Virus record (IMG/VR): IMGVR_UViG_3300036860_000446
Location: 1-52,444 of that record
Source of the DNA: a virus
Direction: 5' to 3' (one strand)
Length of the DNA stretch: 52,444 bases
The translations under genes and the position numbers were made by a program. The notes beneath the pieces were generated by a model. That model saw only the letters and a list, made by a program, of their open reading frames with translations. It had not been told where the DNA came from and made no database searches. Positions 1 to 52,444 of this stretch are shown here, one piece after another (position 1 is the first letter of the stretch; the number at the start of each line of letters is the position of its first letter).

Positions 1-665
1 AAGAGGAGTTCGTCATCTGCGGCCATTGTCGCGACAGAGAAGACAGAATTGCCGTCATCATGATAGTTGCCGCTTGGAGCCAAAATGGGGCGATCGCCGG
101 CGGCCTGGATAGCGGTTGGAGAGGCGGCGATCCGATCAACACCATCGGCTGGAGCGATCAGCTTGCCGATATTGAGGCGAAGACTTCCACCGCCGGTGTG
201 GCGAGTCATGACATGTACATGGGCCTGTTCGAAGGTCAACGATTTTGGGGCGCGAAAAACGGCGCGGGCTCGTCCGGGGGAAATAGCACCGGGGAGCCAG
301 ATGGCAATGGTGCCTCGGTGGGTGTGGCCCGGTTCGGCACCGCTGGAAACGCCACCACCAACAAAACTGACGCCGGTCCCGGCCGTAATGGCGGTATCGG
401 AGAAGTCACATTGAACCGTTGATTGGTCTGCTTTGTAAACCTTAAAACCGGTCGGGTGGTCGCCGCCGTTGGCAACGGCGTGCTTGCCGTCGTTGTTGGC
501 AGTCGTCGCGGCGGGGGTATAGGGGCCACCGCTCGAGACGACGTGACCGCCCTGTTGCAGTCGCTCCCGGGTATCGAATTTCTCTTCCCGGATTCGGTCG
601 TCCCCCTCGCCGACGTTGTCGCCGGATCCAGGGGCGCCCTCGTTCCAGATTCGAGTCGCACACAT
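1..665 (-). CDS. Phage tail fibre/virion protein, partial (runs off left edge)
   Basis: An uninterrupted minus-strand frame runs from an ATG at 665 to the window edge, about 221 codons with no stop. Its N-terminus (MCATRIWNEGAPG) is followed by a charged stretch, then Gly/Ala/Thr-rich beta-type sequence, as in phage fibre or baseplate-attached proteins. It is the last visible gene of the left late operon, three bases after a 28-codon mini-gene. The fibre assignment is inferred from position and composition; no enzymatic domain is visible. The C-terminus lies outside the window. Confidence 0.6.
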   Translation of the reverse strand, partial: MCATRIWNEGAPGSGDNVGEGDDRIREEKFDTRERLQQGGHVVSSGGPYTPAATTANNDGKHAVANGGDHPTGFKVYKADQSTVQCDFSDTAITAGTGVSFVGGGVSSGAEPGHTHRGTIAIWLPGAISPGRARAVFRAPKSLTFEQAHVHVMTRHTGGGSLRLNIGKLIAPADGVDRIAASPTAIQAAGDRPILAPSGNYHDDGNSVFSVATMAADDELL

Positions 666-668
666 AAC

Positions 669-755
669 TTAAGCAACCTCTAGACGGTGCGTCTGTTCGC
701 GACCGTCAAAGAACCCAGCTGCCCACGCCAACTCAAATCGGTTAAGAGTTGCCAT
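669..755 (-). CDS. 28-residue mini-ORF with a WAAGFFDGRE motif
   Basis: A 29-codon ORF starts at an ATG that overlaps the adaptor stop codon (TAATG) and ends three bases before the fibre-like gene, as expected for a translated operon member. It contains AWAAGFFDGRE, which resembles the first helix of LAGLIDADG homing endonucleases (typically WxAGFFDGEG), but nothing of the rest of that fold follows. It may be a decayed homing endonuclease or an unrelated small protein. Confidence 0.45.
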   Translation of the reverse strand: MATLNRFELAWAAGFFDGREQTHRLEVA

Positions 756-1393
756 TAGTTATCCCATGTCCTTCCGGTTGTCACGATCTGGCTTGGTGCC
801 GGTGGATCGAAGAAGAATTCAGCGATGCGGTCGATTCTCTTCGAGATCATAATATTGTACTCCATGAGGGAGGCGCTGGCCTCCTGTTTGAGGCCCATCC
901 AGCTCTGGAGACGGTAAAGGCCACCTTGGACAATGACCTCGTCCCACTCCCTTGGAAGGGAGGAAACAGTGGTGGAGGTGGAAAGCGGCAGGAGGCGCTT
1001 GAGGTAACGGAGCTGGATGATGCGAACCGTGGAGTTGGGAATCGGGAAGAAGGTGATCTCGTTCCTCCACCACAGGTAGTGAGTCGGAATATCCTGGATG
1101 GTGGTATCTCGATAGGCATCATGCTGCCTGGCGGTTATAGGAATGAGACGATGACCATCGGTCATGTTGCGAACGGAAACCGGGGCGTAGAAATCATCCG
1201 GGGCCGCAACCGTCGAAACCCCCTCTTCGGTCTGGAGGACGGCAGTTTCCTGGTTCTCGGGAATTCTGATGGCGGTCACGAGATCATCATAACTATATTG
1301 GATGGCTGTCGTCAGCTGGTTGTCGATATCGGTTCGGTTGCCCATCCTGAATTTAAGGTCGGTTTCAAGCTGGGCTCGGGTCAAAGTTCCCAT
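755..1393 (-). CDS. Head-tail adaptor/connector-like protein
   Basis: 212 residues from an ATG overlapping the previous stop (TGATG). The N-terminus (TRAQLETDLKFRMGNRTD) is helical, followed by alternating beta segments and a C-terminal helical stretch with DEVIVQGGLYRL. This layout is typical of phage adaptor proteins that sit between portal and tail (a DUF6682-like type). Position after the capsid genes and before the fibre supports a connector role. Family assignment is by pattern only. A TTG three bases upstream is a less likely start. Confidence 0.55.
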   Translation of the reverse strand: MGTLTRAQLETDLKFRMGNRTDIDNQLTTAIQYSYDDLVTAIRIPENQETAVLQTEEGVSTVAAPDDFYAPVSVRNMTDGHRLIPITARQHDAYRDTTIQDIPTHYLWWRNEITFFPIPNSTVRIIQLRYLKRLLPLSTSTTVSSLPREWDEVIVQGGLYRLQSWMGLKQEASASLMEYNIMISKRIDRIAEFFFDPPAPSQIVTTGRTWDN

Positions 1394-1662
1394 CAAAGTT
1401 TATCCAGTGGATGAAGCTTGTCAACGAAGCGGCGCCAGATGAGGCGGCCGGTATAAGGATCAATCACGGTTTCGCGTTCTGGGACGGTGAAACCGGAACG
1501 GGCACAAACAACCAGCTTGCCACGCTCCAGTCCAACAGTTCCAGTATCTTGGTCCTCGTCGGCAGGGAGGCCGGCATCTGGGGCTGCGTCGATCAGGAAG
1601 CCGGTGTCAGCTCCAGGCTCGGTTGTGTCCCACCAAATGCGAACGGTCTTAGTGAAGGGCAT
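1393..1662 (-). CDS. Small virion-associated protein, unknown function
   Basis: 89 residues, starting with MPFTKTVRIWWD. There is an acidic centre and a YTGRLIWRRFVD segment near the end. It has no signal peptide or membrane segment. It lies between the secreted beta-helix protein (stop one base upstream of this start) and the adaptor (one-base overlap), so it is co-translated with the late operon. A minor structural role is inferred from position; the sequence itself is not recognised. Confidence 0.5.
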   Translation of the reverse strand: MPFTKTVRIWWDTTEPGADTGFLIDAAPDAGLPADEDQDTGTVGLERGKLVVCARSGFTVPERETVIDPYTGRLIWRRFVDKLHPLDKL

Positions 1663-4317
1663 TTAACCTCCACAGGCGTTACCGACGCCATTTCCATTGG
1701 AGTCGTATTGACTCGGATTGAAAGTACGTTTGCAGTTATCGTGCAAGTCTATAACACCATCACCGTCGGAGTCGGCGTTGCTGACACCGTTAGCAACATC
1801 AGCGGGTTGTTCTCCATCAAAGGTCAGAACCGGCCAAACAGTCGTGAAGATTGATCGATTGAAACGGAAGGCTCGCGATCCGATCGCGCTACCGGCGGGC
1901 TGCGCCCCAGCAGTCAGCAATGGCGACCCAGCTGCGAGGTTGTAATTCGGTCGAGTAGCGCTAAGACGATTGATATACCCGAGTGCAGGAGATCGTGTCA
2001 GAATGCCTGAATCGGTGCAATTAGTCCCCGCTGCGCCGCCACTTTCAGCTGTAACGGCAGTTAAAAGTGAGTACACATTGTCAAAATCTTCGACTGGACC
2101 GGCATCCGGTGTACAAGCCGAATAGGTATCGTTAGAATTGAACCCAGATACGAGATCACGGATTGTTCCAGTCATTACGGTGTCTGGATATTGCGAGAAG
2201 CCGACCCCTCTGACAAATGCCCCACGACCATCACAGGTCATGTGGTCGATTGTTGCGTTATAGTTCATATTGATACCGCCGGCCCCGCCCCCACTATAGT
2301 TCGCGCCGTCGAATAAGATACAGCGCCCGGAGGTGTATGTTCCTGATGAAGTCCCACTAAGACCGACGATGAAGTTGTCCGACATGGTGACGGCTTTGGC
2401 ATTCGTATTGCCAGTACTGTTTTGGAAATATATGCCGACACGACCACAGATGTTGCTTCCTGTACAGTCTGCAGAGGATGTAATAGCAGTTTCGGCGCCG
2501 ATAAAGAAGTTACCCTTGGCCACAATCGGATTCAGTGAGGCTCCGCCCAACTCGAGTGTTTGGGCGAGCCCGAAGTTCTTTACTAAGTTTCCATACCAAT
2601 TACCAGTGAATAGGGCTCCCCCTTTAATGTTGCTAATGTAATTATGAGTAAATCCTGTACCTTGATATGACGAGTTTGGGTCGGTTGGATAGAACGTACC
2701 GGTTAGACCAGCACCAGAATTAACGATCCAATTATCATATACAGCGGCCCCGACCCCGGCAGCATTTAAGGATGCCCCCGAGGTACCGCCCAGATTATAG
2801 AGATCATAGGCAGTATTCAGACTGATATCTCCACCAAACAACGCGTCTCCCTGGAGATAAAAGCATTCCGAGTTGGAAATACATCCCTCAAAGAATAGGT
2901 TACGCTGTATTTTATTATTGATTGCAGGCAGAGCCGCTCCTTCATTAGGATGTAAATTGACGCCTTGATTACGATAAAAGGTAGAATCTACAACCTGTAC
3001 ACCATCGGAACTGACTCCGTTGAATTGTGGGAAGGCCAGTGTCGCGTTCGTATTTGTCTGTGTTGCTTGGCCAGCAACGGTTGTCACATCATGAAAAGCA
3101 CTCCAACGAACCTTGAAGTTTCTTACGCCTCTGTACATCCAACCGTCAACTGGCCCTTTGTAATCATGAAAATTGATGTAAGCGAGATCAGTAACTTTCG
3201 TTGATCCGGAGAAGGCATTGACCTCAACTCCATTAGATCCGTTAACTGTCGGACTGCCGGTGTTAGCAACATTAACAGCCTGAAAAACGGGCATTGGAGA
3301 GTTGCCAACACCAAGGTCTCCTTCGATTCGATATCCGTTAGATCCAGCCGATTGAAAAAGAGCGGCATCATAGACGATGGCGATCGAATCGCCGACGGCA
3401 GGAAGCGCGGCTATACAGAAGCCTGTGCTGGCACCGGTACAGCATGGGTAGGGGGTGAGAGCGGCGGTGCATTCGGAGTTGCCGTAGGCTGCTGGCTCGT
3501 TGTGTTGACTGACCGGACGGACTGGACAGGTTGCACCGGCGTTGGCGCCTGTACAGCAAGCAACCGGGGCGCCAGCACCGGTACAGTAGAAAGCACGGTT
3601 CGCGTGCGGCGTCAGCCGCTGTCCACCAGTAGTATCAGATCCACTAGTTGCATCAGCCGTATCGGTACAAACTGCGAAGGTTGAAGCACCAACCAGTCTA
3701 ATCTCGTATGATCGGTTTCGGGCCTTACCAGATTGAAAGACGACTCGACCGGTTTTCTTGGCCGAGTCAATTCCGACGGCTGGAGTAATCGTGAACTTTC
3801 TACCAACAGTACCAGCAGCGGCGCAGTCGGTGTCAGCATCTGCATCGACAAAGGCGGCAATCGTCGTTTCGACGACCGTGCCTTGGATATCGAGAAGGCC
3901 ACCATTTTGTATCTTCAGGAGTCTGGCTGTCGCCGTCGTGTTGAAACCGAGTCGATGACCAGCCCGCATACGGAGAATACCAGTCGAGTTTATCGTTAGG
4001 TCTCCGGTAATGGTCAGCGTTCGATAGCCGTTAGCATCTCGACCTGTTGAGGCCTCGTCATAGATGAGACTGCCATCAATGGTCGTGGCTCCGCATGCCT
4101 TGGCATCGGTTGTCAGAATGACGGTGTGGGTTGCACCAATCGAGCAGGTGTCGGTTGAAAGTGGAACGACCCCTCCACAGGAGGTCCACGATCCAGCAGT
4201 GTTCCAGTCACATGGAGTCGTTGCACATGCAGCTACGGTTGCGCAGGCATTAGCCATCGCGAGACGAGGTAGAAACACCAGTGATATAATACCAGCCCAC
4301 TTCAGGAACCGCTTCAT
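1663..4317 (-). CDS. Secreted right-handed beta-helix protein with C-terminal calcium-binding repeat
   Basis: 884 residues. A clear signal peptide opens the protein (KR, hydrophobic core, then AMA-NA cleavage-like site near residue 22). A Cys-rich first 60 residues follow, then a long Asn/Gly/Ser-rich body with repeated short beta segments typical of right-handed parallel beta-helix folds. The C-terminus carries DSDGDGVIDLHDNC and DSNGNGVGNACGG, a thrombospondin type 3-like calcium-binding repeat common in exported bacterial proteins. ATGA coupling links it to the preceding small exported protein. A signal peptide is unusual for a virion spike, so this may be exported from the infected cell, a surface modifier, or cargo. 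The fold is inferred; the enzymatic activity is unknown. Confidence 0.65.
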   Translation of the reverse strand: MKRFLKWAGIISLVFLPRLAMANACATVAACATTPCDWNTAGSWTSCGGVVPLSTDTCSIGATHTVILTTDAKACGATTIDGSLIYDEASTGRDANGYRTLTITGDLTINSTGILRMRAGHRLGFNTTATARLLKIQNGGLLDIQGTVVETTIAAFVDADADTDCAAAGTVGRKFTITPAVGIDSAKKTGRVVFQSGKARNRSYEIRLVGASTFAVCTDTADATSGSDTTGGQRLTPHANRAFYCTGAGAPVACCTGANAGATCPVRPVSQHNEPAAYGNSECTAALTPYPCCTGASTGFCIAALPAVGDSIAIVYDAALFQSAGSNGYRIEGDLGVGNSPMPVFQAVNVANTGSPTVNGSNGVEVNAFSGSTKVTDLAYINFHDYKGPVDGWMYRGVRNFKVRWSAFHDVTTVAGQATQTNTNATLAFPQFNGVSSDGVQVVDSTFYRNQGVNLHPNEGAALPAINNKIQRNLFFEGCISNSECFYLQGDALFGGDISLNTAYDLYNLGGTSGASLNAAGVGAAVYDNWIVNSGAGLTGTFYPTDPNSSYQGTGFTHNYISNIKGGALFTGNWYGNLVKNFGLAQTLELGGASLNPIVAKGNFFIGAETAITSSADCTGSNICGRVGIYFQNSTGNTNAKAVTMSDNFIVGLSGTSSGTYTSGRCILFDGANYSGGGAGGINMNYNATIDHMTCDGRGAFVRGVGFSQYPDTVMTGTIRDLVSGFNSNDTYSACTPDAGPVEDFDNVYSLLTAVTAESGGAAGTNCTDSGILTRSPALGYINRLSATRPNYNLAAGSPLLTAGAQPAGSAIGSRAFRFNRSIFTTVWPVLTFDGEQPADVANGVSNADSDGDGVIDLHDNCKRTFNPSQYDSNGNGVGNACGG

Positions 4318-4556
4318 AGATCCCTCGGGCCGGCTGCGTCTCGGATTCTTATTTTTCCAGTCGATTGATCTTTGCAGATGGCGCCGAACCGAAAGGCACT
4401 TACATCTGCTGGACAGTCCGGCACAATAAAACTGCCGGCGATCTCTTCATCAGATGGAGAAATCTCACCGGTATCTGATCGCCTGAAGCCGGTCGAACCC
4501 CACCAGGCAGCCAGAAGAAGTGGAACGAAAACAAGTATGGGCCAACGTCGTCTCAC
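4314..4556 (-). CDS. Small exported or membrane-anchored protein
   Basis: 80 residues. RRRW is followed by about 16 hydrophobic residues (PILVFVPLLLAAWW), consistent with a signal anchor or signal peptide. A short soluble tail with two cysteines (VPDC and AICK) follows. The stop overlaps the start of the large beta-helix protein (ATGA), so the two are translationally coupled. It could be a partner or chaperone for that protein, or a lysis-type membrane protein; neither can be shown. Confidence 0.5.
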   Translation of the reverse strand: MRRRWPILVFVPLLLAAWWGSTGFRRSDTGEISPSDEEIAGSFIVPDCPADVSAFRFGAICKDQSTGKIRIRDAAGPRDL

Positions 4557-4876
4557 TCAAAGACCTCTACCTCGACAGTGTCGGCCCCGACACCGTCCAT
4601 GAGCATATAAAGAGTGTGGGCGGAGTTTGGGCCTTCTATGTCTCGAACAGCCCCGGCGGGGACGACAAAGTAACGGCCGGCTTCGATCTCTCCAGAATAC
4701 CAGGCACAACGAACAGCACCAGTTACGGGACGAATAGAAATCTGCCCCCATGGAAGGATCCGCCAAGGGGTACCGGTCGTGGGAACGGCAGTGAAATCGA
4801 CGGTTATAACGGCCCCGGCGTTACCGTTGACCGAGATCCTTTGAGCATGTCCAGGACCTTTAAGAATCGCGCCCAT
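4553..4876 (-). CDS. Small beta-rich virion protein (decoration-like)
   Basis: 107 residues, beginning MGAILKGPGHAQRIS, with alternating short hydrophobic strands and no helices or charged clusters. It sits between two decoration-type genes and the exported proteins in the late operon, with a 4-base overlap downstream. Composition and position suggest a capsid decoration or head-fibre component. No specific family is recognised. Confidence 0.45.
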   Translation of the reverse strand: MGAILKGPGHAQRISVNGNAGAVITVDFTAVPTTGTPWRILPWGQISIRPVTGAVRCAWYSGEIEAGRYFVVPAGAVRDIEGPNSAHTLYMLMDGVGADTVEVEVFE

Positions 4877-4885
4877 GCAGGCTCC

Positions 4886-5314
4886 TTAATCGAAGGCTTC
4901 ATCGGTTACGGTTGGCGTTGCGTTGGCTGCGGCAACGTGGTCCTTAACCCAGAAGGTTAGGACAACAGCGACGTCGGCTGAGGTACCACCGCCGGTGATG
5001 TTGATCTGGTCGCCTTTGGCGCATTCACGGGAGCCGGCAGTTGTCAGAGTGTCGGCGCTGGTTACGTTGACGGTGTCAGCGGTCAGGGAGGCAGCAGAGA
5101 GCCAGGTGACAGCAGTCGTACCGTTGGCAACCGTCAAGGTTCCGGCAGTTGATGTTCGGGCGAAACGGCTGATCTCCTGGAGGCGGCCAGCATAGGGCAT
5201 CTTGAACTTAAAGGTGGAGGCGTTGGTCGGTAGATACGCAACGATGGTGTCGTATGAACCTGCCGACGGACCACGTTCAGAGGTTCTCTGGAGGTGACGG
5301 TCGAGGTAGGCCAC
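4886..5314 (-). CDS. Virion structural protein, Thr/Ala-rich
   Basis: 142 residues. MAYLDRHLQRTSERG is followed by a Thr/Ala/Ser-rich beta-sandwich-type sequence (TSTAGTLTVANGTTAV), similar in style to the small head-associated beta proteins found after major capsid genes. The gap to the upstream gene is three bases. Function is inferred from operon position. Confidence 0.5.
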   Translation of the reverse strand: MAYLDRHLQRTSERGPSAGSYDTIVAYLPTNASTFKFKMPYAGRLQEISRFARTSTAGTLTVANGTTAVTWLSAASLTADTVNVTSADTLTTAGSRECAKGDQINITGGGTSADVAVVLTFWVKDHVAAANATPTVTDEAFD

Positions 5315-5317
5315 TGG

Positions 5318-5917
5318 TTATCCTCCGTACAGGAGTAGGCCGGTTCCGGTGCGGATCAGGGCATCACTGAAATAGAAGCGGACTCTGGCGTTGGTGTCGC
5401 CCATGATGCCATGACCAGCTCCAACAGATTCTCCAGCGAAACCATAGCCGGCCTCGAGAACATAGCCGACGCCTTCGGTGGATTCATTGTCCGAAATCAT
5501 GAAGTAACCGGTGTCTAGGAGAACGATGGCGACAGGCTGGCCAACGTCGGTGACATCCAGAACGTTAGCAACAGCAGTCGTACCATCAACTGTCGAGTTG
5601 TAGTTAGCCTCAAAGATGTTCTCGTTACAGGCAAGGGCAACCACAACGGTGTCGCCGGTAGCCGCCTTGCCCATCGAAAGACCGGCAAGAACGCCTTCTC
5701 CGGCTATGGTCAGATCGGAAACATCGATTCGATCATTGGTACCGGCGGTGACCAAAATAGTACCGTCGGCCCGATAGACCTTATTGTCGGAGTTCTTCAG
5801 GACGACAACGTCTCCAGCAACAAGAGCTTCTCCGGCGACGAATGCCTGACAAACCGGAGATCCACCGGTCTTGGTGCGGACAACTCGCATGTGACGATCA
5901 AGAATAGTCTGAGCCAC
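5318..5917 (-). CDS. Capsid decoration-like protein (DUF2190 style)
   Basis: 199 residues. The N-terminal half contains AGEALVAGDVVVLKNSDNKVY and AGEGVLAGLSMGKAATGDTV, the pattern of beta-barrel capsid decoration proteins in which AGD-V-L segments recur. It is the first gene after the major capsid gene, separated by a 74-base gap with a hairpin, matching the usual capsid-decoration order. The N-terminus shares LDRHMRVVR with LDRHLQRTS of the following gene, so the two may dock at the same site. Confidence 0.55.
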   Translation of the reverse strand: MAQTILDRHMRVVRTKTGGSPVCQAFVAGEALVAGDVVVLKNSDNKVYRADGTILVTAGTNDRIDVSDLTIAGEGVLAGLSMGKAATGDTVVVALACNENIFEANYNSTVDGTTAVANVLDVTDVGQPVAIVLLDTGYFMISDNESTEGVGYVLEAGYGFAGESVGAGHGIMGDTNARVRFYFSDALIRTGTGLLLYGG

Positions 5918-5959
5918 TGTCTTACCTCTGTCCTCGGGTCATCGCCGAGGCTTGAAATA

Positions 5960-5982
5960 CCAAGGATCTCATCGATCCTCGG
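5960..5982 (-). terminator. Hairpin just downstream of the major capsid gene
   Basis: A 9-bp stem (CCGAGGATC / GATCCTTGG on the minus strand, one G-T pair) with a GATGA loop lies about 10 bases after the capsid stop and is followed by TATTTC. It lacks a long U tract, so it is more likely a partial terminator or RNA stabiliser that sets the capsid to downstream ratio than a full stop. Confidence 0.45.
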
Positions 5983-5991
5983 CGGGTTGGG

Positions 5992-6891
5992 TTACGGAGG
6001 ATTGCTGCCATCAATACCGCGCCACGTTCCGAAGCGAGATTCCATGCAACGGAAGTAGACTTTGTGCTTGGAGTCGCCGGTGTCGAAGTCGTCGCCGCTG
6101 GTGAACTCCGGCTTGTCGCGCCAGAAGAACTGAACGTCGTGGCCGCCCTTGGCAATCAGGAACCAGACCTTGGTACCGGTCAGGAAGTGCCAGACCTGGA
6201 AGCCGAACGCACCCTTGAGAACGTTGATCGTGTTCTCATTGGTGTAGGGAAGGGTCGGAGCCTTGAGGATCTCCTCGGCCGTGTATTGTAATTCCGTAGG
6301 AATTACAAGCTTGGCTGGATATAGCGGAGTGTTGAAGCCGCGCTCAGAAACGGTCTTCTCCATGCGGATCTTCGCGGCCTGCAAAGCAGCAATAGAAAGG
6401 ACGGCGTCCGGGGAGGGGCGGTTCGCGTAGGTACCGCCGCCCAGGAGGGCGTGGGCGGTCGAGCACAGGGCTTCACCGGCGGTGAAGCCGACGAAGCTGG
6501 TCGAGAAGGCGTTGTTGAATCCGGCTGCCTGGAGGATGTTGACCGTCTGATTGACGGAGCGGTTAAGGTGGATCGTCATCCGCTTAAGCTGGCCGTAGCG
6601 CTCGTCCCTAACGGCTTCCTTGGTGGCACGGAAGGCAAGCCCGTAGGCGGTCGGGTCGTAGCGAACAGTCGTGCCGGGGATCGTGTCGTCGTAGGTGACG
6701 GCTTCCCCTTCTGGCTTCTGGGGGACAAGGCCGAAGAAGGCCATTTTGTAGTCCGTCAGGTAGGGCTCGTTCATCGTGTCTACCTTGACGAACTGAGGAC
6801 CCTCCTGTTGGAACATGGCGTCCTCGTCGTTATAAATTGTCCGCAGGCCGGGGTCGAGGAGCCTTGCCTGGGAAAGCCGGGTGGTAGTCAT
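5992..6891 (-). CDS. Major capsid protein, Mu gpT-like
   Basis: 299 residues, close to the usual size of Mu-like gpT major head subunits. Matching features are an N-terminal segment without a helical scaffold, GETVTYDD-type strands (EGEAVTYDDTIPGTTVRY), the conserved helix FRATKEAVRDERYGQLKRM, the LCSTAHALLGGGTYANRP loop, and the C-terminal KVYFRCMESRFGTWRG. The start ATG overlaps the upstream stop (TAATG). Scaffold-like and small accessory genes lie upstream and decoration genes downstream. Assignment to the HK97-fold gpT group is from pattern recognition. Confidence 0.8.
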   Translation of the reverse strand: MTTTRLSQARLLDPGLRTIYNDEDAMFQQEGPQFVKVDTMNEPYLTDYKMAFFGLVPQKPEGEAVTYDDTIPGTTVRYDPTAYGLAFRATKEAVRDERYGQLKRMTIHLNRSVNQTVNILQAAGFNNAFSTSFVGFTAGEALCSTAHALLGGGTYANRPSPDAVLSIAALQAAKIRMEKTVSERGFNTPLYPAKLVIPTELQYTAEEILKAPTLPYTNENTINVLKGAFGFQVWHFLTGTKVWFLIAKGGHDVQFFWRDKPEFTSGDDFDTGDSKHKVYFRCMESRFGTWRGIDGSNPP

Positions 6892-7247
6892 TAGGGCGTG
6901 TCCTCAGTGTAGGCTTGAATCCCAAGCCGGGCGCCTTCCGCTTTGTGCTCTTCCCGAACCAGTTTGACCCATTCGTTTGCCTTTTTGACTCTGGCCGTAT
7001 CGCGAGCCTCCGCAACGTCACGCTTGCAGCGCATGAGAACAGCGTCACCGAGGCGAAGGCGGCCATCAGGCTTCTCGAGCGGGTAGCCCTTGAAAGCCTT
7101 ACCGCTCTCGTCGCTCGTGACAACGTCAACGTAGCCGTCCAGCTGAGCCTCAACACGGCTGCGATCGTTTTCGTGGCCCCAGATGTAGACGTAGTTGGGG
7201 TCCATGAGGTCCTTCGGAATGGTCATCGCCTTGTCGGTATCGGCCAT
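6891..7247 (-). CDS. Small conserved phage protein between scaffold and capsid
   Basis: 118 residues. It has VYIWGHENDRSRVEAQLDGYVDV and GDAVLMRCKRDVAEARD, the layout of a small protein often found just before the major capsid gene in tailed phages (a YxWxxxxxxRxxxxxxxGY start and a GDxVLM strand followed by a basic helix). Both junctions are one-base overlaps (TGATG upstream, TAATG downstream), so it is co-translated with scaffold and capsid. Function is unknown. Confidence 0.55.
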   Translation of the reverse strand: MADTDKAMTIPKDLMDPNYVYIWGHENDRSRVEAQLDGYVDVVTSDESGKAFKGYPLEKPDGRLRLGDAVLMRCKRDVAEARDTARVKKANEWVKLVREEHKAEGARLGIQAYTEDTP

Positions 7248-7948
7248 CAGTGAATTCCTCCTGGTCCGGTGATAAGGACGCCGTCATAGCTGGTGTCCTT
7301 GGTGATGTCAGCGGCCCGCTTGGGGTCGATACCGAGCTTCTTTAGGACGTGCATCTGGCCGTCCTCGAACTTGATGTCCTCGGCTTTGGGCTGATTCGGT
7401 GGGGCAGGAGAAGGAGTCGAGGCGGTTGCAGAACGGGCGGCCTCAGCTTGATACTTTGCAACCTCAGCTGCGACCTGCTCCTTGACGATCTCGTCGGTGT
7501 GCTTGGACTTGATCAGATCCAGGAGGCCCTCGTAGGTACCTGGCTGGGCGAGAACCTCGGGGGACATGCGGGAAGCGATCTGGTCGACTTCCTTACCGAA
7601 TTTCTTGACGTCCTCGGAACGCTTTACCTCGAGGAGGCTACGCTCACGTTTGGCCTCGCGGTCGAAGCTGGCGTCGATAAAGGGCTTAGCGCGCTTGGTC
7701 CAGTGGTCATCGAGCGCCTTCTGGGGGTCGTTGAGGACGACCTCGGAACTCAGGGGCTCCTCGGCGGTCTCGGTGGCTGGCTTGGACATCGCGGCGAGTT
7801 GGCCTTGGGCGAAGGCGAGCTGGCGCTCGGTGTCGGCCATGCGGCCGTCGAGGGTTGATTTCTGGGTCTCGAGGGTCTTGGTTAGGTCGTCGACCTTGGT
7901 CTGGAGGTCGGCGGCGGCTTTCTGCTCGGGCGTCTGGGTGTCAGTCAT
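7247..7948 (-). CDS. Head scaffolding-like protein (coiled coil)
   Basis: 233 residues from the second in-frame ATG. The first 55 residues form a coiled coil (LQTKVDDLTKTLETQKS). A charged helical centre (KRERSLLEVKRSEDVKKFG) and a Pro/Ala-rich linker follow, and the C-terminus is short and ordered. Size, charge and position directly before the capsid genes fit a scaffold. I chose 7948 rather than the ATG at 7960. A consensus promoter (-10 at 7963-7968) would start transcription near 7957, downstream of the first ATG, while GGAG at 7955-7958 is well placed for the ATG at 7948. Confidence 0.65.
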   Translation of the reverse strand: MTDTQTPEQKAAADLQTKVDDLTKTLETQKSTLDGRMADTERQLAFAQGQLAAMSKPATETAEEPLSSEVVLNDPQKALDDHWTKRAKPFIDASFDREAKRERSLLEVKRSEDVKKFGKEVDQIASRMSPEVLAQPGTYEGLLDLIKSKHTDEIVKEQVAAEVAKYQAEAARSATASTPSPAPPNQPKAEDIKFEDGQMHVLKKLGIDPKRAADITKDTSYDGVLITGPGGIH

Positions 7949-7962
7949 ACGAGTCTCCATGG

Positions 7963-7991
7963 ATTATAGCACAAGTTGATAGGTGTGTCAA
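7963..7991 (-). promoter_or_regulatory. Consensus sigma70-type promoter for the capsid operon
   Basis: On the minus strand, TTGACA (7986-7991) and TATAAT (7963-7968) are separated by exactly 17 bases, a perfect match to the consensus. Transcription would begin near 7957 and read scaffold, the 118-residue protein, capsid and decoration genes. It lies between the 72-residue gene and the scaffold. It is the strongest promoter sequence seen in the window. Confidence 0.75.
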
Positions 7992-8206
7992 GAGCTAAGT
8001 TTTTCCTCCAGGAGGACCTGAGCCCTAGCCCAGGCCTCCGCCTGCCCCCTGAGGCGGAGGGCCTCCCCCTTGTACTCCGCTGCCGGGAGGTTGCTGTCCA
8101 CCGTTAACTGCCTGTCCCTGGCCAGGTCCTCCTGCGCCTTGAAGAGGTTCAAGAGGTCTCTGTAACCGGGGTGCAAGCTAAGTTCTTTGAGAGAGGATCG
8201 GCTCAT
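7988..8206 (-). CDS. Small helical phage protein after the portal
   Basis: 72 residues, predicted wholly helical. The N-terminus is MSRSSLKELSLHPGYRDLLN and the C-terminus carries a GQAEAWARAQVLLEEKL helix. Small proteins with a LHPGY/W-like start are common next to phage portal genes and have no firm function. Its start lies 29 bases inside the endonuclease gene and its stop overlaps the -35 box of the capsid promoter. Confidence 0.5.
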   Translation of the reverse strand: MSRSSLKELSLHPGYRDLLNLFKAQEDLARDRQLTVDSNLPAAEYKGEALRLRGQAEAWARAQVLLEEKLSS

Positions 8207-8639
8207 GTTTTGTTATGTAGGCCAACAGTCGTTCAATCCTGGTTGGCGATTCTTTGAGCAGCCCAAGCGCCTGATTGCAGGCACTACAAAGAAGTCCTCT
8301 GGTCTTACCAGTTCTGTGATTATGGTCCACATGAAAACCGGATTTACCGCTTCCGTTGAATTTGGTTGGAGGCCCAAAACAGGCGGCGCAAACACCTCCT
8401 TGGGCTTCAACCAGTCGTTCATAATCTTCGATCGACATCCCATAGTTTTTCCTGTACCACCATTTTCTAGCGGACAGGCGCGGGCCCTCCGGGTGCTTGG
8501 CCCGGTGCTCCCTGATTCGCTTGAGGATTTTGTCCCTGTTCCTGTTGTAATACGCCTTGTCCGCCTTGCGAGCCGGCTCCAATCGATCCGAGCGCTTGAA
8601 TACCTTGCGCGAGCTGCGCGCCTTGAGCTCCGATCTCAT
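8178..8639 (-). CDS. Recombination endonuclease VII-like (HNH, zinc) nuclease
   Basis: 153 residues. The basic N-terminal half (KAYYNRNRDKILKRIREH, then WWYRKNYGMSIEDYERL) leads into the endonuclease VII core. Zinc ligands are CAAC (84-87) and LLCSACN (117-123), and the catalytic segment is VDHNHRTGK (104-112). In phages this family cleaves branched DNA and clears packaging obstacles; freestanding copies near structural genes can also be homing endonucleases. The start ATG has GGAGG about 10 bases upstream. The first 173 bases overlap the portal C-terminus in another frame, and the N-terminal residues are family-like, so the overlap appears real. Confidence 0.75.
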   Translation of the reverse strand: MRSELKARSSRKVFKRSDRLEPARKADKAYYNRNRDKILKRIREHRAKHPEGPRLSARKWWYRKNYGMSIEDYERLVEAQGGVCAACFGPPTKFNGSGKSGFHVDHNHRTGKTRGLLCSACNQALGLLKESPTRIERLLAYITKHEPILSQRT

Positions 8640-10404
8640 TGTAGATGTCCTCCAGTTGGGGGATTAACTCGTCTTTGTGTCGGTTCTCGAACGAAACCAG
8701 AATGTCGGAAAGCATGACCTCAGCGCCCTTCCCCAACTTGGCGATGAGCTCGAGGAGGGGCGGGGAAATCGGGCCCATTTGCTGGACGGTGAAACCGAGC
8801 TGGGCGGCCTGTTGAGCGAAGTTGGTCCAGAGCTGGTAGAGGGAAACGGCGTCCTGGCGTTGGATCTGGCGGTTGACGGCGGCGCTGGATGGGAGAACCT
8901 CAACGGAAACGGCCTTGTGAAGGGGGACGTCTCGGGGGAAGTTGATCCGAAGGCGTTCCATGGCGACGCCGTCCGGACCTAGAACCTCTTGGATGAGGCC
9001 ATCCGGGTTCATCTGGTCGATCATGCTGGCGATCATGAGGCCGGCTTCGCCAAGGGCGTCACGCATGTCGCGGACCTGGAAGTCGAACTTCTTGTTGCCC
9101 TCCTGGATGATGGCTAAGGTGCCGGTCGCCGTTCCACGGCGACTGGCTGAGGGCTCCCGGCCAACGCTGAAGTCGGAAACTCCGGTGCGGCGCTCCGCCA
9201 TGGCGTGGGCGTTCTGCTCGAGGGCGAGGGCCTGTACCTTGAAGTCGCCCATGGGCATGGGCATGACGTCGGTGTCCTGGAGGGCAGGGATGCGTTTGCC
9301 GCTATAGAGGTCTTCCATAGCGTCCCAGCTTGGGGTACCAGGGCGAACTTTGAACATGCTCAGGTTGGAGTAGTTGGCAGCGTCGATCAACTGGTTGTGG
9401 ATCGTGTTGACTTCCTCGTTGATGTCACCGATTTGGTCAGCGACTCCAAGACCAGCGATCTGGTGCTCGATAACCTCTAGGCGGCCGATAACGAAGGGAC
9501 GGCGACGGTGGAAGAATGGAATGGCGTTGCAGCGGAGAACGGTGCCACCCTCTGGCTCGATCTCGAGCTGGATCTCTTCCTCGACACCGTCATCGTTGAT
9601 GTCGTAGCGAGCCCAGAGCTCATGGGTGGTAATCATCTCGGAAGAGCGCGGGAGAAGGCCGGCGGTTTCGTCACGGGCCTGCTCGACACGCTCAAATGGG
9701 ATGCGGGCGCCTGTTAACGCTTCCTCGAGATTGAAGATTTCCTTGGATTTGGCGCGCTTGACCAGCTGGCCCGGGGTGAACGGGCGTATGTGACAGATCC
9801 ATGGGGCGGTTTGGATGTCGGTTGAACCGTCGGCCCACACGAAGTATTCTGGCTGGATGGATTCAACATGGGGCCGATCCTCGACGAGGATCTCGTCTTC
9901 AACGATGTCGAATTTCTCGTCGTAGTGGAGTTCGACGCCACGGCGGCGAAGCCAGGAGAGTTTGAGGATTCCAAGACCAAGCTTGACGGCGTCGTAGCTG
10001 AAGTCTCGGATGGCGCGGTAGACGGGGAACTGTTCGGTGCGCCCCCAGTCCAGGTATTCGGTGAATTGTTCGGCGAAGTCCTGGTAGTCGGGATGGCGAT
10101 GCTGGACTTTCCAGAGGGGGTCTTGCCCGAACAGGGAAGTCATGAAGCGGGCGTGGATCGCGGCGCTGTGGGTCGGGACCATGGGAACATTAACGTTGGA
10201 GGCGTTCTTGGTCGGGAAGTTCTTCGGGTCGCGCCGACCCTCATGGAGCTTGATGGCACGCTCCCAGCGGGCCTCGAGGTCGCGCCGGTTGGCCTTGGCC
10301 TTTTTGACCTCGGTGGAGAAGTGGGCCACGACCCGGGTCTCCTGCTCCTTGGTCAGCGGGAACTGCTTGTAGAGGTCCTCAGCGGTCTTCTTGGATTTGG
10401 CCAC
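8467..10404 (-). CDS. Portal protein
   Basis: 645 residues. Portal-like features are an N-terminal helical region (KKAKANRRDLEARWERAIKLH), FPTKNASNVNVPMV, an ESIQPEYFVWADG strand typical of portal stem-wing sequence, the LGVADQIGDINEEVNTIHNQ helix and TGVSDFSVGREPS. The C-terminal 40 residues are Gln/Gly/Pro-rich and probably disordered; they overlap the endonuclease gene. The start is GTG with GGAG five bases upstream, overlapping the context of the preceding zinc-ribbon mini-gene. It lies between large terminase and scaffold in the usual order. Confidence 0.8.
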   Translation of the reverse strand: MAKSKKTAEDLYKQFPLTKEQETRVVAHFSTEVKKAKANRRDLEARWERAIKLHEGRRDPKNFPTKNASNVNVPMVPTHSAAIHARFMTSLFGQDPLWKVQHRHPDYQDFAEQFTEYLDWGRTEQFPVYRAIRDFSYDAVKLGLGILKLSWLRRRGVELHYDEKFDIVEDEILVEDRPHVESIQPEYFVWADGSTDIQTAPWICHIRPFTPGQLVKRAKSKEIFNLEEALTGARIPFERVEQARDETAGLLPRSSEMITTHELWARYDINDDGVEEEIQLEIEPEGGTVLRCNAIPFFHRRRPFVIGRLEVIEHQIAGLGVADQIGDINEEVNTIHNQLIDAANYSNLSMFKVRPGTPSWDAMEDLYSGKRIPALQDTDVMPMPMGDFKVQALALEQNAHAMAERRTGVSDFSVGREPSASRRGTATGTLAIIQEGNKKFDFQVRDMRDALGEAGLMIASMIDQMNPDGLIQEVLGPDGVAMERLRINFPRDVPLHKAVSVEVLPSSAAVNRQIQRQDAVSLYQLWTNFAQQAAQLGFTVQQMGPISPPLLELIAKLGKGAEVMLSDILVSFENRHKDELIPQLEDIYNEIGAQGAQLAQGIQALGSIGAGSQGGQGVLQQEQGQNPQANQGAPGQAPGGPAPVR

Positions 10405-10503
10405 TCAGTCTCCGGAGCAGTTAGAGATAATGGCACCGCAACGCTGACAGATCAGCTTGCAGTTGATCTCGGAAACGGGACCATCGCAGACGGGGCAGAG
10501 CAC
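10405..10503 (-). CDS. 32-residue zinc-ribbon mini-protein
   Basis: A GTG start overlaps the upstream TAG stop (TAGTG), and the TGA stop abuts the portal GTG. The product begins MLCPVCDG and contains CQRCG, so four cysteines form two CxxC knuckles, with one extra Cys near each of the middle and the end. It would form a minimal zinc ribbon. Tight overlaps on both sides support translation. Role unknown; possibly a packaging or regulatory accessory. Confidence 0.6.
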   Translation of the reverse strand: MLCPVCDGPVSEINCKLICQRCGAIISNCSGD

Positions 10504-10655
10504 TAGCGGGCTTTCTTGAGTTTCTTCTTGACGCGCTCTGGGAGATTTTTACCCTTGGATGCTCGATCGAACTCGTCGACGGTCTTTTTGCTGATCTCGC
10601 CGCGCCTGAGCATGGCGTGAAACTTCCGGCGTTGAGCGTCTGATTTGTATGGCAT
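10503..10655 (-). CDS. 50-residue basic phage protein
   Basis: The product starts MPYKSDAQRRKFHAM and contains GEISKKTVDEFDRAS, then a very basic C-terminus. Short proteins with an AQRRKFHAM start are widespread next to phage portal/terminase genes, and a functional counterpart with TKPQRGLFG lies before the portal in the right-hand module. It is probably a nucleic-acid-binding or head-associated factor. Its stop overlaps the next GTG. Confidence 0.6.
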   Translation of the reverse strand: MPYKSDAQRRKFHAMLRRGEISKKTVDEFDRASKGKNLPERVKKKLKKAR

Positions 10656-10661
10656 AGCTAG

Positions 10662-10769
10662 TTAAGACCTAGCCTTCCTCTTCTCATCCGCACTAGAGCC
10701 CCGGTAGGAATAACCGGCGAAGAATCCGATCACGGCAGCGACGATGTATCCGATAACAGTCAGAAACAT
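10662..10769 (-). CDS. 35-residue single-span membrane protein
   Basis: The start ATG overlaps the upstream TGA (TGATG) and is preceded by AGGAGG. Residues 2-22 form one hydrophobic segment (VIGYIVAAVIGFFAG), followed by a charged tail. It belongs to the set of mini membrane proteins seen across this half of the window. A holin-accessory or membrane-associated role is possible but unproven. Confidence 0.5.
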   Translation of the reverse strand: MFLTVIGYIVAAVIGFFAGYSYRGSSADEKRKARS

Positions 10770-10984
10770 CAGCGGGCCTCCTTCAGTTTCTTCATCGCTT
10801 TCTTCTTGGTCATGGCCTTCTTAGCTGCGGCCTTTCCAGCTTTGGTGTAGGGGAAATGCTTACCGTTTACTTTTGGCACTCGGTTCTCCCATGTTGCGAG
10901 GAAGCCAATCTGTCGTCCAACATGTCGGCGCATCGGCCCCTCGTAGATAGTGTCGCGGTATCCAATTTCCACGTCATCGCTCAT
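10769..10984 (-). CDS. 71-residue Lys/Ala-rich phage protein
   Basis: The first half has a compact segment (YRDTIYEGPMRRHVGRQ), and the second half is a Lys/Ala-rich basic helix (GKAAAKKAMTKKKAMKKLK) suggestive of nucleic-acid binding. It is the first gene of the small-gene cluster leading to the portal and overlaps the membrane mini-gene by one base. Similar small proteins occur beside phage terminase genes. Specific function unknown. Confidence 0.5.
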   Translation of the reverse strand: MSDDVEIGYRDTIYEGPMRRHVGRQIGFLATWENRVPKVNGKHFPYTKAGKAAAKKAMTKKKAMKKLKEAR

Positions 10985-10987
10985 AGG

Positions 10988-11017
10988 ACTCTACCTCAAG
11001 TATACCCATCATGTCAA
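10988..11017 (-). promoter_or_regulatory. Possible promoter for the portal-side small genes
   Basis: On the minus strand, TTGACA (11012-11017) and TAGAGT (10988-10993) are 18 bases apart. The sequence AGAAAGGACTTGAC leading into the -35 is shared with the promoter at 15.1 kb. The ATG at 10984 is only 4 bases after this -10, so either the message is leaderless, or the internal TATACT is the working -10, or this promoter serves the genes further on. Confidence 0.4.
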
Positions 11018-11035
11018 GTCCTTTCTTTAGGTGAG

Positions 11036-11053
11036 CCCCAGGTACGTCCCAAC
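11036..11053 (-). repeat. Copy 1 of the GTTGGGACGTACC intergenic motif
   Basis: Minus-strand GTTGGGACGTACCTGGGG begins within the terminase TAG stop codon and lies 18 bases upstream of the -35 box at 11012-11017. Copies 2 to 4 are at 15138, 16712 (plus orientation) and 22645. Position upstream of -35 in two copies suggests a regulator-binding site. Confidence 0.65.
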
Positions 11054-12627
11054 TAGTACCCCGTCAGCGGGTTCATCCCAGCCTTCAAGGCTGCATTATA
11101 CCACTCATCCGCCGACTTTGGCTTGAAGGCGCGGGATCCGCTGAAAATCCAAACCTGTTGACTGAGCGCGTAGGCGTCGAGGAGGTCGCGGGGGCTGGTC
11201 TTGTCCGGGAACCATGTGTACTCATCAATGAAGTCTACCATATTTCGCCTGATGAAAGCTCGGCCGGAGGCGAAAGTTTCGCCAACGACCTGGTTGATGC
11301 GGGATTCCTTGGCGCCGGTCGAATTGGAGCCGGAGATCGGGACGACGGGCAGGTAGTCACCCTTGGACTTGCCGTACCATTCCAGGGGTTTCTGGAGGAG
11401 GCGGCTGAAGGCGACGGCCTCGATGTTGATTTGAGGGGGGCGGCGCTGCTTCCACACTTTGTAGACGTCCATGAGGCACTCGAACGGGTCTTTGCGGAGG
11501 GCGATGGCATCGCGGACGAAGATGCGTCCCTGAGCATCAGTTGAGGTCACGACGATGGCGGTCCGGTCGGCGCGGTTTCCGGGAGTCGCGGCTGGGTCGA
11601 CGACCATGTAGGAGAAGAGCTCCTCCGTTCGGATCATCTCGCCGTCCTCGAGGATCAGGACCTCCTTTCCCTCCGCGTCGATTCCTTCCTCGTAATAACG
11701 GAGCCAGCTGCTGTGGAAGGCGGCGGAGTCGGAATCGCGTGGATCGTTCATGTACTGGCAAGCAAACTTGTAGGGGCCGAGCTTGATGCGGAGGCGGGCG
11801 AGCTCGTCGGTGGGGAACCGCTCGGGCCACAGACTGTTTCCATCGGGAAGAATCGCGGTTCGATCCGGCCCCACCTTACATTCCGGTTCATGCTCCCGGA
11901 TCCACCCGTTCAGGTCGATCCTGCCCCATCTGTTACCGACGGTATCGATCCAATCCCGCTCCGGAACCTCGAGAAGCGGGAAGGCGTATTGGTGCCAGCT
12001 GATGCGGCGGGGGACCTCAACGGTGGACTCGGCACAGGTTTCATCGATGAGGTCATCCTCGATGATCCCGGTGAAGTGACGACCAGTAACTTTGGTGCCG
12101 ACGCCGATTGCGGTAATGTTGGGCTCGGAGCCGGGGGCGTTGCCGAGGCGCATCTCGGATTGGTTCCAGAGTGCCTTGTGCATATCCTCCGGGATCGTTT
12201 CCGGGAACAGCCAGCGCAGGAGGACGTTCCCCTCGAAGTGGTGCTCGATCTCGCCCAGATGGATGGCAGCAACGTCGCCGCCGCTCATGACGAGCAGCAT
12301 TCGCTCGAGCGGGCCCCAGAAACGCGGCGGATCTGGCTCCTGGATCAGACGCCAGGTCGGCTTTCCTCTAGAATAAACTGTACTCTTTAAATGTCCCCGA
12401 GGATGTTCACCCAGCCTTCGACGGATCGTCGGGTCCTGGGCGAACCTGCACATCCTGAGATGGAAGTCGCGGGTCAGGTCCTGATACCCCAGGACCGCCT
12501 TGTTCAGAAAGTAGAGCGACTTCCTGCATTTCAACCTCAGGTTGTGCCGGATCAGGTCCGGATCCAACTTCAACTGTTGGCCGAGCTTTTTCGCAAACTT
12601 CAAAGTCTGTATCGATGGTTGTGTCAT
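11053..12627 (-). CDS. terL: Terminase large subunit (region A)
   Basis: 524 residues from the ATG at 12627, which has a strong GGAGGAAG ribosome site; 14 more upstream codons are open but unlikely. ATPase motifs are a Walker A-like RGHLKST (77-83) and Walker B IIEDDLIDE (188-196). Nuclease motifs are VVDPAAT (342-348) and an acidic DLLDAYA near the C-terminus. The protein cuts and pumps DNA into the prohead with the small terminase and portal. Its first 221 bases overlap the C-terminal tail of the small terminase gene. Confidence 0.85.
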   Translation of the reverse strand: MTQPSIQTLKFAKKLGQQLKLDPDLIRHNLRLKCRKSLYFLNKAVLGYQDLTRDFHLRMCRFAQDPTIRRRLGEHPRGHLKSTVYSRGKPTWRLIQEPDPPRFWGPLERMLLVMSGGDVAAIHLGEIEHHFEGNVLLRWLFPETIPEDMHKALWNQSEMRLGNAPGSEPNITAIGVGTKVTGRHFTGIIEDDLIDETCAESTVEVPRRISWHQYAFPLLEVPERDWIDTVGNRWGRIDLNGWIREHEPECKVGPDRTAILPDGNSLWPERFPTDELARLRIKLGPYKFACQYMNDPRDSDSAAFHSSWLRYYEEGIDAEGKEVLILEDGEMIRTEELFSYMVVDPAATPGNRADRTAIVVTSTDAQGRIFVRDAIALRKDPFECLMDVYKVWKQRRPPQINIEAVAFSRLLQKPLEWYGKSKGDYLPVVPISGSNSTGAKESRINQVVGETFASGRAFIRRNMVDFIDEYTWFPDKTSPRDLLDAYALSQQVWIFSGSRAFKPKSADEWYNAALKAGMNPLTGY

Positions 12628-12922
12628 CTTCCTCCGAAATGGCCTGGAGGATACGTAGCGTCTTATCATCCAGGGTGATCTTCTTCGCCACCGCGATCTT
12701 CGTTACTGGTGTGAAGCCGCTACGGTCCAACCATTCCTTGATCATCCACGCCTTGACGCGCTCCTGGGTTGGTCCCGTGATCAGGTTCAGCTGCTCCCGC
12801 AGCGCCAGCGGGACTCCCTTTTGCAGGAGCTCATTGATATCCTCGGTCGACATCTGCGGCAGTTTCTCGGTTCCGATCAGCTCGAGGAGCTCCTGAAGCA
12901 GATTGTCGTTAGGTTTCGACAT
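12407..12922 (-). CDS. Terminase small subunit-like protein
   Basis: 171 residues from the ATG at 12922. The N-terminal 100 residues are helical (LLQELLELIGTEKLPQMS, and WMIKEWLDRSGFTPVTKI, a helix-turn-helix-like pair), followed by an acidic linker (EEDDTTIDTD) and a Pro/Gly/Gln-rich disordered tail. Position directly before the large terminase and this layout fit a DNA-recognising small subunit. The tail is overprinted by the start of the large subunit. The longer frame beginning at a TTG at 12997 lies inside the previous gene and is not supported. Confidence 0.55.
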   Translation of the reverse strand: MSKPNDNLLQELLELIGTEKLPQMSTEDINELLQKGVPLALREQLNLITGPTQERVKAWMIKEWLDRSGFTPVTKIAVAKKITLDDKTLRILQAISEEDDTTIDTDFEVCEKARPTVEVGSGPDPAQPEVEMQEVALLSEQGGPGVSGPDPRLPSQDVQVRPGPDDPSKAG

Positions 12923-13061
12923 CCAACGCTCCCTCGTCGATGAGGATCTGGACTGCGGCGCGGGCAGCAGAGAGCGCCATCCTATCATCAACATCAACGG
13001 TGTTCTCCAGGATCGTATCCTGGACCGTTTGGATCAGGTCGACCAGATCCGCATAGGTCAT
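12909..13061 (-). CDS. 50-residue acidic helical protein
   Basis: An ATG at 13061 with GGAGGGGA nearby opens a 51-codon ORF. The product is acidic and helical (MTYADLVDLIQTVQ, then DRMALSAARAAVQ). It ends 14 bases inside the small terminase gene, so it is coupled to packaging gene expression. No family recognised. Confidence 0.5.
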   Translation of the reverse strand: MTYADLVDLIQTVQDTILENTVDVDDRMALSAARAAVQILIDEGALDVET

Positions 13062-13073
13062 AGTCCCCTCCAC

Positions 13074-14969
13074 CTACTGGCGTTCATCACAGCCGATGTC
13101 CCACGCGCTTCCTTGCTGCGCCTCACAATCATTATAGAACAAATCCACCCCGTTGCAAATGTCCGCTGTTCTCCCGGATGGCATCCCGGTAGCCGTACCA
13201 GCATTGCGGGCATTGCTGACCGCCTTGAGGTGGAAATCTCCCGTCGAGATGTTGACGAATCCCGGGGCTGCGCACTTGTTGTTGTCGTTGCCTGTACCAT
13301 CGTTGTCTACATCAGCGCTTGTTATCGTCTGCGCGCACGTCTTGTTAGCTCCATTGAACGCAATCAGAGTTCCGCTCGTAGCGGACTTAACGATGTTATT
13401 CTGGAACACTCCAGACGAAGTCCAAGCCACTAGTTGTTGACTTCCATCTGAATAAAGTATATTGTTTCGGAATATATTCCCGGTGACAACTGAACCGGCT
13501 CCAAAGCGTTGTTCAATAGCCTTGATGCCGTCGGGAACATAGAACGTGTTATTGTAAATCTTATTGTCCCTGACCTTGCAGAGAGAACTAGCAGCTGTCT
13601 CCACAATGAGCCCGCTATCTCCAGGATTATCGCAGAGATTGTTGTAGATTTGTATGTTGTCGCCGAGCGATCCCAATCCAGAGTCGAGTGTATGGTCGTA
13701 TTTGATGCACCCAGCATTTACATCCCTGAAGACATTATTCCGAACGATCCAGCCCCAGGATTTCTCTATGACGATTCCCTGGCCAGGGTGCGCCCCTGGA
13801 TTGTTGGTCCGCTCGATCAAGTTCCCGCTGACAACGCTTCCGGTACTGTCTCCGTGCAGGACGCCACCGTTGACCTCATAGGCAAGGATCATGCCCGAAG
13901 AAGTTCCGCTGCTACCCGGGCCCATGACCGTCGGATCGCCTAAGTCGTGGATCCAGTTATCGGTGATCGTAACTACCAGCGGTGTTCCTGTAGGTCCAGC
14001 GGTCGTGTGGATGCCCTCGCTCCCGGTATAGGCGATCTCGCTGTTCTTGATCGTGACAGGCGTTGCCTGACCGCCGTTCAATACCACCCAGCCAACCCCA
14101 TAGTCGCTCCCAGAATTGAACTTATCAGCATTATATAGAATCGTCGCGCCGTCGATGACGATGTTCGTTGCCGAACTCAACAACTGAATCGCTGCTCTGC
14201 GATGGCAGCGAAACGTCACACCCCTGATCGTGATCCAGGAACTCGTGCCCAGTTCAAAGCCAACGCCGTTGTTGTTTGTGAAGACGTAAGGGCGCGAGTT
14301 GGATGCGCCACCTGGAGCGTCGGCTCCAGTTCCCCAATAGACGAATATATTCGTGCCCGTTGTCTGCGCGCTGTAGCTCTCCCACTGGGCGGTGATGCCA
14401 GCGAGCCCGATCTCGCGCCGTGTCATCTGGCCATCCGGCCGCTGCGCCCCAATCGCCAAATCGGAGAAGCTGGACCCGGCAACGTACCAGACGACGTTGC
14501 AGGCTATGGAGCTCGGTAGTCCGTTACATGGTGCGTTGCAGGAGCCAGCCGTACCGGAGCATTGGGTCCAGGCGCCAAGATCCTCGGTCCCGTCGATATA
14601 GACAGGCTCCCCAGATCCGCGCGTTCCAGTGAAGCCGTTGTTCTGGATGATGATGGGGTGGCTACTCGCGCCGTTCTTGCCCGTGATCGAGAACCTGTCG
14701 CCGAAATAGCGGCCTTCGGTATTGCCGGGACAGTTGTCGTGAGTGGAGTGGACTCCGCGAATGTTGAGCACGTCATCCTGAGCAGAGAGCAGCCCGATAC
14801 CGTCTGCCAGTAGCTTCTTCGGGTTGTTTGTCGTCGGGCTGGAGAGGCAGGAGGCGGAACTCCCGTTGCCAGCAGTCGGACAGGTCGCATCGACGTAGTA
14901 GGTCGCTGCCCACACCTGTCCACCCAGCACCAACCCCAGCAACACCCCAACCAGCCGCAGTCGCTTCAT
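13074..14969 (-). CDS. Secreted right-handed beta-helix protein
   Basis: 631 residues from the ATG at 14969 (a longer frame begins at 14990). A signal peptide is evident: KRLRLVGVLLGLVLGG, then VWA-A before TYYVDA. The body is a right-handed parallel beta-helix of Asn/Gly-rich turns (VIDGATILYNADKF, VSGNLIERTNNPG). The C-terminus SAWDIGCDERQ matches the DIGxxE ending of many exported beta-helix repeat proteins. Cys pairs occur in the first third. It is the first gene of the minus-strand late operon, behind its own promoter and structured leader. Glycan binding or cleavage at the cell surface is plausible; activity is not shown. Confidence 0.65.
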   Translation of the reverse strand: MKRLRLVGVLLGLVLGGQVWAATYYVDATCPTAGNGSSASCLSSPTTNNPKKLLADGIGLLSAQDDVLNIRGVHSTHDNCPGNTEGRYFGDRFSITGKNGASSHPIIIQNNGFTGTRGSGEPVYIDGTEDLGAWTQCSGTAGSCNAPCNGLPSSIACNVVWYVAGSSFSDLAIGAQRPDGQMTRREIGLAGITAQWESYSAQTTGTNIFVYWGTGADAPGGASNSRPYVFTNNNGVGFELGTSSWITIRGVTFRCHRRAAIQLLSSATNIVIDGATILYNADKFNSGSDYGVGWVVLNGGQATPVTIKNSEIAYTGSEGIHTTAGPTGTPLVVTITDNWIHDLGDPTVMGPGSSGTSSGMILAYEVNGGVLHGDSTGSVVSGNLIERTNNPGAHPGQGIVIEKSWGWIVRNNVFRDVNAGCIKYDHTLDSGLGSLGDNIQIYNNLCDNPGDSGLIVETAASSLCKVRDNKIYNNTFYVPDGIKAIEQRFGAGSVVTGNIFRNNILYSDGSQQLVAWTSSGVFQNNIVKSATSGTLIAFNGANKTCAQTITSADVDNDGTGNDNNKCAAPGFVNISTGDFHLKAVSNARNAGTATGMPSGRTADICNGVDLFYNDCEAQQGSAWDIGCDERQ

Positions 14970-15007
14970 TTCTACCCCGCCAGCCTCCAAACGTCAACCC
15001 CCGAAGA

Positions 15008-15064
15008 CCACCGACCCAGCCGGAGGCTTGCCGAGCCGGTGGCGCTACCCCACGACGGAGTAGC
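15008..15064 (-). promoter_or_regulatory. Structured 5' leader of the beta-helix gene
   Basis: In the roughly 105-base leader two hairpins lie in series on the minus strand: an 8-bp stem (arms 15044-15051 and 15057-15064, one G-T pair) and a longer one closed by CCACCG/CGGTGG (15008-15013 and 15037-15042) with an inner AGCC/GGCT stem. This could be an mRNA stabiliser or a riboswitch-like control element. It does not clearly match a riboswitch that I know. Confidence 0.4.
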
Positions 15065-15080
15065 TTCGGGGAGGGATCTA

Positions 15081-15110
15081 TTTATACCACGAATCCGCCT
15101 CCTGAGTCAA
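15081..15110 (-). promoter_or_regulatory. Promoter for the minus-strand late operon
   Basis: On the minus strand, TTGACT (15105-15110) and TATAAA (15081-15086) are separated by 18 bases. A transcript would start near 15074 and read the beta-helix, terminase and downstream genes. The motif GTTGGGACGTACC lies 28 bases upstream of the -35, as it also lies close upstream at 11.03 kb. Confidence 0.6.
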
Positions 15111-15137
15111 GTCCTTTCTATGCAGAGAATCGGTACA

Positions 15138-15156
15138 CCCCAGGTACGTCCCAACC
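15138..15156 (-). repeat. Copy 2 of the GTTGGGACGTACC motif
   Basis: Minus-strand GGTTGGGACGTACCTGGGG. It shares with copy 1 not only these bases but also the downstream AGAAAGGACTTGAC that forms the -35 region, although the distance between them differs (18 versus 27 bases). Confidence 0.65.
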
Positions 15157-15462
15157 CTGCCCCCATTTTAGCCTTCCTCGCAGCTCGCCGATCCTCCCCA
15201 TGCGCCTGGCTATCGTGGCTAAGACCTAGTCCCATTCATTTCTGATCAGTAAATAGTCGGCGGTCTTGGTTCTAGCCGCGCGCGCCTATGGGAGGGTGGT
15301 CGGCTTGAACCCCCTTGTGGTGGTACTGTGAAGGGAGCGCAGTAGGCCGCTCCCGGAGCGTGTTTTTGCTCTCTGACAATTCAGGGCACCGATTCCCTGC
15401 GGGTCTCCCCAAACGGGCGATCTCGCGAGGGGGAGATCCGAAACATCGGCAGGAGAAGGCCA
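15157..15462. other. Intergenic divergence region
   Basis: No gene is visible. It separates minus-strand late genes from plus-strand early genes. Contents are a GGGAGCG/CGCTCCC hairpin with an 8-base loop (15333-15354), followed after about 10 bases by GTTTTT, which could be an attenuator for plus-strand transcription, and a GATCTC/GAGATC pair just before the first early gene. I see no convincing plus-strand promoter. Confidence 0.4.
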
Positions 15463-15780
15463 ATGTTGAGGATCAGGATCAAGGCAGGGATCGGAACGTA
15501 CACTCCGGCAGGAGGGTCGGAAACGGAGATCCTACGGCGCGAAGTGCATGTGCTCGACGCCAGTGGGAACACGGTCGCAAAACTCAATGTCCCGACGGCC
15601 GCAAGGCTCGCGCAAGCTGCAGCGGCGGACAAGGACGGCGAGTCGCTCGTGGATTTCGGCGCCAGACTCGTGCAAGCCGTGGCGGAAAACGACGCCAAAC
15701 TGGCCGAAATGACGGGTCAGGGGAAGACGGCGCGCAAGTCAAAGACGACGATCCGGCCACTGTTCGAGACGGAGGGGTAG
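15463..15780 (+). CDS. First early-region protein, unknown function
   Basis: 105 residues, with a good AGGAGAAGG ribosome site. The N-terminal half is beta-type (MLRIRIKAGIGTYTPAGG, then REVHVLDASGNTVAKL). The C-terminal half is helical (ARLAQAAAADKDGESLVD, then ARLVQAVAENDAKLAE) and ends in a basic tail. No family recognised. Confidence 0.5.
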   Translation: MLRIRIKAGIGTYTPAGGSETEILRREVHVLDASGNTVAKLNVPTAARLAQAAAADKDGESLVDFGARLVQAVAENDAKLAEMTGQGKTARKSKTTIRPLFETEG

Positions 15781-15862
15781 GTTCCGATCCAGGATCGGGG
15801 ACGGCCACCATGGCGTCCCCCGTCCTTTGTTTTCAGCGAGCGTTTGTTAAGGAGAAGACCAG

Positions 15863-16021
15863 ATGAGCAGAGCAGAGCGCGTCAGAAGAGCCAGACAACT
15901 CCTTGAGGAGGTCGAGGAAATCGTCGAATGGGAGGCAAGGCACGGATACGAGGGCGCCGATTGTCGGAATCCTCGCGCCGGAGAGCTTCTCATCGAGGTT
16001 AGGGATCTGATCTCGGAATAA
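15863..16021 (+). CDS. 52-residue charged helical protein
   Basis: An ATG at 15863 follows AAGGAG at 15849-15854. The product (MSRAERVRRARQLLEEVEE) is an alternating basic-acidic amphipathic helix with one Cys. It is too short for a domain call. The stop codon lies in the first arm of the 24-bp inverted repeat at 16020-16123. Confidence 0.5.
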   Translation: MSRAERVRRARQLLEEVEEIVEWEARHGYEGADCRNPRAGELLIEVRDLISE

Positions 16022-16123
16022 CGACGTTGAGTGACGCCCTCACGGAAGCACTTGACTCTCCTGAGCCCGCACCGGCCTGAGATCAGTCGCTTGACGAACG
16101 TGAGGGCGTCATTGAGCGTCGTT
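16020..16123 (+). repeat. 24-bp imperfect inverted repeat around a 56-base loop
   Basis: Arm 16020-16043 (AACGACGTTGAGTGACGCCC...) pairs with 16100-16123, with only three non-Watson-Crick positions. The loop is GC-rich with no T tract after the right arm, so a simple terminator is unlikely. It fills the gap between two genes and could be a stable small RNA, an antiterminator or processing site, or a protein-binding cruciform. Confidence 0.6.
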
Positions 16124-16156
16124 TAACGTCGGCCTGCTCGTCACAGGAGATGAGAC

Positions 16157-16669
16157 GTGCACAAGATCACACTCCAAATGTACAAGAGGGCAATGGAGCT
16201 GCGGGTTCCTCTACTCCAGCGCTCGCGGGTCCTCGTCCAGGAGAATGGAGAATTCTACTGGGAGGACGCTCCGCCTTGGCAGCTCAATCCGGAAGATGTC
16301 GATGATGGGTATGGAGCATATCATGGTCGCGGAGTGCTCAGGCCGGTCGGGACGGCCAAAATGCCGCCGGCGCAAGGCTCCATGCCAGGGCGGACCGCGA
16401 CTGCGGCGCTGCTCAAGGAGAAGAATCGCAGGGATCGAGAAGTGGATCCGGAGACCGGGAAAACAGTCTCAAACAGGTTGCCATCGGAACGCTCCCACCA
16501 TAACAGATACTCATCCAGGTCGGTCAGGTCGACTACAACGCTCCCGGATGGGAGAAGGGTCGTGCTTGGGAGAACGGGGAGAATCCTCAAGACGCTCACG
16601 GCAAGGCTCAACAGGGTCAGGAAGCCAAGAGAAAGCAGGTGGCGGGTGGTTTTGGTAACGGAGGGCTGA
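16157..16669 (+). CDS. Basic early protein, unknown function
   Basis: 170 residues from a GTG start with AGGAG upstream. The N-terminus is ordered (HKITLQMYKRAMELRVPLLQ, FYWEDAPPWQLNPEDVDDGY). The C-terminal half is very basic (RRVVLGRTGRILKTLTARL, RKPRESRWRVVLV), suggesting nucleic-acid binding. No recognised domain. Confidence 0.45.
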   Translation: MHKITLQMYKRAMELRVPLLQRSRVLVQENGEFYWEDAPPWQLNPEDVDDGYGAYHGRGVLRPVGTAKMPPAQGSMPGRTATAALLKEKNRRDREVDPETGKTVSNRLPSERSHHNRYSSRSVRSTTTLPDGRRVVLGRTGRILKTLTARLNRVRKPRESRWRVVLVTEG

Positions 16670-16679
16670 GAAAATGGCG

Positions 16680-16730
16680 GTCCCAACCATCAGTTTCGCG
16701 TGTCCTTGTCTGGTTGGGACGTACGTGGGG
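16680..16730 (+). repeat. Stem-loop containing copy 3 of the GTTGGGACGTACC motif
   Basis: GTCCCAACCA (16680-16689) and TGGTTGGGAC (16711-16720) form a perfect 10-bp inverted repeat with a 21-base loop, 11 bases after the preceding stop. The right arm continues into GTACGTGGGG, giving copy 3 of the motif (16712-16730) in plus orientation with one changed base. The motif here faces the plus-strand mini-gene cluster. Confidence 0.6.
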
Positions 16731-16746
16731 CCAGAGGGGCCTGAGA

Positions 16747-16938
16747 ATGCTCGATAATGGTCATAGGCTCAGTATCTCCTGCTTGCAGGGGACTCATCGA
16801 ATCTGTATCGCGATCAGCTCGGGGTACACAAAGGGGTGTGAGTGTCTTTGTCATATCGCGCTGGATGCTGCTGTCAGCGAAGAGCAGCAGGTCGAGGATT
16901 TCATCGCTGGGCGAAGCAGGGAGGAGGAGGAGCCATGA
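16747..16938 (+). CDS. 63-residue Cys/His zinc-binding-like protein
   Basis: Begins MLDNGHRLSISCLQGTHRIC and continues to GCECLCH, so the C-x4-H-x2-C ... C-x-C-x2-CH spacing resembles short phage metal-binding proteins with a CxCPCH ending. The C-terminus is acidic (SREEEEP). The stop overlaps the next ATG (ATGA). A start at this ATG is preferred over the longer open frame. Confidence 0.5.
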   Translation: MLDNGHRLSISCLQGTHRICIAISSGYTKGCECLCHIALDAAVSEEQQVEDFIAGRSREEEEP

Positions 16939-17027
16939 GGAAGGTCGTGAATCTGACGGGGGCGGCAATCCTGGCGTGGATGTTGCTCGCGTTCGTAGTG
17001 TGGGTCGTTGTTGTGGTAAGCAGGTGA
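16935..17027 (+). CDS. 30-residue single-span membrane protein
   Basis: The ATG overlaps the preceding TGA, and GGAGGAGGAGG lies directly upstream. After a short basic start the product is one hydrophobic helix (AAILAWMLLAFVVWVVVVV) ending in SR. Strong ribosome site plus ATGA and GTGA overlaps at both ends argue for translation. Function unknown. Confidence 0.55.
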   Translation: MRKVVNLTGAAILAWMLLAFVVWVVVVVSR

Positions 17028-17089
17028 GCGACGAGGATGCCTTAGAGGCCGCTATCCTGGTCGTCGTCGTCGTTCTCATACTCCTCTAA
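17024..17089 (+). CDS. 21-residue acidic-tipped membrane peptide
   Basis: GTG start overlapping the previous TGA (GTGA). MSDEDALEAA is followed by an all-hydrophobic run to the end (ILVVVVVLILL). It is very short, but it fits the series of overlapping mini membrane ORFs and is followed at once by AGGAGG for the next one. Confidence 0.35.
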   Translation: MSDEDALEAAILVVVVVLILL

Positions 17090-17100
17090 AGGAGGCTAAG

Positions 17101-17211
17101 ATGAACAGGGAACTGTCGCCGCTCGCGATCATCATCGTGCTGATGGCTTGGAACGCAGAGCTATATGGGCCTCCGGTTCACGCGAGGCAGGCCTCCGCTC
17201 TCAACAACTGA
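17101..17211 (+). CDS. 36-residue single-span membrane protein
   Basis: The ATG has AGGAGG six bases upstream. MNRELSPLAIIIVLMAW gives one membrane segment, followed by a polar tail. It is the third consecutive mini membrane ORF in this cluster. No recognisable family. Confidence 0.45.
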   Translation: MNRELSPLAIIIVLMAWNAELYGPPVHARQASALNN

Positions 17212-17218
17212 GGGCGAG

Positions 17219-17512
17219 ATGAAGGAAACGGTTTTGTGTCGGACCAGGCCTCAGAAGCTCGGGGAGATAGTCAGGATAGTCAGCAGGCGGGACCAGAGGC
17301 TGTGGGGGAGGATCCGGGTTGACAGCATCCGAAGCGATCCGGAACTTTGTCAAGTGCACGGGACTTTCGTGGAGGCCAGCAAAGAAAGTCAGTGGTATCC
17401 TGGAGATCCTGCATATTTGCATTGGGGGCAGAGCTCAGACTGGGCGTATCTGAGAGAAAGGGAGATGGAGGATGGGGAGGCACAGGAAAAAGCGACGCCA
17501 TCAGAAGGTTGA
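17219..17512 (+). CDS. Paralogue 1 of the Cys-Pro-Gly-Glu small beta family
   Basis: 97 residues from the ATG at 17219 (18 upstream codons are open but belong to the previous gene region). MKETVLCRTRPQKLGEIVRI shares the start pattern [E/L]C[KR]x-P-x2-[VI/L]GE with genes at 20173, 20393 and 20689. A basic beta segment and an aromatic C-terminal part (YLHWGQSSDWAYL) follow. The fold is probably a small barrel; function unknown. Confidence 0.5.
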   Translation: MKETVLCRTRPQKLGEIVRIVSRRDQRLWGRIRVDSIRSDPELCQVHGTFVEASKESQWYPGDPAYLHWGQSSDWAYLREREMEDGEAQEKATPSEG

Positions 17513-17789
17513 GATCCTCGCGGATGAGCAAGTCGAAGAGGAGTTCGGCCTTCATCAGCCTCTCAACGAGGCCGACGCCAAGGCGTACGTGTTCATGCTC
17601 ATCAATGACGCGATCAGGGCATTGGTTGAGCTGTTGGACACGCCGGGATGGCCGGAGAAGTTGAAGCACGCCGAAGAAGCGCAGACGGCAGTCGAGGGTG
17701 TCGTCGAGGAATGTGAGGGGATGCAGCCGGAGGGGCCGAGCGATGAAACTGGCGATAACGGTCGTGATGGGGATCGGGTTGCTGGTTGA
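17472..17789 (+). CDS. Helical acidic protein with basic start
   Basis: 105 residues. The basic MGRHRKKRRHQKVEIL is followed by an acidic helical body (DEQVEEEFGLHQPLNEADAK, INDAIRALVELLDTPGWPEK) and a low-complexity tail. It starts 41 bases inside the preceding gene. No family recognised; a coiled-coil or adaptor role is possible. Confidence 0.5.
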   Translation: MGRHRKKRRHQKVEILADEQVEEEFGLHQPLNEADAKAYVFMLINDAIRALVELLDTPGWPEKLKHAEEAQTAVEGVVEECEGMQPEGPSDETGDNGRDGDRVAG

Positions 17790-17826
17790 ATATACGATCC
17801 TGTGGTTTATCCGATCCAGAAAGTAG
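17743..17826 (+). CDS. 27-residue single-span membrane protein
   Basis: The ATG follows GGAGGGG and lies inside the end of the preceding gene in another frame. MKLAITVVMGIGLLVEYTIL leads to WFIRSRK, so one membrane helix ends in a positive tail. Same style as the other mini membrane ORFs. Confidence 0.45.
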   Translation: MKLAITVVMGIGLLVEYTILWFIRSRK

Positions 17827-17839
17827 CCACCGGAGAACG

Positions 17840-17963
17840 GTAGCCACCACTGAGAGAGCGGCTTACACCTCATGCCGGACCTCCGCTTAGGCGAACTGTT
17901 CCGGAAGAGGGTGCTGTCTTGGTGGACGGTAGGCGGCGGTTCGAGTCCGTCGCTGGTGGCTAC
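17840..17963 (+). ncRNA. tRNA-like cloverleaf element, non-canonical
   Basis: A perfect 10-bp closing helix (17840-17849 with 17954-17963) encloses three hairpins. The first is a D-arm-like TGAG/CTCA stem with AGCGGCTTA in its loop. The second is a central arm closed by CCGGA/TCCGG. The third is a T-arm-like 7-bp stem with loop TTCGAGT (17933-17953). TTTTT follows at once. No 7-base anticodon loop or CCA end fits, so it is not a normal tRNA. It could be a degenerate or intron-bearing tRNA, a tRNA mimic, or an elaborate terminator. Confidence 0.45.
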
Positions 17964-17994
17964 TTTTTGGGTCGGAACCTCAAGGAGGATCCAG

Positions 17995-18222
17995 ATGGGG
18001 CTTTATAGGGTCAAGTTCAAGCTCGGTGATGTAGAGGTGAGCTCTCCCATGGTGGTTGAGGGCTCGAGCAAGGTCATTGTCGTGAGGTGGTGCGAGGCGG
18101 TTGTCAGGGATCTGGACGAGGTTCCGGATTCGTATGAAGTCGAGGCGTTCTCGCCGTTCAATGTCGACCAGGAGGTCAAGGTAGGGTCGCTGTACGGGGA
18201 TCTGGGAGGCGAGGGTGGGTGA
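17995..18222 (+). CDS. 75-residue small beta protein
   Basis: The ATG at 17995 has AAGGAGG at 17982-17988; the longer open frame upstream runs through the tRNA-like element and is rejected. MGLYRVKFKLGDVEVSSPMV gives a beta hairpin, followed by VIVVRWCEAVVRDLDEVPDS. It overlaps the next start by 8 bases. Function unknown. Confidence 0.5.
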   Translation: MGLYRVKFKLGDVEVSSPMVVEGSSKVIVVRWCEAVVRDLDEVPDSYEVEAFSPFNVDQEVKVGSLYGDLGGEGG

Positions 18223-18454
18223 GCGCTGCTATAATCCGAATAGGGTCAAGGTTGGGGATCGATTGCACGGCTCCCTCGGAGATGTGACCAGTGACATAGT
18301 TAAAGAAATTATAGTCTCGGAGCCCTCTCACAGGAAAAAAAACGGAGCCCTCTGCGTAAGACTGTTTCGGTTCGTCAGCGGACTCGCTATTGCTGAATGC
18401 GACATGTCAGAGAGGAGGGTGGTTTGGCTCGAGGTCACAGATGACGGGGAGTGA
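18215..18454 (+). CDS. 79-residue small beta protein related in layout to the paralogue family
   Basis: GTG start. CYNPNRVKVGDRLHGSLGDV has the VGDxL/GExI turn seen in the neighbouring small beta proteins. A Lys-rich loop and a final strand (RRVVWLEVTDDGE) follow. Overlaps with both neighbours indicate coupled translation. Confidence 0.5.
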   Translation: MGERCYNPNRVKVGDRLHGSLGDVTSDIVKEIIVSEPSHRKKNGALCVRLFRFVSGLAIAECDMSERRVVWLEVTDDGE

Positions 18455-18641
18455 GTTGAGGCAGAAAAGGTATCGGGCCGGGCTCACGGCAAGGAAGCTG
18501 TGGAGTATAGCGTTAGGGAAGTTTGGCCCCGGGAGGGCGCCAGGCCCATTTGAGATCCTCGAATTCGAGGATGGGAAGTTGGAGTTAGGGGAAAGGGAGC
18601 TCAGGAGCTTGATTAAAATCATCTCGGAAAGATCGACATGA
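18441..18641 (+). CDS. Small XRE-like helix-turn-helix protein
   Basis: 66 residues from the ATG at 18441, inside the end of the previous gene. LRQKRYRAGLTARKLWSIAL followed by EILEFEDGKLELGERELRSL matches the LRxxRxxAGLTxxxLA ... IxxxExGKxxL pattern of XRE DNA-binding domains, with a Gly/Pro-rich insertion between helices. It is a likely phage transcriptional regulator, though the recognition helix is atypical. Confidence 0.5.
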   Translation: MTGSELRQKRYRAGLTARKLWSIALGKFGPGRAPGPFEILEFEDGKLELGERELRSLIKIISERST

Positions 18642-18913
18642 TTGTTTGTAAGAGGTGGGATCTGGTCAAAAGGGGGGCGGTTCTCTCGTACAAGGGAAAC
18701 GATAATAAGACTCGAGTTATTTTAGTGCTGCGCCTCTCTTACAGCAGGAATTATCTTTGCATGGCGGTCCTGCCTCTCCGGGTTCTCGGGGAAACGAGGT
18801 GGATTGCAGAGAGCACGCTGAAAGCATGCGGAGCGGGAGTAGTCAGGAGTTGGCACGCAGGACTCATTCGAGTGCTGTGGTGGAGAAGACTCAAATGGGA
18901 ATGGGAGGACTAG
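18638..18913 (+). CDS. 91-residue Arg/Trp-rich small protein
   Basis: ATGA overlap with the helix-turn-helix gene. MIVCKRWDLVKRGAVLSYKG recalls the Cys-basic start of the paralogue family. Strands and a Trp-rich end (VLWWRRLKWEWED) follow. Its last 23 bases overlap convergently with the minus-strand regulator gene. Function unknown. Confidence 0.45.
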   Translation: MIVCKRWDLVKRGAVLSYKGNDNKTRVILVLRLSYSRNYLCMAVLPLRVLGETRWIAESTLKACGAGVVRSWHAGLIRVLWWRRLKWEWED

Positions 18914-19436
18914 TACAGGCAGCATCCCAATGATGGCCGTTTGGAGGGCGGATCTTCTCGCCGCAGCAGCCATCGAAGATCCTACAAACGAGGTACCATT
19001 CCTCGAGGGTCGGGTCGGGGAGGTCGGCTGGGAAAGTGGCCTCGTCGCGGTGCAGGGGGTGGCGCTGTTCGCTGAGGTGGTCCAGCAAAGAGCGGAAGTC
19101 GCCGCCGTTGTCGCCGCAGCGGTGTTCCCTCTCTTTGAAAGAGAGGGGCCAGCAGCGCGGAAGCATGACGAGGTGGTGCTGCTGCCAGCTGGGCTCCTTC
19201 AACAGGAGCCACTCCAGGAACCAGCGACCGCCGTTCTGATAGCTCGGGGTCGGGTCGGGTTTGCCGGGGCGGAGGATGAAGTCGATGAAAACGCTGCGCT
19301 CGACCTTATCTGGGAGACGCGCACACAGGGCCTGCTCGATGATTTTTGAAGATGGGGTGTTGGTCTTGGTGGCCTCCTCTTCCAGACGCTTGATGATTCC
19401 TGAGGGAAGATAGATGCTCATCCGTTCCTTGCTCAT
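18891..19436 (-). CDS. Ribbon-helix-helix regulator with long C-terminal extension
   Basis: 181 residues. The N-terminal 45 (MSKERMSIYLPSGIIKRLEE, TPSSKIIEQAL) form a CopG/Arc-type ribbon-helix-helix with the MSIYLP strand for DNA contact. The remaining 135 residues are unrelated, rich in His/Trp/Cys, and not recognised. It is the last gene of a three-gene minus-strand cassette, coupled by ATGA overlap. Confidence 0.6.
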   Translation of the reverse strand: MSKERMSIYLPSGIIKRLEEEATKTNTPSSKIIEQALCARLPDKVERSVFIDFILRPGKPDPTPSYQNGGRWFLEWLLLKEPSWQQHHLVMLPRCWPLSFKEREHRCGDNGGDFRSLLDHLSEQRHPLHRDEATFPADLPDPTLEEWYLVCRIFDGCCGEKIRPPNGHHWDAACTSPPIPI

Positions 19437-19606
19437 CAGAATTTTCCCTCGTCGTAGGGGAGCAGGGGCTTGGCATCGAAGATTGCTTGGGCGAGAAGGC
19501 GGCGCACGGTTTCGGCAACGGTGAGGTCGCTCGCCTCCGCAAGCGTCTTGATGCGGGTGTAGAAGTTAGGCTCGAGATCGACTTGGACCTTGGCCCTGAA
19601 TTTCAT
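19436..19606 (-). CDS. Ribbon-helix-helix DNA-binding protein
   Basis: 56 residues from the ATG at 19606, overlapping the upstream stop (TAATG). KFRAKVQVDLEPNFYTRI gives the beta strand and first helix; SDLTVAETVRRLLAQAIF gives the second helix. These are the full elements of an Arc/CopG repressor. It would bind DNA as a dimer, possibly at the inverted repeat at 19860-19913. Confidence 0.6.
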   Translation of the reverse strand: MKFRAKVQVDLEPNFYTRIKTLAEASDLTVAETVRRLLAQAIFDAKPLLPYDEGKF

Positions 19607-19749
19607 TAGCGACCCTCCTTTGCGAGGTGCTCGGCAACTAAGCGACGGATGAGCTGGGCGACGCTGGTCTTTTGGAGGTCGGCTTCGGCTTTCAGGCGGA
19701 AAGCGAGGTCGGGGTCGAAGGCAACGTTGATTTGAACTCGTGGGGTCAT
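19606..19749 (-). CDS. Ribbon-helix-helix DNA-binding protein, 47 residues
   Basis: The ATG at 19749 has AAAGGAG 8 bases upstream and lies right behind a consensus-like promoter. MTPRVQINVAFDPDLAFRLK followed by KTSVAQLIRRLVAEHLAK is a minimal ribbon-helix-helix protein, related in layout to the next gene. It is the first gene of the cassette and probably autoregulates it. Confidence 0.6.
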   Translation of the reverse strand: MTPRVQINVAFDPDLAFRLKAEADLQKTSVAQLIRRLVAEHLAKEGR

Positions 19750-19769
19750 GGTGGCTCCTTTCAACGGTA

Positions 19770-19798
19770 ATGATAGGGGATCGTAAGCAAGAAGTCAA
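19770..19798 (-). promoter_or_regulatory. Promoter of the ribbon-helix-helix cassette
   Basis: On the minus strand, TTGACT (19793-19798) and TATCAT (19770-19775) are 17 bases apart, leading within 21 bases to the first ATG of the cassette. It reads away from the plus-strand early genes and is divergent to the element at 19860-19913. Confidence 0.7.
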
Positions 19799-19859
19799 GA
19801 ACTATTTTCGAGTGGCAGATTTCGAGTGACGGAGGATTTTGTCCCTATCGCTTACCCGC

Positions 19860-19913
19860 TAAACAACACCATTGACACAGACAGACTTCTTTCTGTATTC
19901 ATGGTGTTGTTTA
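19860..19913 (+). promoter_or_regulatory. 13-bp inverted repeat enclosing a plus-strand promoter-like sequence
   Basis: TAAACAACACCAT (19860-19872) and ATGGTGTTGTTTA (19901-19913) are perfect complements. A nested ACAGA/TCTGT dyad lies at 19881-19896. Between the arms, TTGACA (19872-19877) is followed after 18 bases by TATTCA. A repressor bound to the dyad would cover this promoter, so it is a likely operator controlling plus-strand early genes. Confidence 0.55.
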
Positions 19914-19988
19914 AAAGAGAGGGGGATGATGTAGAGAGAAGGAGAACGACGCAAGTCATTGATAACGTTAGATGAGGCTCTCGATAAA

Positions 19989-20113
19989 TTGTCGCGTTTT
20001 CGAGCAACATTTTGTACACTAAGTTGTAGGTAGTCTCTAGAGTAGACAGGTCGTAGGAAGTCTCGATGGTTTCTAGGGCTTATAATTTTTAATTTGTCGC
20101 GTTTTCGAGCAAC
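19989..20113. repeat. Paired direct repeats in the control region
   Basis: TTGTCGCGTTTTCGAGCAAC occurs at 19989-20008 and again at 20094-20113. Between them, GTYGTAGGWAGTCTC occurs at 20023-20037 and 20050-20064 (27-base step), and TATAAT lies near 20081. The 20-mer has partial dyad symmetry (TTG...CAA). No gene covers 19.80-20.17 kb. Regulator-binding iterons or a replication origin are the likely readings. Confidence 0.55.
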
Positions 20114-20172
20114 TTTAAATCGGGTAAAAGATGGCCGCTTGATGGGTATCGTAGAGTGTAACAGGAGGCTCC

Positions 20173-20412
20173 GTGAAGATCGAATGTAAAACGCCGCCGA
20201 CGAAGATAGGGGAGGAGATCGTGTACTACTCTATCTTCGGGCACGTCGTCAAGGGCGTGGTGGTGGGGCTCATCGAAGGGGGGTCGAATCCGGTCTTTCG
20301 TGTCCTGTTTTCGGAAGACTCTCGGGGGCAGAATGGGGTCGCTCCAGGAACCTCAGAGACGTGGCAGTGGAACAAGAGAATGAGGAGGCTCCGTGAAGAT
20401 GGTGGAGTGTAA
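20173..20412 (+). CDS. Paralogue 2 of the Cys-Pro-Gly-Glu small beta family
   Basis: 79 residues, GTG start with AGGAGG upstream. KIECKTPPTKIGEEIVYYSI is the clearest copy of the family start (ECKTPPxxIGEEI). Alternating strands follow (VVKGVVVGLIEGG). It overlaps the next gene by 20 bases, and the next gene start repeats the same GAGGCTCCGTGAAGAT bases. Confidence 0.55.
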   Translation: MKIECKTPPTKIGEEIVYYSIFGHVVKGVVVGLIEGGSNPVFRVLFSEDSRGQNGVAPGTSETWQWNKRMRRLREDGGV

Positions 20413-20692
20413 GAAGTTGCCGCCAGTCGGGGCTCTCATCGTCGCGAGGCCCCGGAACAGGAAAACGGGGATGCTCGCGAGGGTCGTGGACATATTAAAG
20501 TTAAAGCCCAGGATGGAGATACAGGTCGTTTTAAGTAAGGTGCCAGCCATGTACGAGAGACGGGGGTGGGTTGTGGGTAAGCTGGTTGCGTTCACGTGGG
20601 GAGGAGAGTGGGGCTGGAGCCTGCGCTGGCTGAGACCTGATCCGGATGAGCCGGGTGCTATCAGGGATAGCAGAAGGCGGAGGGCCAGGTGA
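20393..20692 (+). CDS. Paralogue 3 of the Cys-Pro-Gly-Glu small beta family
   Basis: 99 residues, GTG start. KMVECKKLPPVGALIVARPR keeps the ECK-x-PP-x-G pattern with one residue rearranged. A basic strand, a Trp-rich segment (FTWGGEWGWSLRWLRPD) and an Arg-rich tail follow. Overlaps neighbours on both sides. Confidence 0.5.
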   Translation: MKMVECKKLPPVGALIVARPRNRKTGMLARVVDILKLKPRMEIQVVLSKVPAMYERRGWVVGKLVAFTWGGEWGWSLRWLRPDPDEPGAIRDSRRRRAR

Positions 20693-20943
20693 GGGAGAAG
20701 GTGCTGTGTCGAACGCCACCGACGGTGGGGGAAGAGATAGAGGTCGCCAGGGGCGGCGTCATTTTTCTCCGGGGGATCGTCGGCTCTGTTGCATCGGACG
20801 GCAGAGAGACCAAGGTCTGGTATACTATCACCTGGAGCAGTTCGGAGGCCTGGCAAAGGGGACAGAAGCTTTGGGGGTACTGGAAGTCGCCCAATGAGTC
20901 AAACATAAAGTACAGGGTCAGATACATCGAGGAGGAAACGTGA
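20689..20943 (+). CDS. Paralogue 4 of the Cys-Pro-Gly-Glu small beta family
   Basis: 84 residues, GTG start overlapping the previous stop. REKVLCRTPPTVGEEIEVAR is almost a blend of copies 1 and 2. Strands and an aromatic C-terminal half (SSEAWQRGQKLWGYWKSPN) follow. Function unknown; tandem retention suggests a useful binding scaffold. Confidence 0.55.
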   Translation: MREKVLCRTPPTVGEEIEVARGGVIFLRGIVGSVASDGRETKVWYTITWSSSEAWQRGQKLWGYWKSPNESNIKYRVRYIEEET

Positions 20944-21011
20944 AGTTCACGGAAATTTGTACGTGCCGGTTTTGTCTGCAAGACACATCGAAAAGAAAGG
21001 AGGTGATACAG

Positions 21012-21431
21012 ATGCTCAGAGTCGGCGACGTTGTTGTCGTCAAGGCTGTTGGGATTCCCAACCGATTCCGGACGATCAAGCCCGGAAGTCTGTTCAAGGT
21101 CACGGGAGTCCGCAACGGGTCCGGAACCAAGATCGTTGTCGGGGACCAGGCGAACCCGCGTGGGATCAACACGCGGGCGGAGTTTTTTTACCTGCTCACG
21201 GCGCGGGATCGTGATTCCATCAAATCCACGGGTAATACGGATTTGGCGGTTCGCGTGAAGGCGATCGAGGATTTCGGACCTGCCTCGGCGCCTGACCCGG
21301 ATATGGTTCGGGTCAACGTCAATGGTGCGTTCGCTTCTCTCGCACCCGATAAGGCGAGCGCGCTCAGCAAGAAGAACTCCAATCGGCTCTTCCAGCGCAA
21401 GCTGGCGAGGGCGCTTTCCGGGCGGCGGTAA
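21012..21431 (+). CDS. Basic phage protein with N-terminal beta barrel
   Basis: 139 residues from the ATG at 21012, behind AAAGGAGGTGAT, a near-perfect ribosome site. 24 further codons (with CTCRFC) are open back to a GTG at 20940 and cannot be excluded. MLRVGDVVVVKAVGIPNRFR resembles the RVGD-V-V start of small SH3-like barrels; the C-terminus (SALSKKNSNRLFQRKLARAL) is basic and helical. Possibly RNA- or DNA-binding. Confidence 0.5.
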   Translation: MLRVGDVVVVKAVGIPNRFRTIKPGSLFKVTGVRNGSGTKIVVGDQANPRGINTRAEFFYLLTARDRDSIKSTGNTDLAVRVKAIEDFGPASAPDPDMVRVNVNGAFASLAPDKASALSKKNSNRLFQRKLARALSGRR

Positions 21432-21531
21432 GCTCGGGTTGGGGTTTTAGCTCTTGAAGTGGAGGCCGGGGGTTGCGGTGGAGGACCCCCGGCTTAGTGC
21501 TCTCATTCTAACTGGTGAAGGAGGAACGAAT

Positions 21532-22641
21532 GTGAGTTGCTGTCCGGTTTGCGATCTTCGCGGGCACGAAGTCGTGAAGGGGGTGGACAGACTGAGGGGG
21601 TTCGAGATCGAGCTTAGCAGCAGCGCGATCGAGGCGCTCTCGGAAGTGGAACGGTGCAAGAAACACCTGAGCCGGTGCGATGGAAGGTGTCAGGTGGAGG
21701 CCAGCAATGAGCCCTGCGATTGCAAGGTGTGTCTCAAGGAACAGGTGGCGCTGGCGCTGAAGGAAAAGCCGGAATGCCCGGGGCATCCGTGCTGGGATCC
21801 GGGGAAGGAGAAGTCGGGGATCTTCCTGGCCGGGGTCATGATGAAGAGCGGGCTCGATATGGAAGGGTCTTTCATCGACTGGAGAAGGACGCCGAGGGAT
21901 AACAGGTATTGGGATCTGAAAACGGATTCGAGCTGCGGCTTCGAAATCGCGACGCCGCCCTGGACGGGGAAGATGGTAGGGGAGGAGCTTGGAAAGGGGC
22001 TGGCGCCGCTGGTCACGTTGGAGGCGGCACATCCGGGGTGGAGGTTACAGGACGACAGGTGTGGGCTGCATTGCACCATCGATGTCAGCGATCAGGGGCT
22101 GAGGGGGGTGAAGCAGATTCTCTTGATGGCGGCCCGCCACCAGAGCGCCCTGTTGGGGACGCAGCCGAAGTACAGGTGGAACAATCACAACTGTCGGAAG
22201 TTCGGAGAGGCGTGGCTCGGGACCGTTAACACGCCGGGGTTCAAGCGACGTGTTACCTACATTCAGTCAGCGGGGCAGCTCAGGGAAATAGTCCCGGAGA
22301 AGTACTTCCTGGTCAATACGAAGAAGTTTCAGGACGGGGAGGGACTGCTCGAGTTCAGGTTCGGCGGGGCCGTTATCGCTGCTGAGAAAATCGAGGCGTA
22401 CGGGGTGCTGATCGAGTGTCTGGTGCAGGCGGCGATCGAACATCCGGTGACCGTTGAAACCAGCGACAGGAAGAAGCGGCTGTACAAGGAGGTCATCGAG
22501 CCGTTTATCAAGGACCAGAGGGTGCAGAAGGCGTGGGAGGGGGCATTGTGGCCGGCCCTTGCGGACGTAAGTTTGCCGTCGGATCCGAAGGCGCCGCCGA
22601 AACTGGCCATAAAGACGCGGCTGAGGGAGCTGGGACTATGA
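21532..22641 (+). CDS. Amidoligase (glutamine-synthetase-like COOH-NH2 ligase) with Cys-rich N-terminus
   Basis: 369 residues from a GTG with GGAGG upstream; the longer TTG start has no such site. The first 80 residues carry CCPVC, several Cys/His and CDCKVC, a probable zinc module. The rest matches the amidoligase fold: GFEIATPP (136-143) and CGLHCTIDVSD (177-187) correspond to the GxExxSPP and CGxHvHxD active-site signatures, followed by an RWNNHNCRKF region. Family members use ATP to join a carboxylate to an amine, often on peptides. With the amidotransferase next door, the likely role is amidation of cell-wall peptides or a small metabolite. Confidence 0.7.
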   Translation: MSCCPVCDLRGHEVVKGVDRLRGFEIELSSSAIEALSEVERCKKHLSRCDGRCQVEASNEPCDCKVCLKEQVALALKEKPECPGHPCWDPGKEKSGIFLAGVMMKSGLDMEGSFIDWRRTPRDNRYWDLKTDSSCGFEIATPPWTGKMVGEELGKGLAPLVTLEAAHPGWRLQDDRCGLHCTIDVSDQGLRGVKQILLMAARHQSALLGTQPKYRWNNHNCRKFGEAWLGTVNTPGFKRRVTYIQSAGQLREIVPEKYFLVNTKKFQDGEGLLEFRFGGAVIAAEKIEAYGVLIECLVQAAIEHPVTVETSDRKKRLYKEVIEPFIKDQRVQKAWEGALWPALADVSLPSDPKAPPKLAIKTRLRELGL

Positions 22642-22644
22642 GGA

Positions 22645-22662
22645 CCCAGGTACGTCCCAACC
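22645..22662 (-). repeat. Copy 4 of the GTTGGGACGTACC motif
   Basis: Minus-strand GGTTGGGACGTACCTGGG lies four bases after the amidoligase stop. The same intergenic gap holds a GGACCC/GGGTCC hairpin and a minus-strand promoter-like sequence, so this gap may be a control point inside the amidation cluster. Confidence 0.6.
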
Positions 22663-22752
22663 AGTTTGCTGCTAACGCGGGTCGTGCTGAGGCGAGGGTT
22701 GAAGAGGACCCGGTAATTTGGGTCCCCTCCGACTAGCCTGGGTTGTGAGAGG

Positions 22753-22781
22753 ACTCTAACACAAACTGATCGATAGGTCAA
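22753..22781 (-). promoter_or_regulatory. Promoter-like sequence facing the amidoligase (antisense)
   Basis: On the minus strand, TTGACC (22776-22781) and TAGAGT (22753-22758) are 17 bases apart. The spacer shares ATCA-x2-TTGTG with the capsid promoter at 7963-7991. It points into the amidoligase gene in antisense, where no minus-strand gene is visible. An antisense transcript or a relic of rearrangement is possible. Confidence 0.35.
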
Positions 22782-22790
22782 GGGGGTCAA

Positions 22791-23558
22791 ATGTGCAGGT
22801 TGGCATACATACCGCCGGGGGTTGACCCGGAGCAGAAGGAAGTTATCAACCTACTGGAGTTCCTCGCCACCATGCAGGGGAAAGATGGAGTCGGGGTTGG
22901 TGGCTGGACCCCGAAGAACGAGGGAAGGCTGGCCAAGGGGGTCGACATGCAACCGGCGGAGGCCATCGACAAGTTGAAGGATGCCGATGCGCTTCGGAAG
23001 GGGGTCATGTTCCATTGTCGGGCGGCGACCTCGGGCGGTAAGTTGGATGGGCTGTGTCAGCCATTCATCTTCCAGAACCAGATGACGGTTCACAACGGCC
23101 ACTGGACAGACTGGAAGGATGTCCTGTGGCCGCTGATCATCAGCAAGGCGATCCGGCCGGGGGACGGTCCGATCAATGACAGCGCAGCGGCGGCAGCGGT
23201 CGCGGGGGCAACAGAAGGGTGGGGGCTCAGTTGGATGGACAACGGGGTCTTTATCACCTGGAACCACAAGCAGAGGTGGCCCATGCTCATCCTCAACAGG
23301 GGAGACTTCTGCTATAGCGCGCTCCCGGCGAAGATGGGCGGGGGGGTCATCTACGCGAGCCAGTTCCCCTATACGTGGCCGGTCAAGGTCATGGAATTCC
23401 ACAACGACTCGAAGGCGATCCTGACGCCGGCGGGGCCGTTCATGCTGCTTGGGAACGAGCCGTTCCAGAAGCGGGCCTACTACTCGTACGGAGGGGAATA
23501 CTCGGGTGGACGGTGGAAGGGGCACGGGTACCCTCTCGGGGAGGGGTGCGGCGTATGA
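22791..23558 (+). CDS. Class II glutamine amidotransferase-like (Ntn hydrolase)
   Basis: 255 residues. MCRLAYIPPG places Cys2 as the N-terminal nucleophile after Met removal, the hallmark of class II glutamine amidotransferases. CRAATSGGKLDGLCQPF and TVHNGHWTDW (NG-H/N region that forms the oxyanion/Gln pocket) also fit. Such domains release ammonia from glutamine for a partner ligase. In phiEco32-type phage clusters they accompany amidoligases, as here with the genes at 21532 and 28124. Start is ATG. Its stop overlaps the next gene. Confidence 0.75.
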   Translation: MCRLAYIPPGVDPEQKEVINLLEFLATMQGKDGVGVGGWTPKNEGRLAKGVDMQPAEAIDKLKDADALRKGVMFHCRAATSGGKLDGLCQPFIFQNQMTVHNGHWTDWKDVLWPLIISKAIRPGDGPINDSAAAAAVAGATEGWGLSWMDNGVFITWNHKQRWPMLILNRGDFCYSALPAKMGGGVIYASQFPYTWPVKVMEFHNDSKAILTPAGPFMLLGNEPFQKRAYYSYGGEYSGGRWKGHGYPLGEGCGV

Positions 23559-24034
23559 AACACAGCATCATGATTTCACTGGCGAGTGGGCAATTACGCC
23601 CCAGGAGGGTGTATAATGGGGAATATGTTGCCAGCAGGTGTGGGAGGTTCCTCAGAAGGATCGGGGGAGGGAAGGGAACGGGGGCGGTGGCGGCGCCTAA
23701 CGGGATCGTTTTATGTTCGGATCCGAAGTTGCACGAGTTGGGGGGCAGAGAGGGCCTGCAAATCCTGTTGGTCAGGGACTTCGCGCCGGGAACGCTCAGG
23801 TTGCTGCTGGATCCGAAGAGGTATCCGAGATCCATTTTGGAGGCGGTCTCGTGGATGCTGAAAGAAGGGCCTGGGCTGCGGGGGTCTGGGATGCGAGGCT
23901 TAAGGTCCGAGCCACAAACACAGGTGTCCGTGCGTGGATTGGGGGATTTAGCATTCGAGCCGATGGAGACTTCGGCTCCACTACCACGGATGGCTCGTAT
24001 ATTCAGGCAGCCTGGGAACGAGCCATCGGAATAA
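23555..24034 (+). CDS. Protein of unknown function in the amidation cluster
   Basis: 159 residues from an ATG that overlaps the amidotransferase stop. The first 100 residues look structured (PRRVYNGEYVASRCGRFLRR, PNGIVLCSDPKLHELGG, RLLLDPKRYPRSILEAVSW). The last 60 are low in regular structure and overlap the next gene in another frame. No family recognised. Its coupling suggests a role with the amidotransferase. Confidence 0.5.
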   Translation: MKHSIMISLASGQLRPRRVYNGEYVASRCGRFLRRIGGGKGTGAVAAPNGIVLCSDPKLHELGGREGLQILLVRDFAPGTLRLLLDPKRYPRSILEAVSWMLKEGPGLRGSGMRGLRSEPQTQVSVRGLGDLAFEPMETSAPLPRMARIFRQPGNEPSE

Positions 24035-24198
24035 AGTATAGTCACAGAAACCTGATCCACATCATACCGCTCATCGAGGAATATTCGAGGCGGTCTGAAA
24101 CTAAAGCGCTTCTTGTTTACTTGAGGGCGCGGTGGAGGAGAAGTGGGGAGACACAGGCGGTTCGCGGGCTTCTTAGGGAGATCAAACGACATGGCTGA
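23851..24198 (+). CDS. Overlapping ORF with weak LAGLIDADG-like helix
   Basis: 115 residues from a GTG with GGAGGCGG a few bases upstream. The N-terminus (AERRAWAAGVWDARLKVRAT) has the WAAGxWD shape of the LAGLIDADG helix, then beta segments (GGFSIRADGDFG) and a helical end (IIPLIEEYSRRSETKALLV). It may be a very short homing-endonuclease relative, or unrelated. The first half overlaps the previous gene; the longer open frame upstream reads as a shadow of it. Confidence 0.45.
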   Translation: MDAERRAWAAGVWDARLKVRATNTGVRAWIGGFSIRADGDFGSTTTDGSYIQAAWERAIGIKYSHRNLIHIIPLIEEYSRRSETKALLVYLRARWRRSGETQAVRGLLREIKRHG

Positions 24199-24565
24199 GA
24201 AAGCAAACTGTTGGTGCTGTGCTGTGACCATAGAGGTTGACGACAAGTGCGCCAAACCGTTCATCTGTGAGGCGTGCATGAAAGGGGAGCACAGGGCGAT
24301 CGAGAGTCCGGCGGACATGTTCATGGTGTCGACGGATTGCAAGGCGGACCCGTGCAAGGCGTACCGGTCGCTGAGGGTCAGTAGGCAGTCAGCCCAGAAG
24401 CTCTTCAACAACCGGGATCTCATCAAGTGCAAGGCGTGTGGGAAAGCGAAGACGGAACTCAAGATCGTCAAGTCGTGGATCGTTGATGATGACAAGGCGG
24501 AGGAAATCCTACCGACGAAGGAGTGGCGGGGCAAGACGCCGGAGGAGGCGGCAGCAGCATCATGA
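24191..24565 (+). CDS. Cys-rich zinc-binding protein
   Basis: 124 residues from the ATG at 24191, overlapping the previous stop. Three Cys clusters are visible: NCWCCAV, FICEACMKGEH and IKCKACGKAK, suggesting at least two zinc sites. It lies directly before the nuclease gene and overlaps it. Possibly a recombination or regulatory accessory; not recognised. Confidence 0.5.
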   Translation: MAEKANCWCCAVTIEVDDKCAKPFICEACMKGEHRAIESPADMFMVSTDCKADPCKAYRSLRVSRQSAQKLFNNRDLIKCKACGKAKTELKIVKSWIVDDDKAEEILPTKEWRGKTPEEAAAAS

Positions 24566-25470
24566 TACAGAACCAGTCCAGGCTCTCTGAGCTGGAGAAG
24601 TGCCCGAGGCGATACGCCTGGAGGTGGCTCTATAACCTCGCGACCAAGAAAAGCTCGCTGACGGCGGATCGAGGGACCTGGCTTCATGCCGGACTTGCGG
24701 GGTGGTATAAGTCATTTGATGCAGGGGTCGCGCTCCGGGCCTACGATGAGGCGTTCAAGCTCAGCGATCAGGATAAAAACAGCGGGGAGGTGACCGAAAC
24801 TTACACCACTTGGAGGATCAGGTTGGAAGAATACTGCCGGAGGAACCGGAACCCGATATTCAGGGTTCTCATGGCTCCGGAGCAGGAGCTTGTCCTGCCG
24901 GTTGGCAGGCATAAGTTGTTCACGAGGATCGATCTCATAGTCCAGATGAAGGATACGAACGAAATCTGGGCCATGGATCACAAATCGGCGGAACGAACGG
25001 GACCGAGTTGGTACTCAAAGTATTACGTGGACAAGCAGGGCTCCAGCTACATCTTGGCTGTTGCCAATGAGTTAGGGGTCCAGCCGGCTGGGTGGATTAT
25101 CAACGTCGTGAAGTCCACCAAGGCGGACTGGTTTGAAAGACAGGCGTTCACGAGGCAGAAAGACCAGCTGGAAAGTTTCGTCAGGCAGACAGAAAAACAG
25201 CTTGACAGGCTGGAGAAAGCTGTGGTAGAATTCCCTGGTGAAGAGGACCCAGGGGTCGCTGCCTACCTAGACGAGCACTTTCCTCAGTACACGCATGAAT
25301 GTCACACGTGGGGGACGTGCCCGTTTTTATCGATTTGCCAGGCTGGGATCAAGGCAGCGAGGTCAAGCTTCAAGGTGAGGGAACGGGACTACGTTGATGA
25401 TCAGCGGGATTCTGCTGGTCTTGGTGGCTCCAACAGTAGTAGTTCACTTTCTACGCCCGAAGAGGCGTAA
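24562..25470 (+). CDS. Cas4/RecB-like PD-(D/E)xK nuclease with Fe-S cysteines
   Basis: 302 residues from the ATG at 24562. LSELEKCPRRYAWRW supplies the first Fe-S cysteine (14). The nuclease core has GTWLH (38-42), RIDLI (Asp 124), DHKSA (139-143, the D-x-K) and a following GSSYILA helix with Q/Y. The C-terminus HECHTWGTCPFLSICQAG supplies the remaining cysteines. This is the Cas4/AddB-type exonuclease architecture used by phages for recombination-dependent replication. It is next to the Sak4-like gene. Confidence 0.75.
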   Translation: MIQNQSRLSELEKCPRRYAWRWLYNLATKKSSLTADRGTWLHAGLAGWYKSFDAGVALRAYDEAFKLSDQDKNSGEVTETYTTWRIRLEEYCRRNRNPIFRVLMAPEQELVLPVGRHKLFTRIDLIVQMKDTNEIWAMDHKSAERTGPSWYSKYYVDKQGSSYILAVANELGVQPAGWIINVVKSTKADWFERQAFTRQKDQLESFVRQTEKQLDRLEKAVVEFPGEEDPGVAAYLDEHFPQYTHECHTWGTCPFLSICQAGIKAARSSFKVRERDYVDDQRDSAGLGGSNSSSSLSTPEEA

Positions 25471-25489
25471 ACCTGGGGGTTCAGAATGA
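25397..25489 (+). CDS. 30-residue single-span membrane protein overlapping the nuclease
   Basis: An ATG inside the end of the nuclease gene opens a 31-codon frame that ends with an ATGA overlap onto the next gene. MISGILLVLVAPTVVVHFL is hydrophobic, followed by a basic tail (RPKRRKPGG). This is the same design as the mini membrane ORFs at 16.9-17.8 kb. There is only a weak ribosome site. Confidence 0.4.
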   Translation: MISGILLVLVAPTVVVHFLRPKRRKPGGSE

Positions 25490-25806
25490 GCAAGTTTCAG
25501 CCGGTTCCGCGAGCGATGTACCCGATGATCAACAATCTCACGGGAGGGAAGGTGCCGGTCAGGGTTATCTCCCGCACGGTGCGGCAGGCGTCGCATCACA
25601 ATGGCCGGAAGTCAACAGCGATCGGGACGCAGCTGTATCTGACAGAGGGGATCAGCGAGAGGCTCGGGAAGGCGGTCAAGGCGCTTGGAACGACGAAGCA
25701 GGCGGCGGTCGCGGGGATCGTCCATGCAATGTTGCCGAAGCTGGAGCAGCTGGCGTCGGCAGTCGAGAAGCCGATCAAGAAGCTCTGCCCGACCTGCAAG
25801 CAGTAG
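25486..25806 (+). CDS. 106-residue recombination-cassette accessory protein
   Basis: Contains PVRVISRTVRQASHHNGRKS, then LYLTEGISERLGKAVKALGT, a helical segment, and ends LCPTCKQ with a single CxxC. It is basic and lies between nuclease and Sak4-like ATPase. DNA binding is plausible; no family recognised. Confidence 0.5.
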   Translation: MSKFQPVPRAMYPMINNLTGGKVPVRVISRTVRQASHHNGRKSTAIGTQLYLTEGISERLGKAVKALGTTKQAAVAGIVHAMLPKLEQLASAVEKPIKKLCPTCKQ

Positions 25807-25821
25807 CGGAAAGGAGAAACG

Positions 25822-26586
25822 TTGAGTTTAGCAATTCGCCCCCTCCAGGATAGTCCGAGTCCGCATCTGAGTGTGCTACTGGTATCTCCTGGAGGGTATG
25901 GGAAAACGACCTCTCTTATCACGGCGCCGAAGCCCCTCCTTATAGGGGACGTGGATGGGGGTTTTGAGTCGCTGTTCAAGGAGGGTCTAATAAGGCCGGA
26001 GCAGAGGGAAAAGATCGACCTGGCTCCGATCAGGAGTTACGGGGATGCGCTCGAGTTTGCAACCTCGGCGTGGAAGGGGTATGCCACGATCGGGTTCGAC
26101 AGTTTCAGCTGGTTCATGAGCAATATCATCAAGCCGGAATGTTTGGCGATGAGCAACCATGAACTGATGGAACAGAGGGATTGGGGCCTTTACTTTGAAA
26201 GAGGGCTCTCGATCGTCAGGAAGTTGCACGAGTTGGCGATGTCGGAAAACGGGTGTCATGTCATTGTGACGAGTCACGAGGCGGATAAGGGAGGGAATGA
26301 GGGAGAAATTGGGAAGATCGGACCGGCGGTTAGTGGGCAACTGTTTGATATCCTGCCGGGGATATTCAACTTCGTTTTCTTCCTTCGTGTCATTCATGCC
26401 GGGATAGACCGGTCGGGGAGGGTACCGAAGCCGATTTTAGAGAGAAAGTTTCTGACGGAAGCTGACGGGAGGACACCAGCGAAGGCGAGGCGGACCCTGT
26501 TGCCGATGGAGAAGCCGGATTTCTCCGCGATCTGGGAGAAGGTAAAACCGCAGGCAACGCTCGAGCGGGTGTTCAAGGAGGGGTAA
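25822..26586 (+). CDS. Sak4-like RecA-fold ATPase (AAA_24 type)
   Basis: 254 residues from a TTG start with AAAGGAG upstream. Walker A is SPGGYGKTT (22-30) and Walker B is TIGFDSFS (89-96); a VIVTSHEAD segment follows the central helices. This is the short RecA-like ATPase family (phage nucleotide-binding protein, Sak4) that promotes single-strand annealing. Partners here are a Cas4-like nuclease before it and a DUF669-like protein after it, the usual phage combination. Confidence 0.75.
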   Translation: MSLAIRPLQDSPSPHLSVLLVSPGGYGKTTSLITAPKPLLIGDVDGGFESLFKEGLIRPEQREKIDLAPIRSYGDALEFATSAWKGYATIGFDSFSWFMSNIIKPECLAMSNHELMEQRDWGLYFERGLSIVRKLHELAMSENGCHVIVTSHEADKGGNEGEIGKIGPAVSGQLFDILPGIFNFVFFLRVIHAGIDRSGRVPKPILERKFLTEADGRTPAKARRTLLPMEKPDFSAIWEKVKPQATLERVFKEG

Positions 26587-26587
26587 C

Positions 26588-26851
26588 ATGGGGTGTGGAT
26601 GTCAGGGTGAGAAGGAAGATGACGTTTCGGCTGTTGCAACAAGACAGGCACTCCTGGAGATCATCGAGGAGTGGATAGCAAGGTCAGACGACGGCAAGAA
26701 GTGGCTCTCCGAGATGGCTGCCAAAGTCGGGGTACCGCTACAGATTGCTTTACCGCTGAAAGGTTCAACAGAGAGCGCCGCTGGCGCAGAGGAGAATCAT
26801 GAAGATCGCCGTGAACTTGAAGGACGTAGCTGCTGCGGACCTGGTTCCTGA
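26588..26851 (+). CDS. 87-residue protein with terminal cysteine pairs
   Basis: MGCGCQGEKEDDV opens the protein, and GRSCCGPGS closes it. The centre is helical and acidic (ALLEIIEEWIARSDDGKKWL). Cysteine pairs at both ends suggest metal binding, disulfides or dimerisation. It overlaps the next gene by 53 bases. No family recognised. Confidence 0.45.
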   Translation: MGCGCQGEKEDDVSAVATRQALLEIIEEWIARSDDGKKWLSEMAAKVGVPLQIALPLKGSTESAAGAEENHEDRRELEGRSCCGPGS

Positions 26852-27275
26852 GGGGTCGCGAAGGGCCAGGATTGCGCGGGCGGAGCTGTACCCGAAGGAT
26901 GCAAATATCGACCCCACGAATTGCGAGATCGTGGGAAAGGTCGATAAGAACGGAAACCAGGCGTATGCGTGGATCAGGGTCGGGTTTGTTCTCGAAGAGC
27001 ACCCAACGAACTATGGGGTGAGCCCGTCCGGGAAGACGATCAGTTACGCTGGTCGATGGGTGTGGTCGAATTTCTTCCTGTATCCGGATCGGATGGTGCC
27101 GGTTTATGAGTTGTTTCAGAACTCAGGAGCGACGTTCGACAAGGATGGGTTTGATGTGGCGGAGCTCGTTGGGAAGACGGTTGATGCGGTTGTCGCGCAC
27201 AAGCCGAGACAGGATGACCCGGAAACGAAGGAGGCATACGTGAAGAGGGTCAGGATTGCGGTTGATAGGGGGTAA
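26799..27275 (+). CDS. DUF669-like protein, probable single-strand DNA-binding partner
   Basis: 158 residues. The pattern LKDVAAADLVPEGSRRARIA, AWIRVGFVLEEH, WSNFFLYPDRMVPVYELFQN and ELVGKTVDAVVAHKP resembles the DUF669 group of phage proteins that follow Sak4-type ATPases and are thought to act as OB-fold-like DNA-binding factors. Position supports it. Its stop begins the structured non-coding region at 27.28 kb. Confidence 0.55.
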   Translation: MKIAVNLKDVAAADLVPEGSRRARIARAELYPKDANIDPTNCEIVGKVDKNGNQAYAWIRVGFVLEEHPTNYGVSPSGKTISYAGRWVWSNFFLYPDRMVPVYELFQNSGATFDKDGFDVAELVGKTVDAVVAHKPRQDDPETKEAYVKRVRIAVDRG

Positions 27276-27725
27276 CTGAAGAGGTCGCTAAGGGCTCTGA
27301 AGGTTAGCGCCACCTGATCAGGTGGCGACTATGGGACGGAGCCTGCCCTTCCCCGGCTCACCCCCGCCGGGCGACGAACGGGGTAGTCACGGAAGCCGAA
27401 AACCCGGGTTGAGCCTTTGGCCTCCGGCTGTGCTGCCAGCGCGTTATCCCGTGCCTGGCGTGACGAGAGACGGGGTGGAGATAGACAGCACCACACGGAC
27501 AAGGCTTTGGCCGGTAAGCATGGTGGCTATCGAACAGTCGGTCCCAGTAGCAGAGACGCCGACGACCAGCAAAATCTGGGTGGGTAGCGAGTGGTGATGG
27601 TGCTGTCCTCAAGGCGTCGCTTGGCGCTCGCTTTTTCAAACCAACCGCGAAAACCGGCTGGTAGCTAACTGTGACCGTAAAGCCCCGCTGCGGTGCGACA
27701 AAATGCGGGGCATTGCTCTCATATA
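27276..27725 (+). ncRNA. Candidate structured RNA, about 430 bases
   Basis: No convincing gene lies here, although short frames are open. Helices include a 20-base perfect palindrome (27308-27327), an 8-bp stem with one mismatch and a 7-base CGAAAAC loop (27640-27647 with 27655-27662), and a 7-bp GCCCCGC/GCGGGGC stem (27682-27711). Runs such as GGCGACGAACGGGG and GAAAACCCGGG look like loop-rich structured RNA rather than coding sequence. It does not match group I/II intron, RNase P or tmRNA signatures that I know. Confidence 0.45.
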
Positions 27726-27739
27726 AAGGAGGTGCTAAG

Positions 27740-27976
27740 GTGGGGAAGATCGTGGTGGTGGCGGAGAGGTTGGAAAGAAACGAAAGGCCACATCAGCCAG
27801 GGAGCTGGATGCTATTGACCCCGAGGGGGAGGGGAAGGAGCAGGCGGCAGGAGATTTGCGGGCAAGGGATCTTCAACTTGATGGGGATCAAGAAGCCGGG
27901 CACGTATACGATTGAGTGTCGGGTCAAGAGGGGACGCTTGTCGTCATCACCCAGATCGTCATCGGAAACTACCTGA
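27740..27976 (+). CDS. 78-residue basic protein
   Basis: GTG start with AAGGAGGTG 6 bases upstream; the upstream in-frame extension lies in the structured region and is rejected. GKIVVVAERLERNERPHQPG leads to a strand (SWMLLTPRGRGRSRRQEI) and a Ser-rich end. The C-terminus overlaps a small membrane ORF. Function unknown. Confidence 0.45.
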   Translation: MGKIVVVAERLERNERPHQPGSWMLLTPRGRGRSRRQEICGQGIFNLMGIKKPGTYTIECRVKRGRLSSSPRSSSETT

Positions 27977-28047
27977 CGGCCTGGTTGGTGTTCGCGGCGT
28001 CGCTGGCATGGTGGTGTACAGGTCGGTGTAGCATAGATAAGACCTAG
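27916..28047 (+). CDS. 43-residue membrane mini-protein
   Basis: GTG start inside the preceding gene. MSGQEGTLVVITQIVIGNYL continues to TAWLVFAASLAWWC, giving one or two short membrane segments. It has no strong ribosome site. Included because it repeats the arrangement of the other mini membrane ORFs. Confidence 0.35.
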   Translation: MSGQEGTLVVITQIVIGNYLTAWLVFAASLAWWCTGRCSIDKT

Positions 28048-28123
28048 CCGTACTTTTTGACCCCCCACCCCCGGTGGGCGGGGAACGGGTTGAGGTTAAC
28101 GATCGTCAAAATGGGGAACTGCG

Positions 28124-29197
28124 ATGTACCTGGGGCACGACGCGGAACTCGCGGTTTTGAATCAGAACGGGGAGGGGGTCTCGGCGCATGCGTTCTATCC
28201 GCCGAAGGAAAGTCCGCAGTACACGGGGTACTATTCGGAACAGCAGCAGTGGCATCGGGACTCGTTCTTCAGGGATGGAACCAGTCTCGAACTGAACACC
28301 CCGGGCGGGATCAGTTGCTTCGCTGGGCTGATGAGCGTAACGATCCTCACGATGCAGCAGGCGGAAAAGAGGCTGCCGGAGGGGTACAAGTTGGAACCGG
28401 TCAGCAGCTATGAGGTCGTGGATGACCTCAGCAGGGCGCCGGAGGATGTGGTCAGGACGGGGTGCGGGCCAGTTAGGAACGCGTATGAGGGGTGGGAGGA
28501 GAAGGGGGCGTGGGTGGATCCGTTAGCGAAGAAGAGATTTGCGGGGGGTCATATCCACGTGTCGGCGATGAGAGGGGATCCGCTTACCACCATGCTCGCG
28601 GATGAGGAGAGGCGGAAGAGGACGTGCTCGTTCGTTGTCCGGTATTTGGATCTGTTTTGTGCGGTCCCGTGGGTCTATCTGGGGGTAGAGGGGGTCAAGG
28701 GGATCGAACGGAGAACGGTGTTCGGGAAGGCGGGGGAGTACAGGTTCCAGAGGTACAAGGTTCCAGCTGGGCACGAACCGGGGATTGGAATCGAGTACAG
28801 GGTGCTGGGGCCGGAGTGGCTCAAGGATATCGGGCTGGCGGCGCTCGCTTTCAACCTGGTCAGGGGGGTCACCAGGGTGGCAACAAACAGGTTGGTGGAG
28901 CGGGAGAGGAAAAAGGCGAAGCTGGTCAGGTGGTCGTCGATGGTTCTAGAAGCGAGAGAAGCAATCAACAAGGGGGATACAAAGGAAATTTTCGAATCGC
29001 CGACGTATCAAAGGAGGCTGGAAAGGGTGCTCAGGCAGGTGCATTCGTATGATCCGAGCAGGTTTCAGATCCGGCACCTGACGTTCATCAGGAACAACGC
29101 GGAAAGGTTGTTCGCAAGGGTGCCGGGGATCTCTAAGTGGGTTGGGTCAACGTCGAACAACTGGCCGGAATGCTTAGAGAGATGGGGGTTTGTATGA
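28124..29197 (+). CDS. PhiEco32-like COOH-NH2 ligase (amidoligase type 2)
   Basis: 357 residues. The signatures of the phiEco32-like amidoligase group are all present: GHDAELAVLNQNGE (4-17), RDGTSLELNTPGG (50-62), GGHIHVSA (141-148) and GIGIEYRVLGPEWL (220-233). These acidic and His residues bind ATP-Mg and substrate in the glutamine-synthetase-like fold. In phages such enzymes are proposed to add amines to peptides, perhaps in the host cell wall. Together with the amidoligase at 21532 and amidotransferase at 22791 it forms a split amidation cluster. It is the last AGG-rich gene of the left part. Confidence 0.75.
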   Translation: MYLGHDAELAVLNQNGEGVSAHAFYPPKESPQYTGYYSEQQQWHRDSFFRDGTSLELNTPGGISCFAGLMSVTILTMQQAEKRLPEGYKLEPVSSYEVVDDLSRAPEDVVRTGCGPVRNAYEGWEEKGAWVDPLAKKRFAGGHIHVSAMRGDPLTTMLADEERRKRTCSFVVRYLDLFCAVPWVYLGVEGVKGIERRTVFGKAGEYRFQRYKVPAGHEPGIGIEYRVLGPEWLKDIGLAALAFNLVRGVTRVATNRLVERERKKAKLVRWSSMVLEAREAINKGDTKEIFESPTYQRRLERVLRQVHSYDPSRFQIRHLTFIRNNAERLFARVPGISKWVGSTSNNWPECLERWGFV

Positions 29198-29352
29198 GGA
29201 AGGCGCTGGCCGACGTTGATAAATCGTGCCCGTACTTTAGCGAGAAAGATCACGGTGACACGAACAGCATGATTCGCACGCCCACCTGCAAGGCATGGCC
29301 CGGCCACTCCACGGCGCGCGTGCGCGAGGTCCGCAAAGGAGGCGCAGCGTGA
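29194..29352 (+). CDS. Small Cys-containing protein at the A/B to C junction
   Basis: 52 residues; the ATG overlaps the amidoligase stop. RKALADVDKSCPYFSEKD resembles KALADLKTLLCPRYPKD of the gene at 29495, so this appears to belong to the right-hand gene set. The shared AAGGCGCTGGCCGA lies 20 bases into the gene, a candidate site for recombination or misassembly. Confidence 0.45.
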   Translation: MRKALADVDKSCPYFSEKDHGDTNSMIRTPTCKAWPGHSTARVREVRKGGAA

Positions 29353-29498
29353 GCAGCAAGCCGATGGAGACGAGCGCGGCCCGACCTATAGCAACACGGT
29401 GGCGGCGTCTGGTTTGTTGGCTCGTCGGCTGCGAATGCCACGGGGGGCGATGGCGCGAGCATTCCTGCTGGTGCGTCAGATGCTGGAGGAACATGTGA
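29349..29498 (+). CDS. 49-residue Cys/Trp-rich protein
   Basis: GTG start overlapping the previous stop. SSKPMETSAARP is followed by VCWLVGCECHGG and HSCWCVRCW, six to seven cysteines in 30 residues, suggesting metal binding. The start sequence AGCAAGCCGATGGA recurs at the next gene. Function unknown. Confidence 0.4.
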   Translation: MSSKPMETSAARPIATRWRRLVCWLVGCECHGGRWREHSCWCVRCWRNM

Positions 29499-29722
29499 TT
29501 AGTAAGCCGATGGATGCTGAGAAGGCGCTGGCCGATCTCAAGACCCTGCTGTGCCCACGCTACCCGAAGGACTGCAACACAGAACAGTGTACCAAGCGAT
29601 TCGCTGCCGTGGACACTCTCGCCCGGGCGGCGTTCGAGGAAGCGGATGCAACATGGCCTGAACGTCACGATAGCCGAAACCCGAAGCCACCGCCGAAGTG
29701 GCTCACGGAGACAAGTCGATGA
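29495..29722 (+). CDS. 75-residue helical Cys-containing protein
   Basis: GTG start (GTGA-type overlap with previous stop); the longer open frame upstream is a shadow. ISKPMDAEKALADLKTLLC, then PRYPKDCNTEQCTKRF, then a helical stretch (DTLARAAFEEADATW). It is possibly a paralogue of the gene at 29194. No family recognised. Confidence 0.45.
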   Translation: MISKPMDAEKALADLKTLLCPRYPKDCNTEQCTKRFAAVDTLARAAFEEADATWPERHDSRNPKPPPKWLTETSR

Positions 29723-29910
29723 GCGAGACAAAGAAGCCTGTGACAGTGATTATGTGCGGTGCCAGCGACCTCCACCCATACGAGTGCGGAGGCGGCTGCA
29801 TCCACTGTGAGCGCACCGTGTCCGAGCGCCACAAGCCGGACTGTTGCTGGCTCTGCCAGAACGGCCCGCCGGTGTGCGAATACGCTGAGTGCCACCCGGA
29901 GCGAGCATGA
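29719..29910 (+). CDS. 63-residue Cys-rich protein
   Basis: Starts MSETKKPVTVIMCGASDLH. GGCIHCERT, DCCWLCQNG and CEYAECH give nine to ten cysteines plus histidines, arranged as zinc knuckles. It overlaps both neighbours by four bases. The start bases ATGAGCGAGAC are repeated at the next gene. Confidence 0.45.
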   Translation: MSETKKPVTVIMCGASDLHPYECGGGCIHCERTVSERHKPDCCWLCQNGPPVCEYAECHPERA

Positions 29911-30515
29911 GCGAGACGAAGCCCGACCGCTGCCCGACATGTAACAGTGACCGTGTGTGGGCGCGTCGAGCCCCGTGGTGTACGTGGCCTGACGATAAGA
30001 ACGGCGGTGAGCACGACAAGTGGCATGACATTCCGACTGAGCCCGACGCCCCGAAGCCCGAGACGCAGGCCGAGAGGCTGAGGCGGGAGGCGCATCAGAC
30101 GTGTCCATGCGATTGCAGTGGGGCCTACCGTGACGGCTACTGCATTGACGAAACCGACGACACGCCGCGATACCTCTGGCCTGCCCACGCAGCCATCGAC
30201 GCCCTCGCCGACGCGCTCGCGGAGAAGGAGGCCACGATCGAGCTACTTGAGGGCGAAGTCAAGGCCGCCGAGACGCTCTCTGGAATGGATAACGTGATCG
30301 CACAGTTCGAGTCTCAGTTGAAGGTTGAGCGCGAGGAAAACGCCTCCCTCCTCAAGCGGGCCGAGGCGGCGGAACGGGACGGGCGACGCGCCGGTATCGG
30401 CATCGCGCTCGCTGTCATCGGGATGTCGCACGAGTCGTTCCGCTACCTAATGAAAGAGGGCCAGCGGCCAAGCAGCGAGAGGTACGAAGACATCTTCCCC
30501 GATGTGCAGCCATGA
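29907..30515 (+). CDS. Zinc-knuckle plus coiled-coil protein
   Basis: 202 residues or slightly more. The N-terminus has CPTCNSDRVWARR and later CPCDCSGAYRDGYC. The centre forms a long acidic coiled coil (ALAEKEATIELLEGEVKAAE, ESQLKVEREENASLLKRAEA). It may be a scaffold or regulator. Unknown family; composition is typical of small phage early genes. Confidence 0.5.
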   Translation: MSETKPDRCPTCNSDRVWARRAPWCTWPDDKNGGEHDKWHDIPTEPDAPKPETQAERLRREAHQTCPCDCSGAYRDGYCIDETDDTPRYLWPAHAAIDALADALAEKEATIELLEGEVKAAETLSGMDNVIAQFESQLKVEREENASLLKRAEAAERDGRRAGIGIALAVIGMSHESFRYLMKEGQRPSSERYEDIFPDVQP

Positions 30516-30543
30516 GGTGGGTGCCGCCCTGGAGGCGGGGGAG

Positions 30544-30990
30544 ATGAGCCGCCAGACGACGCCGCTGCGGCTGCCGCCTGATGTTGCACAGGAGGTCCCA
30601 AGCAGCACACACGAGCTCGTGCTGAGGCTGGTTGTGCCGGGGGAGCCGGTCGCCAAGGGGCGGCCACGGTTCACGCGCAAGGGGGGTGTCTACACGCCCA
30701 CTAGAACCAGGCAGGCCGAGGATGTTATCAGGGGGATGGTGATTGCCGTGACGCCGCCGGCAGATCGATCGTCGCGCCGCCTCGAAACCGGCCCACTGGT
30801 CCTCACCTGCCGCTTCTACCGCGCCACCGGCAGAACAGCCGACACCGACAACCTCGTCAAGCTCGTCAAGGACGCCCTCAACGGCATCGTCTGGCAGGAC
30901 GACCGCCAAGTCGTCCAGCTCCACGCCGCACGCTTCGACAGGCAGCCCAACCCGCGCACCGAAATCGCCGTGTATCGAATGGTGACGTGA
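30544..30990 (+). CDS. rusA: RusA-like Holliday junction resolvase
   Basis: 148 residues from the ATG at 30544 with GGAGGCGGGGGAG upstream. VPGEPVAKGRPRFTRKGG and TPTRTRQAED match the basic N-terminal region of RusA. RTADTDNLVKLVKDALNGIV and WQDDRQVV carry the acidic metal-binding residues (D-x-DN-K-x3-D and the later DD). RusA cuts four-way DNA junctions as a dimer. It serves recombination or DNA clean-up before packaging. Confidence 0.8.
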   Translation: MSRQTTPLRLPPDVAQEVPSSTHELVLRLVVPGEPVAKGRPRFTRKGGVYTPTRTRQAEDVIRGMVIAVTPPADRSSRRLETGPLVLTCRFYRATGRTADTDNLVKLVKDALNGIVWQDDRQVVQLHAARFDRQPNPRTEIAVYRMVT

Positions 30991-31041
30991 AAAGGGCGGC
31001 TCACGCGCCGGTCGCATACGCGCGAACCACGGTCATGCATA

Positions 31042-31070
31042 TTGACAAACGGGCCAGACAGGTAGAGGAT
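31042..31070 (+). promoter_or_regulatory. Promoter-like sequence before the structured region
   Basis: TTGACA (31042-31047) is followed after 17 bases by GAGGAT (31065-31070), which keeps only half of the -10 consensus. It sits just upstream of the series of hairpins at 31.1-31.43 kb and would start transcription near 31077. Confidence 0.4.
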
Positions 31071-31079
31071 CTATCCGTG

Positions 31080-31430
31080 AGCAGAAAACGTCGGCGGGTA
31101 TGGTCCATCGGCGGTGTTTTTCCGCCGCGCGACTTCCCTGCTTATGTCGTAGGCCAAGGCTCCAAAGCAGTCCACAGGCAACGCTACCAGGCAGCTCGCA
31201 GTACCAGGAACCCAAGCGCTGAACCGGACAACTCCCGGAAAGGACCGCCCCTACAACCTGAAAGGGGCCTCCCGAGACCCGGGGAGACGAAACCCGTCGC
31301 TTGAAATCCGGGCGGGCCTGTGTCGCAAGGCCCCCGAAAGTCCCTGGTCACGCAGAGCGAACAACCCCAAAGAACCCCAGGACGCATGGGGGGTAGGGGG
31401 GCTCTGAAAGACGAGCCCCACCTACATCGG
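31080..31430 (+). ncRNA. Candidate structured RNA with serial hairpins
   Basis: Consecutive perfect stems are seen: CGGCGG/CCGCCG with a T-rich loop (31109-31127), GCCCCT/AGGGGC (31247-31268), CTCCC/GGGAG (31269-31286), GACG/CGTC (31286-31298), and GGGCCT/AGGCCC (31314-31333). A strong 12-bp stem with one bulged A (31393-31404 with 31413-31425) closes the region. A promoter-like sequence lies upstream. A 105-codon frame crosses it but shows no protein character. Not a recognised RNA family. Confidence 0.5.
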
Positions 31431-31461
31431 CGCGGCAGTACCACTGTGATAGAATCCAGCC

Positions 31462-31755
31462 ATGGAGATCTACGACTCCAACCGCCAGCCTCCAGTGAAT
31501 CCTGCAGCCACACACCGCTGCCTCTTCCTCAACGACAAGCTCATCGGCTCATGGCCTCTCGATATCGGATTCATCATGCGCATAGAACCGCAGAGCCCAC
31601 CAACCACAGCAACGATCACGCAGAGATACCGAGGCCGATTGACAGCACCTGCCGATGCTTACCTACCGGTCGGTAGGTTAAAAAGCCCCCCGAGCGATGA
31701 CGATCCTGCCCAGGATCGCCCTGCATCCACAAGCGAGCCTGATTCCATACCATAG
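31462..31755 (+). CDS. Small protein of doubtful status
   Basis: 97 residues. MEIYDSNRQPPVNPAATHRC and LNDKLIGSWPLDIGFIMRIE look like a short beta domain, followed by a Pro/Ser-rich tail. The reading frame passes through an ACCTACCG/CGGTAGGT hairpin (31661-31678). There is no strong ribosome site, so it may be a real small gene or chance. Confidence 0.35.
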   Translation: MEIYDSNRQPPVNPAATHRCLFLNDKLIGSWPLDIGFIMRIEPQSPPTTATITQRYRGRLTAPADAYLPVGRLKSPPSDDDPAQDRPASTSEPDSIP

Positions 31756-32064
31756 CGCCAGCGTCCGGTAATATATGATATGTAGTCCTGCGTTACCTGT
31801 TGAGCCGCACGCACTTACGCATTCGCATGCCTGCCGCTGTATCACGCTGACCTGACGCCACTTGCGCCGATTTAATGGCGTCTGCTCATAGAGAGCAGCC
31901 ACTTGACACGCGCCTATGGGCAGCGGTAGAGTAGTCTACGTGGAACCGGAATACCGCCTACCCTCCCCAGCCAACGAATTCAGCCTTGGTCTGACCCCCG
32001 TGAAAATTCGCGCAGAATTACGACCTATTTCTCTGCATGTCTTGTCCCACAAGGGGTTCTGCGC
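31756..32064. other. Intergenic leader of the right-hand packaging genes
   Basis: No gene is visible. The stretch holds CTGCTC/GAGCAG and GGCG/CGCC-type short hairpins near 31.87-31.90 kb, a good promoter at 31903-31932, and a 5' leader of about 125 bases before the small terminase ATG. Confidence 0.4.
31903..31932 (+). promoter_or_regulatory. Promoter for the right-hand packaging and head genes
   Basis: TTGACA (31903-31908) and TAGAGT (31927-31932) are 18 bases apart. The same -10 hexamer, TAGAGT, is used by two minus-strand candidates in the left half. Transcription would run through small terminase, the Cys-rich genes and large terminase. Confidence 0.55.
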
Positions 32065-32601
32065 ATGGGCAAGGTAGCCAAGGATTTTGAGGCTTTCGAT
32101 TTGCCGCGTGGTCGCATGCCGAAGATCCTGCAGCCGAACGTTACGCAGGAGCAGGAGGAGCGGGAGCGGAAGGCCATTATGGGTAACGTGAAGTGGCCGG
32201 AGAAGGTAACGGGGGATCGGAAGAAAGACGCGGAGTGGCTGACGCCGCGGCAGCGGGCCTGGGTGGAACTGGTATCAGACTACCGCGGGACGTTGGCGGA
32301 GTGTGCGCGGGTGGCGGGGTATTCCAGGCCGAACGACGTAGTGAACTACCTGCTGCGGAATCCGTATGTGGTGCGCGGGGTGTTGAGGCGGTATCACAAG
32401 CGGATGATGAAGCTGCATGCGGCGTTCAAGCCGTTGCCGAGCGTGGTGATGGACGTGGAGCGGCCACGGAAGCAGTTGTTCATCCCGGTGGGCGGGCTGG
32501 CGGCAAAGGTGGTTCGGGAGATGCAGACTGGGCAGGTGCGCGCCGCTGGAGGTGGTCATGGGGCGGGGTCGGCGGATTCGATCTTGGGGGAGAAATCCTG
32601 A
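32065..32601 (+). CDS. Terminase small subunit-like protein
   Basis: 178 residues. The core WLTPRQRAWVELVSDYRGTL, ECARVAGYSRPNDVVNYLLR and NPYVVRGVLRRYHKRM is the helix-turn-helix layout of phage terminase small subunits (LTPRQRxFVxxY...AAxxAGYS...LLxxPxV). The C-terminal part is basic to Gly-rich. It would recognise the packaging site and recruit the large subunit at 34070. Confidence 0.7.
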   Translation: MGKVAKDFEAFDLPRGRMPKILQPNVTQEQEERERKAIMGNVKWPEKVTGDRKKDAEWLTPRQRAWVELVSDYRGTLAECARVAGYSRPNDVVNYLLRNPYVVRGVLRRYHKRMMKLHAAFKPLPSVVMDVERPRKQLFIPVGGLAAKVVREMQTGQVRAAGGGHGAGSADSILGEKS

Positions 32602-32813
32602 TGTGCCTCTGCGGCTTCTTTAAGTGGTGCGACCTGTGCCGTCCAAGCGGTGAGCCTGGACGGTCTGATCTGAAGGAGTACGGTCGGTCCATGACCTTCG
32701 CGCCGGAAGAGATGCGCTACGTCGCGGAAGCGTTCGCTGCGGGTCCTCCTGCGCGTGCCGCCTACCGGAAGCACAAGGCCGAGATGGACGAACAGTACCG
32801 GGTGAAGCCGTGA
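32601..32813 (+). CDS. 70-residue protein with N-terminal Cys cluster
   Basis: The ATG overlaps the small terminase stop (TGATG). MCLCGFFKWCDLCRPSGEPG gives four cysteines (CxC...CxxC) and a helical C-terminus (PEEMRYVAEAFAAGPPARAA) follows. Zinc binding likely; function unknown. Confidence 0.45.
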   Translation: MCLCGFFKWCDLCRPSGEPGRSDLKEYGRSMTFAPEEMRYVAEAFAAGPPARAAYRKHKAEMDEQYRVKP

Positions 32814-33151
32814 ATGCCACACGGCGGTCCTGGTTGAAGGCGGCCCCGTTCGGGTTGGTGGCGTTTCTTGCCCCGAAGGCGTTGACTGGGGCGACGGGCG
32901 GCTGCCCGAAATGCGGCGGGGAATGGACGCGGCCGGACTGGCGGCGTGGGTCGTTCGGGGCGGGCCTTGAGGAGGACCAGAGACCGTGTACGTTCCACAT
33001 TCGGCGGGGCGGCGTTGAGGCGTGCCTGCGGATGTGCGTAGCGTGCCGGTACTGTGAGTTCGGGCCGTGCCTGGAGTCTGGACGTCCGACCAAGGCCGTG
33101 GCGGCGTACTACGCGGAGCCCTGGCCGCAGATGCGGCGGGAAGTCCGATGA
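32810..33151 (+). CDS. Zinc-ribbon protein with twin-arginine-like N-terminus
   Basis: 113 residues, GTG start overlapping the previous stop. TRRSWLKAAPFGLVAFLAP resembles a Tat export signal (S/T-RR-x-F/W-LK plus a hydrophobic stretch and an AxA-like region). GCPKCGGEW and CVACRYCEFGPC follow, a likely zinc or Fe-S site; Tat substrates are often cofactor-bearing. It could equally be cytoplasmic with a chance match. Unknown family. Confidence 0.45.
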   Translation: MNATRRSWLKAAPFGLVAFLAPKALTGATGGCPKCGGEWTRPDWRRGSFGAGLEEDQRPCTFHIRRGGVEACLRMCVACRYCEFGPCLESGRPTKAVAAYYAEPWPQMRREVR

Positions 33152-33333
33152 ACGACCGCGGCTCGATTGCCTGGAAGATCGGCCCGAAGCGCGACGTGGA
33201 CGGGAACTGCATCAGCAAGGGTCTGTGGGGGCATCCGTGCCTGCGGGAGAAGGAACACGACGGGATGTGCTGCATGATTCTCGACCCGGAGCGCGTCGTC
33301 ACGATTCTGTCGGATTCTCCCGATGAAGCCTGA
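33148..33333 (+). CDS. 61-residue Cys/His protein
   Basis: The ATG at 33148 overlaps the previous stop (ATGA). WKIGPKRDVDGNCISKGLWG is followed by HPCLREKEHDGMCCM, a possible C/H metal site. The longer upstream frame is a shadow. Function unknown. Confidence 0.45.
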   Translation: MNDRGSIAWKIGPKRDVDGNCISKGLWGHPCLREKEHDGMCCMILDPERVVTILSDSPDEA

Positions 33334-33598
33334 CCTTCGTGTGCTATGCCCAGAGTGCAAAGCGACTGGTCTGAAGTCGCGCGTGAATCCCGGCATGGCG
33401 ATGGAGACGTGTATGGGCGTCGATTCCTACTACGATGAGGAAGGCCGCTACCACCGACACGATCCGAATATAACGACTCAGGGCTTCGTATGCTCCAACG
33501 GACACTCCTGGTATACGAAGACTCCGAGTGTATGCTGGTGCGGTAAAGCCGGGTACTCTCCGCCGACCCCTACTGTTCTCAGCGTCGATTCCCGATGA
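33323..33598 (+). CDS. 91-residue zinc-ribbon-like protein
   Basis: MKPDLRVLCPECKATGLKSR opens with a CxxC knuckle. FVCSNGHSW and VCWCGKAGY supply further Cys/His ligands, as in two-knuckle zinc ribbons that resemble Ogr/Com-type phage regulators only loosely. The start bases GATGAAGCCTGAC recur at the next gene. Confidence 0.5.
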   Translation: MKPDLRVLCPECKATGLKSRVNPGMAMETCMGVDSYYDEEGRYHRHDPNITTQGFVCSNGHSWYTKTPSVCWCGKAGYSPPTPTVLSVDSR

Positions 33599-33849
33599 AG
33601 CCTGACGAGCGCGCCCACGCATCGACCTGCCCGACGTTCTCGGTAATCCCCGGGCTCCCGTGTGCCTGCGCTCATTCCAAGATCACAGCCGAGACGATCC
33701 GCGCCTACGTCGAGAGGTTTAAGGCTGTCAGTGCGCCAGAAATAATCTGCTCAGAGTGTGGCAAGAAGTTTCTCTCTATTATGCGAGGCGCCGGCCCATT
33801 CCTGAACGGACCACCAATCACCAATTGCGCCGCACACGAATATCCGTGA
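33595..33849 (+). CDS. 84-residue zinc-binding-like protein
   Basis: MKPDERAHASTCPTF shares its first four residues and flanking bases with the previous gene. CACAHSK, IICSECGKKF and NCAAHE give several Cys/His pairs. Start and stop overlap both neighbours. Unknown function. Confidence 0.45.
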   Translation: MKPDERAHASTCPTFSVIPGLPCACAHSKITAETIRAYVERFKAVSAPEIICSECGKKFLSIMRGAGPFLNGPPITNCAAHEYP

Positions 33850-34073
33850 GCGCCCCCATCAAGACCTGCCGCTGCCCGGGCATTATTAAGGCCTGCCGTC
33901 CGCGTCTTCGTAGGTGTCGTTGTCCTCAATTCCTCCCGGGGCTCATCGTGTCGCATGTTCTGTGCGTACGGTGTAAGCCCATCAAGGAAATGCTGCTCAA
34001 CGCGCTCCTGTACGGTTCGGGCGTCACCGCAATCGAGCGAGAGCCGCCCCGCCCGCGTCTCGTCTCGAAGTGA
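33846..34073 (+). CDS. 75-residue basic Cys-rich protein
   Basis: GTG start overlapping the previous TGA. APIKTCRCPGIIKACRPRLR and RCRCPQFL give CxC pairs, and VLCVRCKPIKEML adds CxxC. It is positively charged, so nucleic-acid binding is plausible. It ends four bases inside the large terminase gene. Confidence 0.45.
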   Translation: MSAPIKTCRCPGIIKACRPRLRRCRCPQFLPGLIVSHVLCVRCKPIKEMLLNALLYGSGVTAIEREPPRPRLVSK

Positions 34074-35863
34074 CCCCCGGCTCCGACCTCCTGCTGGAAC
34101 TGGAACGCGACCTGTCGGTGTGCACATTTGCCGAATTGCAGGAGCGCTGGGGTCAGGGCGACCGGAACCTCGTCATCGCGGATCTGGCCCGCAAGGCGCG
34201 GCGCGAGGTCTCCTGGGAACAGGCCGTCCCCGCCGACCACAATCCCATCTACTACACGGCGGAGCGGGCGTACTTTTCCAACAAGAAGGCGAAGGGGAAC
34301 CCGCGGTTTTTGTATGCTCCCTATCACCGCGATCGATTCTGTAAGATGGCGCTTGAGCACATCCTGTCGCCGCCGTCGATAGTCGCGGCTCTCTTGATCC
34401 TTGCGCTCCGGTATTCCTACAAGAGCACCTTCACCCTTGGCGTCATCCCGATGTGGTTCGCGCACCGGTTGAAGCGTCTGCTCGGTCACGATGCCCGGAT
34501 CGTGTTGCGGCACCATAAGGAGGAAATGGCGAGCGGCCATCTCGTCCGCCTGAAGGATAAATACCGTTTCGATCCGTGGACCCGCCGGGTGTGGCACGAC
34601 GCCTGTCCGGCCGAAGGGAGAAGGGACTTCGGCCACTCGACGGCGTTTTCACTCCCATGGATCGGCCGCGGGGAGCAGACCGAAGTCACGTTCCGGGCGA
34701 TTGGCGTGAGCGCGTGCGATACGGGCGCTCACGGCGATCTAGACTGCGGCGACGACATCGTGACGGAAGAGCACCTGAAGTCAAAGTTGGTGCGCCGCGA
34801 TTCCAGGGAACGTTACGAGGCCCGCACCTATCAGTCGGATGACGAAACTCGCGAGATGAACACCGGCACCCCGTACCATCCGGAGGACACCTACGCCTGG
34901 ATGGAGAAGGCCCTGGACGACGACGGGACGCCGATCTACCGCGTGGTCAAGATCCCGGCCATCGCCAAAGAGTGCCCTGATTGCAAACACCCGACCGTAG
35001 ATGATAAGGCGGGCGAGCCGAACCACCTGCGTGCCGGAAAGTGTACGGAGTGCGGCTGCGAATCGACCGCCGCGCTCACGCACCCGTTCAAGTGCTCGTG
35101 GGATTTCCTGAATCGGCGCCGGAAGCAGGAGATGGGGCGCTCGCACAACGATTCCATGTGGCGGAAGCAGTACCAGATCCAGCTCCGCGCGGAATCCGAC
35201 ATGGTGGGCGACTCGTCATGGTTGCGCGAGGCGACGCTGGACGACATCCCCGAGAACGCTTGGCCGGTCCTCCCGGTCGATCCGGCCTGGAAGGGGACGG
35301 CGAACGCCGGGGATGGCGACGCCGCCGCCGGCCAGATGTGGTTCATGGCCCGCCGTGCCGGCGTCATCCTCCGTTATCTGGTGGACGGCTTCCACTCGCG
35401 CCTGCTATCGAGCAACGAGGGCACCGAGGAGATGTTTCGGCTGATGCAGAAATGGAACTGCCGGGCGACGGCTCCAGAGGAGCACGGCGGGCAGGAATTC
35501 CGGCAGAAGATCCGTGACCACGCGACCGCGCTGGGCTACACGGTCACCCTGATCGACCTCAAGCTCAAGCAGACGGCGAAATGGCAGCGGATGTTGGCGT
35601 TCTTGCGGGAGGCCGAGAAGGGGACGGTGTTCTACGTGCCCGAGACCGTCCCGCCGGAGGTGTTGCAGGCCCTCCGCGACCAGATGGACGGCTATCACCC
35701 CGAAATGGACGACGACGACGCGCTGGACTGCGCCGGCTACTCCATGGACCCGAATATCGCCAAGAACTGGGCGCCCGCCTGGAACTCCGGCCAGCAGAAC
35801 GCCAGCGCATCCCGCCGTCCGCGTTCCCAGGAGGTGCCCAGAACACGTCACTGCTCTTTGTGA
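34070..35863 (+). CDS. terL: Terminase large subunit with zinc-ribbon insertion (region D)
   Basis: 597 residues, GTG start. The ATPase domain has a degenerate Walker A (RYSYKST, near residue 118) and a DLDCGDDI acidic segment. A zinc ribbon CPDC...CTECGC is inserted near residues 310-340. Nuclease residues are PVDPAWKG and the DDDDALDCAGY near the end. It is not closely similar to the left-hand large terminase. It packages DNA with the portal at 37282. The C-terminus is Ser/Arg-rich. Confidence 0.8.
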   Translation: MTPGSDLLLELERDLSVCTFAELQERWGQGDRNLVIADLARKARREVSWEQAVPADHNPIYYTAERAYFSNKKAKGNPRFLYAPYHRDRFCKMALEHILSPPSIVAALLILALRYSYKSTFTLGVIPMWFAHRLKRLLGHDARIVLRHHKEEMASGHLVRLKDKYRFDPWTRRVWHDACPAEGRRDFGHSTAFSLPWIGRGEQTEVTFRAIGVSACDTGAHGDLDCGDDIVTEEHLKSKLVRRDSRERYEARTYQSDDETREMNTGTPYHPEDTYAWMEKALDDDGTPIYRVVKIPAIAKECPDCKHPTVDDKAGEPNHLRAGKCTECGCESTAALTHPFKCSWDFLNRRRKQEMGRSHNDSMWRKQYQIQLRAESDMVGDSSWLREATLDDIPENAWPVLPVDPAWKGTANAGDGDAAAGQMWFMARRAGVILRYLVDGFHSRLLSSNEGTEEMFRLMQKWNCRATAPEEHGGQEFRQKIRDHATALGYTVTLIDLKLKQTAKWQRMLAFLREAEKGTVFYVPETVPPEVLQALRDQMDGYHPEMDDDDALDCAGYSMDPNIAKNWAPAWNSGQQNASASRRPRSQEVPRTRHCSL

Positions 35864-35869
35864 GTAGGC

Positions 35870-36013
35870 TTGACAAGCAATTCCATATAGGCGTACCGTT
35901 GTCAGTGGGTATGGATGCGCTACACGGGCGCATAGGCAATCCGGAGCCGAAATCCGGATGAAAGAGGACGACCCCAGCGTCCGTAGACGGCCGGGGGACT
36001 CACAAGGTCCCCC
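35870..36013 (+). promoter_or_regulatory. Intergenic control stretch before head-associated genes
   Basis: TTGACA (35870-35875) is followed after 18 bases by TACCGT, a weak -10. Further on, GGGGGAC/GTCCCCC (35993-35999 and 36007-36013) forms a 7-bp hairpin directly before AGGAGG and the next ATG. The hairpin may control translation of the 133-residue protein. No gene is visible here. Confidence 0.35.
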
Positions 36014-36032
36014 GCGAGCCATAGGAGGCTAG

Positions 36033-36434
36033 ATGGGCAGGATTCAGCGCCCCAACCTGTGGGTCCAGCAGATCCTCACCACAGCGATCGGCAGTTCGGA
36101 CGCCACGACCCTCTTCGACATCATCGTCCCGGGCGACTACGCCACCCTCGTGGCCGTGGTCGCAACCCAGAAGACCGCGGGTGCCACCACCGGGACATTC
36201 TCGATCCAGATCATGGCCGGGGCTGCCGACGCCGCGAACGTGGCGATTGGGGACGCCAGCTCCGGAACCTTCATCGACGCCGATGCCGTGGCCGGAACGG
36301 TTCACGGGCTTTTCAAGCCGAACGGCCGGGCCGTCTCGGATGCAATGGGCCAGCACATCGGGATCAAGACCGTGAAAACCGGAACAGTATCTACCGGGGC
36401 CGTCCTGTTGCTGCAACTCTTCTGGCAGCTGTAA
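36033..36434 (+). CDS. Ala/Gly-rich virion-associated protein
   Basis: 133 residues, AGGAGG ribosome site. IVPGDYATLVAVVATQKTAG and TVSTGAVLLLQLFWQL give a beta-sandwich-type pattern with no charged clusters. It lies between terminase and portal with another small beta protein, so it may be a head fibre or decoration protein. Function by position only. Confidence 0.45.
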   Translation: MGRIQRPNLWVQQILTTAIGSSDATTLFDIIVPGDYATLVAVVATQKTAGATTGTFSIQIMAGAADAANVAIGDASSGTFIDADAVAGTVHGLFKPNGRAVSDAMGQHIGIKTVKTGTVSTGAVLLLQLFWQL

Positions 36435-36444
36435 GGAGCGACCC

Positions 36445-36774
36445 GTGCCGGTCATCCAGATTGACGTGAACGCAACGGCCGACGGTGACAACACGGTGAT
36501 CGCTGCCCCAGCCGCAGGACTCCGCATCGAAGTCCTGTCGTACCACCTGACGAACAACACGGCAACCGCCGGCGCCGTTCTGTTCAAGAGCGGCGCGAAT
36601 ACGATCGGGCGGACACATCTCGCCTCGAACGCGACGAACCCGGTCATTTCCCAGAACGGCAAACGTGAAGTCCCGGTGTTCATCTGCAATGCGGCGGAAG
36701 CGTTCATCATCAACACGACCGCTGGGCAGGATGTGGTGGGACACCTGACCTATATCATCAGGTCGGACGAATGA
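36445..36774 (+). CDS. Small beta-sandwich head-associated protein
   Basis: 109 residues. IQIDVNATADGDNTVIAAPA, LRIEVLSYHLTNNTA, VLFKSGANTIGRTHLA and AFIINTTAGQDVVGHLTYI follow the common phage small structural pattern (GDNxIVAA...KRIxVxxxxL...FKSG...GxVxY). It is probably a virion surface protein. Confidence 0.55.
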   Translation: MPVIQIDVNATADGDNTVIAAPAAGLRIEVLSYHLTNNTATAGAVLFKSGANTIGRTHLASNATNPVISQNGKREVPVFICNAAEAFIINTTAGQDVVGHLTYIIRSDE

Positions 36775-36896
36775 CCCTGTCCTTCCTTCCCGGCTGGCGT
36801 GACAAGCCGCTCGTGGCGATGACACCGGCCGAGATCGAGCGGTTCTTCGATGAGAAAGTGGCGCTGGTTCTGGCGCCGACGAAGGTGACGCACTAG
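36771..36896 (+). CDS. 41-residue protein
   Basis: The ATG overlaps the previous stop (ATGA). MTLSFLPGWRDKPLVAMTPA leads to an amphipathic helix (IERFFDEKVALVL). It is short, without recognised relatives, and ends about 45 bases before the strong terminator hairpin. Confidence 0.4.
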   Translation: MTLSFLPGWRDKPLVAMTPAEIERFFDEKVALVLAPTKVTH

Positions 36897-36941
36897 ACGT
36901 ACCGCACGCCGTCCGACGGGACGGAGCGGCACAGACCACGA

Positions 36942-36998
36942 AGAGAAAAGGGCGGCCTTGCAGGGGCCTGCAAACCCTGCGGCCGCCCTTTCTCTTTT
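36942..36998 (+). terminator. Strong rho-independent terminator
   Basis: AGAGAAAAGGGCGGCC pairs with GGCCGCCCTTTCTCT to form a stem of about 15 bp, with a 23-base loop that itself contains TGCAGGG/CCCTGCA complementarity, followed by TTTT. A-rich left and T-rich right flanks mean it may act in both directions. It separates the small head genes from the portal gene set. Confidence 0.75.
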
Positions 36999-37006
36999 GG
37001 AGCGAC

Positions 37007-37120
37007 ATGGCCGACGAACCGACGCCCGACCCTGAGCCGACGCGAACGCCAGTTGAGCCGGAGCCCGCCCCGACCCATACGACGCTGTTCCCGAACCCGG
37101 TGAAGGTCATCTACGACTGA
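37007..37120 (+). CDS. 37-residue Pro/Glu-rich protein
   Basis: MADEPTPDPEPTRTPVEPEP is followed by a short beta end (LFPNPVKVIYD). It is largely disordered. The stop overlaps the next ATG (TGATG). It is possibly a small virion or scaffold accessory; low certainty. Confidence 0.4.
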   Translation: MADEPTPDPEPTRTPVEPEPAPTHTTLFPNPVKVIYD

Positions 37121-37278
37121 TGCGGAAGCGACCCAGGATCAGCAAGGCCAAGGCGCGGGAAATGTTGCGGAACCCGCCGCACGGTCGTCCGCTCACGAAG
37201 CCGCAACGCGGTTTGTTCGGAGTCATCGCCTCGGGGCTGCCGCTTCGCGGCTTGCGCATCACGCGCCATAAGAGATAG
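37120..37278 (+). CDS. 52-residue basic phage protein before the portal
   Basis: KAREMLRNPPHGRPLTKPQR and GLFGVIASGLP match a common pattern of short phage proteins beside portal genes (LTxxQRxxFGxIAxG). It is strongly basic. A counterpart of similar size is at 10503-10655 in the left module. Function unknown. Confidence 0.55.
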   Translation: MRKRPRISKAKAREMLRNPPHGRPLTKPQRGLFGVIASGLPLRGLRITRHKR

Positions 37279-37281
37279 CGA

Positions 37282-39162
37282 ATGGACCCACAATCCACGG
37301 CAACCGCGCCGGCTGTACGCGAAGGCAACGAGACGCAGCGGCAGGATGAAACCAGATTCGTCCTCGATTTCGTTGAACAGTCGGCACGCGCCCGCAACCC
37401 CTACATGCCAACGTGGGAAGAGATCCTCAACAACTATCTTGTCGTTCCTTATGGGGCGGACGATCGATCCTTCTACACGGCTTCGGTCGCAGGATCGGCC
37501 ACACATACCCTGCGCAGAGACCGCCGCGCCCGCCTGAAAGACCCGGAAACCCATCAGATCGTTGAGACCATCACATCGCAGGCGATCGATCTCCTGCTGG
37601 GACAGCGGGAATACATCGCCGCGATTCCGACTGCGACCGGCAGTTATGACCGCGCACGGCTGATCGGCAACGTGCTGATGGCGTTTTTCGAGCAGCCCGG
37701 GATCTGGACGACGCATTACCAGCTCTTCAAAGACGCCTTCCTGTTTGGGACCGCCATACTCGAGATCGGCTGGGAGAGCCGCGCCCGTTTGCAGTACGTC
37801 CGCGGCAGCAAGGAACCGGAGCGCGTCATCTACCGTGACCAGCCGCTTCATCGTCCCGTGGACATCTGGAAGTTTTATCCGGACCCATCGGGCACCTCTA
37901 TCCAGCGCGACATGATCGGTTGCGCCAAGGAGTTCGAGATCACCATCCAGGAGGCCCGCCGCCTCGCGGAACCGTCCGAAGACGGAGAGCCGGGCGTGTA
38001 CGACAAAGACGACGTGGAGGCCGCGATTCTCGCCTACCGCGAACGCTGTGAAGACCAGCGCAAGCGTTTCCCCAGCATCTCCCGCCAGATGCCAGAGCGG
38101 TTCCAGACGATGAAGGGCCTCGAATACTGGGGCGAATCGCCAGAGAAGGCGTCGGACGGCATGAGCAACCGCGTGATCACCCTGCTCAACGGCGTCCGCG
38201 TCCGCTCGCGCGGCAACGTCTATTGGGATGGCAACATTCCCTTCAAAGAGATTGTCGTCAACCCGATTGCCGGTCGATTCTGGGGCCTCTCCCCAGCCGA
38301 GGTCATCCGTTACCTTCAGGATTCCGCTGACAACATGCTGATGGTGCTGAACGACGCCGCCGATCTGGCCGTGCGCGGCCCGCTCCTGGTAGGCGCTGCG
38401 TTCGGCGGGAACCCCGATCAGCTCCGGGATCGCATGCTGGGCGACATCATCAATTGCACGGACCCAAAGATGGTGGGAACGGTTCCGGTCGATCTGAATG
38501 CGCTTCAGTTCGCGGCGCTTGACTACATGCGGCGCAAGCAGAGCATGCGCGAGGCCACCGGAGCGACCGATACGCCACAGGCCATCGGCGGTGGCGGCCA
38601 AGGCGGCGTTGACAAAACGGCGACTGAGGCGAGCCTGTTGTATCAGGCGGCCTCCCGGCGCGTCATCCAGATGGTCCTGCCGATCGAAAAAGACGCCTAT
38701 CCGTGGATCGGCAAAACAACGCATTCCAGGATGCGCCAGTTCATCGACGCCGACACGATCGTGGCGACCCTCGGCGGCCAGGCCCAGGAAATTCCCTTTG
38801 CAGAGATCGATAACGACGCCGACGTACGCTTCGTTGGATCGCGCCATGCCGGAAGCAAATTCCAGAAGGCGGTCCAGAACCGCCAGATGGCCGAAGTCCT
38901 GGGGAGCGACCGCGGCGAGCGTTTGGCCCTGCTCGCCCCCGAAGTGCTGGTCCGCTGGTTCCGTGACGGCATGGAGATTCCGGATGCTGAGGCCATTGTT
39001 GAGCGCATGACGGACCGCGCTTTGGCGCTCAAGCGGCTCTCGATCATGTCGCAGGGACAGGGCGGGCCACTCGGCTCCGTACCAACGGAGCAGTTCGAGG
39101 CCGACGAGACGTTCGGGACGCTCCCCGGCGAGGCGGAGCAGCAGGGCGAGGCCATTCAATGA
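37282..39162 (+). CDS. Portal protein (region D)
   Basis: 626 residues. Features are YMPTWEEILNNYLVVPYG, a HQIVETITSQAIDLLLG helix, FKDAFLFGTAILEIGWE, FPDPSG-like YPDPSGTSIQRDMIG, FWGLSPAEVIRYLQDSADNM and TGATDTPQAIGG with TATEASLLYQAA, the core helix-turn of phage portals. It forms the dodecamer at the packaging vertex. It is not recognisably close to the left-hand portal. Scaffold and capsid genes follow. Confidence 0.8.
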   Translation: MDPQSTATAPAVREGNETQRQDETRFVLDFVEQSARARNPYMPTWEEILNNYLVVPYGADDRSFYTASVAGSATHTLRRDRRARLKDPETHQIVETITSQAIDLLLGQREYIAAIPTATGSYDRARLIGNVLMAFFEQPGIWTTHYQLFKDAFLFGTAILEIGWESRARLQYVRGSKEPERVIYRDQPLHRPVDIWKFYPDPSGTSIQRDMIGCAKEFEITIQEARRLAEPSEDGEPGVYDKDDVEAAILAYRERCEDQRKRFPSISRQMPERFQTMKGLEYWGESPEKASDGMSNRVITLLNGVRVRSRGNVYWDGNIPFKEIVVNPIAGRFWGLSPAEVIRYLQDSADNMLMVLNDAADLAVRGPLLVGAAFGGNPDQLRDRMLGDIINCTDPKMVGTVPVDLNALQFAALDYMRRKQSMREATGATDTPQAIGGGGQGGVDKTATEASLLYQAASRRVIQMVLPIEKDAYPWIGKTTHSRMRQFIDADTIVATLGGQAQEIPFAEIDNDADVRFVGSRHAGSKFQKAVQNRQMAEVLGSDRGERLALLAPEVLVRWFRDGMEIPDAEAIVERMTDRALALKRLSIMSQGQGGPLGSVPTEQFEADETFGTLPGEAEQQGEAIQ

Positions 39163-39476
39163 ACGAGATCGTTGAGAAGGTGACCGAGCGTTTCCATCGC
39201 GTTCTTGAGATGGCACGGGGTCCGCGACGGGTACAGCAGGAGGCCGCGAAGCGCGAACCGACGCCCGACGAGAAACTGGCCCGGTCTCTGGGCGACTGGC
39301 TTGCCGCAGATGAAGCATCGTTGCTGGTGAGATGGCTCAATGACCAGGCAGGAAAAGCAAACGTGACCGCGCACACACAGCGCGCAAGCCACGCCGATCA
39401 GAACTATGCGCTCGGCCAAGAAGCCGCGTACCGGGCCGTCGCGCAGCGCATCAGGCTGATTCGCGGCGACAAATAG
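39159..39476 (+). CDS. 105-residue helical protein
   Basis: The ATG overlaps the portal stop. MNEIVEKVTERFHRVLEMAR, then ARSLGDWLAADEASLLVRWL, then a basic helical end (AAYRAVAQRIRLIRGDK). Small helical proteins between portal and scaffold are common in phages. Function unknown. Confidence 0.5.
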   Translation: MNEIVEKVTERFHRVLEMARGPRRVQQEAAKREPTPDEKLARSLGDWLAADEASLLVRWLNDQAGKANVTAHTQRASHADQNYALGQEAAYRAVAQRIRLIRGDK

Positions 39477-39514
39477 AGCGGCAACCGCTTCGGCGGCCCG
39501 CAGGAGATCCAAGA

Positions 39515-40267
39515 ATGGTGGAACCGACAGCATCGTCGCAAGCATCCACGAGCGCCCCGGCTGGCGCTGGACAGCCGGAAGCCGGTTCGGGAACCGCCGG
39601 GAAACCTGCGGCCGCGCCGGCGTCCCCCGGAATCGACCCGGAGGCCCTGTCGAAGACCATCTCGAAGCAGATTCAGGATGGCTTCGCCAACCTGTGGCGG
39701 GGAATCGAATCCGCGACGGACAAGAAGATCGAAGCACGGCTGCGGCGGGAGCGTGAACCCCGCTCGCGACGCACGACGGAGGAAGAGGACGATCTGGGTC
39801 TGGGCGATCCGGAGGAGCGCACTACGCCGCGCGACCGCCGGGCAACCGACCGCGAGGACAGACGACCGAGCCGAGACCATGCCCGCGATACGCGCGACGC
39901 CATCCGCGATTTCCGGCAGGAAAACGAGAACTGGCGCGAGCTGTTGCCGCAGGTCATGGAGATCGCCAACGACCCGCAGAGGGCTCGCCCCTTCCGCGTT
40001 GTCGGTGACGACGGCGAAGTCGATTATCTGTCTTCGCTCAACGCGATCCGTGACAACCTCGAACTCCAGGCGTACCGCGAGCAGAAGGCGAAGGCCGCGA
40101 CCGACCGCAAGGAAGACAGAGAACGCCAGAAACGCGACGCCGCGATTAGCGGCAGCGGAGCCTCCGGCGGCGAAGAGGACGTGTCCAACCTGACGGACGA
40201 CGAACTTCTGGCCCGCATGGAGAAAGAAGGGCTCATCAGCGAGACCGACCCGCTCCGCAAACGCTGA
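39515..40267 (+). CDS. Scaffolding protein
   Basis: 250 residues. A Gly/Ala/Pro-rich start (residues 1-45) is followed by a very charged middle (RREREPRSRRTTEEEDD, DRRATDREDRRPSRD) and a helical C-terminus (ELLARMEKEGLISETDPL). This disordered, charged, helical layout directly before the major capsid gene is typical of phage scaffolds. Confidence 0.65.
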   Translation: MVEPTASSQASTSAPAGAGQPEAGSGTAGKPAAAPASPGIDPEALSKTISKQIQDGFANLWRGIESATDKKIEARLRREREPRSRRTTEEEDDLGLGDPEERTTPRDRRATDREDRRPSRDHARDTRDAIRDFRQENENWRELLPQVMEIANDPQRARPFRVVGDDGEVDYLSSLNAIRDNLELQAYREQKAKAATDRKEDRERQKRDAAISGSGASGGEEDVSNLTDDELLARMEKEGLISETDPLRKR

Positions 40268-40284
40268 GACCGGCAGAGGATTAA

Positions 40285-41208
40285 ATGGCCATCACACGGA
40301 TGGGGACCGGGACCACCAATCTCGGTCCCAACCTGCTCACGACCTACTTGAATCGCAGGTTCGTGAGCGTCCTGCGCGCTTCGCTCGTCGCGGCCGCGCT
40401 GGGCATGCCGTCCGACATGGGCGCGAACGACGGGACCACGGTCCGCTGGCAGTTCTTCAGCCAGCCGGCCGCCGTCACGACAACCCTGACGGAAGGCTCC
40501 GACCCGACGAACTCGGCGGACTTCACCACGACCACGGTGACCGGGACGCTCGGGGAGTACGGCAGCTACACCGACGTGTCGAAGTTCCTGCTCCGGACCG
40601 GGCTGACCGGGACGAAGCAGGAGATGGTGGACGGTCTGGCCTACATGGCGGCCATCTCCATCGACACGCTCTCGATCGGCGAGATCGATGGATCGACAAC
40701 CTCCGTCGATTCGGGAACGGCACTCACGGCGGAATCGGTCCGGCAGGCGGTCGCGGCCTTGCTCGACAACAACTGCAAGCCGCACCGCAAGACTCCCGGC
40801 CTATTCCCGCTCCTAGTCACCACGGACGCCGCCTACGACATGATGGGCGAGGGCGCACCGACGTGGTTCCAGGCGAAGTCCGATCTGTACCAGCAGTCTC
40901 TCCAGCAGCCGTTCCAGAACACGCCCGCGTCGGCAACGCTCTACGGGGCGACCGTCCGGACGACCAACAATGTTCAGGTGGATACGGCCCCCACGCCGGA
41001 TGACGAGCTGGGGGTGCTGGTGGCCGATGATTCGTTCGGCATCGCGTCTCTCGACACCGACGTGATGCAGCCCGAGATCATCATCACGAACCCCGAAGAG
41101 AACGTCGGGGCTCCGCTGCGCAACCGCGGGACGATGGGCTGGTGGGTTCTTTTTGTGGCCAAGCTCTTCGCGAATGCGAGGGTCGTTGTAGTCAAGGCCG
41201 ATATTTGA
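40285..41208 (+). CDS. Major capsid protein, N4 gp56-like
   Basis: 307 residues. LLTTYLNRRFVSVLRASLVA, WQFFSQPAAVTTTLTEGSDP, TVTGTLGEYGSYTDVSKFL and KTPGLFPLLVTTDAAYDMMG follow the N4 gp56 family (the GxxVRWxxFxxL...TLxEGxxP...QYGxYxxxSD pattern, and a Tyr-rich DLYQQSLQQPF segment). This differs from the Mu gpT-like capsid at 5992. It is the last gene of the assembly core. Confidence 0.8.
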   Translation: MAITRMGTGTTNLGPNLLTTYLNRRFVSVLRASLVAAALGMPSDMGANDGTTVRWQFFSQPAAVTTTLTEGSDPTNSADFTTTTVTGTLGEYGSYTDVSKFLLRTGLTGTKQEMVDGLAYMAAISIDTLSIGEIDGSTTSVDSGTALTAESVRQAVAALLDNNCKPHRKTPGLFPLLVTTDAAYDMMGEGAPTWFQAKSDLYQQSLQQPFQNTPASATLYGATVRTTNNVQVDTAPTPDDELGVLVADDSFGIASLDTDVMQPEIIITNPEENVGAPLRNRGTMGWWVLFVAKLFANARVVVVKADI

Positions 41209-41227
41209 TCGGCTGAGGACTCATCGC

Positions 41228-42034
41228 GTGGGATGGGCGGAACGATCGAAGAAGAACCAAGGGGGCGGGCCACGCACCGCCCCCAAAGTGCTGATCTGCA
41301 TCCCGTCGGTTGATCACACGGTCACGGTGCCGATCATGCACTTGATAGCAACGCTGATGCGGGATGCGCCGACCACCTTCCATCTCCCCAAAAGTTTGTG
41401 TGGCAAGCGCACGATCGCCGAGCCGCGCAATCGTCTTCTGGCGCGCTTCCGGGAAACCGGCGACAATCCGGAAGACGCGCTCTGGTTCATCGACGCTGAC
41501 GTGATCCCATCCAACAACACGGCTCGCTTGTTCCCGCATCTGGCCGATCCGGCGATTGACATCTGGGGAGGCATCTACCCGCTGGTGGCGCGCGGATCGG
41601 GCGAGACCGATCCGCTCGATATCACCTGGACAATGTACGACGAGAAGGATGGTCACTTCATACCTGCTGAACCCGACGAGTCGAAGGACTTGCAGGAGGT
41701 CGGCGGTCTCGGAACGGGATGCATGTTCATCCGGCGTCGCGTTCTGGACGATCCGGCGCTCCATCTCACCGAGGATTTCAAGGGTGTTCCCTGTGTGTTT
41801 CAGACGACGCACCACCCGGATGGGTCGGTGAACTACTCCGATGACCTGGACTTCTGCCTGCGCGCCCGCAAGGCTGGATATCGCATTTGGGCCAATCCTC
41901 ATGTGAAGTGGGGCCATCGGAAGGCGGGGGACGTTCGTGATTCATTCGAGCTTGGAGCTGCGGCCTTCGCCGCCGGCTACCAGCACCGACAGAACGAAGA
42001 GGAGCGCGACAAGCCGCGCATCGTGAGCGCCTGA
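41228..42034 (+). CDS. Glycosyltransferase, GT-A (family 2-like)
   Basis: 268 residues, GTG start. KVLICIPSVDHTVTVPIMHL opens the nucleotide-sugar domain. ALWFIDADVIPSNN carries the DxD-type metal motif (89-91). The acceptor part has VGGLGTGCMFIRR and NYSDDLDFCLRARKAGY, the (E/D)D-x-DxC-RA motif of family 2, then a His (WGHRK). It may glycosylate a virion protein or host surface. Position after the capsid favours virion glycosylation (inference). Confidence 0.7.
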   Translation: MGWAERSKKNQGGGPRTAPKVLICIPSVDHTVTVPIMHLIATLMRDAPTTFHLPKSLCGKRTIAEPRNRLLARFRETGDNPEDALWFIDADVIPSNNTARLFPHLADPAIDIWGGIYPLVARGSGETDPLDITWTMYDEKDGHFIPAEPDESKDLQEVGGLGTGCMFIRRRVLDDPALHLTEDFKGVPCVFQTTHHPDGSVNYSDDLDFCLRARKAGYRIWANPHVKWGHRKAGDVRDSFELGAAAFAAGYQHRQNEEERDKPRIVSA

Positions 42035-42648
42035 TGCCGATCCCTCGAACGCCCATCCTGTGCGCCCCCTCGAACGCGATCAGCCCGTTGGGAACCGGCA
42101 TGCCATCAAGCGATCTCATCAAGGGGCTGCGCGTGCTCAACCCGCGGATCTACATCCCGATGCCCGAGCACTACCGTGAATGGTATCCGGGCCAGCGCGC
42201 CGGTCAGACCTGCATCTGGCTTGGGCATCCGGCCGCCGAAGGCTCCGATAAAATCTGCGCCTTTCATCTCGGGATGATTCCGGAGTGGACGCAGGTCGGG
42301 CCCGACAAGGTCATGATCGCACGCGGCTGGCGTTCGATTCTCGATCTCTGCATCCGGCGCCGCGTCGCGGCCAAGCGGGCCGTTGAGCGCGTCTTCAACG
42401 TCCGGATGGACATCGACGGCAAAGATGGCCTCTGCAGGATTTGCCGCAAGGATGGGCTCAAGAGTCCGGTGGACGGCAAGGCCGACGTCTGTGTGGCACA
42501 CCGTCACGCGGCCATGAATCTTAATCAGCATCGGGAAAACAAAAAGGAAGCGGCCTGGAAGCAGGAACATCCTCCCGGGCCCAAGCGCGGACCGTACATC
42601 TTCCATCACAGGAGACCCCAGCATGCTTCGCAAGCGCAGCCTCAGTGA
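42034..42648 (+). CDS. Cys-containing protein following the glycosyltransferase
   Basis: 204 residues; ATG overlapping the previous stop. The first half (CAPSNAISPLGTGMPSSDLI, EHYREWYPGQRAGQTCIWLG) looks globular. The second half has GLCRICRKDG and ADVCVAHRHA, a probable zinc site, and a basic tail. It may assist the glycosyltransferase; not recognised. Confidence 0.45.
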   Translation: MPIPRTPILCAPSNAISPLGTGMPSSDLIKGLRVLNPRIYIPMPEHYREWYPGQRAGQTCIWLGHPAAEGSDKICAFHLGMIPEWTQVGPDKVMIARGWRSILDLCIRRRVAAKRAVERVFNVRMDIDGKDGLCRICRKDGLKSPVDGKADVCVAHRHAAMNLNQHRENKKEAAWKQEHPPGPKRGPYIFHHRRPQHASQAQPQ

Positions 42649-43276
42649 GGTTCACGACCTGCAAATCTTCGATGGGCCGACCGTCATTCTCCGTGGCCAT
42701 CCGAGCCGCGGGATTCCGCGCGACTCGCAGATCCGGATCGCTACCGCGGAAGGTCAGTTCGTCGTGGAGGACACGGCGACAAAGGAATTCGCCTTCACCG
42801 GCGATCCCGGACGCTACGTCTACAGCATCCGGAAGCACTACCCGAGGACGAAGCGGGGCCTCCGGTATGTCGCCGAATTCCTGATCGGGATGACCGTGAA
42901 ACAGTGGGAGGCGATGGAATACATGGAGCCTTCGTTCTCGCACGTCCGCCAAACCACGAAGGGGCCTCGCTGGAAGTGCGGCGCCCTCGGCTGCGGCAAC
43001 ACGGCGATCTCAAAGATTTCTGCCATGGAGCACGAGGCCTCACACAGGGGCAAGAGTTTCCTCGAGGCCGTGGACGCCAAGGCCCTGGAACAGGAACTGC
43101 AAGACGCAACCGGAGAGATTCCTATGGAGCCGAGCGTCCCGCAGCTTTCCACGCGCGACCGCCAGGAGATCGCCGAAATGAACAAGGCGCCGGAAGTGGT
43201 CCGTCGCCGCGCCGGTCGGCCGCGCAAGAACCCCAAGGGCGACTGGACGAACGTGCCGGGAATCGAGGAGACGTAA
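42623..43276 (+). CDS. Zinc-finger and AT-hook-like protein
   Basis: 217 residues. The N-terminal beta domain starts DLQIFDGPTVILRGHPSRG. WKCGALGCGNTAI with EHEASHRGK gives a C2H2-like site near 115-140. RRRAGRPRKNPKGD near the end is an AT-hook-like DNA-binding motif. Position between glycosyltransferase and adaptor is unexpected for a DNA-binding protein. Unknown function. Confidence 0.45.
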   Translation: MLRKRSLSEVHDLQIFDGPTVILRGHPSRGIPRDSQIRIATAEGQFVVEDTATKEFAFTGDPGRYVYSIRKHYPRTKRGLRYVAEFLIGMTVKQWEAMEYMEPSFSHVRQTTKGPRWKCGALGCGNTAISKISAMEHEASHRGKSFLEAVDAKALEQELQDATGEIPMEPSVPQLSTRDRQEIAEMNKAPEVVRRRAGRPRKNPKGDWTNVPGIEET

Positions 43277-43277
43277 T

Positions 43278-44333
43278 TTGCCTTTTGTCGGCGGGGGCGA
43301 CTTCCCTCAGACCGGAGCCAATCGGACGCGCGCCAACGCGCAGATCGAAATCTGTGAGTATATCGGCGGCACGGATGACGCGAAGGAGCTGCTACGTGCT
43401 GGGCACTCGTGGGACGCGGCGGTGCGGGAATTCAATTCCTGCCCATGGAAGTTCAACCGGATGACCCAGGACATCCCGCTGTCGTCTTCCATGCTGGACG
43501 CTTCGTCCGCTCCGACCGTCAGTCGCGATGCCGGAACTGGGGCCGGCTTCGTGCTGTCGTCGGGGCGGACGATTACCTACTGGGTCGAAGAGCGCGTCAA
43601 GGATGGCGAACAGATCACGAGGCGCAACGTCACGGCCTCCGCATCGCGGACCGTGACATTGACGGGAGATGGCACGACCGACAAGCCGGTCATCACGCGC
43701 CCGACAACCGTGAATGTCGAAACAACCCACTGGGCGCTGTTCGGGACCGCGACCAACGGAGCGTTTCCAGACGGGAATGAGATTGACGAGGTGGAGATCG
43801 CCACCACCACGATCGAAGACACCCGCACGGGCAACAATCCGGAGCACGCGACGGGCAATCCGTACTACGTCGGGAGCGGACTTCTGGAGGCGGAGTTCCG
43901 CAATCCGCGCGCGGCGAATCTCTTAGACGCCAACGGCCACGAGTGCTACGCGGTCGATTACCTACCATGGGAGGTATTTCAACGCCTGTTGGGGGATGAC
44001 CGCTCCACACCTTCCAACGTCCTCGAATACTACACGGTCAGAAACGCGCACGAGACCGGGCTGGTGATCTGGTATCCGCGCATCCTGCGGCCGGCGGCGT
44101 ACGCCGAGTTACGGATCGTGTACCACCGCCGGATCGCGTTGGCGACCGGAGACACCGACCGGCTCAACGTGCCGGTGGAGGTGGACGAGGCGATCTTCCA
44201 GCTTGCGGTTGCGCATCACATCGCCAAGAGCAAAGGCTTCATCGAGGCGTCGGCATCAAAGAAGCGGGCCGGGGAGATCCGGCTTCTCGTCGAAAGAGAT
44301 TGGCGAGATTTTCCGCCCAAAGATCCGGGGTAG
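43278..44333 (+). CDS. Head-tail adaptor with an inserted beta domain
   Basis: 351 residues, TTG start with GAGGAG upstream. Residues 1-75 (ICEYIGGTDDAKELLRAG, REFNSCPWKFNRMT) and 190-351 resemble a phage adaptor. Between them, residues 77-187 form a beta domain (APTVSRDAGTGAGF, YWVEERVKDGE, TGDGTTDKPVITRP, TTIEDTRTGNNP) nearly repeated in the tail protein at 47308. The insertion is probably an immunoglobulin-like surface domain. Confidence 0.6.
   Translation: MPFVGGGDFPQTGANRTRANAQIEICEYIGGTDDAKELLRAGHSWDAAVREFNSCPWKFNRMTQDIPLSSSMLDASSAPTVSRDAGTGAGFVLSSGRTITYWVEERVKDGEQITRRNVTASASRTVTLTGDGTTDKPVITRPTTVNVETTHWALFGTATNGAFPDGNEIDEVEIATTTIEDTRTGNNPEHATGNPYYVGSGLLEAEFRNPRAANLLDANGHECYAVDYLPWEVFQRLLGDDRSTPSNVLEYYTVRNAHETGLVIWYPRILRPAAYAELRIVYHRRIALATGDTDRLNVPVEVDEAIFQLAVAHHIAKSKGFIEASASKKRAGEIRLLVERDWRDFPPKDPG
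43506..43838 (+). repeat. Duplicated beta domain, copy 1 (inside adaptor gene)
   Basis: About 333 bases encode a domain shared with 47728-48057. The match is at DNA level as well, for example TACTGGGTCGAAGAGCGCGT against TATTGGGTCGAAGAGCGGGT. This is direct evidence of a duplication between two virion genes about 4 kb apart. Confidence 0.75.
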
Positions 44334-44336
44334 ACC

Positions 44337-45428
44337 GTGGCCCAACTTGCCAAGCTGATATGGGTGGTGAGTAGCCGCGCAACTGGCAAGCCCATACGCG
44401 GCGCGACAGTCGAGGTGCGCAGCCAGGGCGCTCAGGTTAATGGCCTGCATGCTGGCTCGCAAACCTCCTTCACGGTAGATGCGCCGGGTGCCATTGCAGC
44501 CTCTGATGTCGTCGCGGTCGATGCCACCAGCGCCCCCACGCGCTCAGTTATCAGCATCGCCGCCACGAACGTCACGGTGGGTGGCGCTGGCTTCCTGGAC
44601 GTTGCAGACGACTCACGCCTGTCGGTTCTCACACCCAAGCCGACCATCTACAACGATTCCATCGGCAACGAGACCAAGCCTAATCCGCTGACCACCGATA
44701 TCAACGGATTGGTGGAGTGCTGGGTGCTGGGCGGCATGTACGACCTGCTGGTGACGGCGCTCGGCACCTCTACCCTCTACACCGATGTCGCCACAGTCGG
44801 TGGCGAGTCCATGCGTAGCAACATCTATGGCGGTGCTGGATTCGTTCGCGGCTGGAACTTCGACACGCTGCGTTCACTGGACACCGGAGATGCCGTGTTC
44901 CGAGTCGCTGAGGCGGGTACGGCACGCTTCACCATCTTCAAGGGTGGCGGGTTCACATCAGGCGGCACCAACGCCAGTACCATCAGCGGGCCGCTTACTG
45001 TCAACGGTCTGCTTACTCTCGCCGTGGGTATATCCGGCGATATCATCACGACTAGTGACATCAAAGGTCGCCGCATATACGGTGACAGGGGAACCGCTCT
45101 GGTTGTAGGGGACTTCTCTCTCAGCTCCGGGTGGGGTGACACGGCCACCGTCTCTCTCAACGATCCGGGTAATGAGTTCGACACGCGATGTATGGTGGCA
45201 GTCACGGCAAATGGCTCAGGCATCGGGACGAACCCAACGCTTACCGTCACTTGGAAGAATGGGGCCTTCTCAGATAAGCCTCGCGTGGTGGCAATGCGGA
45301 CGAATAGTACCGCGCCGAGTACGGCCTTTTGGGTGTCTAACCCAAGCGCGACCCAAGGCGTATTCGACTTCATCGGCACGCCGGTTGCGGGCAGCGTGTA
45401 TGGCCTTGTCTGGATAACGGTGGGCTGA
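44337..45428 (+). CDS. Tail spike/fibre A with virion-anchoring N-terminus
   Basis: 363 residues. The first 155 form an anchor-like domain ending PTIYNDSIGNETKPNPLTTD...VGGE, shared in layout with the next gene. The middle is Gly/Thr-rich beta (TSGGTNASTISGPLTVNG). The C-terminus (TVTWKNGAFSDKPRVVAMRT) resembles a compact receptor-binding or chaperone-like end. Probably a fibre that attaches to the same site as spike B. Confidence 0.55.
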   Translation: MAQLAKLIWVVSSRATGKPIRGATVEVRSQGAQVNGLHAGSQTSFTVDAPGAIAASDVVAVDATSAPTRSVISIAATNVTVGGAGFLDVADDSRLSVLTPKPTIYNDSIGNETKPNPLTTDINGLVECWVLGGMYDLLVTALGTSTLYTDVATVGGESMRSNIYGGAGFVRGWNFDTLRSLDTGDAVFRVAEAGTARFTIFKGGGFTSGGTNASTISGPLTVNGLLTLAVGISGDIITTSDIKGRRIYGDRGTALVVGDFSLSSGWGDTATVSLNDPGNEFDTRCMVAVTANGSGIGTNPTLTVTWKNGAFSDKPRVVAMRTNSTAPSTAFWVSNPSATQGVFDFIGTPVAGSVYGLVWITVG

Positions 45429-47308
45429 TGCCGCAACTCGGGCGATTTGATTCCAGCTACCACGATCCCACCACGGGCCGCCCCCGTCGCAATATCTCCG
45501 TGCAGCTCTACCGCGAGGGCGCGACAGTTTCCGGGAATCAATCCGGTTCGTCTCCCTTTTCAATAAGCGTCAGGCATCGCGGCAAGATCGCCGCTGCCGA
45601 TTCCGTGTTCCTGGATACGACCACCGGCACAGAGTACACGGTGGACAGCGTCACGGCGACGACCGTTATAATCAGCGGCTTCGTCGGCACGCTCAACCTG
45701 ACGAACGGCCAGCGGCTCATCCCGTCCAACAATCTCCCGACGCTCTACAGCGACGACCAGGGCGGGGCGACGACACCGAATCCGCTGACCACTTCCGCGC
45801 TCGGCCGCGCCGCCTGCTCGATGGAGAACGGGGCTTATGAGGTGATCGCCGGAGGACTGCTGTTTTCGGCGCAGGTCATTGGAGGGGAAGCTCCGTCCGT
45901 TGTCTACAGTGGCGAGTCGGACGGTGCTTCCGCAATCGCGCACATCGAGGACACGCGCTTTTCGATGGCGACGGCTGGCGCGAAACTCAAGTCCTTTCGC
46001 AATCTTGGCACAGAGAAGGCCAGCATAGACAAGGACGGCACGGGAGTCTTCCCGCGTATCGGGCCAGTCAGTTCTACAACGGCCGGCGGGGCGCTCCGGA
46101 TAATTGACGGTGTGATGTTCCCTCTTACCGTCGCCGGGGTGCAGGCCGCCCTGGACGAGTGTGAAACGGTCGGCGGCGGGACCGTCAAGATCCCTTCTGC
46201 TGCCGGGATTGCCGTGACTTCTACGAGCGTCAAGATCCCCAATCGCGTGCGACTCTCCGGGCACGGTCAACAAGGTTCAACCGCCACCTTCATCGCCAGC
46301 GCATCAACTAACGTCTCCGCGATGGTGGAAAACAAGACCCAGGACGGAACGCAAGCCTACGCCTACATCGAGCACGTTCAAATTAATGGGAACAAATCCA
46401 GCGGGGCGCTCGTCACGGCCGGACTCTATCTTAAGAGCGTATACGTCGGATCGCGCATCAAGGACACGTTGGTCATCGGATGTAGCGGCAACGGGATCAA
46501 GCTGGACGGTGGGGCGGCGGCCGGTCTCGGGCAGATCGTCCTAGATAACATCATCGTCTCCACCTCTAACGATCACAACATCCTCATCACCGGCCCCGTC
46601 AGTCAGGTGTACGGGTTCCAGGTGGGGAGCGAAAGCGTCGCGGCTGGCAAGGCGCAAATCAAGATCACGAACGCCGCCGCCAGCGCCTCCTTCGGGCACA
46701 TCCTGATCGGCCTCAACTTCGAGGGCACGACGGCCGCGGATGGTCTGTGGCTAGACGGATGTAGCAATGTTCAGGTCTGCGGCATTGCAGACGATGGGAA
46801 CGGGTCGGCGCTCAACCTCATCAAAATCACAGGGAGCGTCGGCGGAAGCGATGGCGCGTTCGCGGCGGGCGGACACGTTATCCTTAACGCCAACGCCAAC
46901 CTGACGACGATCATCGACGACCAAGTCGCTGGCGTCACCGTCGGGAACGCGCAGGGACGGTTCGTTAGATGGTACTCGTCGCCTATTGCCAGCGCCACGC
47001 TGGATGCCTCGCAAATCGTCGGCTTGCAACCAGCGCGGAAGGGCGTTGCCATCACGGCGGCTGCCACGATTACACCCGTTCAAGGCAGCAGTTACTTTGT
47101 GGTCAACGGCAACACCGGCATCACGTCAATTACGGCCACGGCACGAGACAACGGCCGCATCATCGTGCTGCGCTTTTCCGGTACACCAACCATCACCGAT
47201 GGAAGCAACCTCATCATGGCGGGCAATCTGGTGGCGTCTGCCGATGACACGCTGACCATGGTGTGCGACGGCACGAACTGGGTTGAGATCGCTCGGTCGG
47301 TGAACTGA
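45428..47308 (+). CDS. Tail spike B, right-handed beta-helix (pectate-lyase-like)
   Basis: 626 residues. An anchor domain (to about 150) ends PTLYSDDQGGATTPNPLTTS...IGGE. TVAGVQAALDECETVGGGTV then starts the parallel beta-helix (VKIPNRVRLSGHGQQG, HVQINGNKSSGALVT, VIGCSGNGIKLDGG), typical of polysaccharide-degrading spikes. The C-terminal part (GITSITATARDNGRIIVLRF) is a beta module found at the end of many fibres. Unlike the left-hand beta-helix proteins it has no signal peptide. Start and stop overlap neighbours. Confidence 0.7.
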   Translation: MPQLGRFDSSYHDPTTGRPRRNISVQLYREGATVSGNQSGSSPFSISVRHRGKIAAADSVFLDTTTGTEYTVDSVTATTVIISGFVGTLNLTNGQRLIPSNNLPTLYSDDQGGATTPNPLTTSALGRAACSMENGAYEVIAGGLLFSAQVIGGEAPSVVYSGESDGASAIAHIEDTRFSMATAGAKLKSFRNLGTEKASIDKDGTGVFPRIGPVSSTTAGGALRIIDGVMFPLTVAGVQAALDECETVGGGTVKIPSAAGIAVTSTSVKIPNRVRLSGHGQQGSTATFIASASTNVSAMVENKTQDGTQAYAYIEHVQINGNKSSGALVTAGLYLKSVYVGSRIKDTLVIGCSGNGIKLDGGAAAGLGQIVLDNIIVSTSNDHNILITGPVSQVYGFQVGSESVAAGKAQIKITNAAASASFGHILIGLNFEGTTAADGLWLDGCSNVQVCGIADDGNGSALNLIKITGSVGGSDGAFAAGGHVILNANANLTTIIDDQVAGVTVGNAQGRFVRWYSSPIASATLDASQIVGLQPARKGVAITAAATITPVQGSSYFVVNGNTGITSITATARDNGRIIVLRFSGTPTITDGSNLIMAGNLVASADDTLTMVCDGTNWVEIARSVN

Positions 47309-49197
47309 TGGCCCCCGTTTCTTTCGGCAACGGCCGTGTCGCCTCGAAGGACGCCTCAGCGATCGAAGATGGGGCACTCGTCACGGCGGAGGACTGCTAC
47401 TACAAGGCGAACAATCCGGCGCCCTGGAAGGCGCAGGGGCGCAGCGAGTTTAATTCCTCCGCAGAGGCGGGCAGCATCAAGGGGCTGCGGGCGCTGATCT
47501 ACGACGGCGCGACGGACGTGCTGGTGGCCCACGTCGGCACGACGTACCGCGAGGCGACACTTGCCGCGACCGGGACTTTCGGCGCTGCCGTGTCCGGCCT
47601 GACTGGCGGGACGACGCTGGACTCGATCCACTACAACAATGAGCACATCCTGTTGAACGGCGTGGATCGCGGCCGCGTGCGATCCTCTGCGGGCGTCTAC
47701 ACCCTGCTCGGCATGCTGGCAAACACGAGCGCGCCGACTGTTTCACGTGATGCCGGAGCTGGAACCGGCTTCACGCTCACGGCCTCCAGCACGATCAAGT
47801 ATTGGGTCGAAGAGCGGGTCAAGTCGGGCTTTACCATCCTCCGGCGGAACGCCTCCACAACCGCCGAAGTCGTCACGCTGACCGGGGACGGAACGCTTGA
47901 CAAGCCCGTAATCACGCGGCCCGCGACGGTCAACAGCGACGCCACGCATTGGGCTCTCTACGGAACGTCCACGGACGGGAGTTTCCCGACCGGAGCGGAG
48001 ATCGCCGAAGTCGCCATCGGCACCACAACCATTGAGGACACACGCACCGGAACGGACCCGGTCCTGCCTTCCGGCGACGATTACGAGATCGTCTCCGCGA
48101 CCATCGCCGGGTTGACCTTCAACGTCGCCAAGAACGGTCAGCCGCCGATCCTGCTCCAGGGCGATGTGTTCGAGGACGCCATTTGTGGATTTGACCAAGG
48201 CGATAAGTCGATCCTGCGGCACTCCTACACCGACAATATCCATGCCTGGCCATCGACGCACAAGATCCGTGCCGGGGACACGAAAGAGGAGGACGAGGGA
48301 ATCGCCTTCCGGACCGTCGGGTCGGTTGGCGTCGCCCTGCTCAGGGACTCGGCCGCCCGCATCAATGCGCTCCCGAAGCCGGAAGACCCGGCGTTCCAGC
48401 CAGAGCGCATCCGGATTCAAATCCCCGGAGCCCCGGGCTGCGTCGGGCCATTCGCCTGCGACGTGATCTCTCGCGGTGAAGGGTCCGAACTGGTCTATGT
48501 GTCGCCGGAGTCCTTGGTGGCGACAGACGGCTACGAGTGGGAGACGGTTGGCGGGGACCTCGACTGGCCCGCCGAGTTCACCTTGGCTTCGATGGCAACG
48601 GCCGTGCTCATAGACAACACGCACGAAGCCCGGCTCGAACTGACCGCGACGGCGGCGAACGGGAGCGTCTACGACTGGTATTTCCATTATCACCGATCGC
48701 ACCTCAAGCCGGCCATGGGCGGCGGGATTGCATTCAAGGTGACGGGGCCGATCAAGCGGGCATCCACCTGCAAAACGCGAGCGAAGCTCAACGGCGTGAC
48801 GCGCATCTTCTCCGGGCACACGAACGGGAAAGTGTATCTGGAGGCTGGACAGGTCACGGACGCATCCGGCACGACCATCGCCATGAAGGCGGAGACGAAG
48901 GACTACTACTTCGCCGGGATTGGGGCGAAGTCCAGGATGACGCGGCTCTACGTCCACCATCAGGCAGCACCTGGACAGACCGCGACCGTGACGGTCATCG
49001 CCAAGAACGCGAAGCAAGACGATGGCGAGACTCCGGAGCAACTGGACCTCACCCGCCGGGAGGCGACCCCCATCCGCTTCGACACCAATGCAGAGGGGCA
49101 TCGCTTCCGGTTCGAGAACTCCGACACGTCCGGGCCGGTTTCTCTGGACTACATGATTGCGGATATTGGCGAAGCCGACAAAGTGAGGGGCCAATGA
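47308..49197 (+). CDS. Large tail/hub protein with duplicated beta domain
   Basis: 629 residues. The N-terminus (DASAIEDGALVTAEDCYYKA, then GSIKGLRALIYDGATDVLVA, DSIHYNNEHILLNGVDRGR) looks like a propeller- or tubular-type tail protein. Residues 141-250 are the beta domain also found in the adaptor. The C-terminal half contains GAPGCVGPFACDVISRGEGS and several strand-rich segments. It is probably part of the tail tube or hub; the exact role is unknown. Confidence 0.5.
   Translation: MAPVSFGNGRVASKDASAIEDGALVTAEDCYYKANNPAPWKAQGRSEFNSSAEAGSIKGLRALIYDGATDVLVAHVGTTYREATLAATGTFGAAVSGLTGGTTLDSIHYNNEHILLNGVDRGRVRSSAGVYTLLGMLANTSAPTVSRDAGAGTGFTLTASSTIKYWVEERVKSGFTILRRNASTTAEVVTLTGDGTLDKPVITRPATVNSDATHWALYGTSTDGSFPTGAEIAEVAIGTTTIEDTRTGTDPVLPSGDDYEIVSATIAGLTFNVAKNGQPPILLQGDVFEDAICGFDQGDKSILRHSYTDNIHAWPSTHKIRAGDTKEEDEGIAFRTVGSVGVALLRDSAARINALPKPEDPAFQPERIRIQIPGAPGCVGPFACDVISRGEGSELVYVSPESLVATDGYEWETVGGDLDWPAEFTLASMATAVLIDNTHEARLELTATAANGSVYDWYFHYHRSHLKPAMGGGIAFKVTGPIKRASTCKTRAKLNGVTRIFSGHTNGKVYLEAGQVTDASGTTIAMKAETKDYYFAGIGAKSRMTRLYVHHQAAPGQTATVTVIAKNAKQDDGETPEQLDLTRREATPIRFDTNAEGHRFRFENSDTSGPVSLDYMIADIGEADKVRGQ
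47728..48057 (+). repeat. Duplicated beta domain, copy 2 (inside tail gene)
   Basis: 330 bases coding for SAPTVSRDAGAGTGF through TTIEDTRTGTDP. It matches 43506-43838 along its whole length, including THWALYGTSTDGSFPTGAEI against THWALFGTATNGAFPDGNEI. Which copy is older cannot be told from this window. Confidence 0.75.
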
Positions 49198-51083
49198 GTA
49201 TCCGCGCCTATCCAGGCGTTGACCCAGGCAAGTTCCCGTCTGGGGCGCAGCGTCAGATCATCACGACGATAGACGCAGCCCTGCGGTCGATTTCGGCGGG
49301 TCTGTCGCAGACGCAACCGACCAGCTCCACGCTCGCGGGTGGCGTTCCGGCGGCGTCTTTCGTCACGATCAACAACGATGCGGCGCTGGCGAATGAGCGG
49401 CGCCTGGTGGTGGTCTCCCCATTGTCTGGGACGGATGGTGGTCCCGGCGGGGCTTTCTCTCTGGCGCTGTCCACAACGGCGCTGGCGGCGCTTCTGGGAG
49501 GAACGCCTGCCAACACCTACGGCACGACGTTCCTTGCCGGGAGCGCGACGACGTTCGTGCGGACGGACGACCGGCTCAAGTTCCCGACTGCGCTAATGTC
49601 CGCAGCCAACAGCAGCCTTCTAACGCTCACCGATAATGCGACGGATCAGATACTCACGGGAAGCCTTGGCAATCTAAACATCAACCCAACGGTTGGCCTG
49701 ACGATCAATCTGGCGTCCAGCACAAGCGCACAATTGGTGATACGACCAGATTCTACGACCGCCGCATCTCTCGCTATGAGTGTTATCGGACAGGCGGTGG
49801 CGGGCAATCGCACGCTTCTCGCTCCAGGATGGCTGCAGCCGACATCCAGCGACATTTTCTCCAGTCAGACGTTCCGCTCATGGGACGTGAATTCGGTGCC
49901 AGGAGGCGGCCAGCATACCTCTGATACCTGGGTTGGCTACGACATATCATCCTATACGGTATCTCCGCATGCTGGCAGTGGCGCAGGCAACAAGGTCTAT
50001 GGCTTTCGTGGCGCGCCGGACTCACTGAGGATAGGAAACTCCAACGCGACCTACGACGCCATTGCGATGGCCTACTTTGCCGCTCCATCCCGCACATTCG
50101 GAGTCACGGCTACCTCCACGGTGAGCGCCGGTATCATCACGGAACCGGCCATCATCGGTGGCACGAAGCAAGTCGGCTTGTTGGTGCAGCAGCGCACGGC
50201 AGGTCAGACGGCCACCGATCGTCTCGGCATCGACATCGAGGCGCAGAACTCTGGCACGAATCGGTGGGGACTGCGTAGCGGTGATCGCTTGGAAATCAGC
50301 AGCCCGGCCGCTCGCGCCACGACGGTGCTCCTGTTGCATCAACTGGCGACGGGAGGGGTGGCCGGTGCGCATGTCAACTTTGACGATAAGGCAGGCGACC
50401 CGCCCGCTCCGGTTGCTGGCGACCTGTGGCGCAATGGCGACTCGCTTTGGTTCAGGCAGGCGGCAGCGAGTGTGGATTTGACGGCTGCCAGTGGCGCACC
50501 GACCACAGCTGAGTATGTGGTCGCTGTGGCCGATGCCGGTCTGAGCGCCGAGCGCGTGGCCACCGACACAGCCACCATCGACGTAGACATGGGCACCGCA
50601 GCGCAGGCCAAGTGGAACGTGATCGCGGACTCATCGGCCCAGCGTGTCACGGTGCGCAAGAACTCTGGGGCGGATGTCGGAACGCGCACGCGCTTGAATC
50701 TCATCGAGGGCAGCAATGTCACGATGACCGTGGCCGATGATGCGGGCAGCAATGAAGTGGACATCACCATCAACGCATCTGTGGCGGGCGGCGGGCTGAC
50801 GCTAACCGAGGTTGAGAAGGATCTGGGCACGCTGCCACGCTATGCCGACACCTTCGATATAACCGGGCTGGCTGGACTGACGGCCGGAAAGCAGGTGCTC
50901 ATCGTGCAAAAGGCTGGACCATATACAGGCAAGGGTGATCGCCAAGACGAGGCCGAAATGGATCAAGTATCCGCGACTGGCTATGTGGTCGATGCCAACA
51001 CAATCCGCGCCTACTGGGTATGCCAGCCCTATAGCGGCCCCATGTCGGGGAATGTCAAATTTGGCTATGCCGTAAGCGGGTAG
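49194..51083 (+). CDS. Large tail-fibre-like protein
   Basis: 629 residues from the ATG at 49194, overlapping the previous stop; 219 more open codons upstream are a shadow of the tail gene and rejected. MSIRAYPGVDPGKFPSGAQR, ALRSISAGLSQTQPTSS, then NSSLLTLTDNATDQILTGSL and NLNINPTVGLTINLASSTSA, the repeat-type module also present in the last gene. The C-terminus (DEAEMDQVSATGYVVDANTI) is a typical fibre end. Probably a receptor-binding or head fibre. Confidence 0.6.
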   Translation: MSIRAYPGVDPGKFPSGAQRQIITTIDAALRSISAGLSQTQPTSSTLAGGVPAASFVTINNDAALANERRLVVVSPLSGTDGGPGGAFSLALSTTALAALLGGTPANTYGTTFLAGSATTFVRTDDRLKFPTALMSAANSSLLTLTDNATDQILTGSLGNLNINPTVGLTINLASSTSAQLVIRPDSTTAASLAMSVIGQAVAGNRTLLAPGWLQPTSSDIFSSQTFRSWDVNSVPGGGQHTSDTWVGYDISSYTVSPHAGSGAGNKVYGFRGAPDSLRIGNSNATYDAIAMAYFAAPSRTFGVTATSTVSAGIITEPAIIGGTKQVGLLVQQRTAGQTATDRLGIDIEAQNSGTNRWGLRSGDRLEISSPAARATTVLLLHQLATGGVAGAHVNFDDKAGDPPAPVAGDLWRNGDSLWFRQAAASVDLTAASGAPTTAEYVVAVADAGLSAERVATDTATIDVDMGTAAQAKWNVIADSSAQRVTVRKNSGADVGTRTRLNLIEGSNVTMTVADDAGSNEVDITINASVAGGGLTLTEVEKDLGTLPRYADTFDITGLAGLTAGKQVLIVQKAGPYTGKGDRQDEAEMDQVSATGYVVDANTIRAYWVCQPYSGPMSGNVKFGYAVSG

Positions 51084-51091
51084 GAGGCTGA

Positions 51092-51781
51092 ATGGCCATC
51101 ATACAGAGCGGCGCGACTACTGACCTTCTGACCGTCGATCCAAACACCAAGGCGGCGCATGTGACGGCACGCCCAGTCGATCCGACTACTCTGGGGCACT
51201 ATCGCTTCTCAGTCGTTACTGGAACACTCGCCGCTGCACTTGCTGCCAATGCTATCGTATTCAGTTGCAGGTGGGGCAATGCCGCGAACCTGGCGCTTGT
51301 GACCAAGTTCCGCACTCGCTTCCTGCCGCTGACCCCATTTACGGCCGCAACGCTCACGGATCACACTTCATTCGATGCCGTTGTTGGCACATCATTCTCA
51401 GTGGCTCATACTGGTGGAACTGCTCTGACACTAACTGGCACAGCCTTGAAGATGCGCCAGAATATGGGTGCCACGCTATTCAGTGACATCCGCATTGCCA
51501 CAACCGCTGCGCTTGGCGGCGGCACAATCACCCTGACAGCCCACCCATTCTCGCAATCGATCCGCAAGGGTAATCGAGTCAATCCTGCGGCTGCCACTGA
51601 GGAAGTTATCATGCCTGCAATAGATGGACTCAATAGTGACTTCGATGTAGCGAGCGGTGAGTATCCACTTGTCTTGTCGCAGGATACAGGGATTGTAGTC
51701 CGAAATAGGACTGTTTGGCCAGCCGCCGGAACTGGCATCCTGCTTGTTGAAATGGTTTGGGCAGAGGTTGCATCCTACTAA
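51092..51781 (+). CDS. Beta-rich virion protein
   Basis: 229 residues. TKAAHVTARPVDPTTLGHYR, then alternating strands (LALVTKFRTRFLPLTPF, LFSDIRIATTAALGGGTITL), closing with VEMVWAEVASY. The style matches fibre-tip or head-decoration proteins that follow fibres in environmental phages. No enzyme motif is seen. Confidence 0.5.
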   Translation: MAIIQSGATTDLLTVDPNTKAAHVTARPVDPTTLGHYRFSVVTGTLAAALAANAIVFSCRWGNAANLALVTKFRTRFLPLTPFTAATLTDHTSFDAVVGTSFSVAHTGGTALTLTGTALKMRQNMGATLFSDIRIATTAALGGGTITLTAHPFSQSIRKGNRVNPAAATEEVIMPAIDGLNSDFDVASGEYPLVLSQDTGIVVRNRTVWPAAGTGILLVEMVWAEVASY

Positions 51782-51791
51782 GGAGACTAAT

Positions 51792-52067
51792 ATGGCGAAA
51801 GCATTTGTGATGTTTTATAACGGTAACGTGCAGAATACCGACCCATTAACTATGACGATCTCGTTTCGCATGACACTTGGAGGACCAGACACTCCCACCA
51901 ATCCAGCTGTGGACTCAATAGAAGTTACGGCTGTCGATATACCGTTAAATGCCACACCGGCCCGGATAGCCAGAGCAGTTGTGGATCGCGCCATTGAGAG
52001 AGCACTTGACTTTAGCGTAACGCTAGACGATTCAGACGTAATATTCCAAGGGTTTGAGAGAGGCTAA
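51792..52067 (+). CDS. 91-residue structural protein, paralogue of the next gene
   Basis: The ATG at 51792 follows AAGGAG; an earlier in-frame start lies in the previous gene. MAKAFVMFYNGNVQNTDPLT, VTAVDIPLNATPARIARAV and a final strand (LDDSDVIFQGFERG). The next gene has the same layout, so the two arose by tandem duplication. The stop overlaps the next ATG (TAATG). Confidence 0.5.
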   Translation: MAKAFVMFYNGNVQNTDPLTMTISFRMTLGGPDTPTNPAVDSIEVTAVDIPLNATPARIARAVVDRAIERALDFSVTLDDSDVIFQGFERG

Positions 52068-52444
52068 TGCCCAAAGCCGTGATGATGGAAGTCTACAGTC
52101 ACAACGCCGATCCTGCCGATTCAACGCAGGTTCAGGCGCTCGTCACGTTCCGCATACTCGGCGCGCCAAGCGATCTTGGCACGATAGATAGCACGGTCAC
52201 GATCATCAGCACCGACACCCCTGCCACCATCACCACGAAGATCCAGAACGCCGTCATCGCCCGCGCCGCAGAGTATGGTGTGGCTCTGGTTGACTCCGAT
52301 CTCATTCCAGTAACCTATGGCGTACCGCAGTCGCTCATGTCTCCCGCCAACTCCTCCACCCTGACCATGCTGGACGACGGTGTGGACCAGAGCATCACCG
52401 GCTCGCTCGGCAACCTGAAAATCTACCCGGCGTCCGTCAATCCG
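52067..52444 (+). CDS. Fibre-like protein, partial (runs off right edge)
   Basis: 126 codons open to the window end. Residues 1-85 (MPKAVMMEVYSHNADPADST, TIISTDTPATITTKIQNAV) are homologous to the previous gene. Then SLMSPANSSTLTMLDDGVDQ, SITGSLGNLKIYPASVNP repeats the module in the fibre at 49194 (MSAANSSLLTLTDNATDQ, ILTGSLGNLNINP). It is therefore a fusion of the small domain with a fibre repeat. The C-terminus is not visible. Confidence 0.55.
   Translation, partial: MPKAVMMEVYSHNADPADSTQVQALVTFRILGAPSDLGTIDSTVTIISTDTPATITTKIQNAVIARAAEYGVALVDSDLIPVTYGVPQSLMSPANSSTLTMLDDGVDQSITGSLGNLKIYPASVNP

Follow-up and report, generated by a model that had tools for sequence, protein, structure and literature searches.

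A viral record of 52,444 nucleotides (IMG/VR record IMGVR_UViG_3300036860_000446), referred to here in its whole length as the window, carries two ligases of different amidoligase subfamilies and a class II glutamine amidotransferase (GATase II). It raises the question of whether these genes are a version of the amidation sets known from other phages and, if so, what they might do during infection. In RIO-1-like podoviruses, two amidoligases, an ATP-grasp protein, a GGCT and a GATase have been described as one peptidoglycan-modification cassette (PMC5498523), and similar gene sets are found in LUZ24-like phages (PMC3890496; PMC11945000). The cell wall has been favoured, as a hypothesis, as the target of this cassette (PMC11945000; PMC5498523).

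The features needed for the argument, in coordinates of the window, are the following:

8467-10404 and 11053-12669, minus strand: left packaging/head module, confirmed by an independent contig
21532..22641, plus strand: divergent Amidoligase_2 (carboxylate-amine ligase of predicted glutamine synthetase, GS, fold), 369 aa, GTG start
22791..23558, plus strand: predicted short stand-alone class II (N-terminal nucleophile) glutamine amidotransferase, 255 aa
23555..24034, plus strand: 159-aa ORF with no assigned function, overlapping the GATase stop (ATGA)
24571..25470 (ORF open from 24523), plus strand: PD-(D/E)XK exonuclease, between the two ligases (PF12705, E 4.5e-18; phrog_1218, E 1.2e-23)
25822..26586, plus strand: Sak4-like ssDNA annealing protein, AAA_24 (phrog_124, E 4.5e-27; PF13479, E 2.1e-14)
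28124..29197, plus strand: phiEco32-like COOH-NH2 ligase type 2 (predicted GS fold), 357 aa
34070-35863 and 37282-39162, plus strand: right packaging/head module

Identity of the three gene products

The GTG start of the amidoligase gene at 21532 is preceded by GGAGGA, and a longer alternative ORF from TTG 21454 is less likely. The protein begins with a GFEIE motif (residues 23-27, including E25 and E27), followed by a Cys-rich insert with 8 Cys within residues 42-87; an earlier sequence-only reading of this DNA had noticed a Cys-rich N-terminus. Downstream of the insert are W127, D132, S134, E138..TPP and CGLH180CT182, while the C-terminal motifs comprise R215, N218, C221, Y258, N262 and E274FR276. 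In an alignment of 37 sequences nine residues are invariant, and the protein keeps them all (E25, E27, D132, E138, H180, C221, N262, E274 and R276); T182 replaces the second His of the family HxH motif, a position that is His in at least 90% of the relatives. The amidoligase family phrog_2443 matches the gene with E 7.9e-7, tblastn matches it to amidoligases of Porphyromonas phages (E 5e-7), and a profile built from relatives places it first among the ORFs of the window (E 2.5e-4). Pfam PF12224 gives 15.7 bits, below its curated cut-off of 22, so that membership in that family would be a distant relationship, supported by phrog_2443 and the phage matches. With an AlphaFold model (pLDDT 70, pTM 0.69), the best match in a PDB fold search was YbdK (E 2.3e-3) and the remaining leading matches belonged to the GS superfamily. 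The same model had 43 matches with E < 1e-3 in BFVD (best E 4.1e-11); most of the named ones carry an amidoligase annotation, and the list includes Arthrobacter phage Salgado, Pseudomonas phage tf and Salinivibrio phage CW02. Profiles, invariant residues and model concur in predicting a very divergent Amidoligase_2. Among the IMG/VR sequences found, the closest match to it lies in a 230-kb viral contig (L091:9890-11137) and bears a Ser/Thr/Pro-rich tail.

In the amidotransferase gene at 22791, the key residues are Cys2, H75-C-R77, T80 and N102-G103; thus, the N-terminal nucleophile Cys after Met, R77 and the N-G oxyanion hole are all present. D130 is close to where Asp123 of the GlmS catalytic domain would fall, a correspondence that the alignment leaves ambiguous. 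A phage GATase II profile matches the gene with E 8e-12 (next window ORF, E 3.5), while TIGR03442 EgtC (E 4.3e-5, far under its curated cut-off) and a PurF model (E 0.029, also under cut-off) match it more weakly. A PDB sequence search with the protein found no credible homologue; a profile of its alignment matches GlmS, PurF and AsnB in the PDB. By family it is a class II glutamine amidotransferase, and glutaminase activity is predicted. The 159-aa ORF at 23555 is possibly translationally coupled to it, as the overlap of start and stop suggests; its codon usage fits the left early genes and it has no PHROG match. It is a candidate for an unrecognised partner of the amidoligase-GATase pair.

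The COOH-NH2 ligase at 28124 contains D6, E8, D51, E56, R138, GGH143IH145, R196, R207 and E224Y225R226. In an alignment of 51 sequences it keeps every one of the 26 invariant columns, including GGH143-I-H145 and E224-Y225-R226, and the catalytic columns of PF14395 (GxDPE, DG..LE.N, GGHIH, GxEYR) are recognisable, the Pro of DPE being Ala7. PHROG 3815 ("COOH.NH2 ligase") matches the gene with E 8.6e-16 and a ligase profile built from relatives with E 2.1e-26 (next window ORF, E 1.7), whereas PF14395 gives 24.6 bits, 0.4 bit below its curated cut-off of 25. The best match of the AlphaFold model (pLDDT 77.8, pTM 0.79) in a PDB fold search was glutamine synthetase (E 1.4e-4), and all nine matches with E < 1e-3 are glutamine synthetases or bifunctional glutathione synthetase, which points to a glutamine synthetase-like fold.

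PDB sequence searches with both ligase alignments gave no credible homologue, and single-protein scans of IMG/VR with each of the three proteins gave no close relatives. The matches of the three genes to their families are well beyond chance. The ORFs and motifs named in the sequence-only reading were found as described, and its assignment to two amidoligase subfamilies and a GATase II agrees with profiles, invariant residues and fold models. The residues it had singled out, namely the ExxxP glutamate (E138), GGHIH and Cys2, all fall in conserved active-site columns. In profile searches of the kind it proposed, PHROG matches both ligases and the built profiles match all three genes; PF12224, PF14395 and TIGR03442 stay below their cut-offs. 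The structure predictions it also proposed gave the glutamine synthetase/glutamate-cysteine ligase fold as the leading PDB matches of both ligases.

Composition of the record

Genes for the terminase large subunit, the portal and the head proteins each occur twice in the window, the two sets pointing in opposite directions. Independent support for the left part comes from the IMG/VR contig 3300036859_000367, which matches positions 1-15542 at 99.99% and extends 5.5 kb further left; the stretch 15.5-29.2 kb is represented in the window record only. A z-score tetranucleotide comparison did not assign 15.5-29 kb cleanly to the left phage, and codon usage, skew and synteny were used in its place. 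GC skew and codon usage shift just after the end of the COOH-NH2 ligase at 29197. This gene prefers the left early codon model by 108.6 log units, and all three amidation genes show matching early-gene codon usage; ORFs from 29399 on favour one or the other model only slightly, in most cases the right-hand one.

At its other end, the window (52121-52444) matches the other contig (L008:1742-2059) at 84% over 323 bases, in a gene from the tail region of the left phage, and its last ~100 bases are identical to that tail region. Both phages thus share this gene, and a window ending there is as expected when an assembly breaks at sequence common to two phages of one sample. The window thus appears to consist of two phages joined at about 29.3 kb, as an artefact or in reality; the join, near 29.2-29.4 kb, is probably a chimera or the contact of two adjoining phages. 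The three amidation genes all fall to the left of it, in a phage of which only about 34.7 kb is known.

Gene order and relatives

The order on the plus strand is amidoligase, GATase II and then COOH-NH2 ligase, the last lying 5.5 kb downstream of the amidoligase, past the exonuclease and Sak4 genes. Both ligases and the GATase II are present, but they do not form the contiguous cluster of a peptidoglycan-modification cassette. Component profiles run on the ORFs of the window, and Pfam run on the large sense ORFs of its left half, revealed no ATP-grasp, GATase I or GGCT, and the two conserved hypothetical cassette proteins were not found in the window either. The best ATP-grasp profile match in the window has E 0.38, in a phage that is incomplete beyond ~29.3 kb. 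The absence of ATP-grasp is provisional, since two phages seem to be joined in the window and the one with the amidation genes to be cut short; as the left phage is only partly known, the missing partners may lie in unseen DNA. Consequently, the claim that the ligases are split around recombination genes without an ATP-grasp describes the record correctly, while its extension to the phage is weakened by the join. A DNA-modification role of the GAT-QueC type was also considered and rejected, as no QueC or other deazaguanine gene was present among the window ORFs scanned.

The phiEco32/phiRIO-1/LUZ24/PA11-type cassette, for which Iyer et al. 2009 is reportedly a further source, is the closest point of comparison in content. 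Like these podoviruses (Zobellviridae and others), the window has a COOH-NH2 ligase type 2, an Amidoligase_2 and a class II GATase in an early region. By contrast, their cassette includes ATP-grasp, GATase I, GGCT and two conserved hypotheticals, is ordered GATase-ligase-hyp-amidoligase-ATP-grasp, has no exonuclease and Sak4 genes splitting its ligases, and encodes a GATase of about 400-480 aa, compared with 255 aa in the window.

To place the locus among its relatives, profiles for the seven usual cassette components were built from annotated Zobellviridae and Vibrio phages and used to scan all ORFs around 80 IMG/VR relatives of the COOH-NH2 ligase, 45 of which had 6 kb or more on either side and count here as fully flanked. 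In 42 of these 45 loci the ligase is accompanied by amidoligase, GATase II and ATP-grasp, and in the other three it stands alone; the combination seen in the window occurs in none of the 45. In 80% of the relatives the ligase and the amidoligase are ~0.5-0.8 kb apart, with a maximum of 3.6 kb. Nine relatives lie in bacterial or MAG contigs, most with the same cassette, the exceptions being short contigs. Two distinct ligases in one phage had been called unusual in the sequence-only reading; this is refuted by the 42 loci and by published cassettes with two amidoligases (PMC5498523; PMC3890496), which make two ligases the rule rather than the exception.

Eight relatives, including the three fully flanked ones, have no other cassette component in the flank examined, and a search across their whole contigs found no amidoligase. 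In a tree, the window ligase is not grouped with the lone ligases, but it sits on a very long branch (4.29 changes per column), because of which the tree cannot assign it to the lone or the cassette ligases. Another split layout is seen in two contigs with lone COOH-NH2 ligases (L078 and L081; G006 and G008), where a class II GATase lies far from the ligase and no amidoligase is detectable.

An amidoligase followed by a GATase II on the same strand, without a detected ATP-grasp, was also observed in Arthrobacter phage Waltz, in ctUh1700 and in the IMG/VR contigs L097 and L104, with 8-20 kb covered around each pair. In Waltz the pair is gp95-96, with a GGCT (gp94) beside it that has no counterpart found in the window; ctUh1700 has a Cys-rich amidoligase of 684 aa, and the L104 amidoligase has 22 Cys in its open frame, so that a Cys-rich N-terminal part is common to these two and the window. 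The four pairs have low sequence similarity to that of the window and, unlike it, no COOH-NH2 ligase was found in the regions covered. As such pairs exist elsewhere, the window looks like one of them with a separate COOH-NH2 ligase. Within the record, the departures from the known set are real: the components not found, the 5.5 kb split, the Cys-rich insert, HxT in place of HxH and the long ligase branch.

Proposed role and alternatives

We consider the chances about even that the window genes represent, in divergent and rearranged form, the set known from phages for peptide or cell-wall amidation. Enzymes of the GATase II family release NH3 from glutamine, and GS-fold ligases use ATP to form an acyl phosphate, which is attacked by NH3 or amines. 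By this chemistry, the GATase II would hydrolyse glutamine via Cys2 to give ammonia, and the amidoligase, with ATP and metal, would convert a carboxylate into an acyl phosphate and couple it to that ammonia, so that together they would amidate at the expense of glutamine. The COOH-NH2 ligase, lying apart, may then use ATP to form a further amide or peptide bond, either on the substrate of the pair or on a related one, most likely the stem peptide of host peptidoglycan, early in infection. An amidating pair with a second ligase is the simplest interpretation of the three genes. Both window ligases share the predicted fold of the YbdK/glutamine synthetase/glutamate-cysteine ligase superfamily, and their conserved E, H and R residues are probably of the kind that binds metal and ATP there, although identity is about 9-15% and the substrates of the superfamily differ.

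This reading is favoured by the family matches, invariant residues and GS/YbdK fold matches, by the 42 of 45 fully flanked relatives that keep both ligases with GATase II, by the recurrence of amidoligase-GATase pairs, by the early-gene codon usage common to the three genes and by the published cassette hypothesis (PMC5498523; PMC11945000; PMC3890496); against it stand the partners not found, the 5.5 kb gap and the loss of the second His in the amidoligase. Cell-wall amidation is a plausible role by analogy, and a part in the wall or in superinfection is the standing hypothesis of the literature, in which no biochemical evidence was found for any phage member of the cassette.

It is possible, if doubtful, that the COOH-NH2 ligase acts alone, independently of the pair, which would be compatible with any substrate of the latter. 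Its 5.5 kb distance from the pair and the eight lone relatives, without an amidoligase in their contigs, would fit, whereas the full cassette in 42 of 45 fully flanked loci, the codon usage shared with the pair and a tree that does not place it with lone ligases argue against it.

The enzymes are unlikely to modify a host or phage protein, by amidation or amino-acid addition, instead of the wall. Other phage peptide ligases (R2K ATP-grasp) have been proposed to modify host proteins (PMC4431377; PMC7824862), and the Cys-rich insert might be a zinc module that contacts protein or nucleic acid; however, there is no target gene beside the amidoligase-GATase pair, and published proposals for the cassette favour the wall (PMC11945000; PMC5498523).

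Also quite unlikely is a streamlined amidation system without ATP-grasp, where the two GS-fold ligases would share one short GATase II, a zinc-binding Cys-rich insert would dock the substrate and expression would accompany that of the recombination genes.

It seems improbable that the genes have an auxiliary function in how the infected cell metabolises nitrogen or small gamma-glutamyl compounds. Such a function was proposed for phage ZRK32, with GATase, amidoligase, glutathione synthase and GGCT, and the GS/YbdK-like fold would suit small-molecule ligation; nevertheless, in the available text of that report the claim is based on growth effects and annotation rather than enzyme assays (PMC10945688), and neither GGCT nor glutathione synthase was found in the window.

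Least probable of all is decay of the set into a remnant of a full cassette with reduced or lost activity, to which T182, the long ligase branch and the missing partners might point, but not the intact ORFs, the other invariant catalytic residues, all kept, or the coherent codon usage.

In the literature found, what the phage amidation cassette does biochemically is only a hypothesis. At ~625 residues in total, the amidoligase-GATase II pair is among the smaller versions and those easiest to purify and assay, which brings the question of the substrate within reach of experiment. The significance for the phage in question is modest, since both the families and their occurrence together were known before.

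Other features of the record

For the right-hand terminase large subunit (34070-35863, plus strand), tblastn against 50,697 phage records gave no match, and a pattern scan of IMG/VR revealed no relative. Among the right-hand structural genes, 41228-42034 (plus strand) has a weak glycosyltransferase-2-like match (PF13641, E 3e-4, under cut-off) and matches phrog_1574, of unknown function, with E 2.7e-13. Upstream of the left terminase, 13074-14990 (minus strand) encodes a right-handed beta-helix protein, possibly a tailspike or depolymerase.
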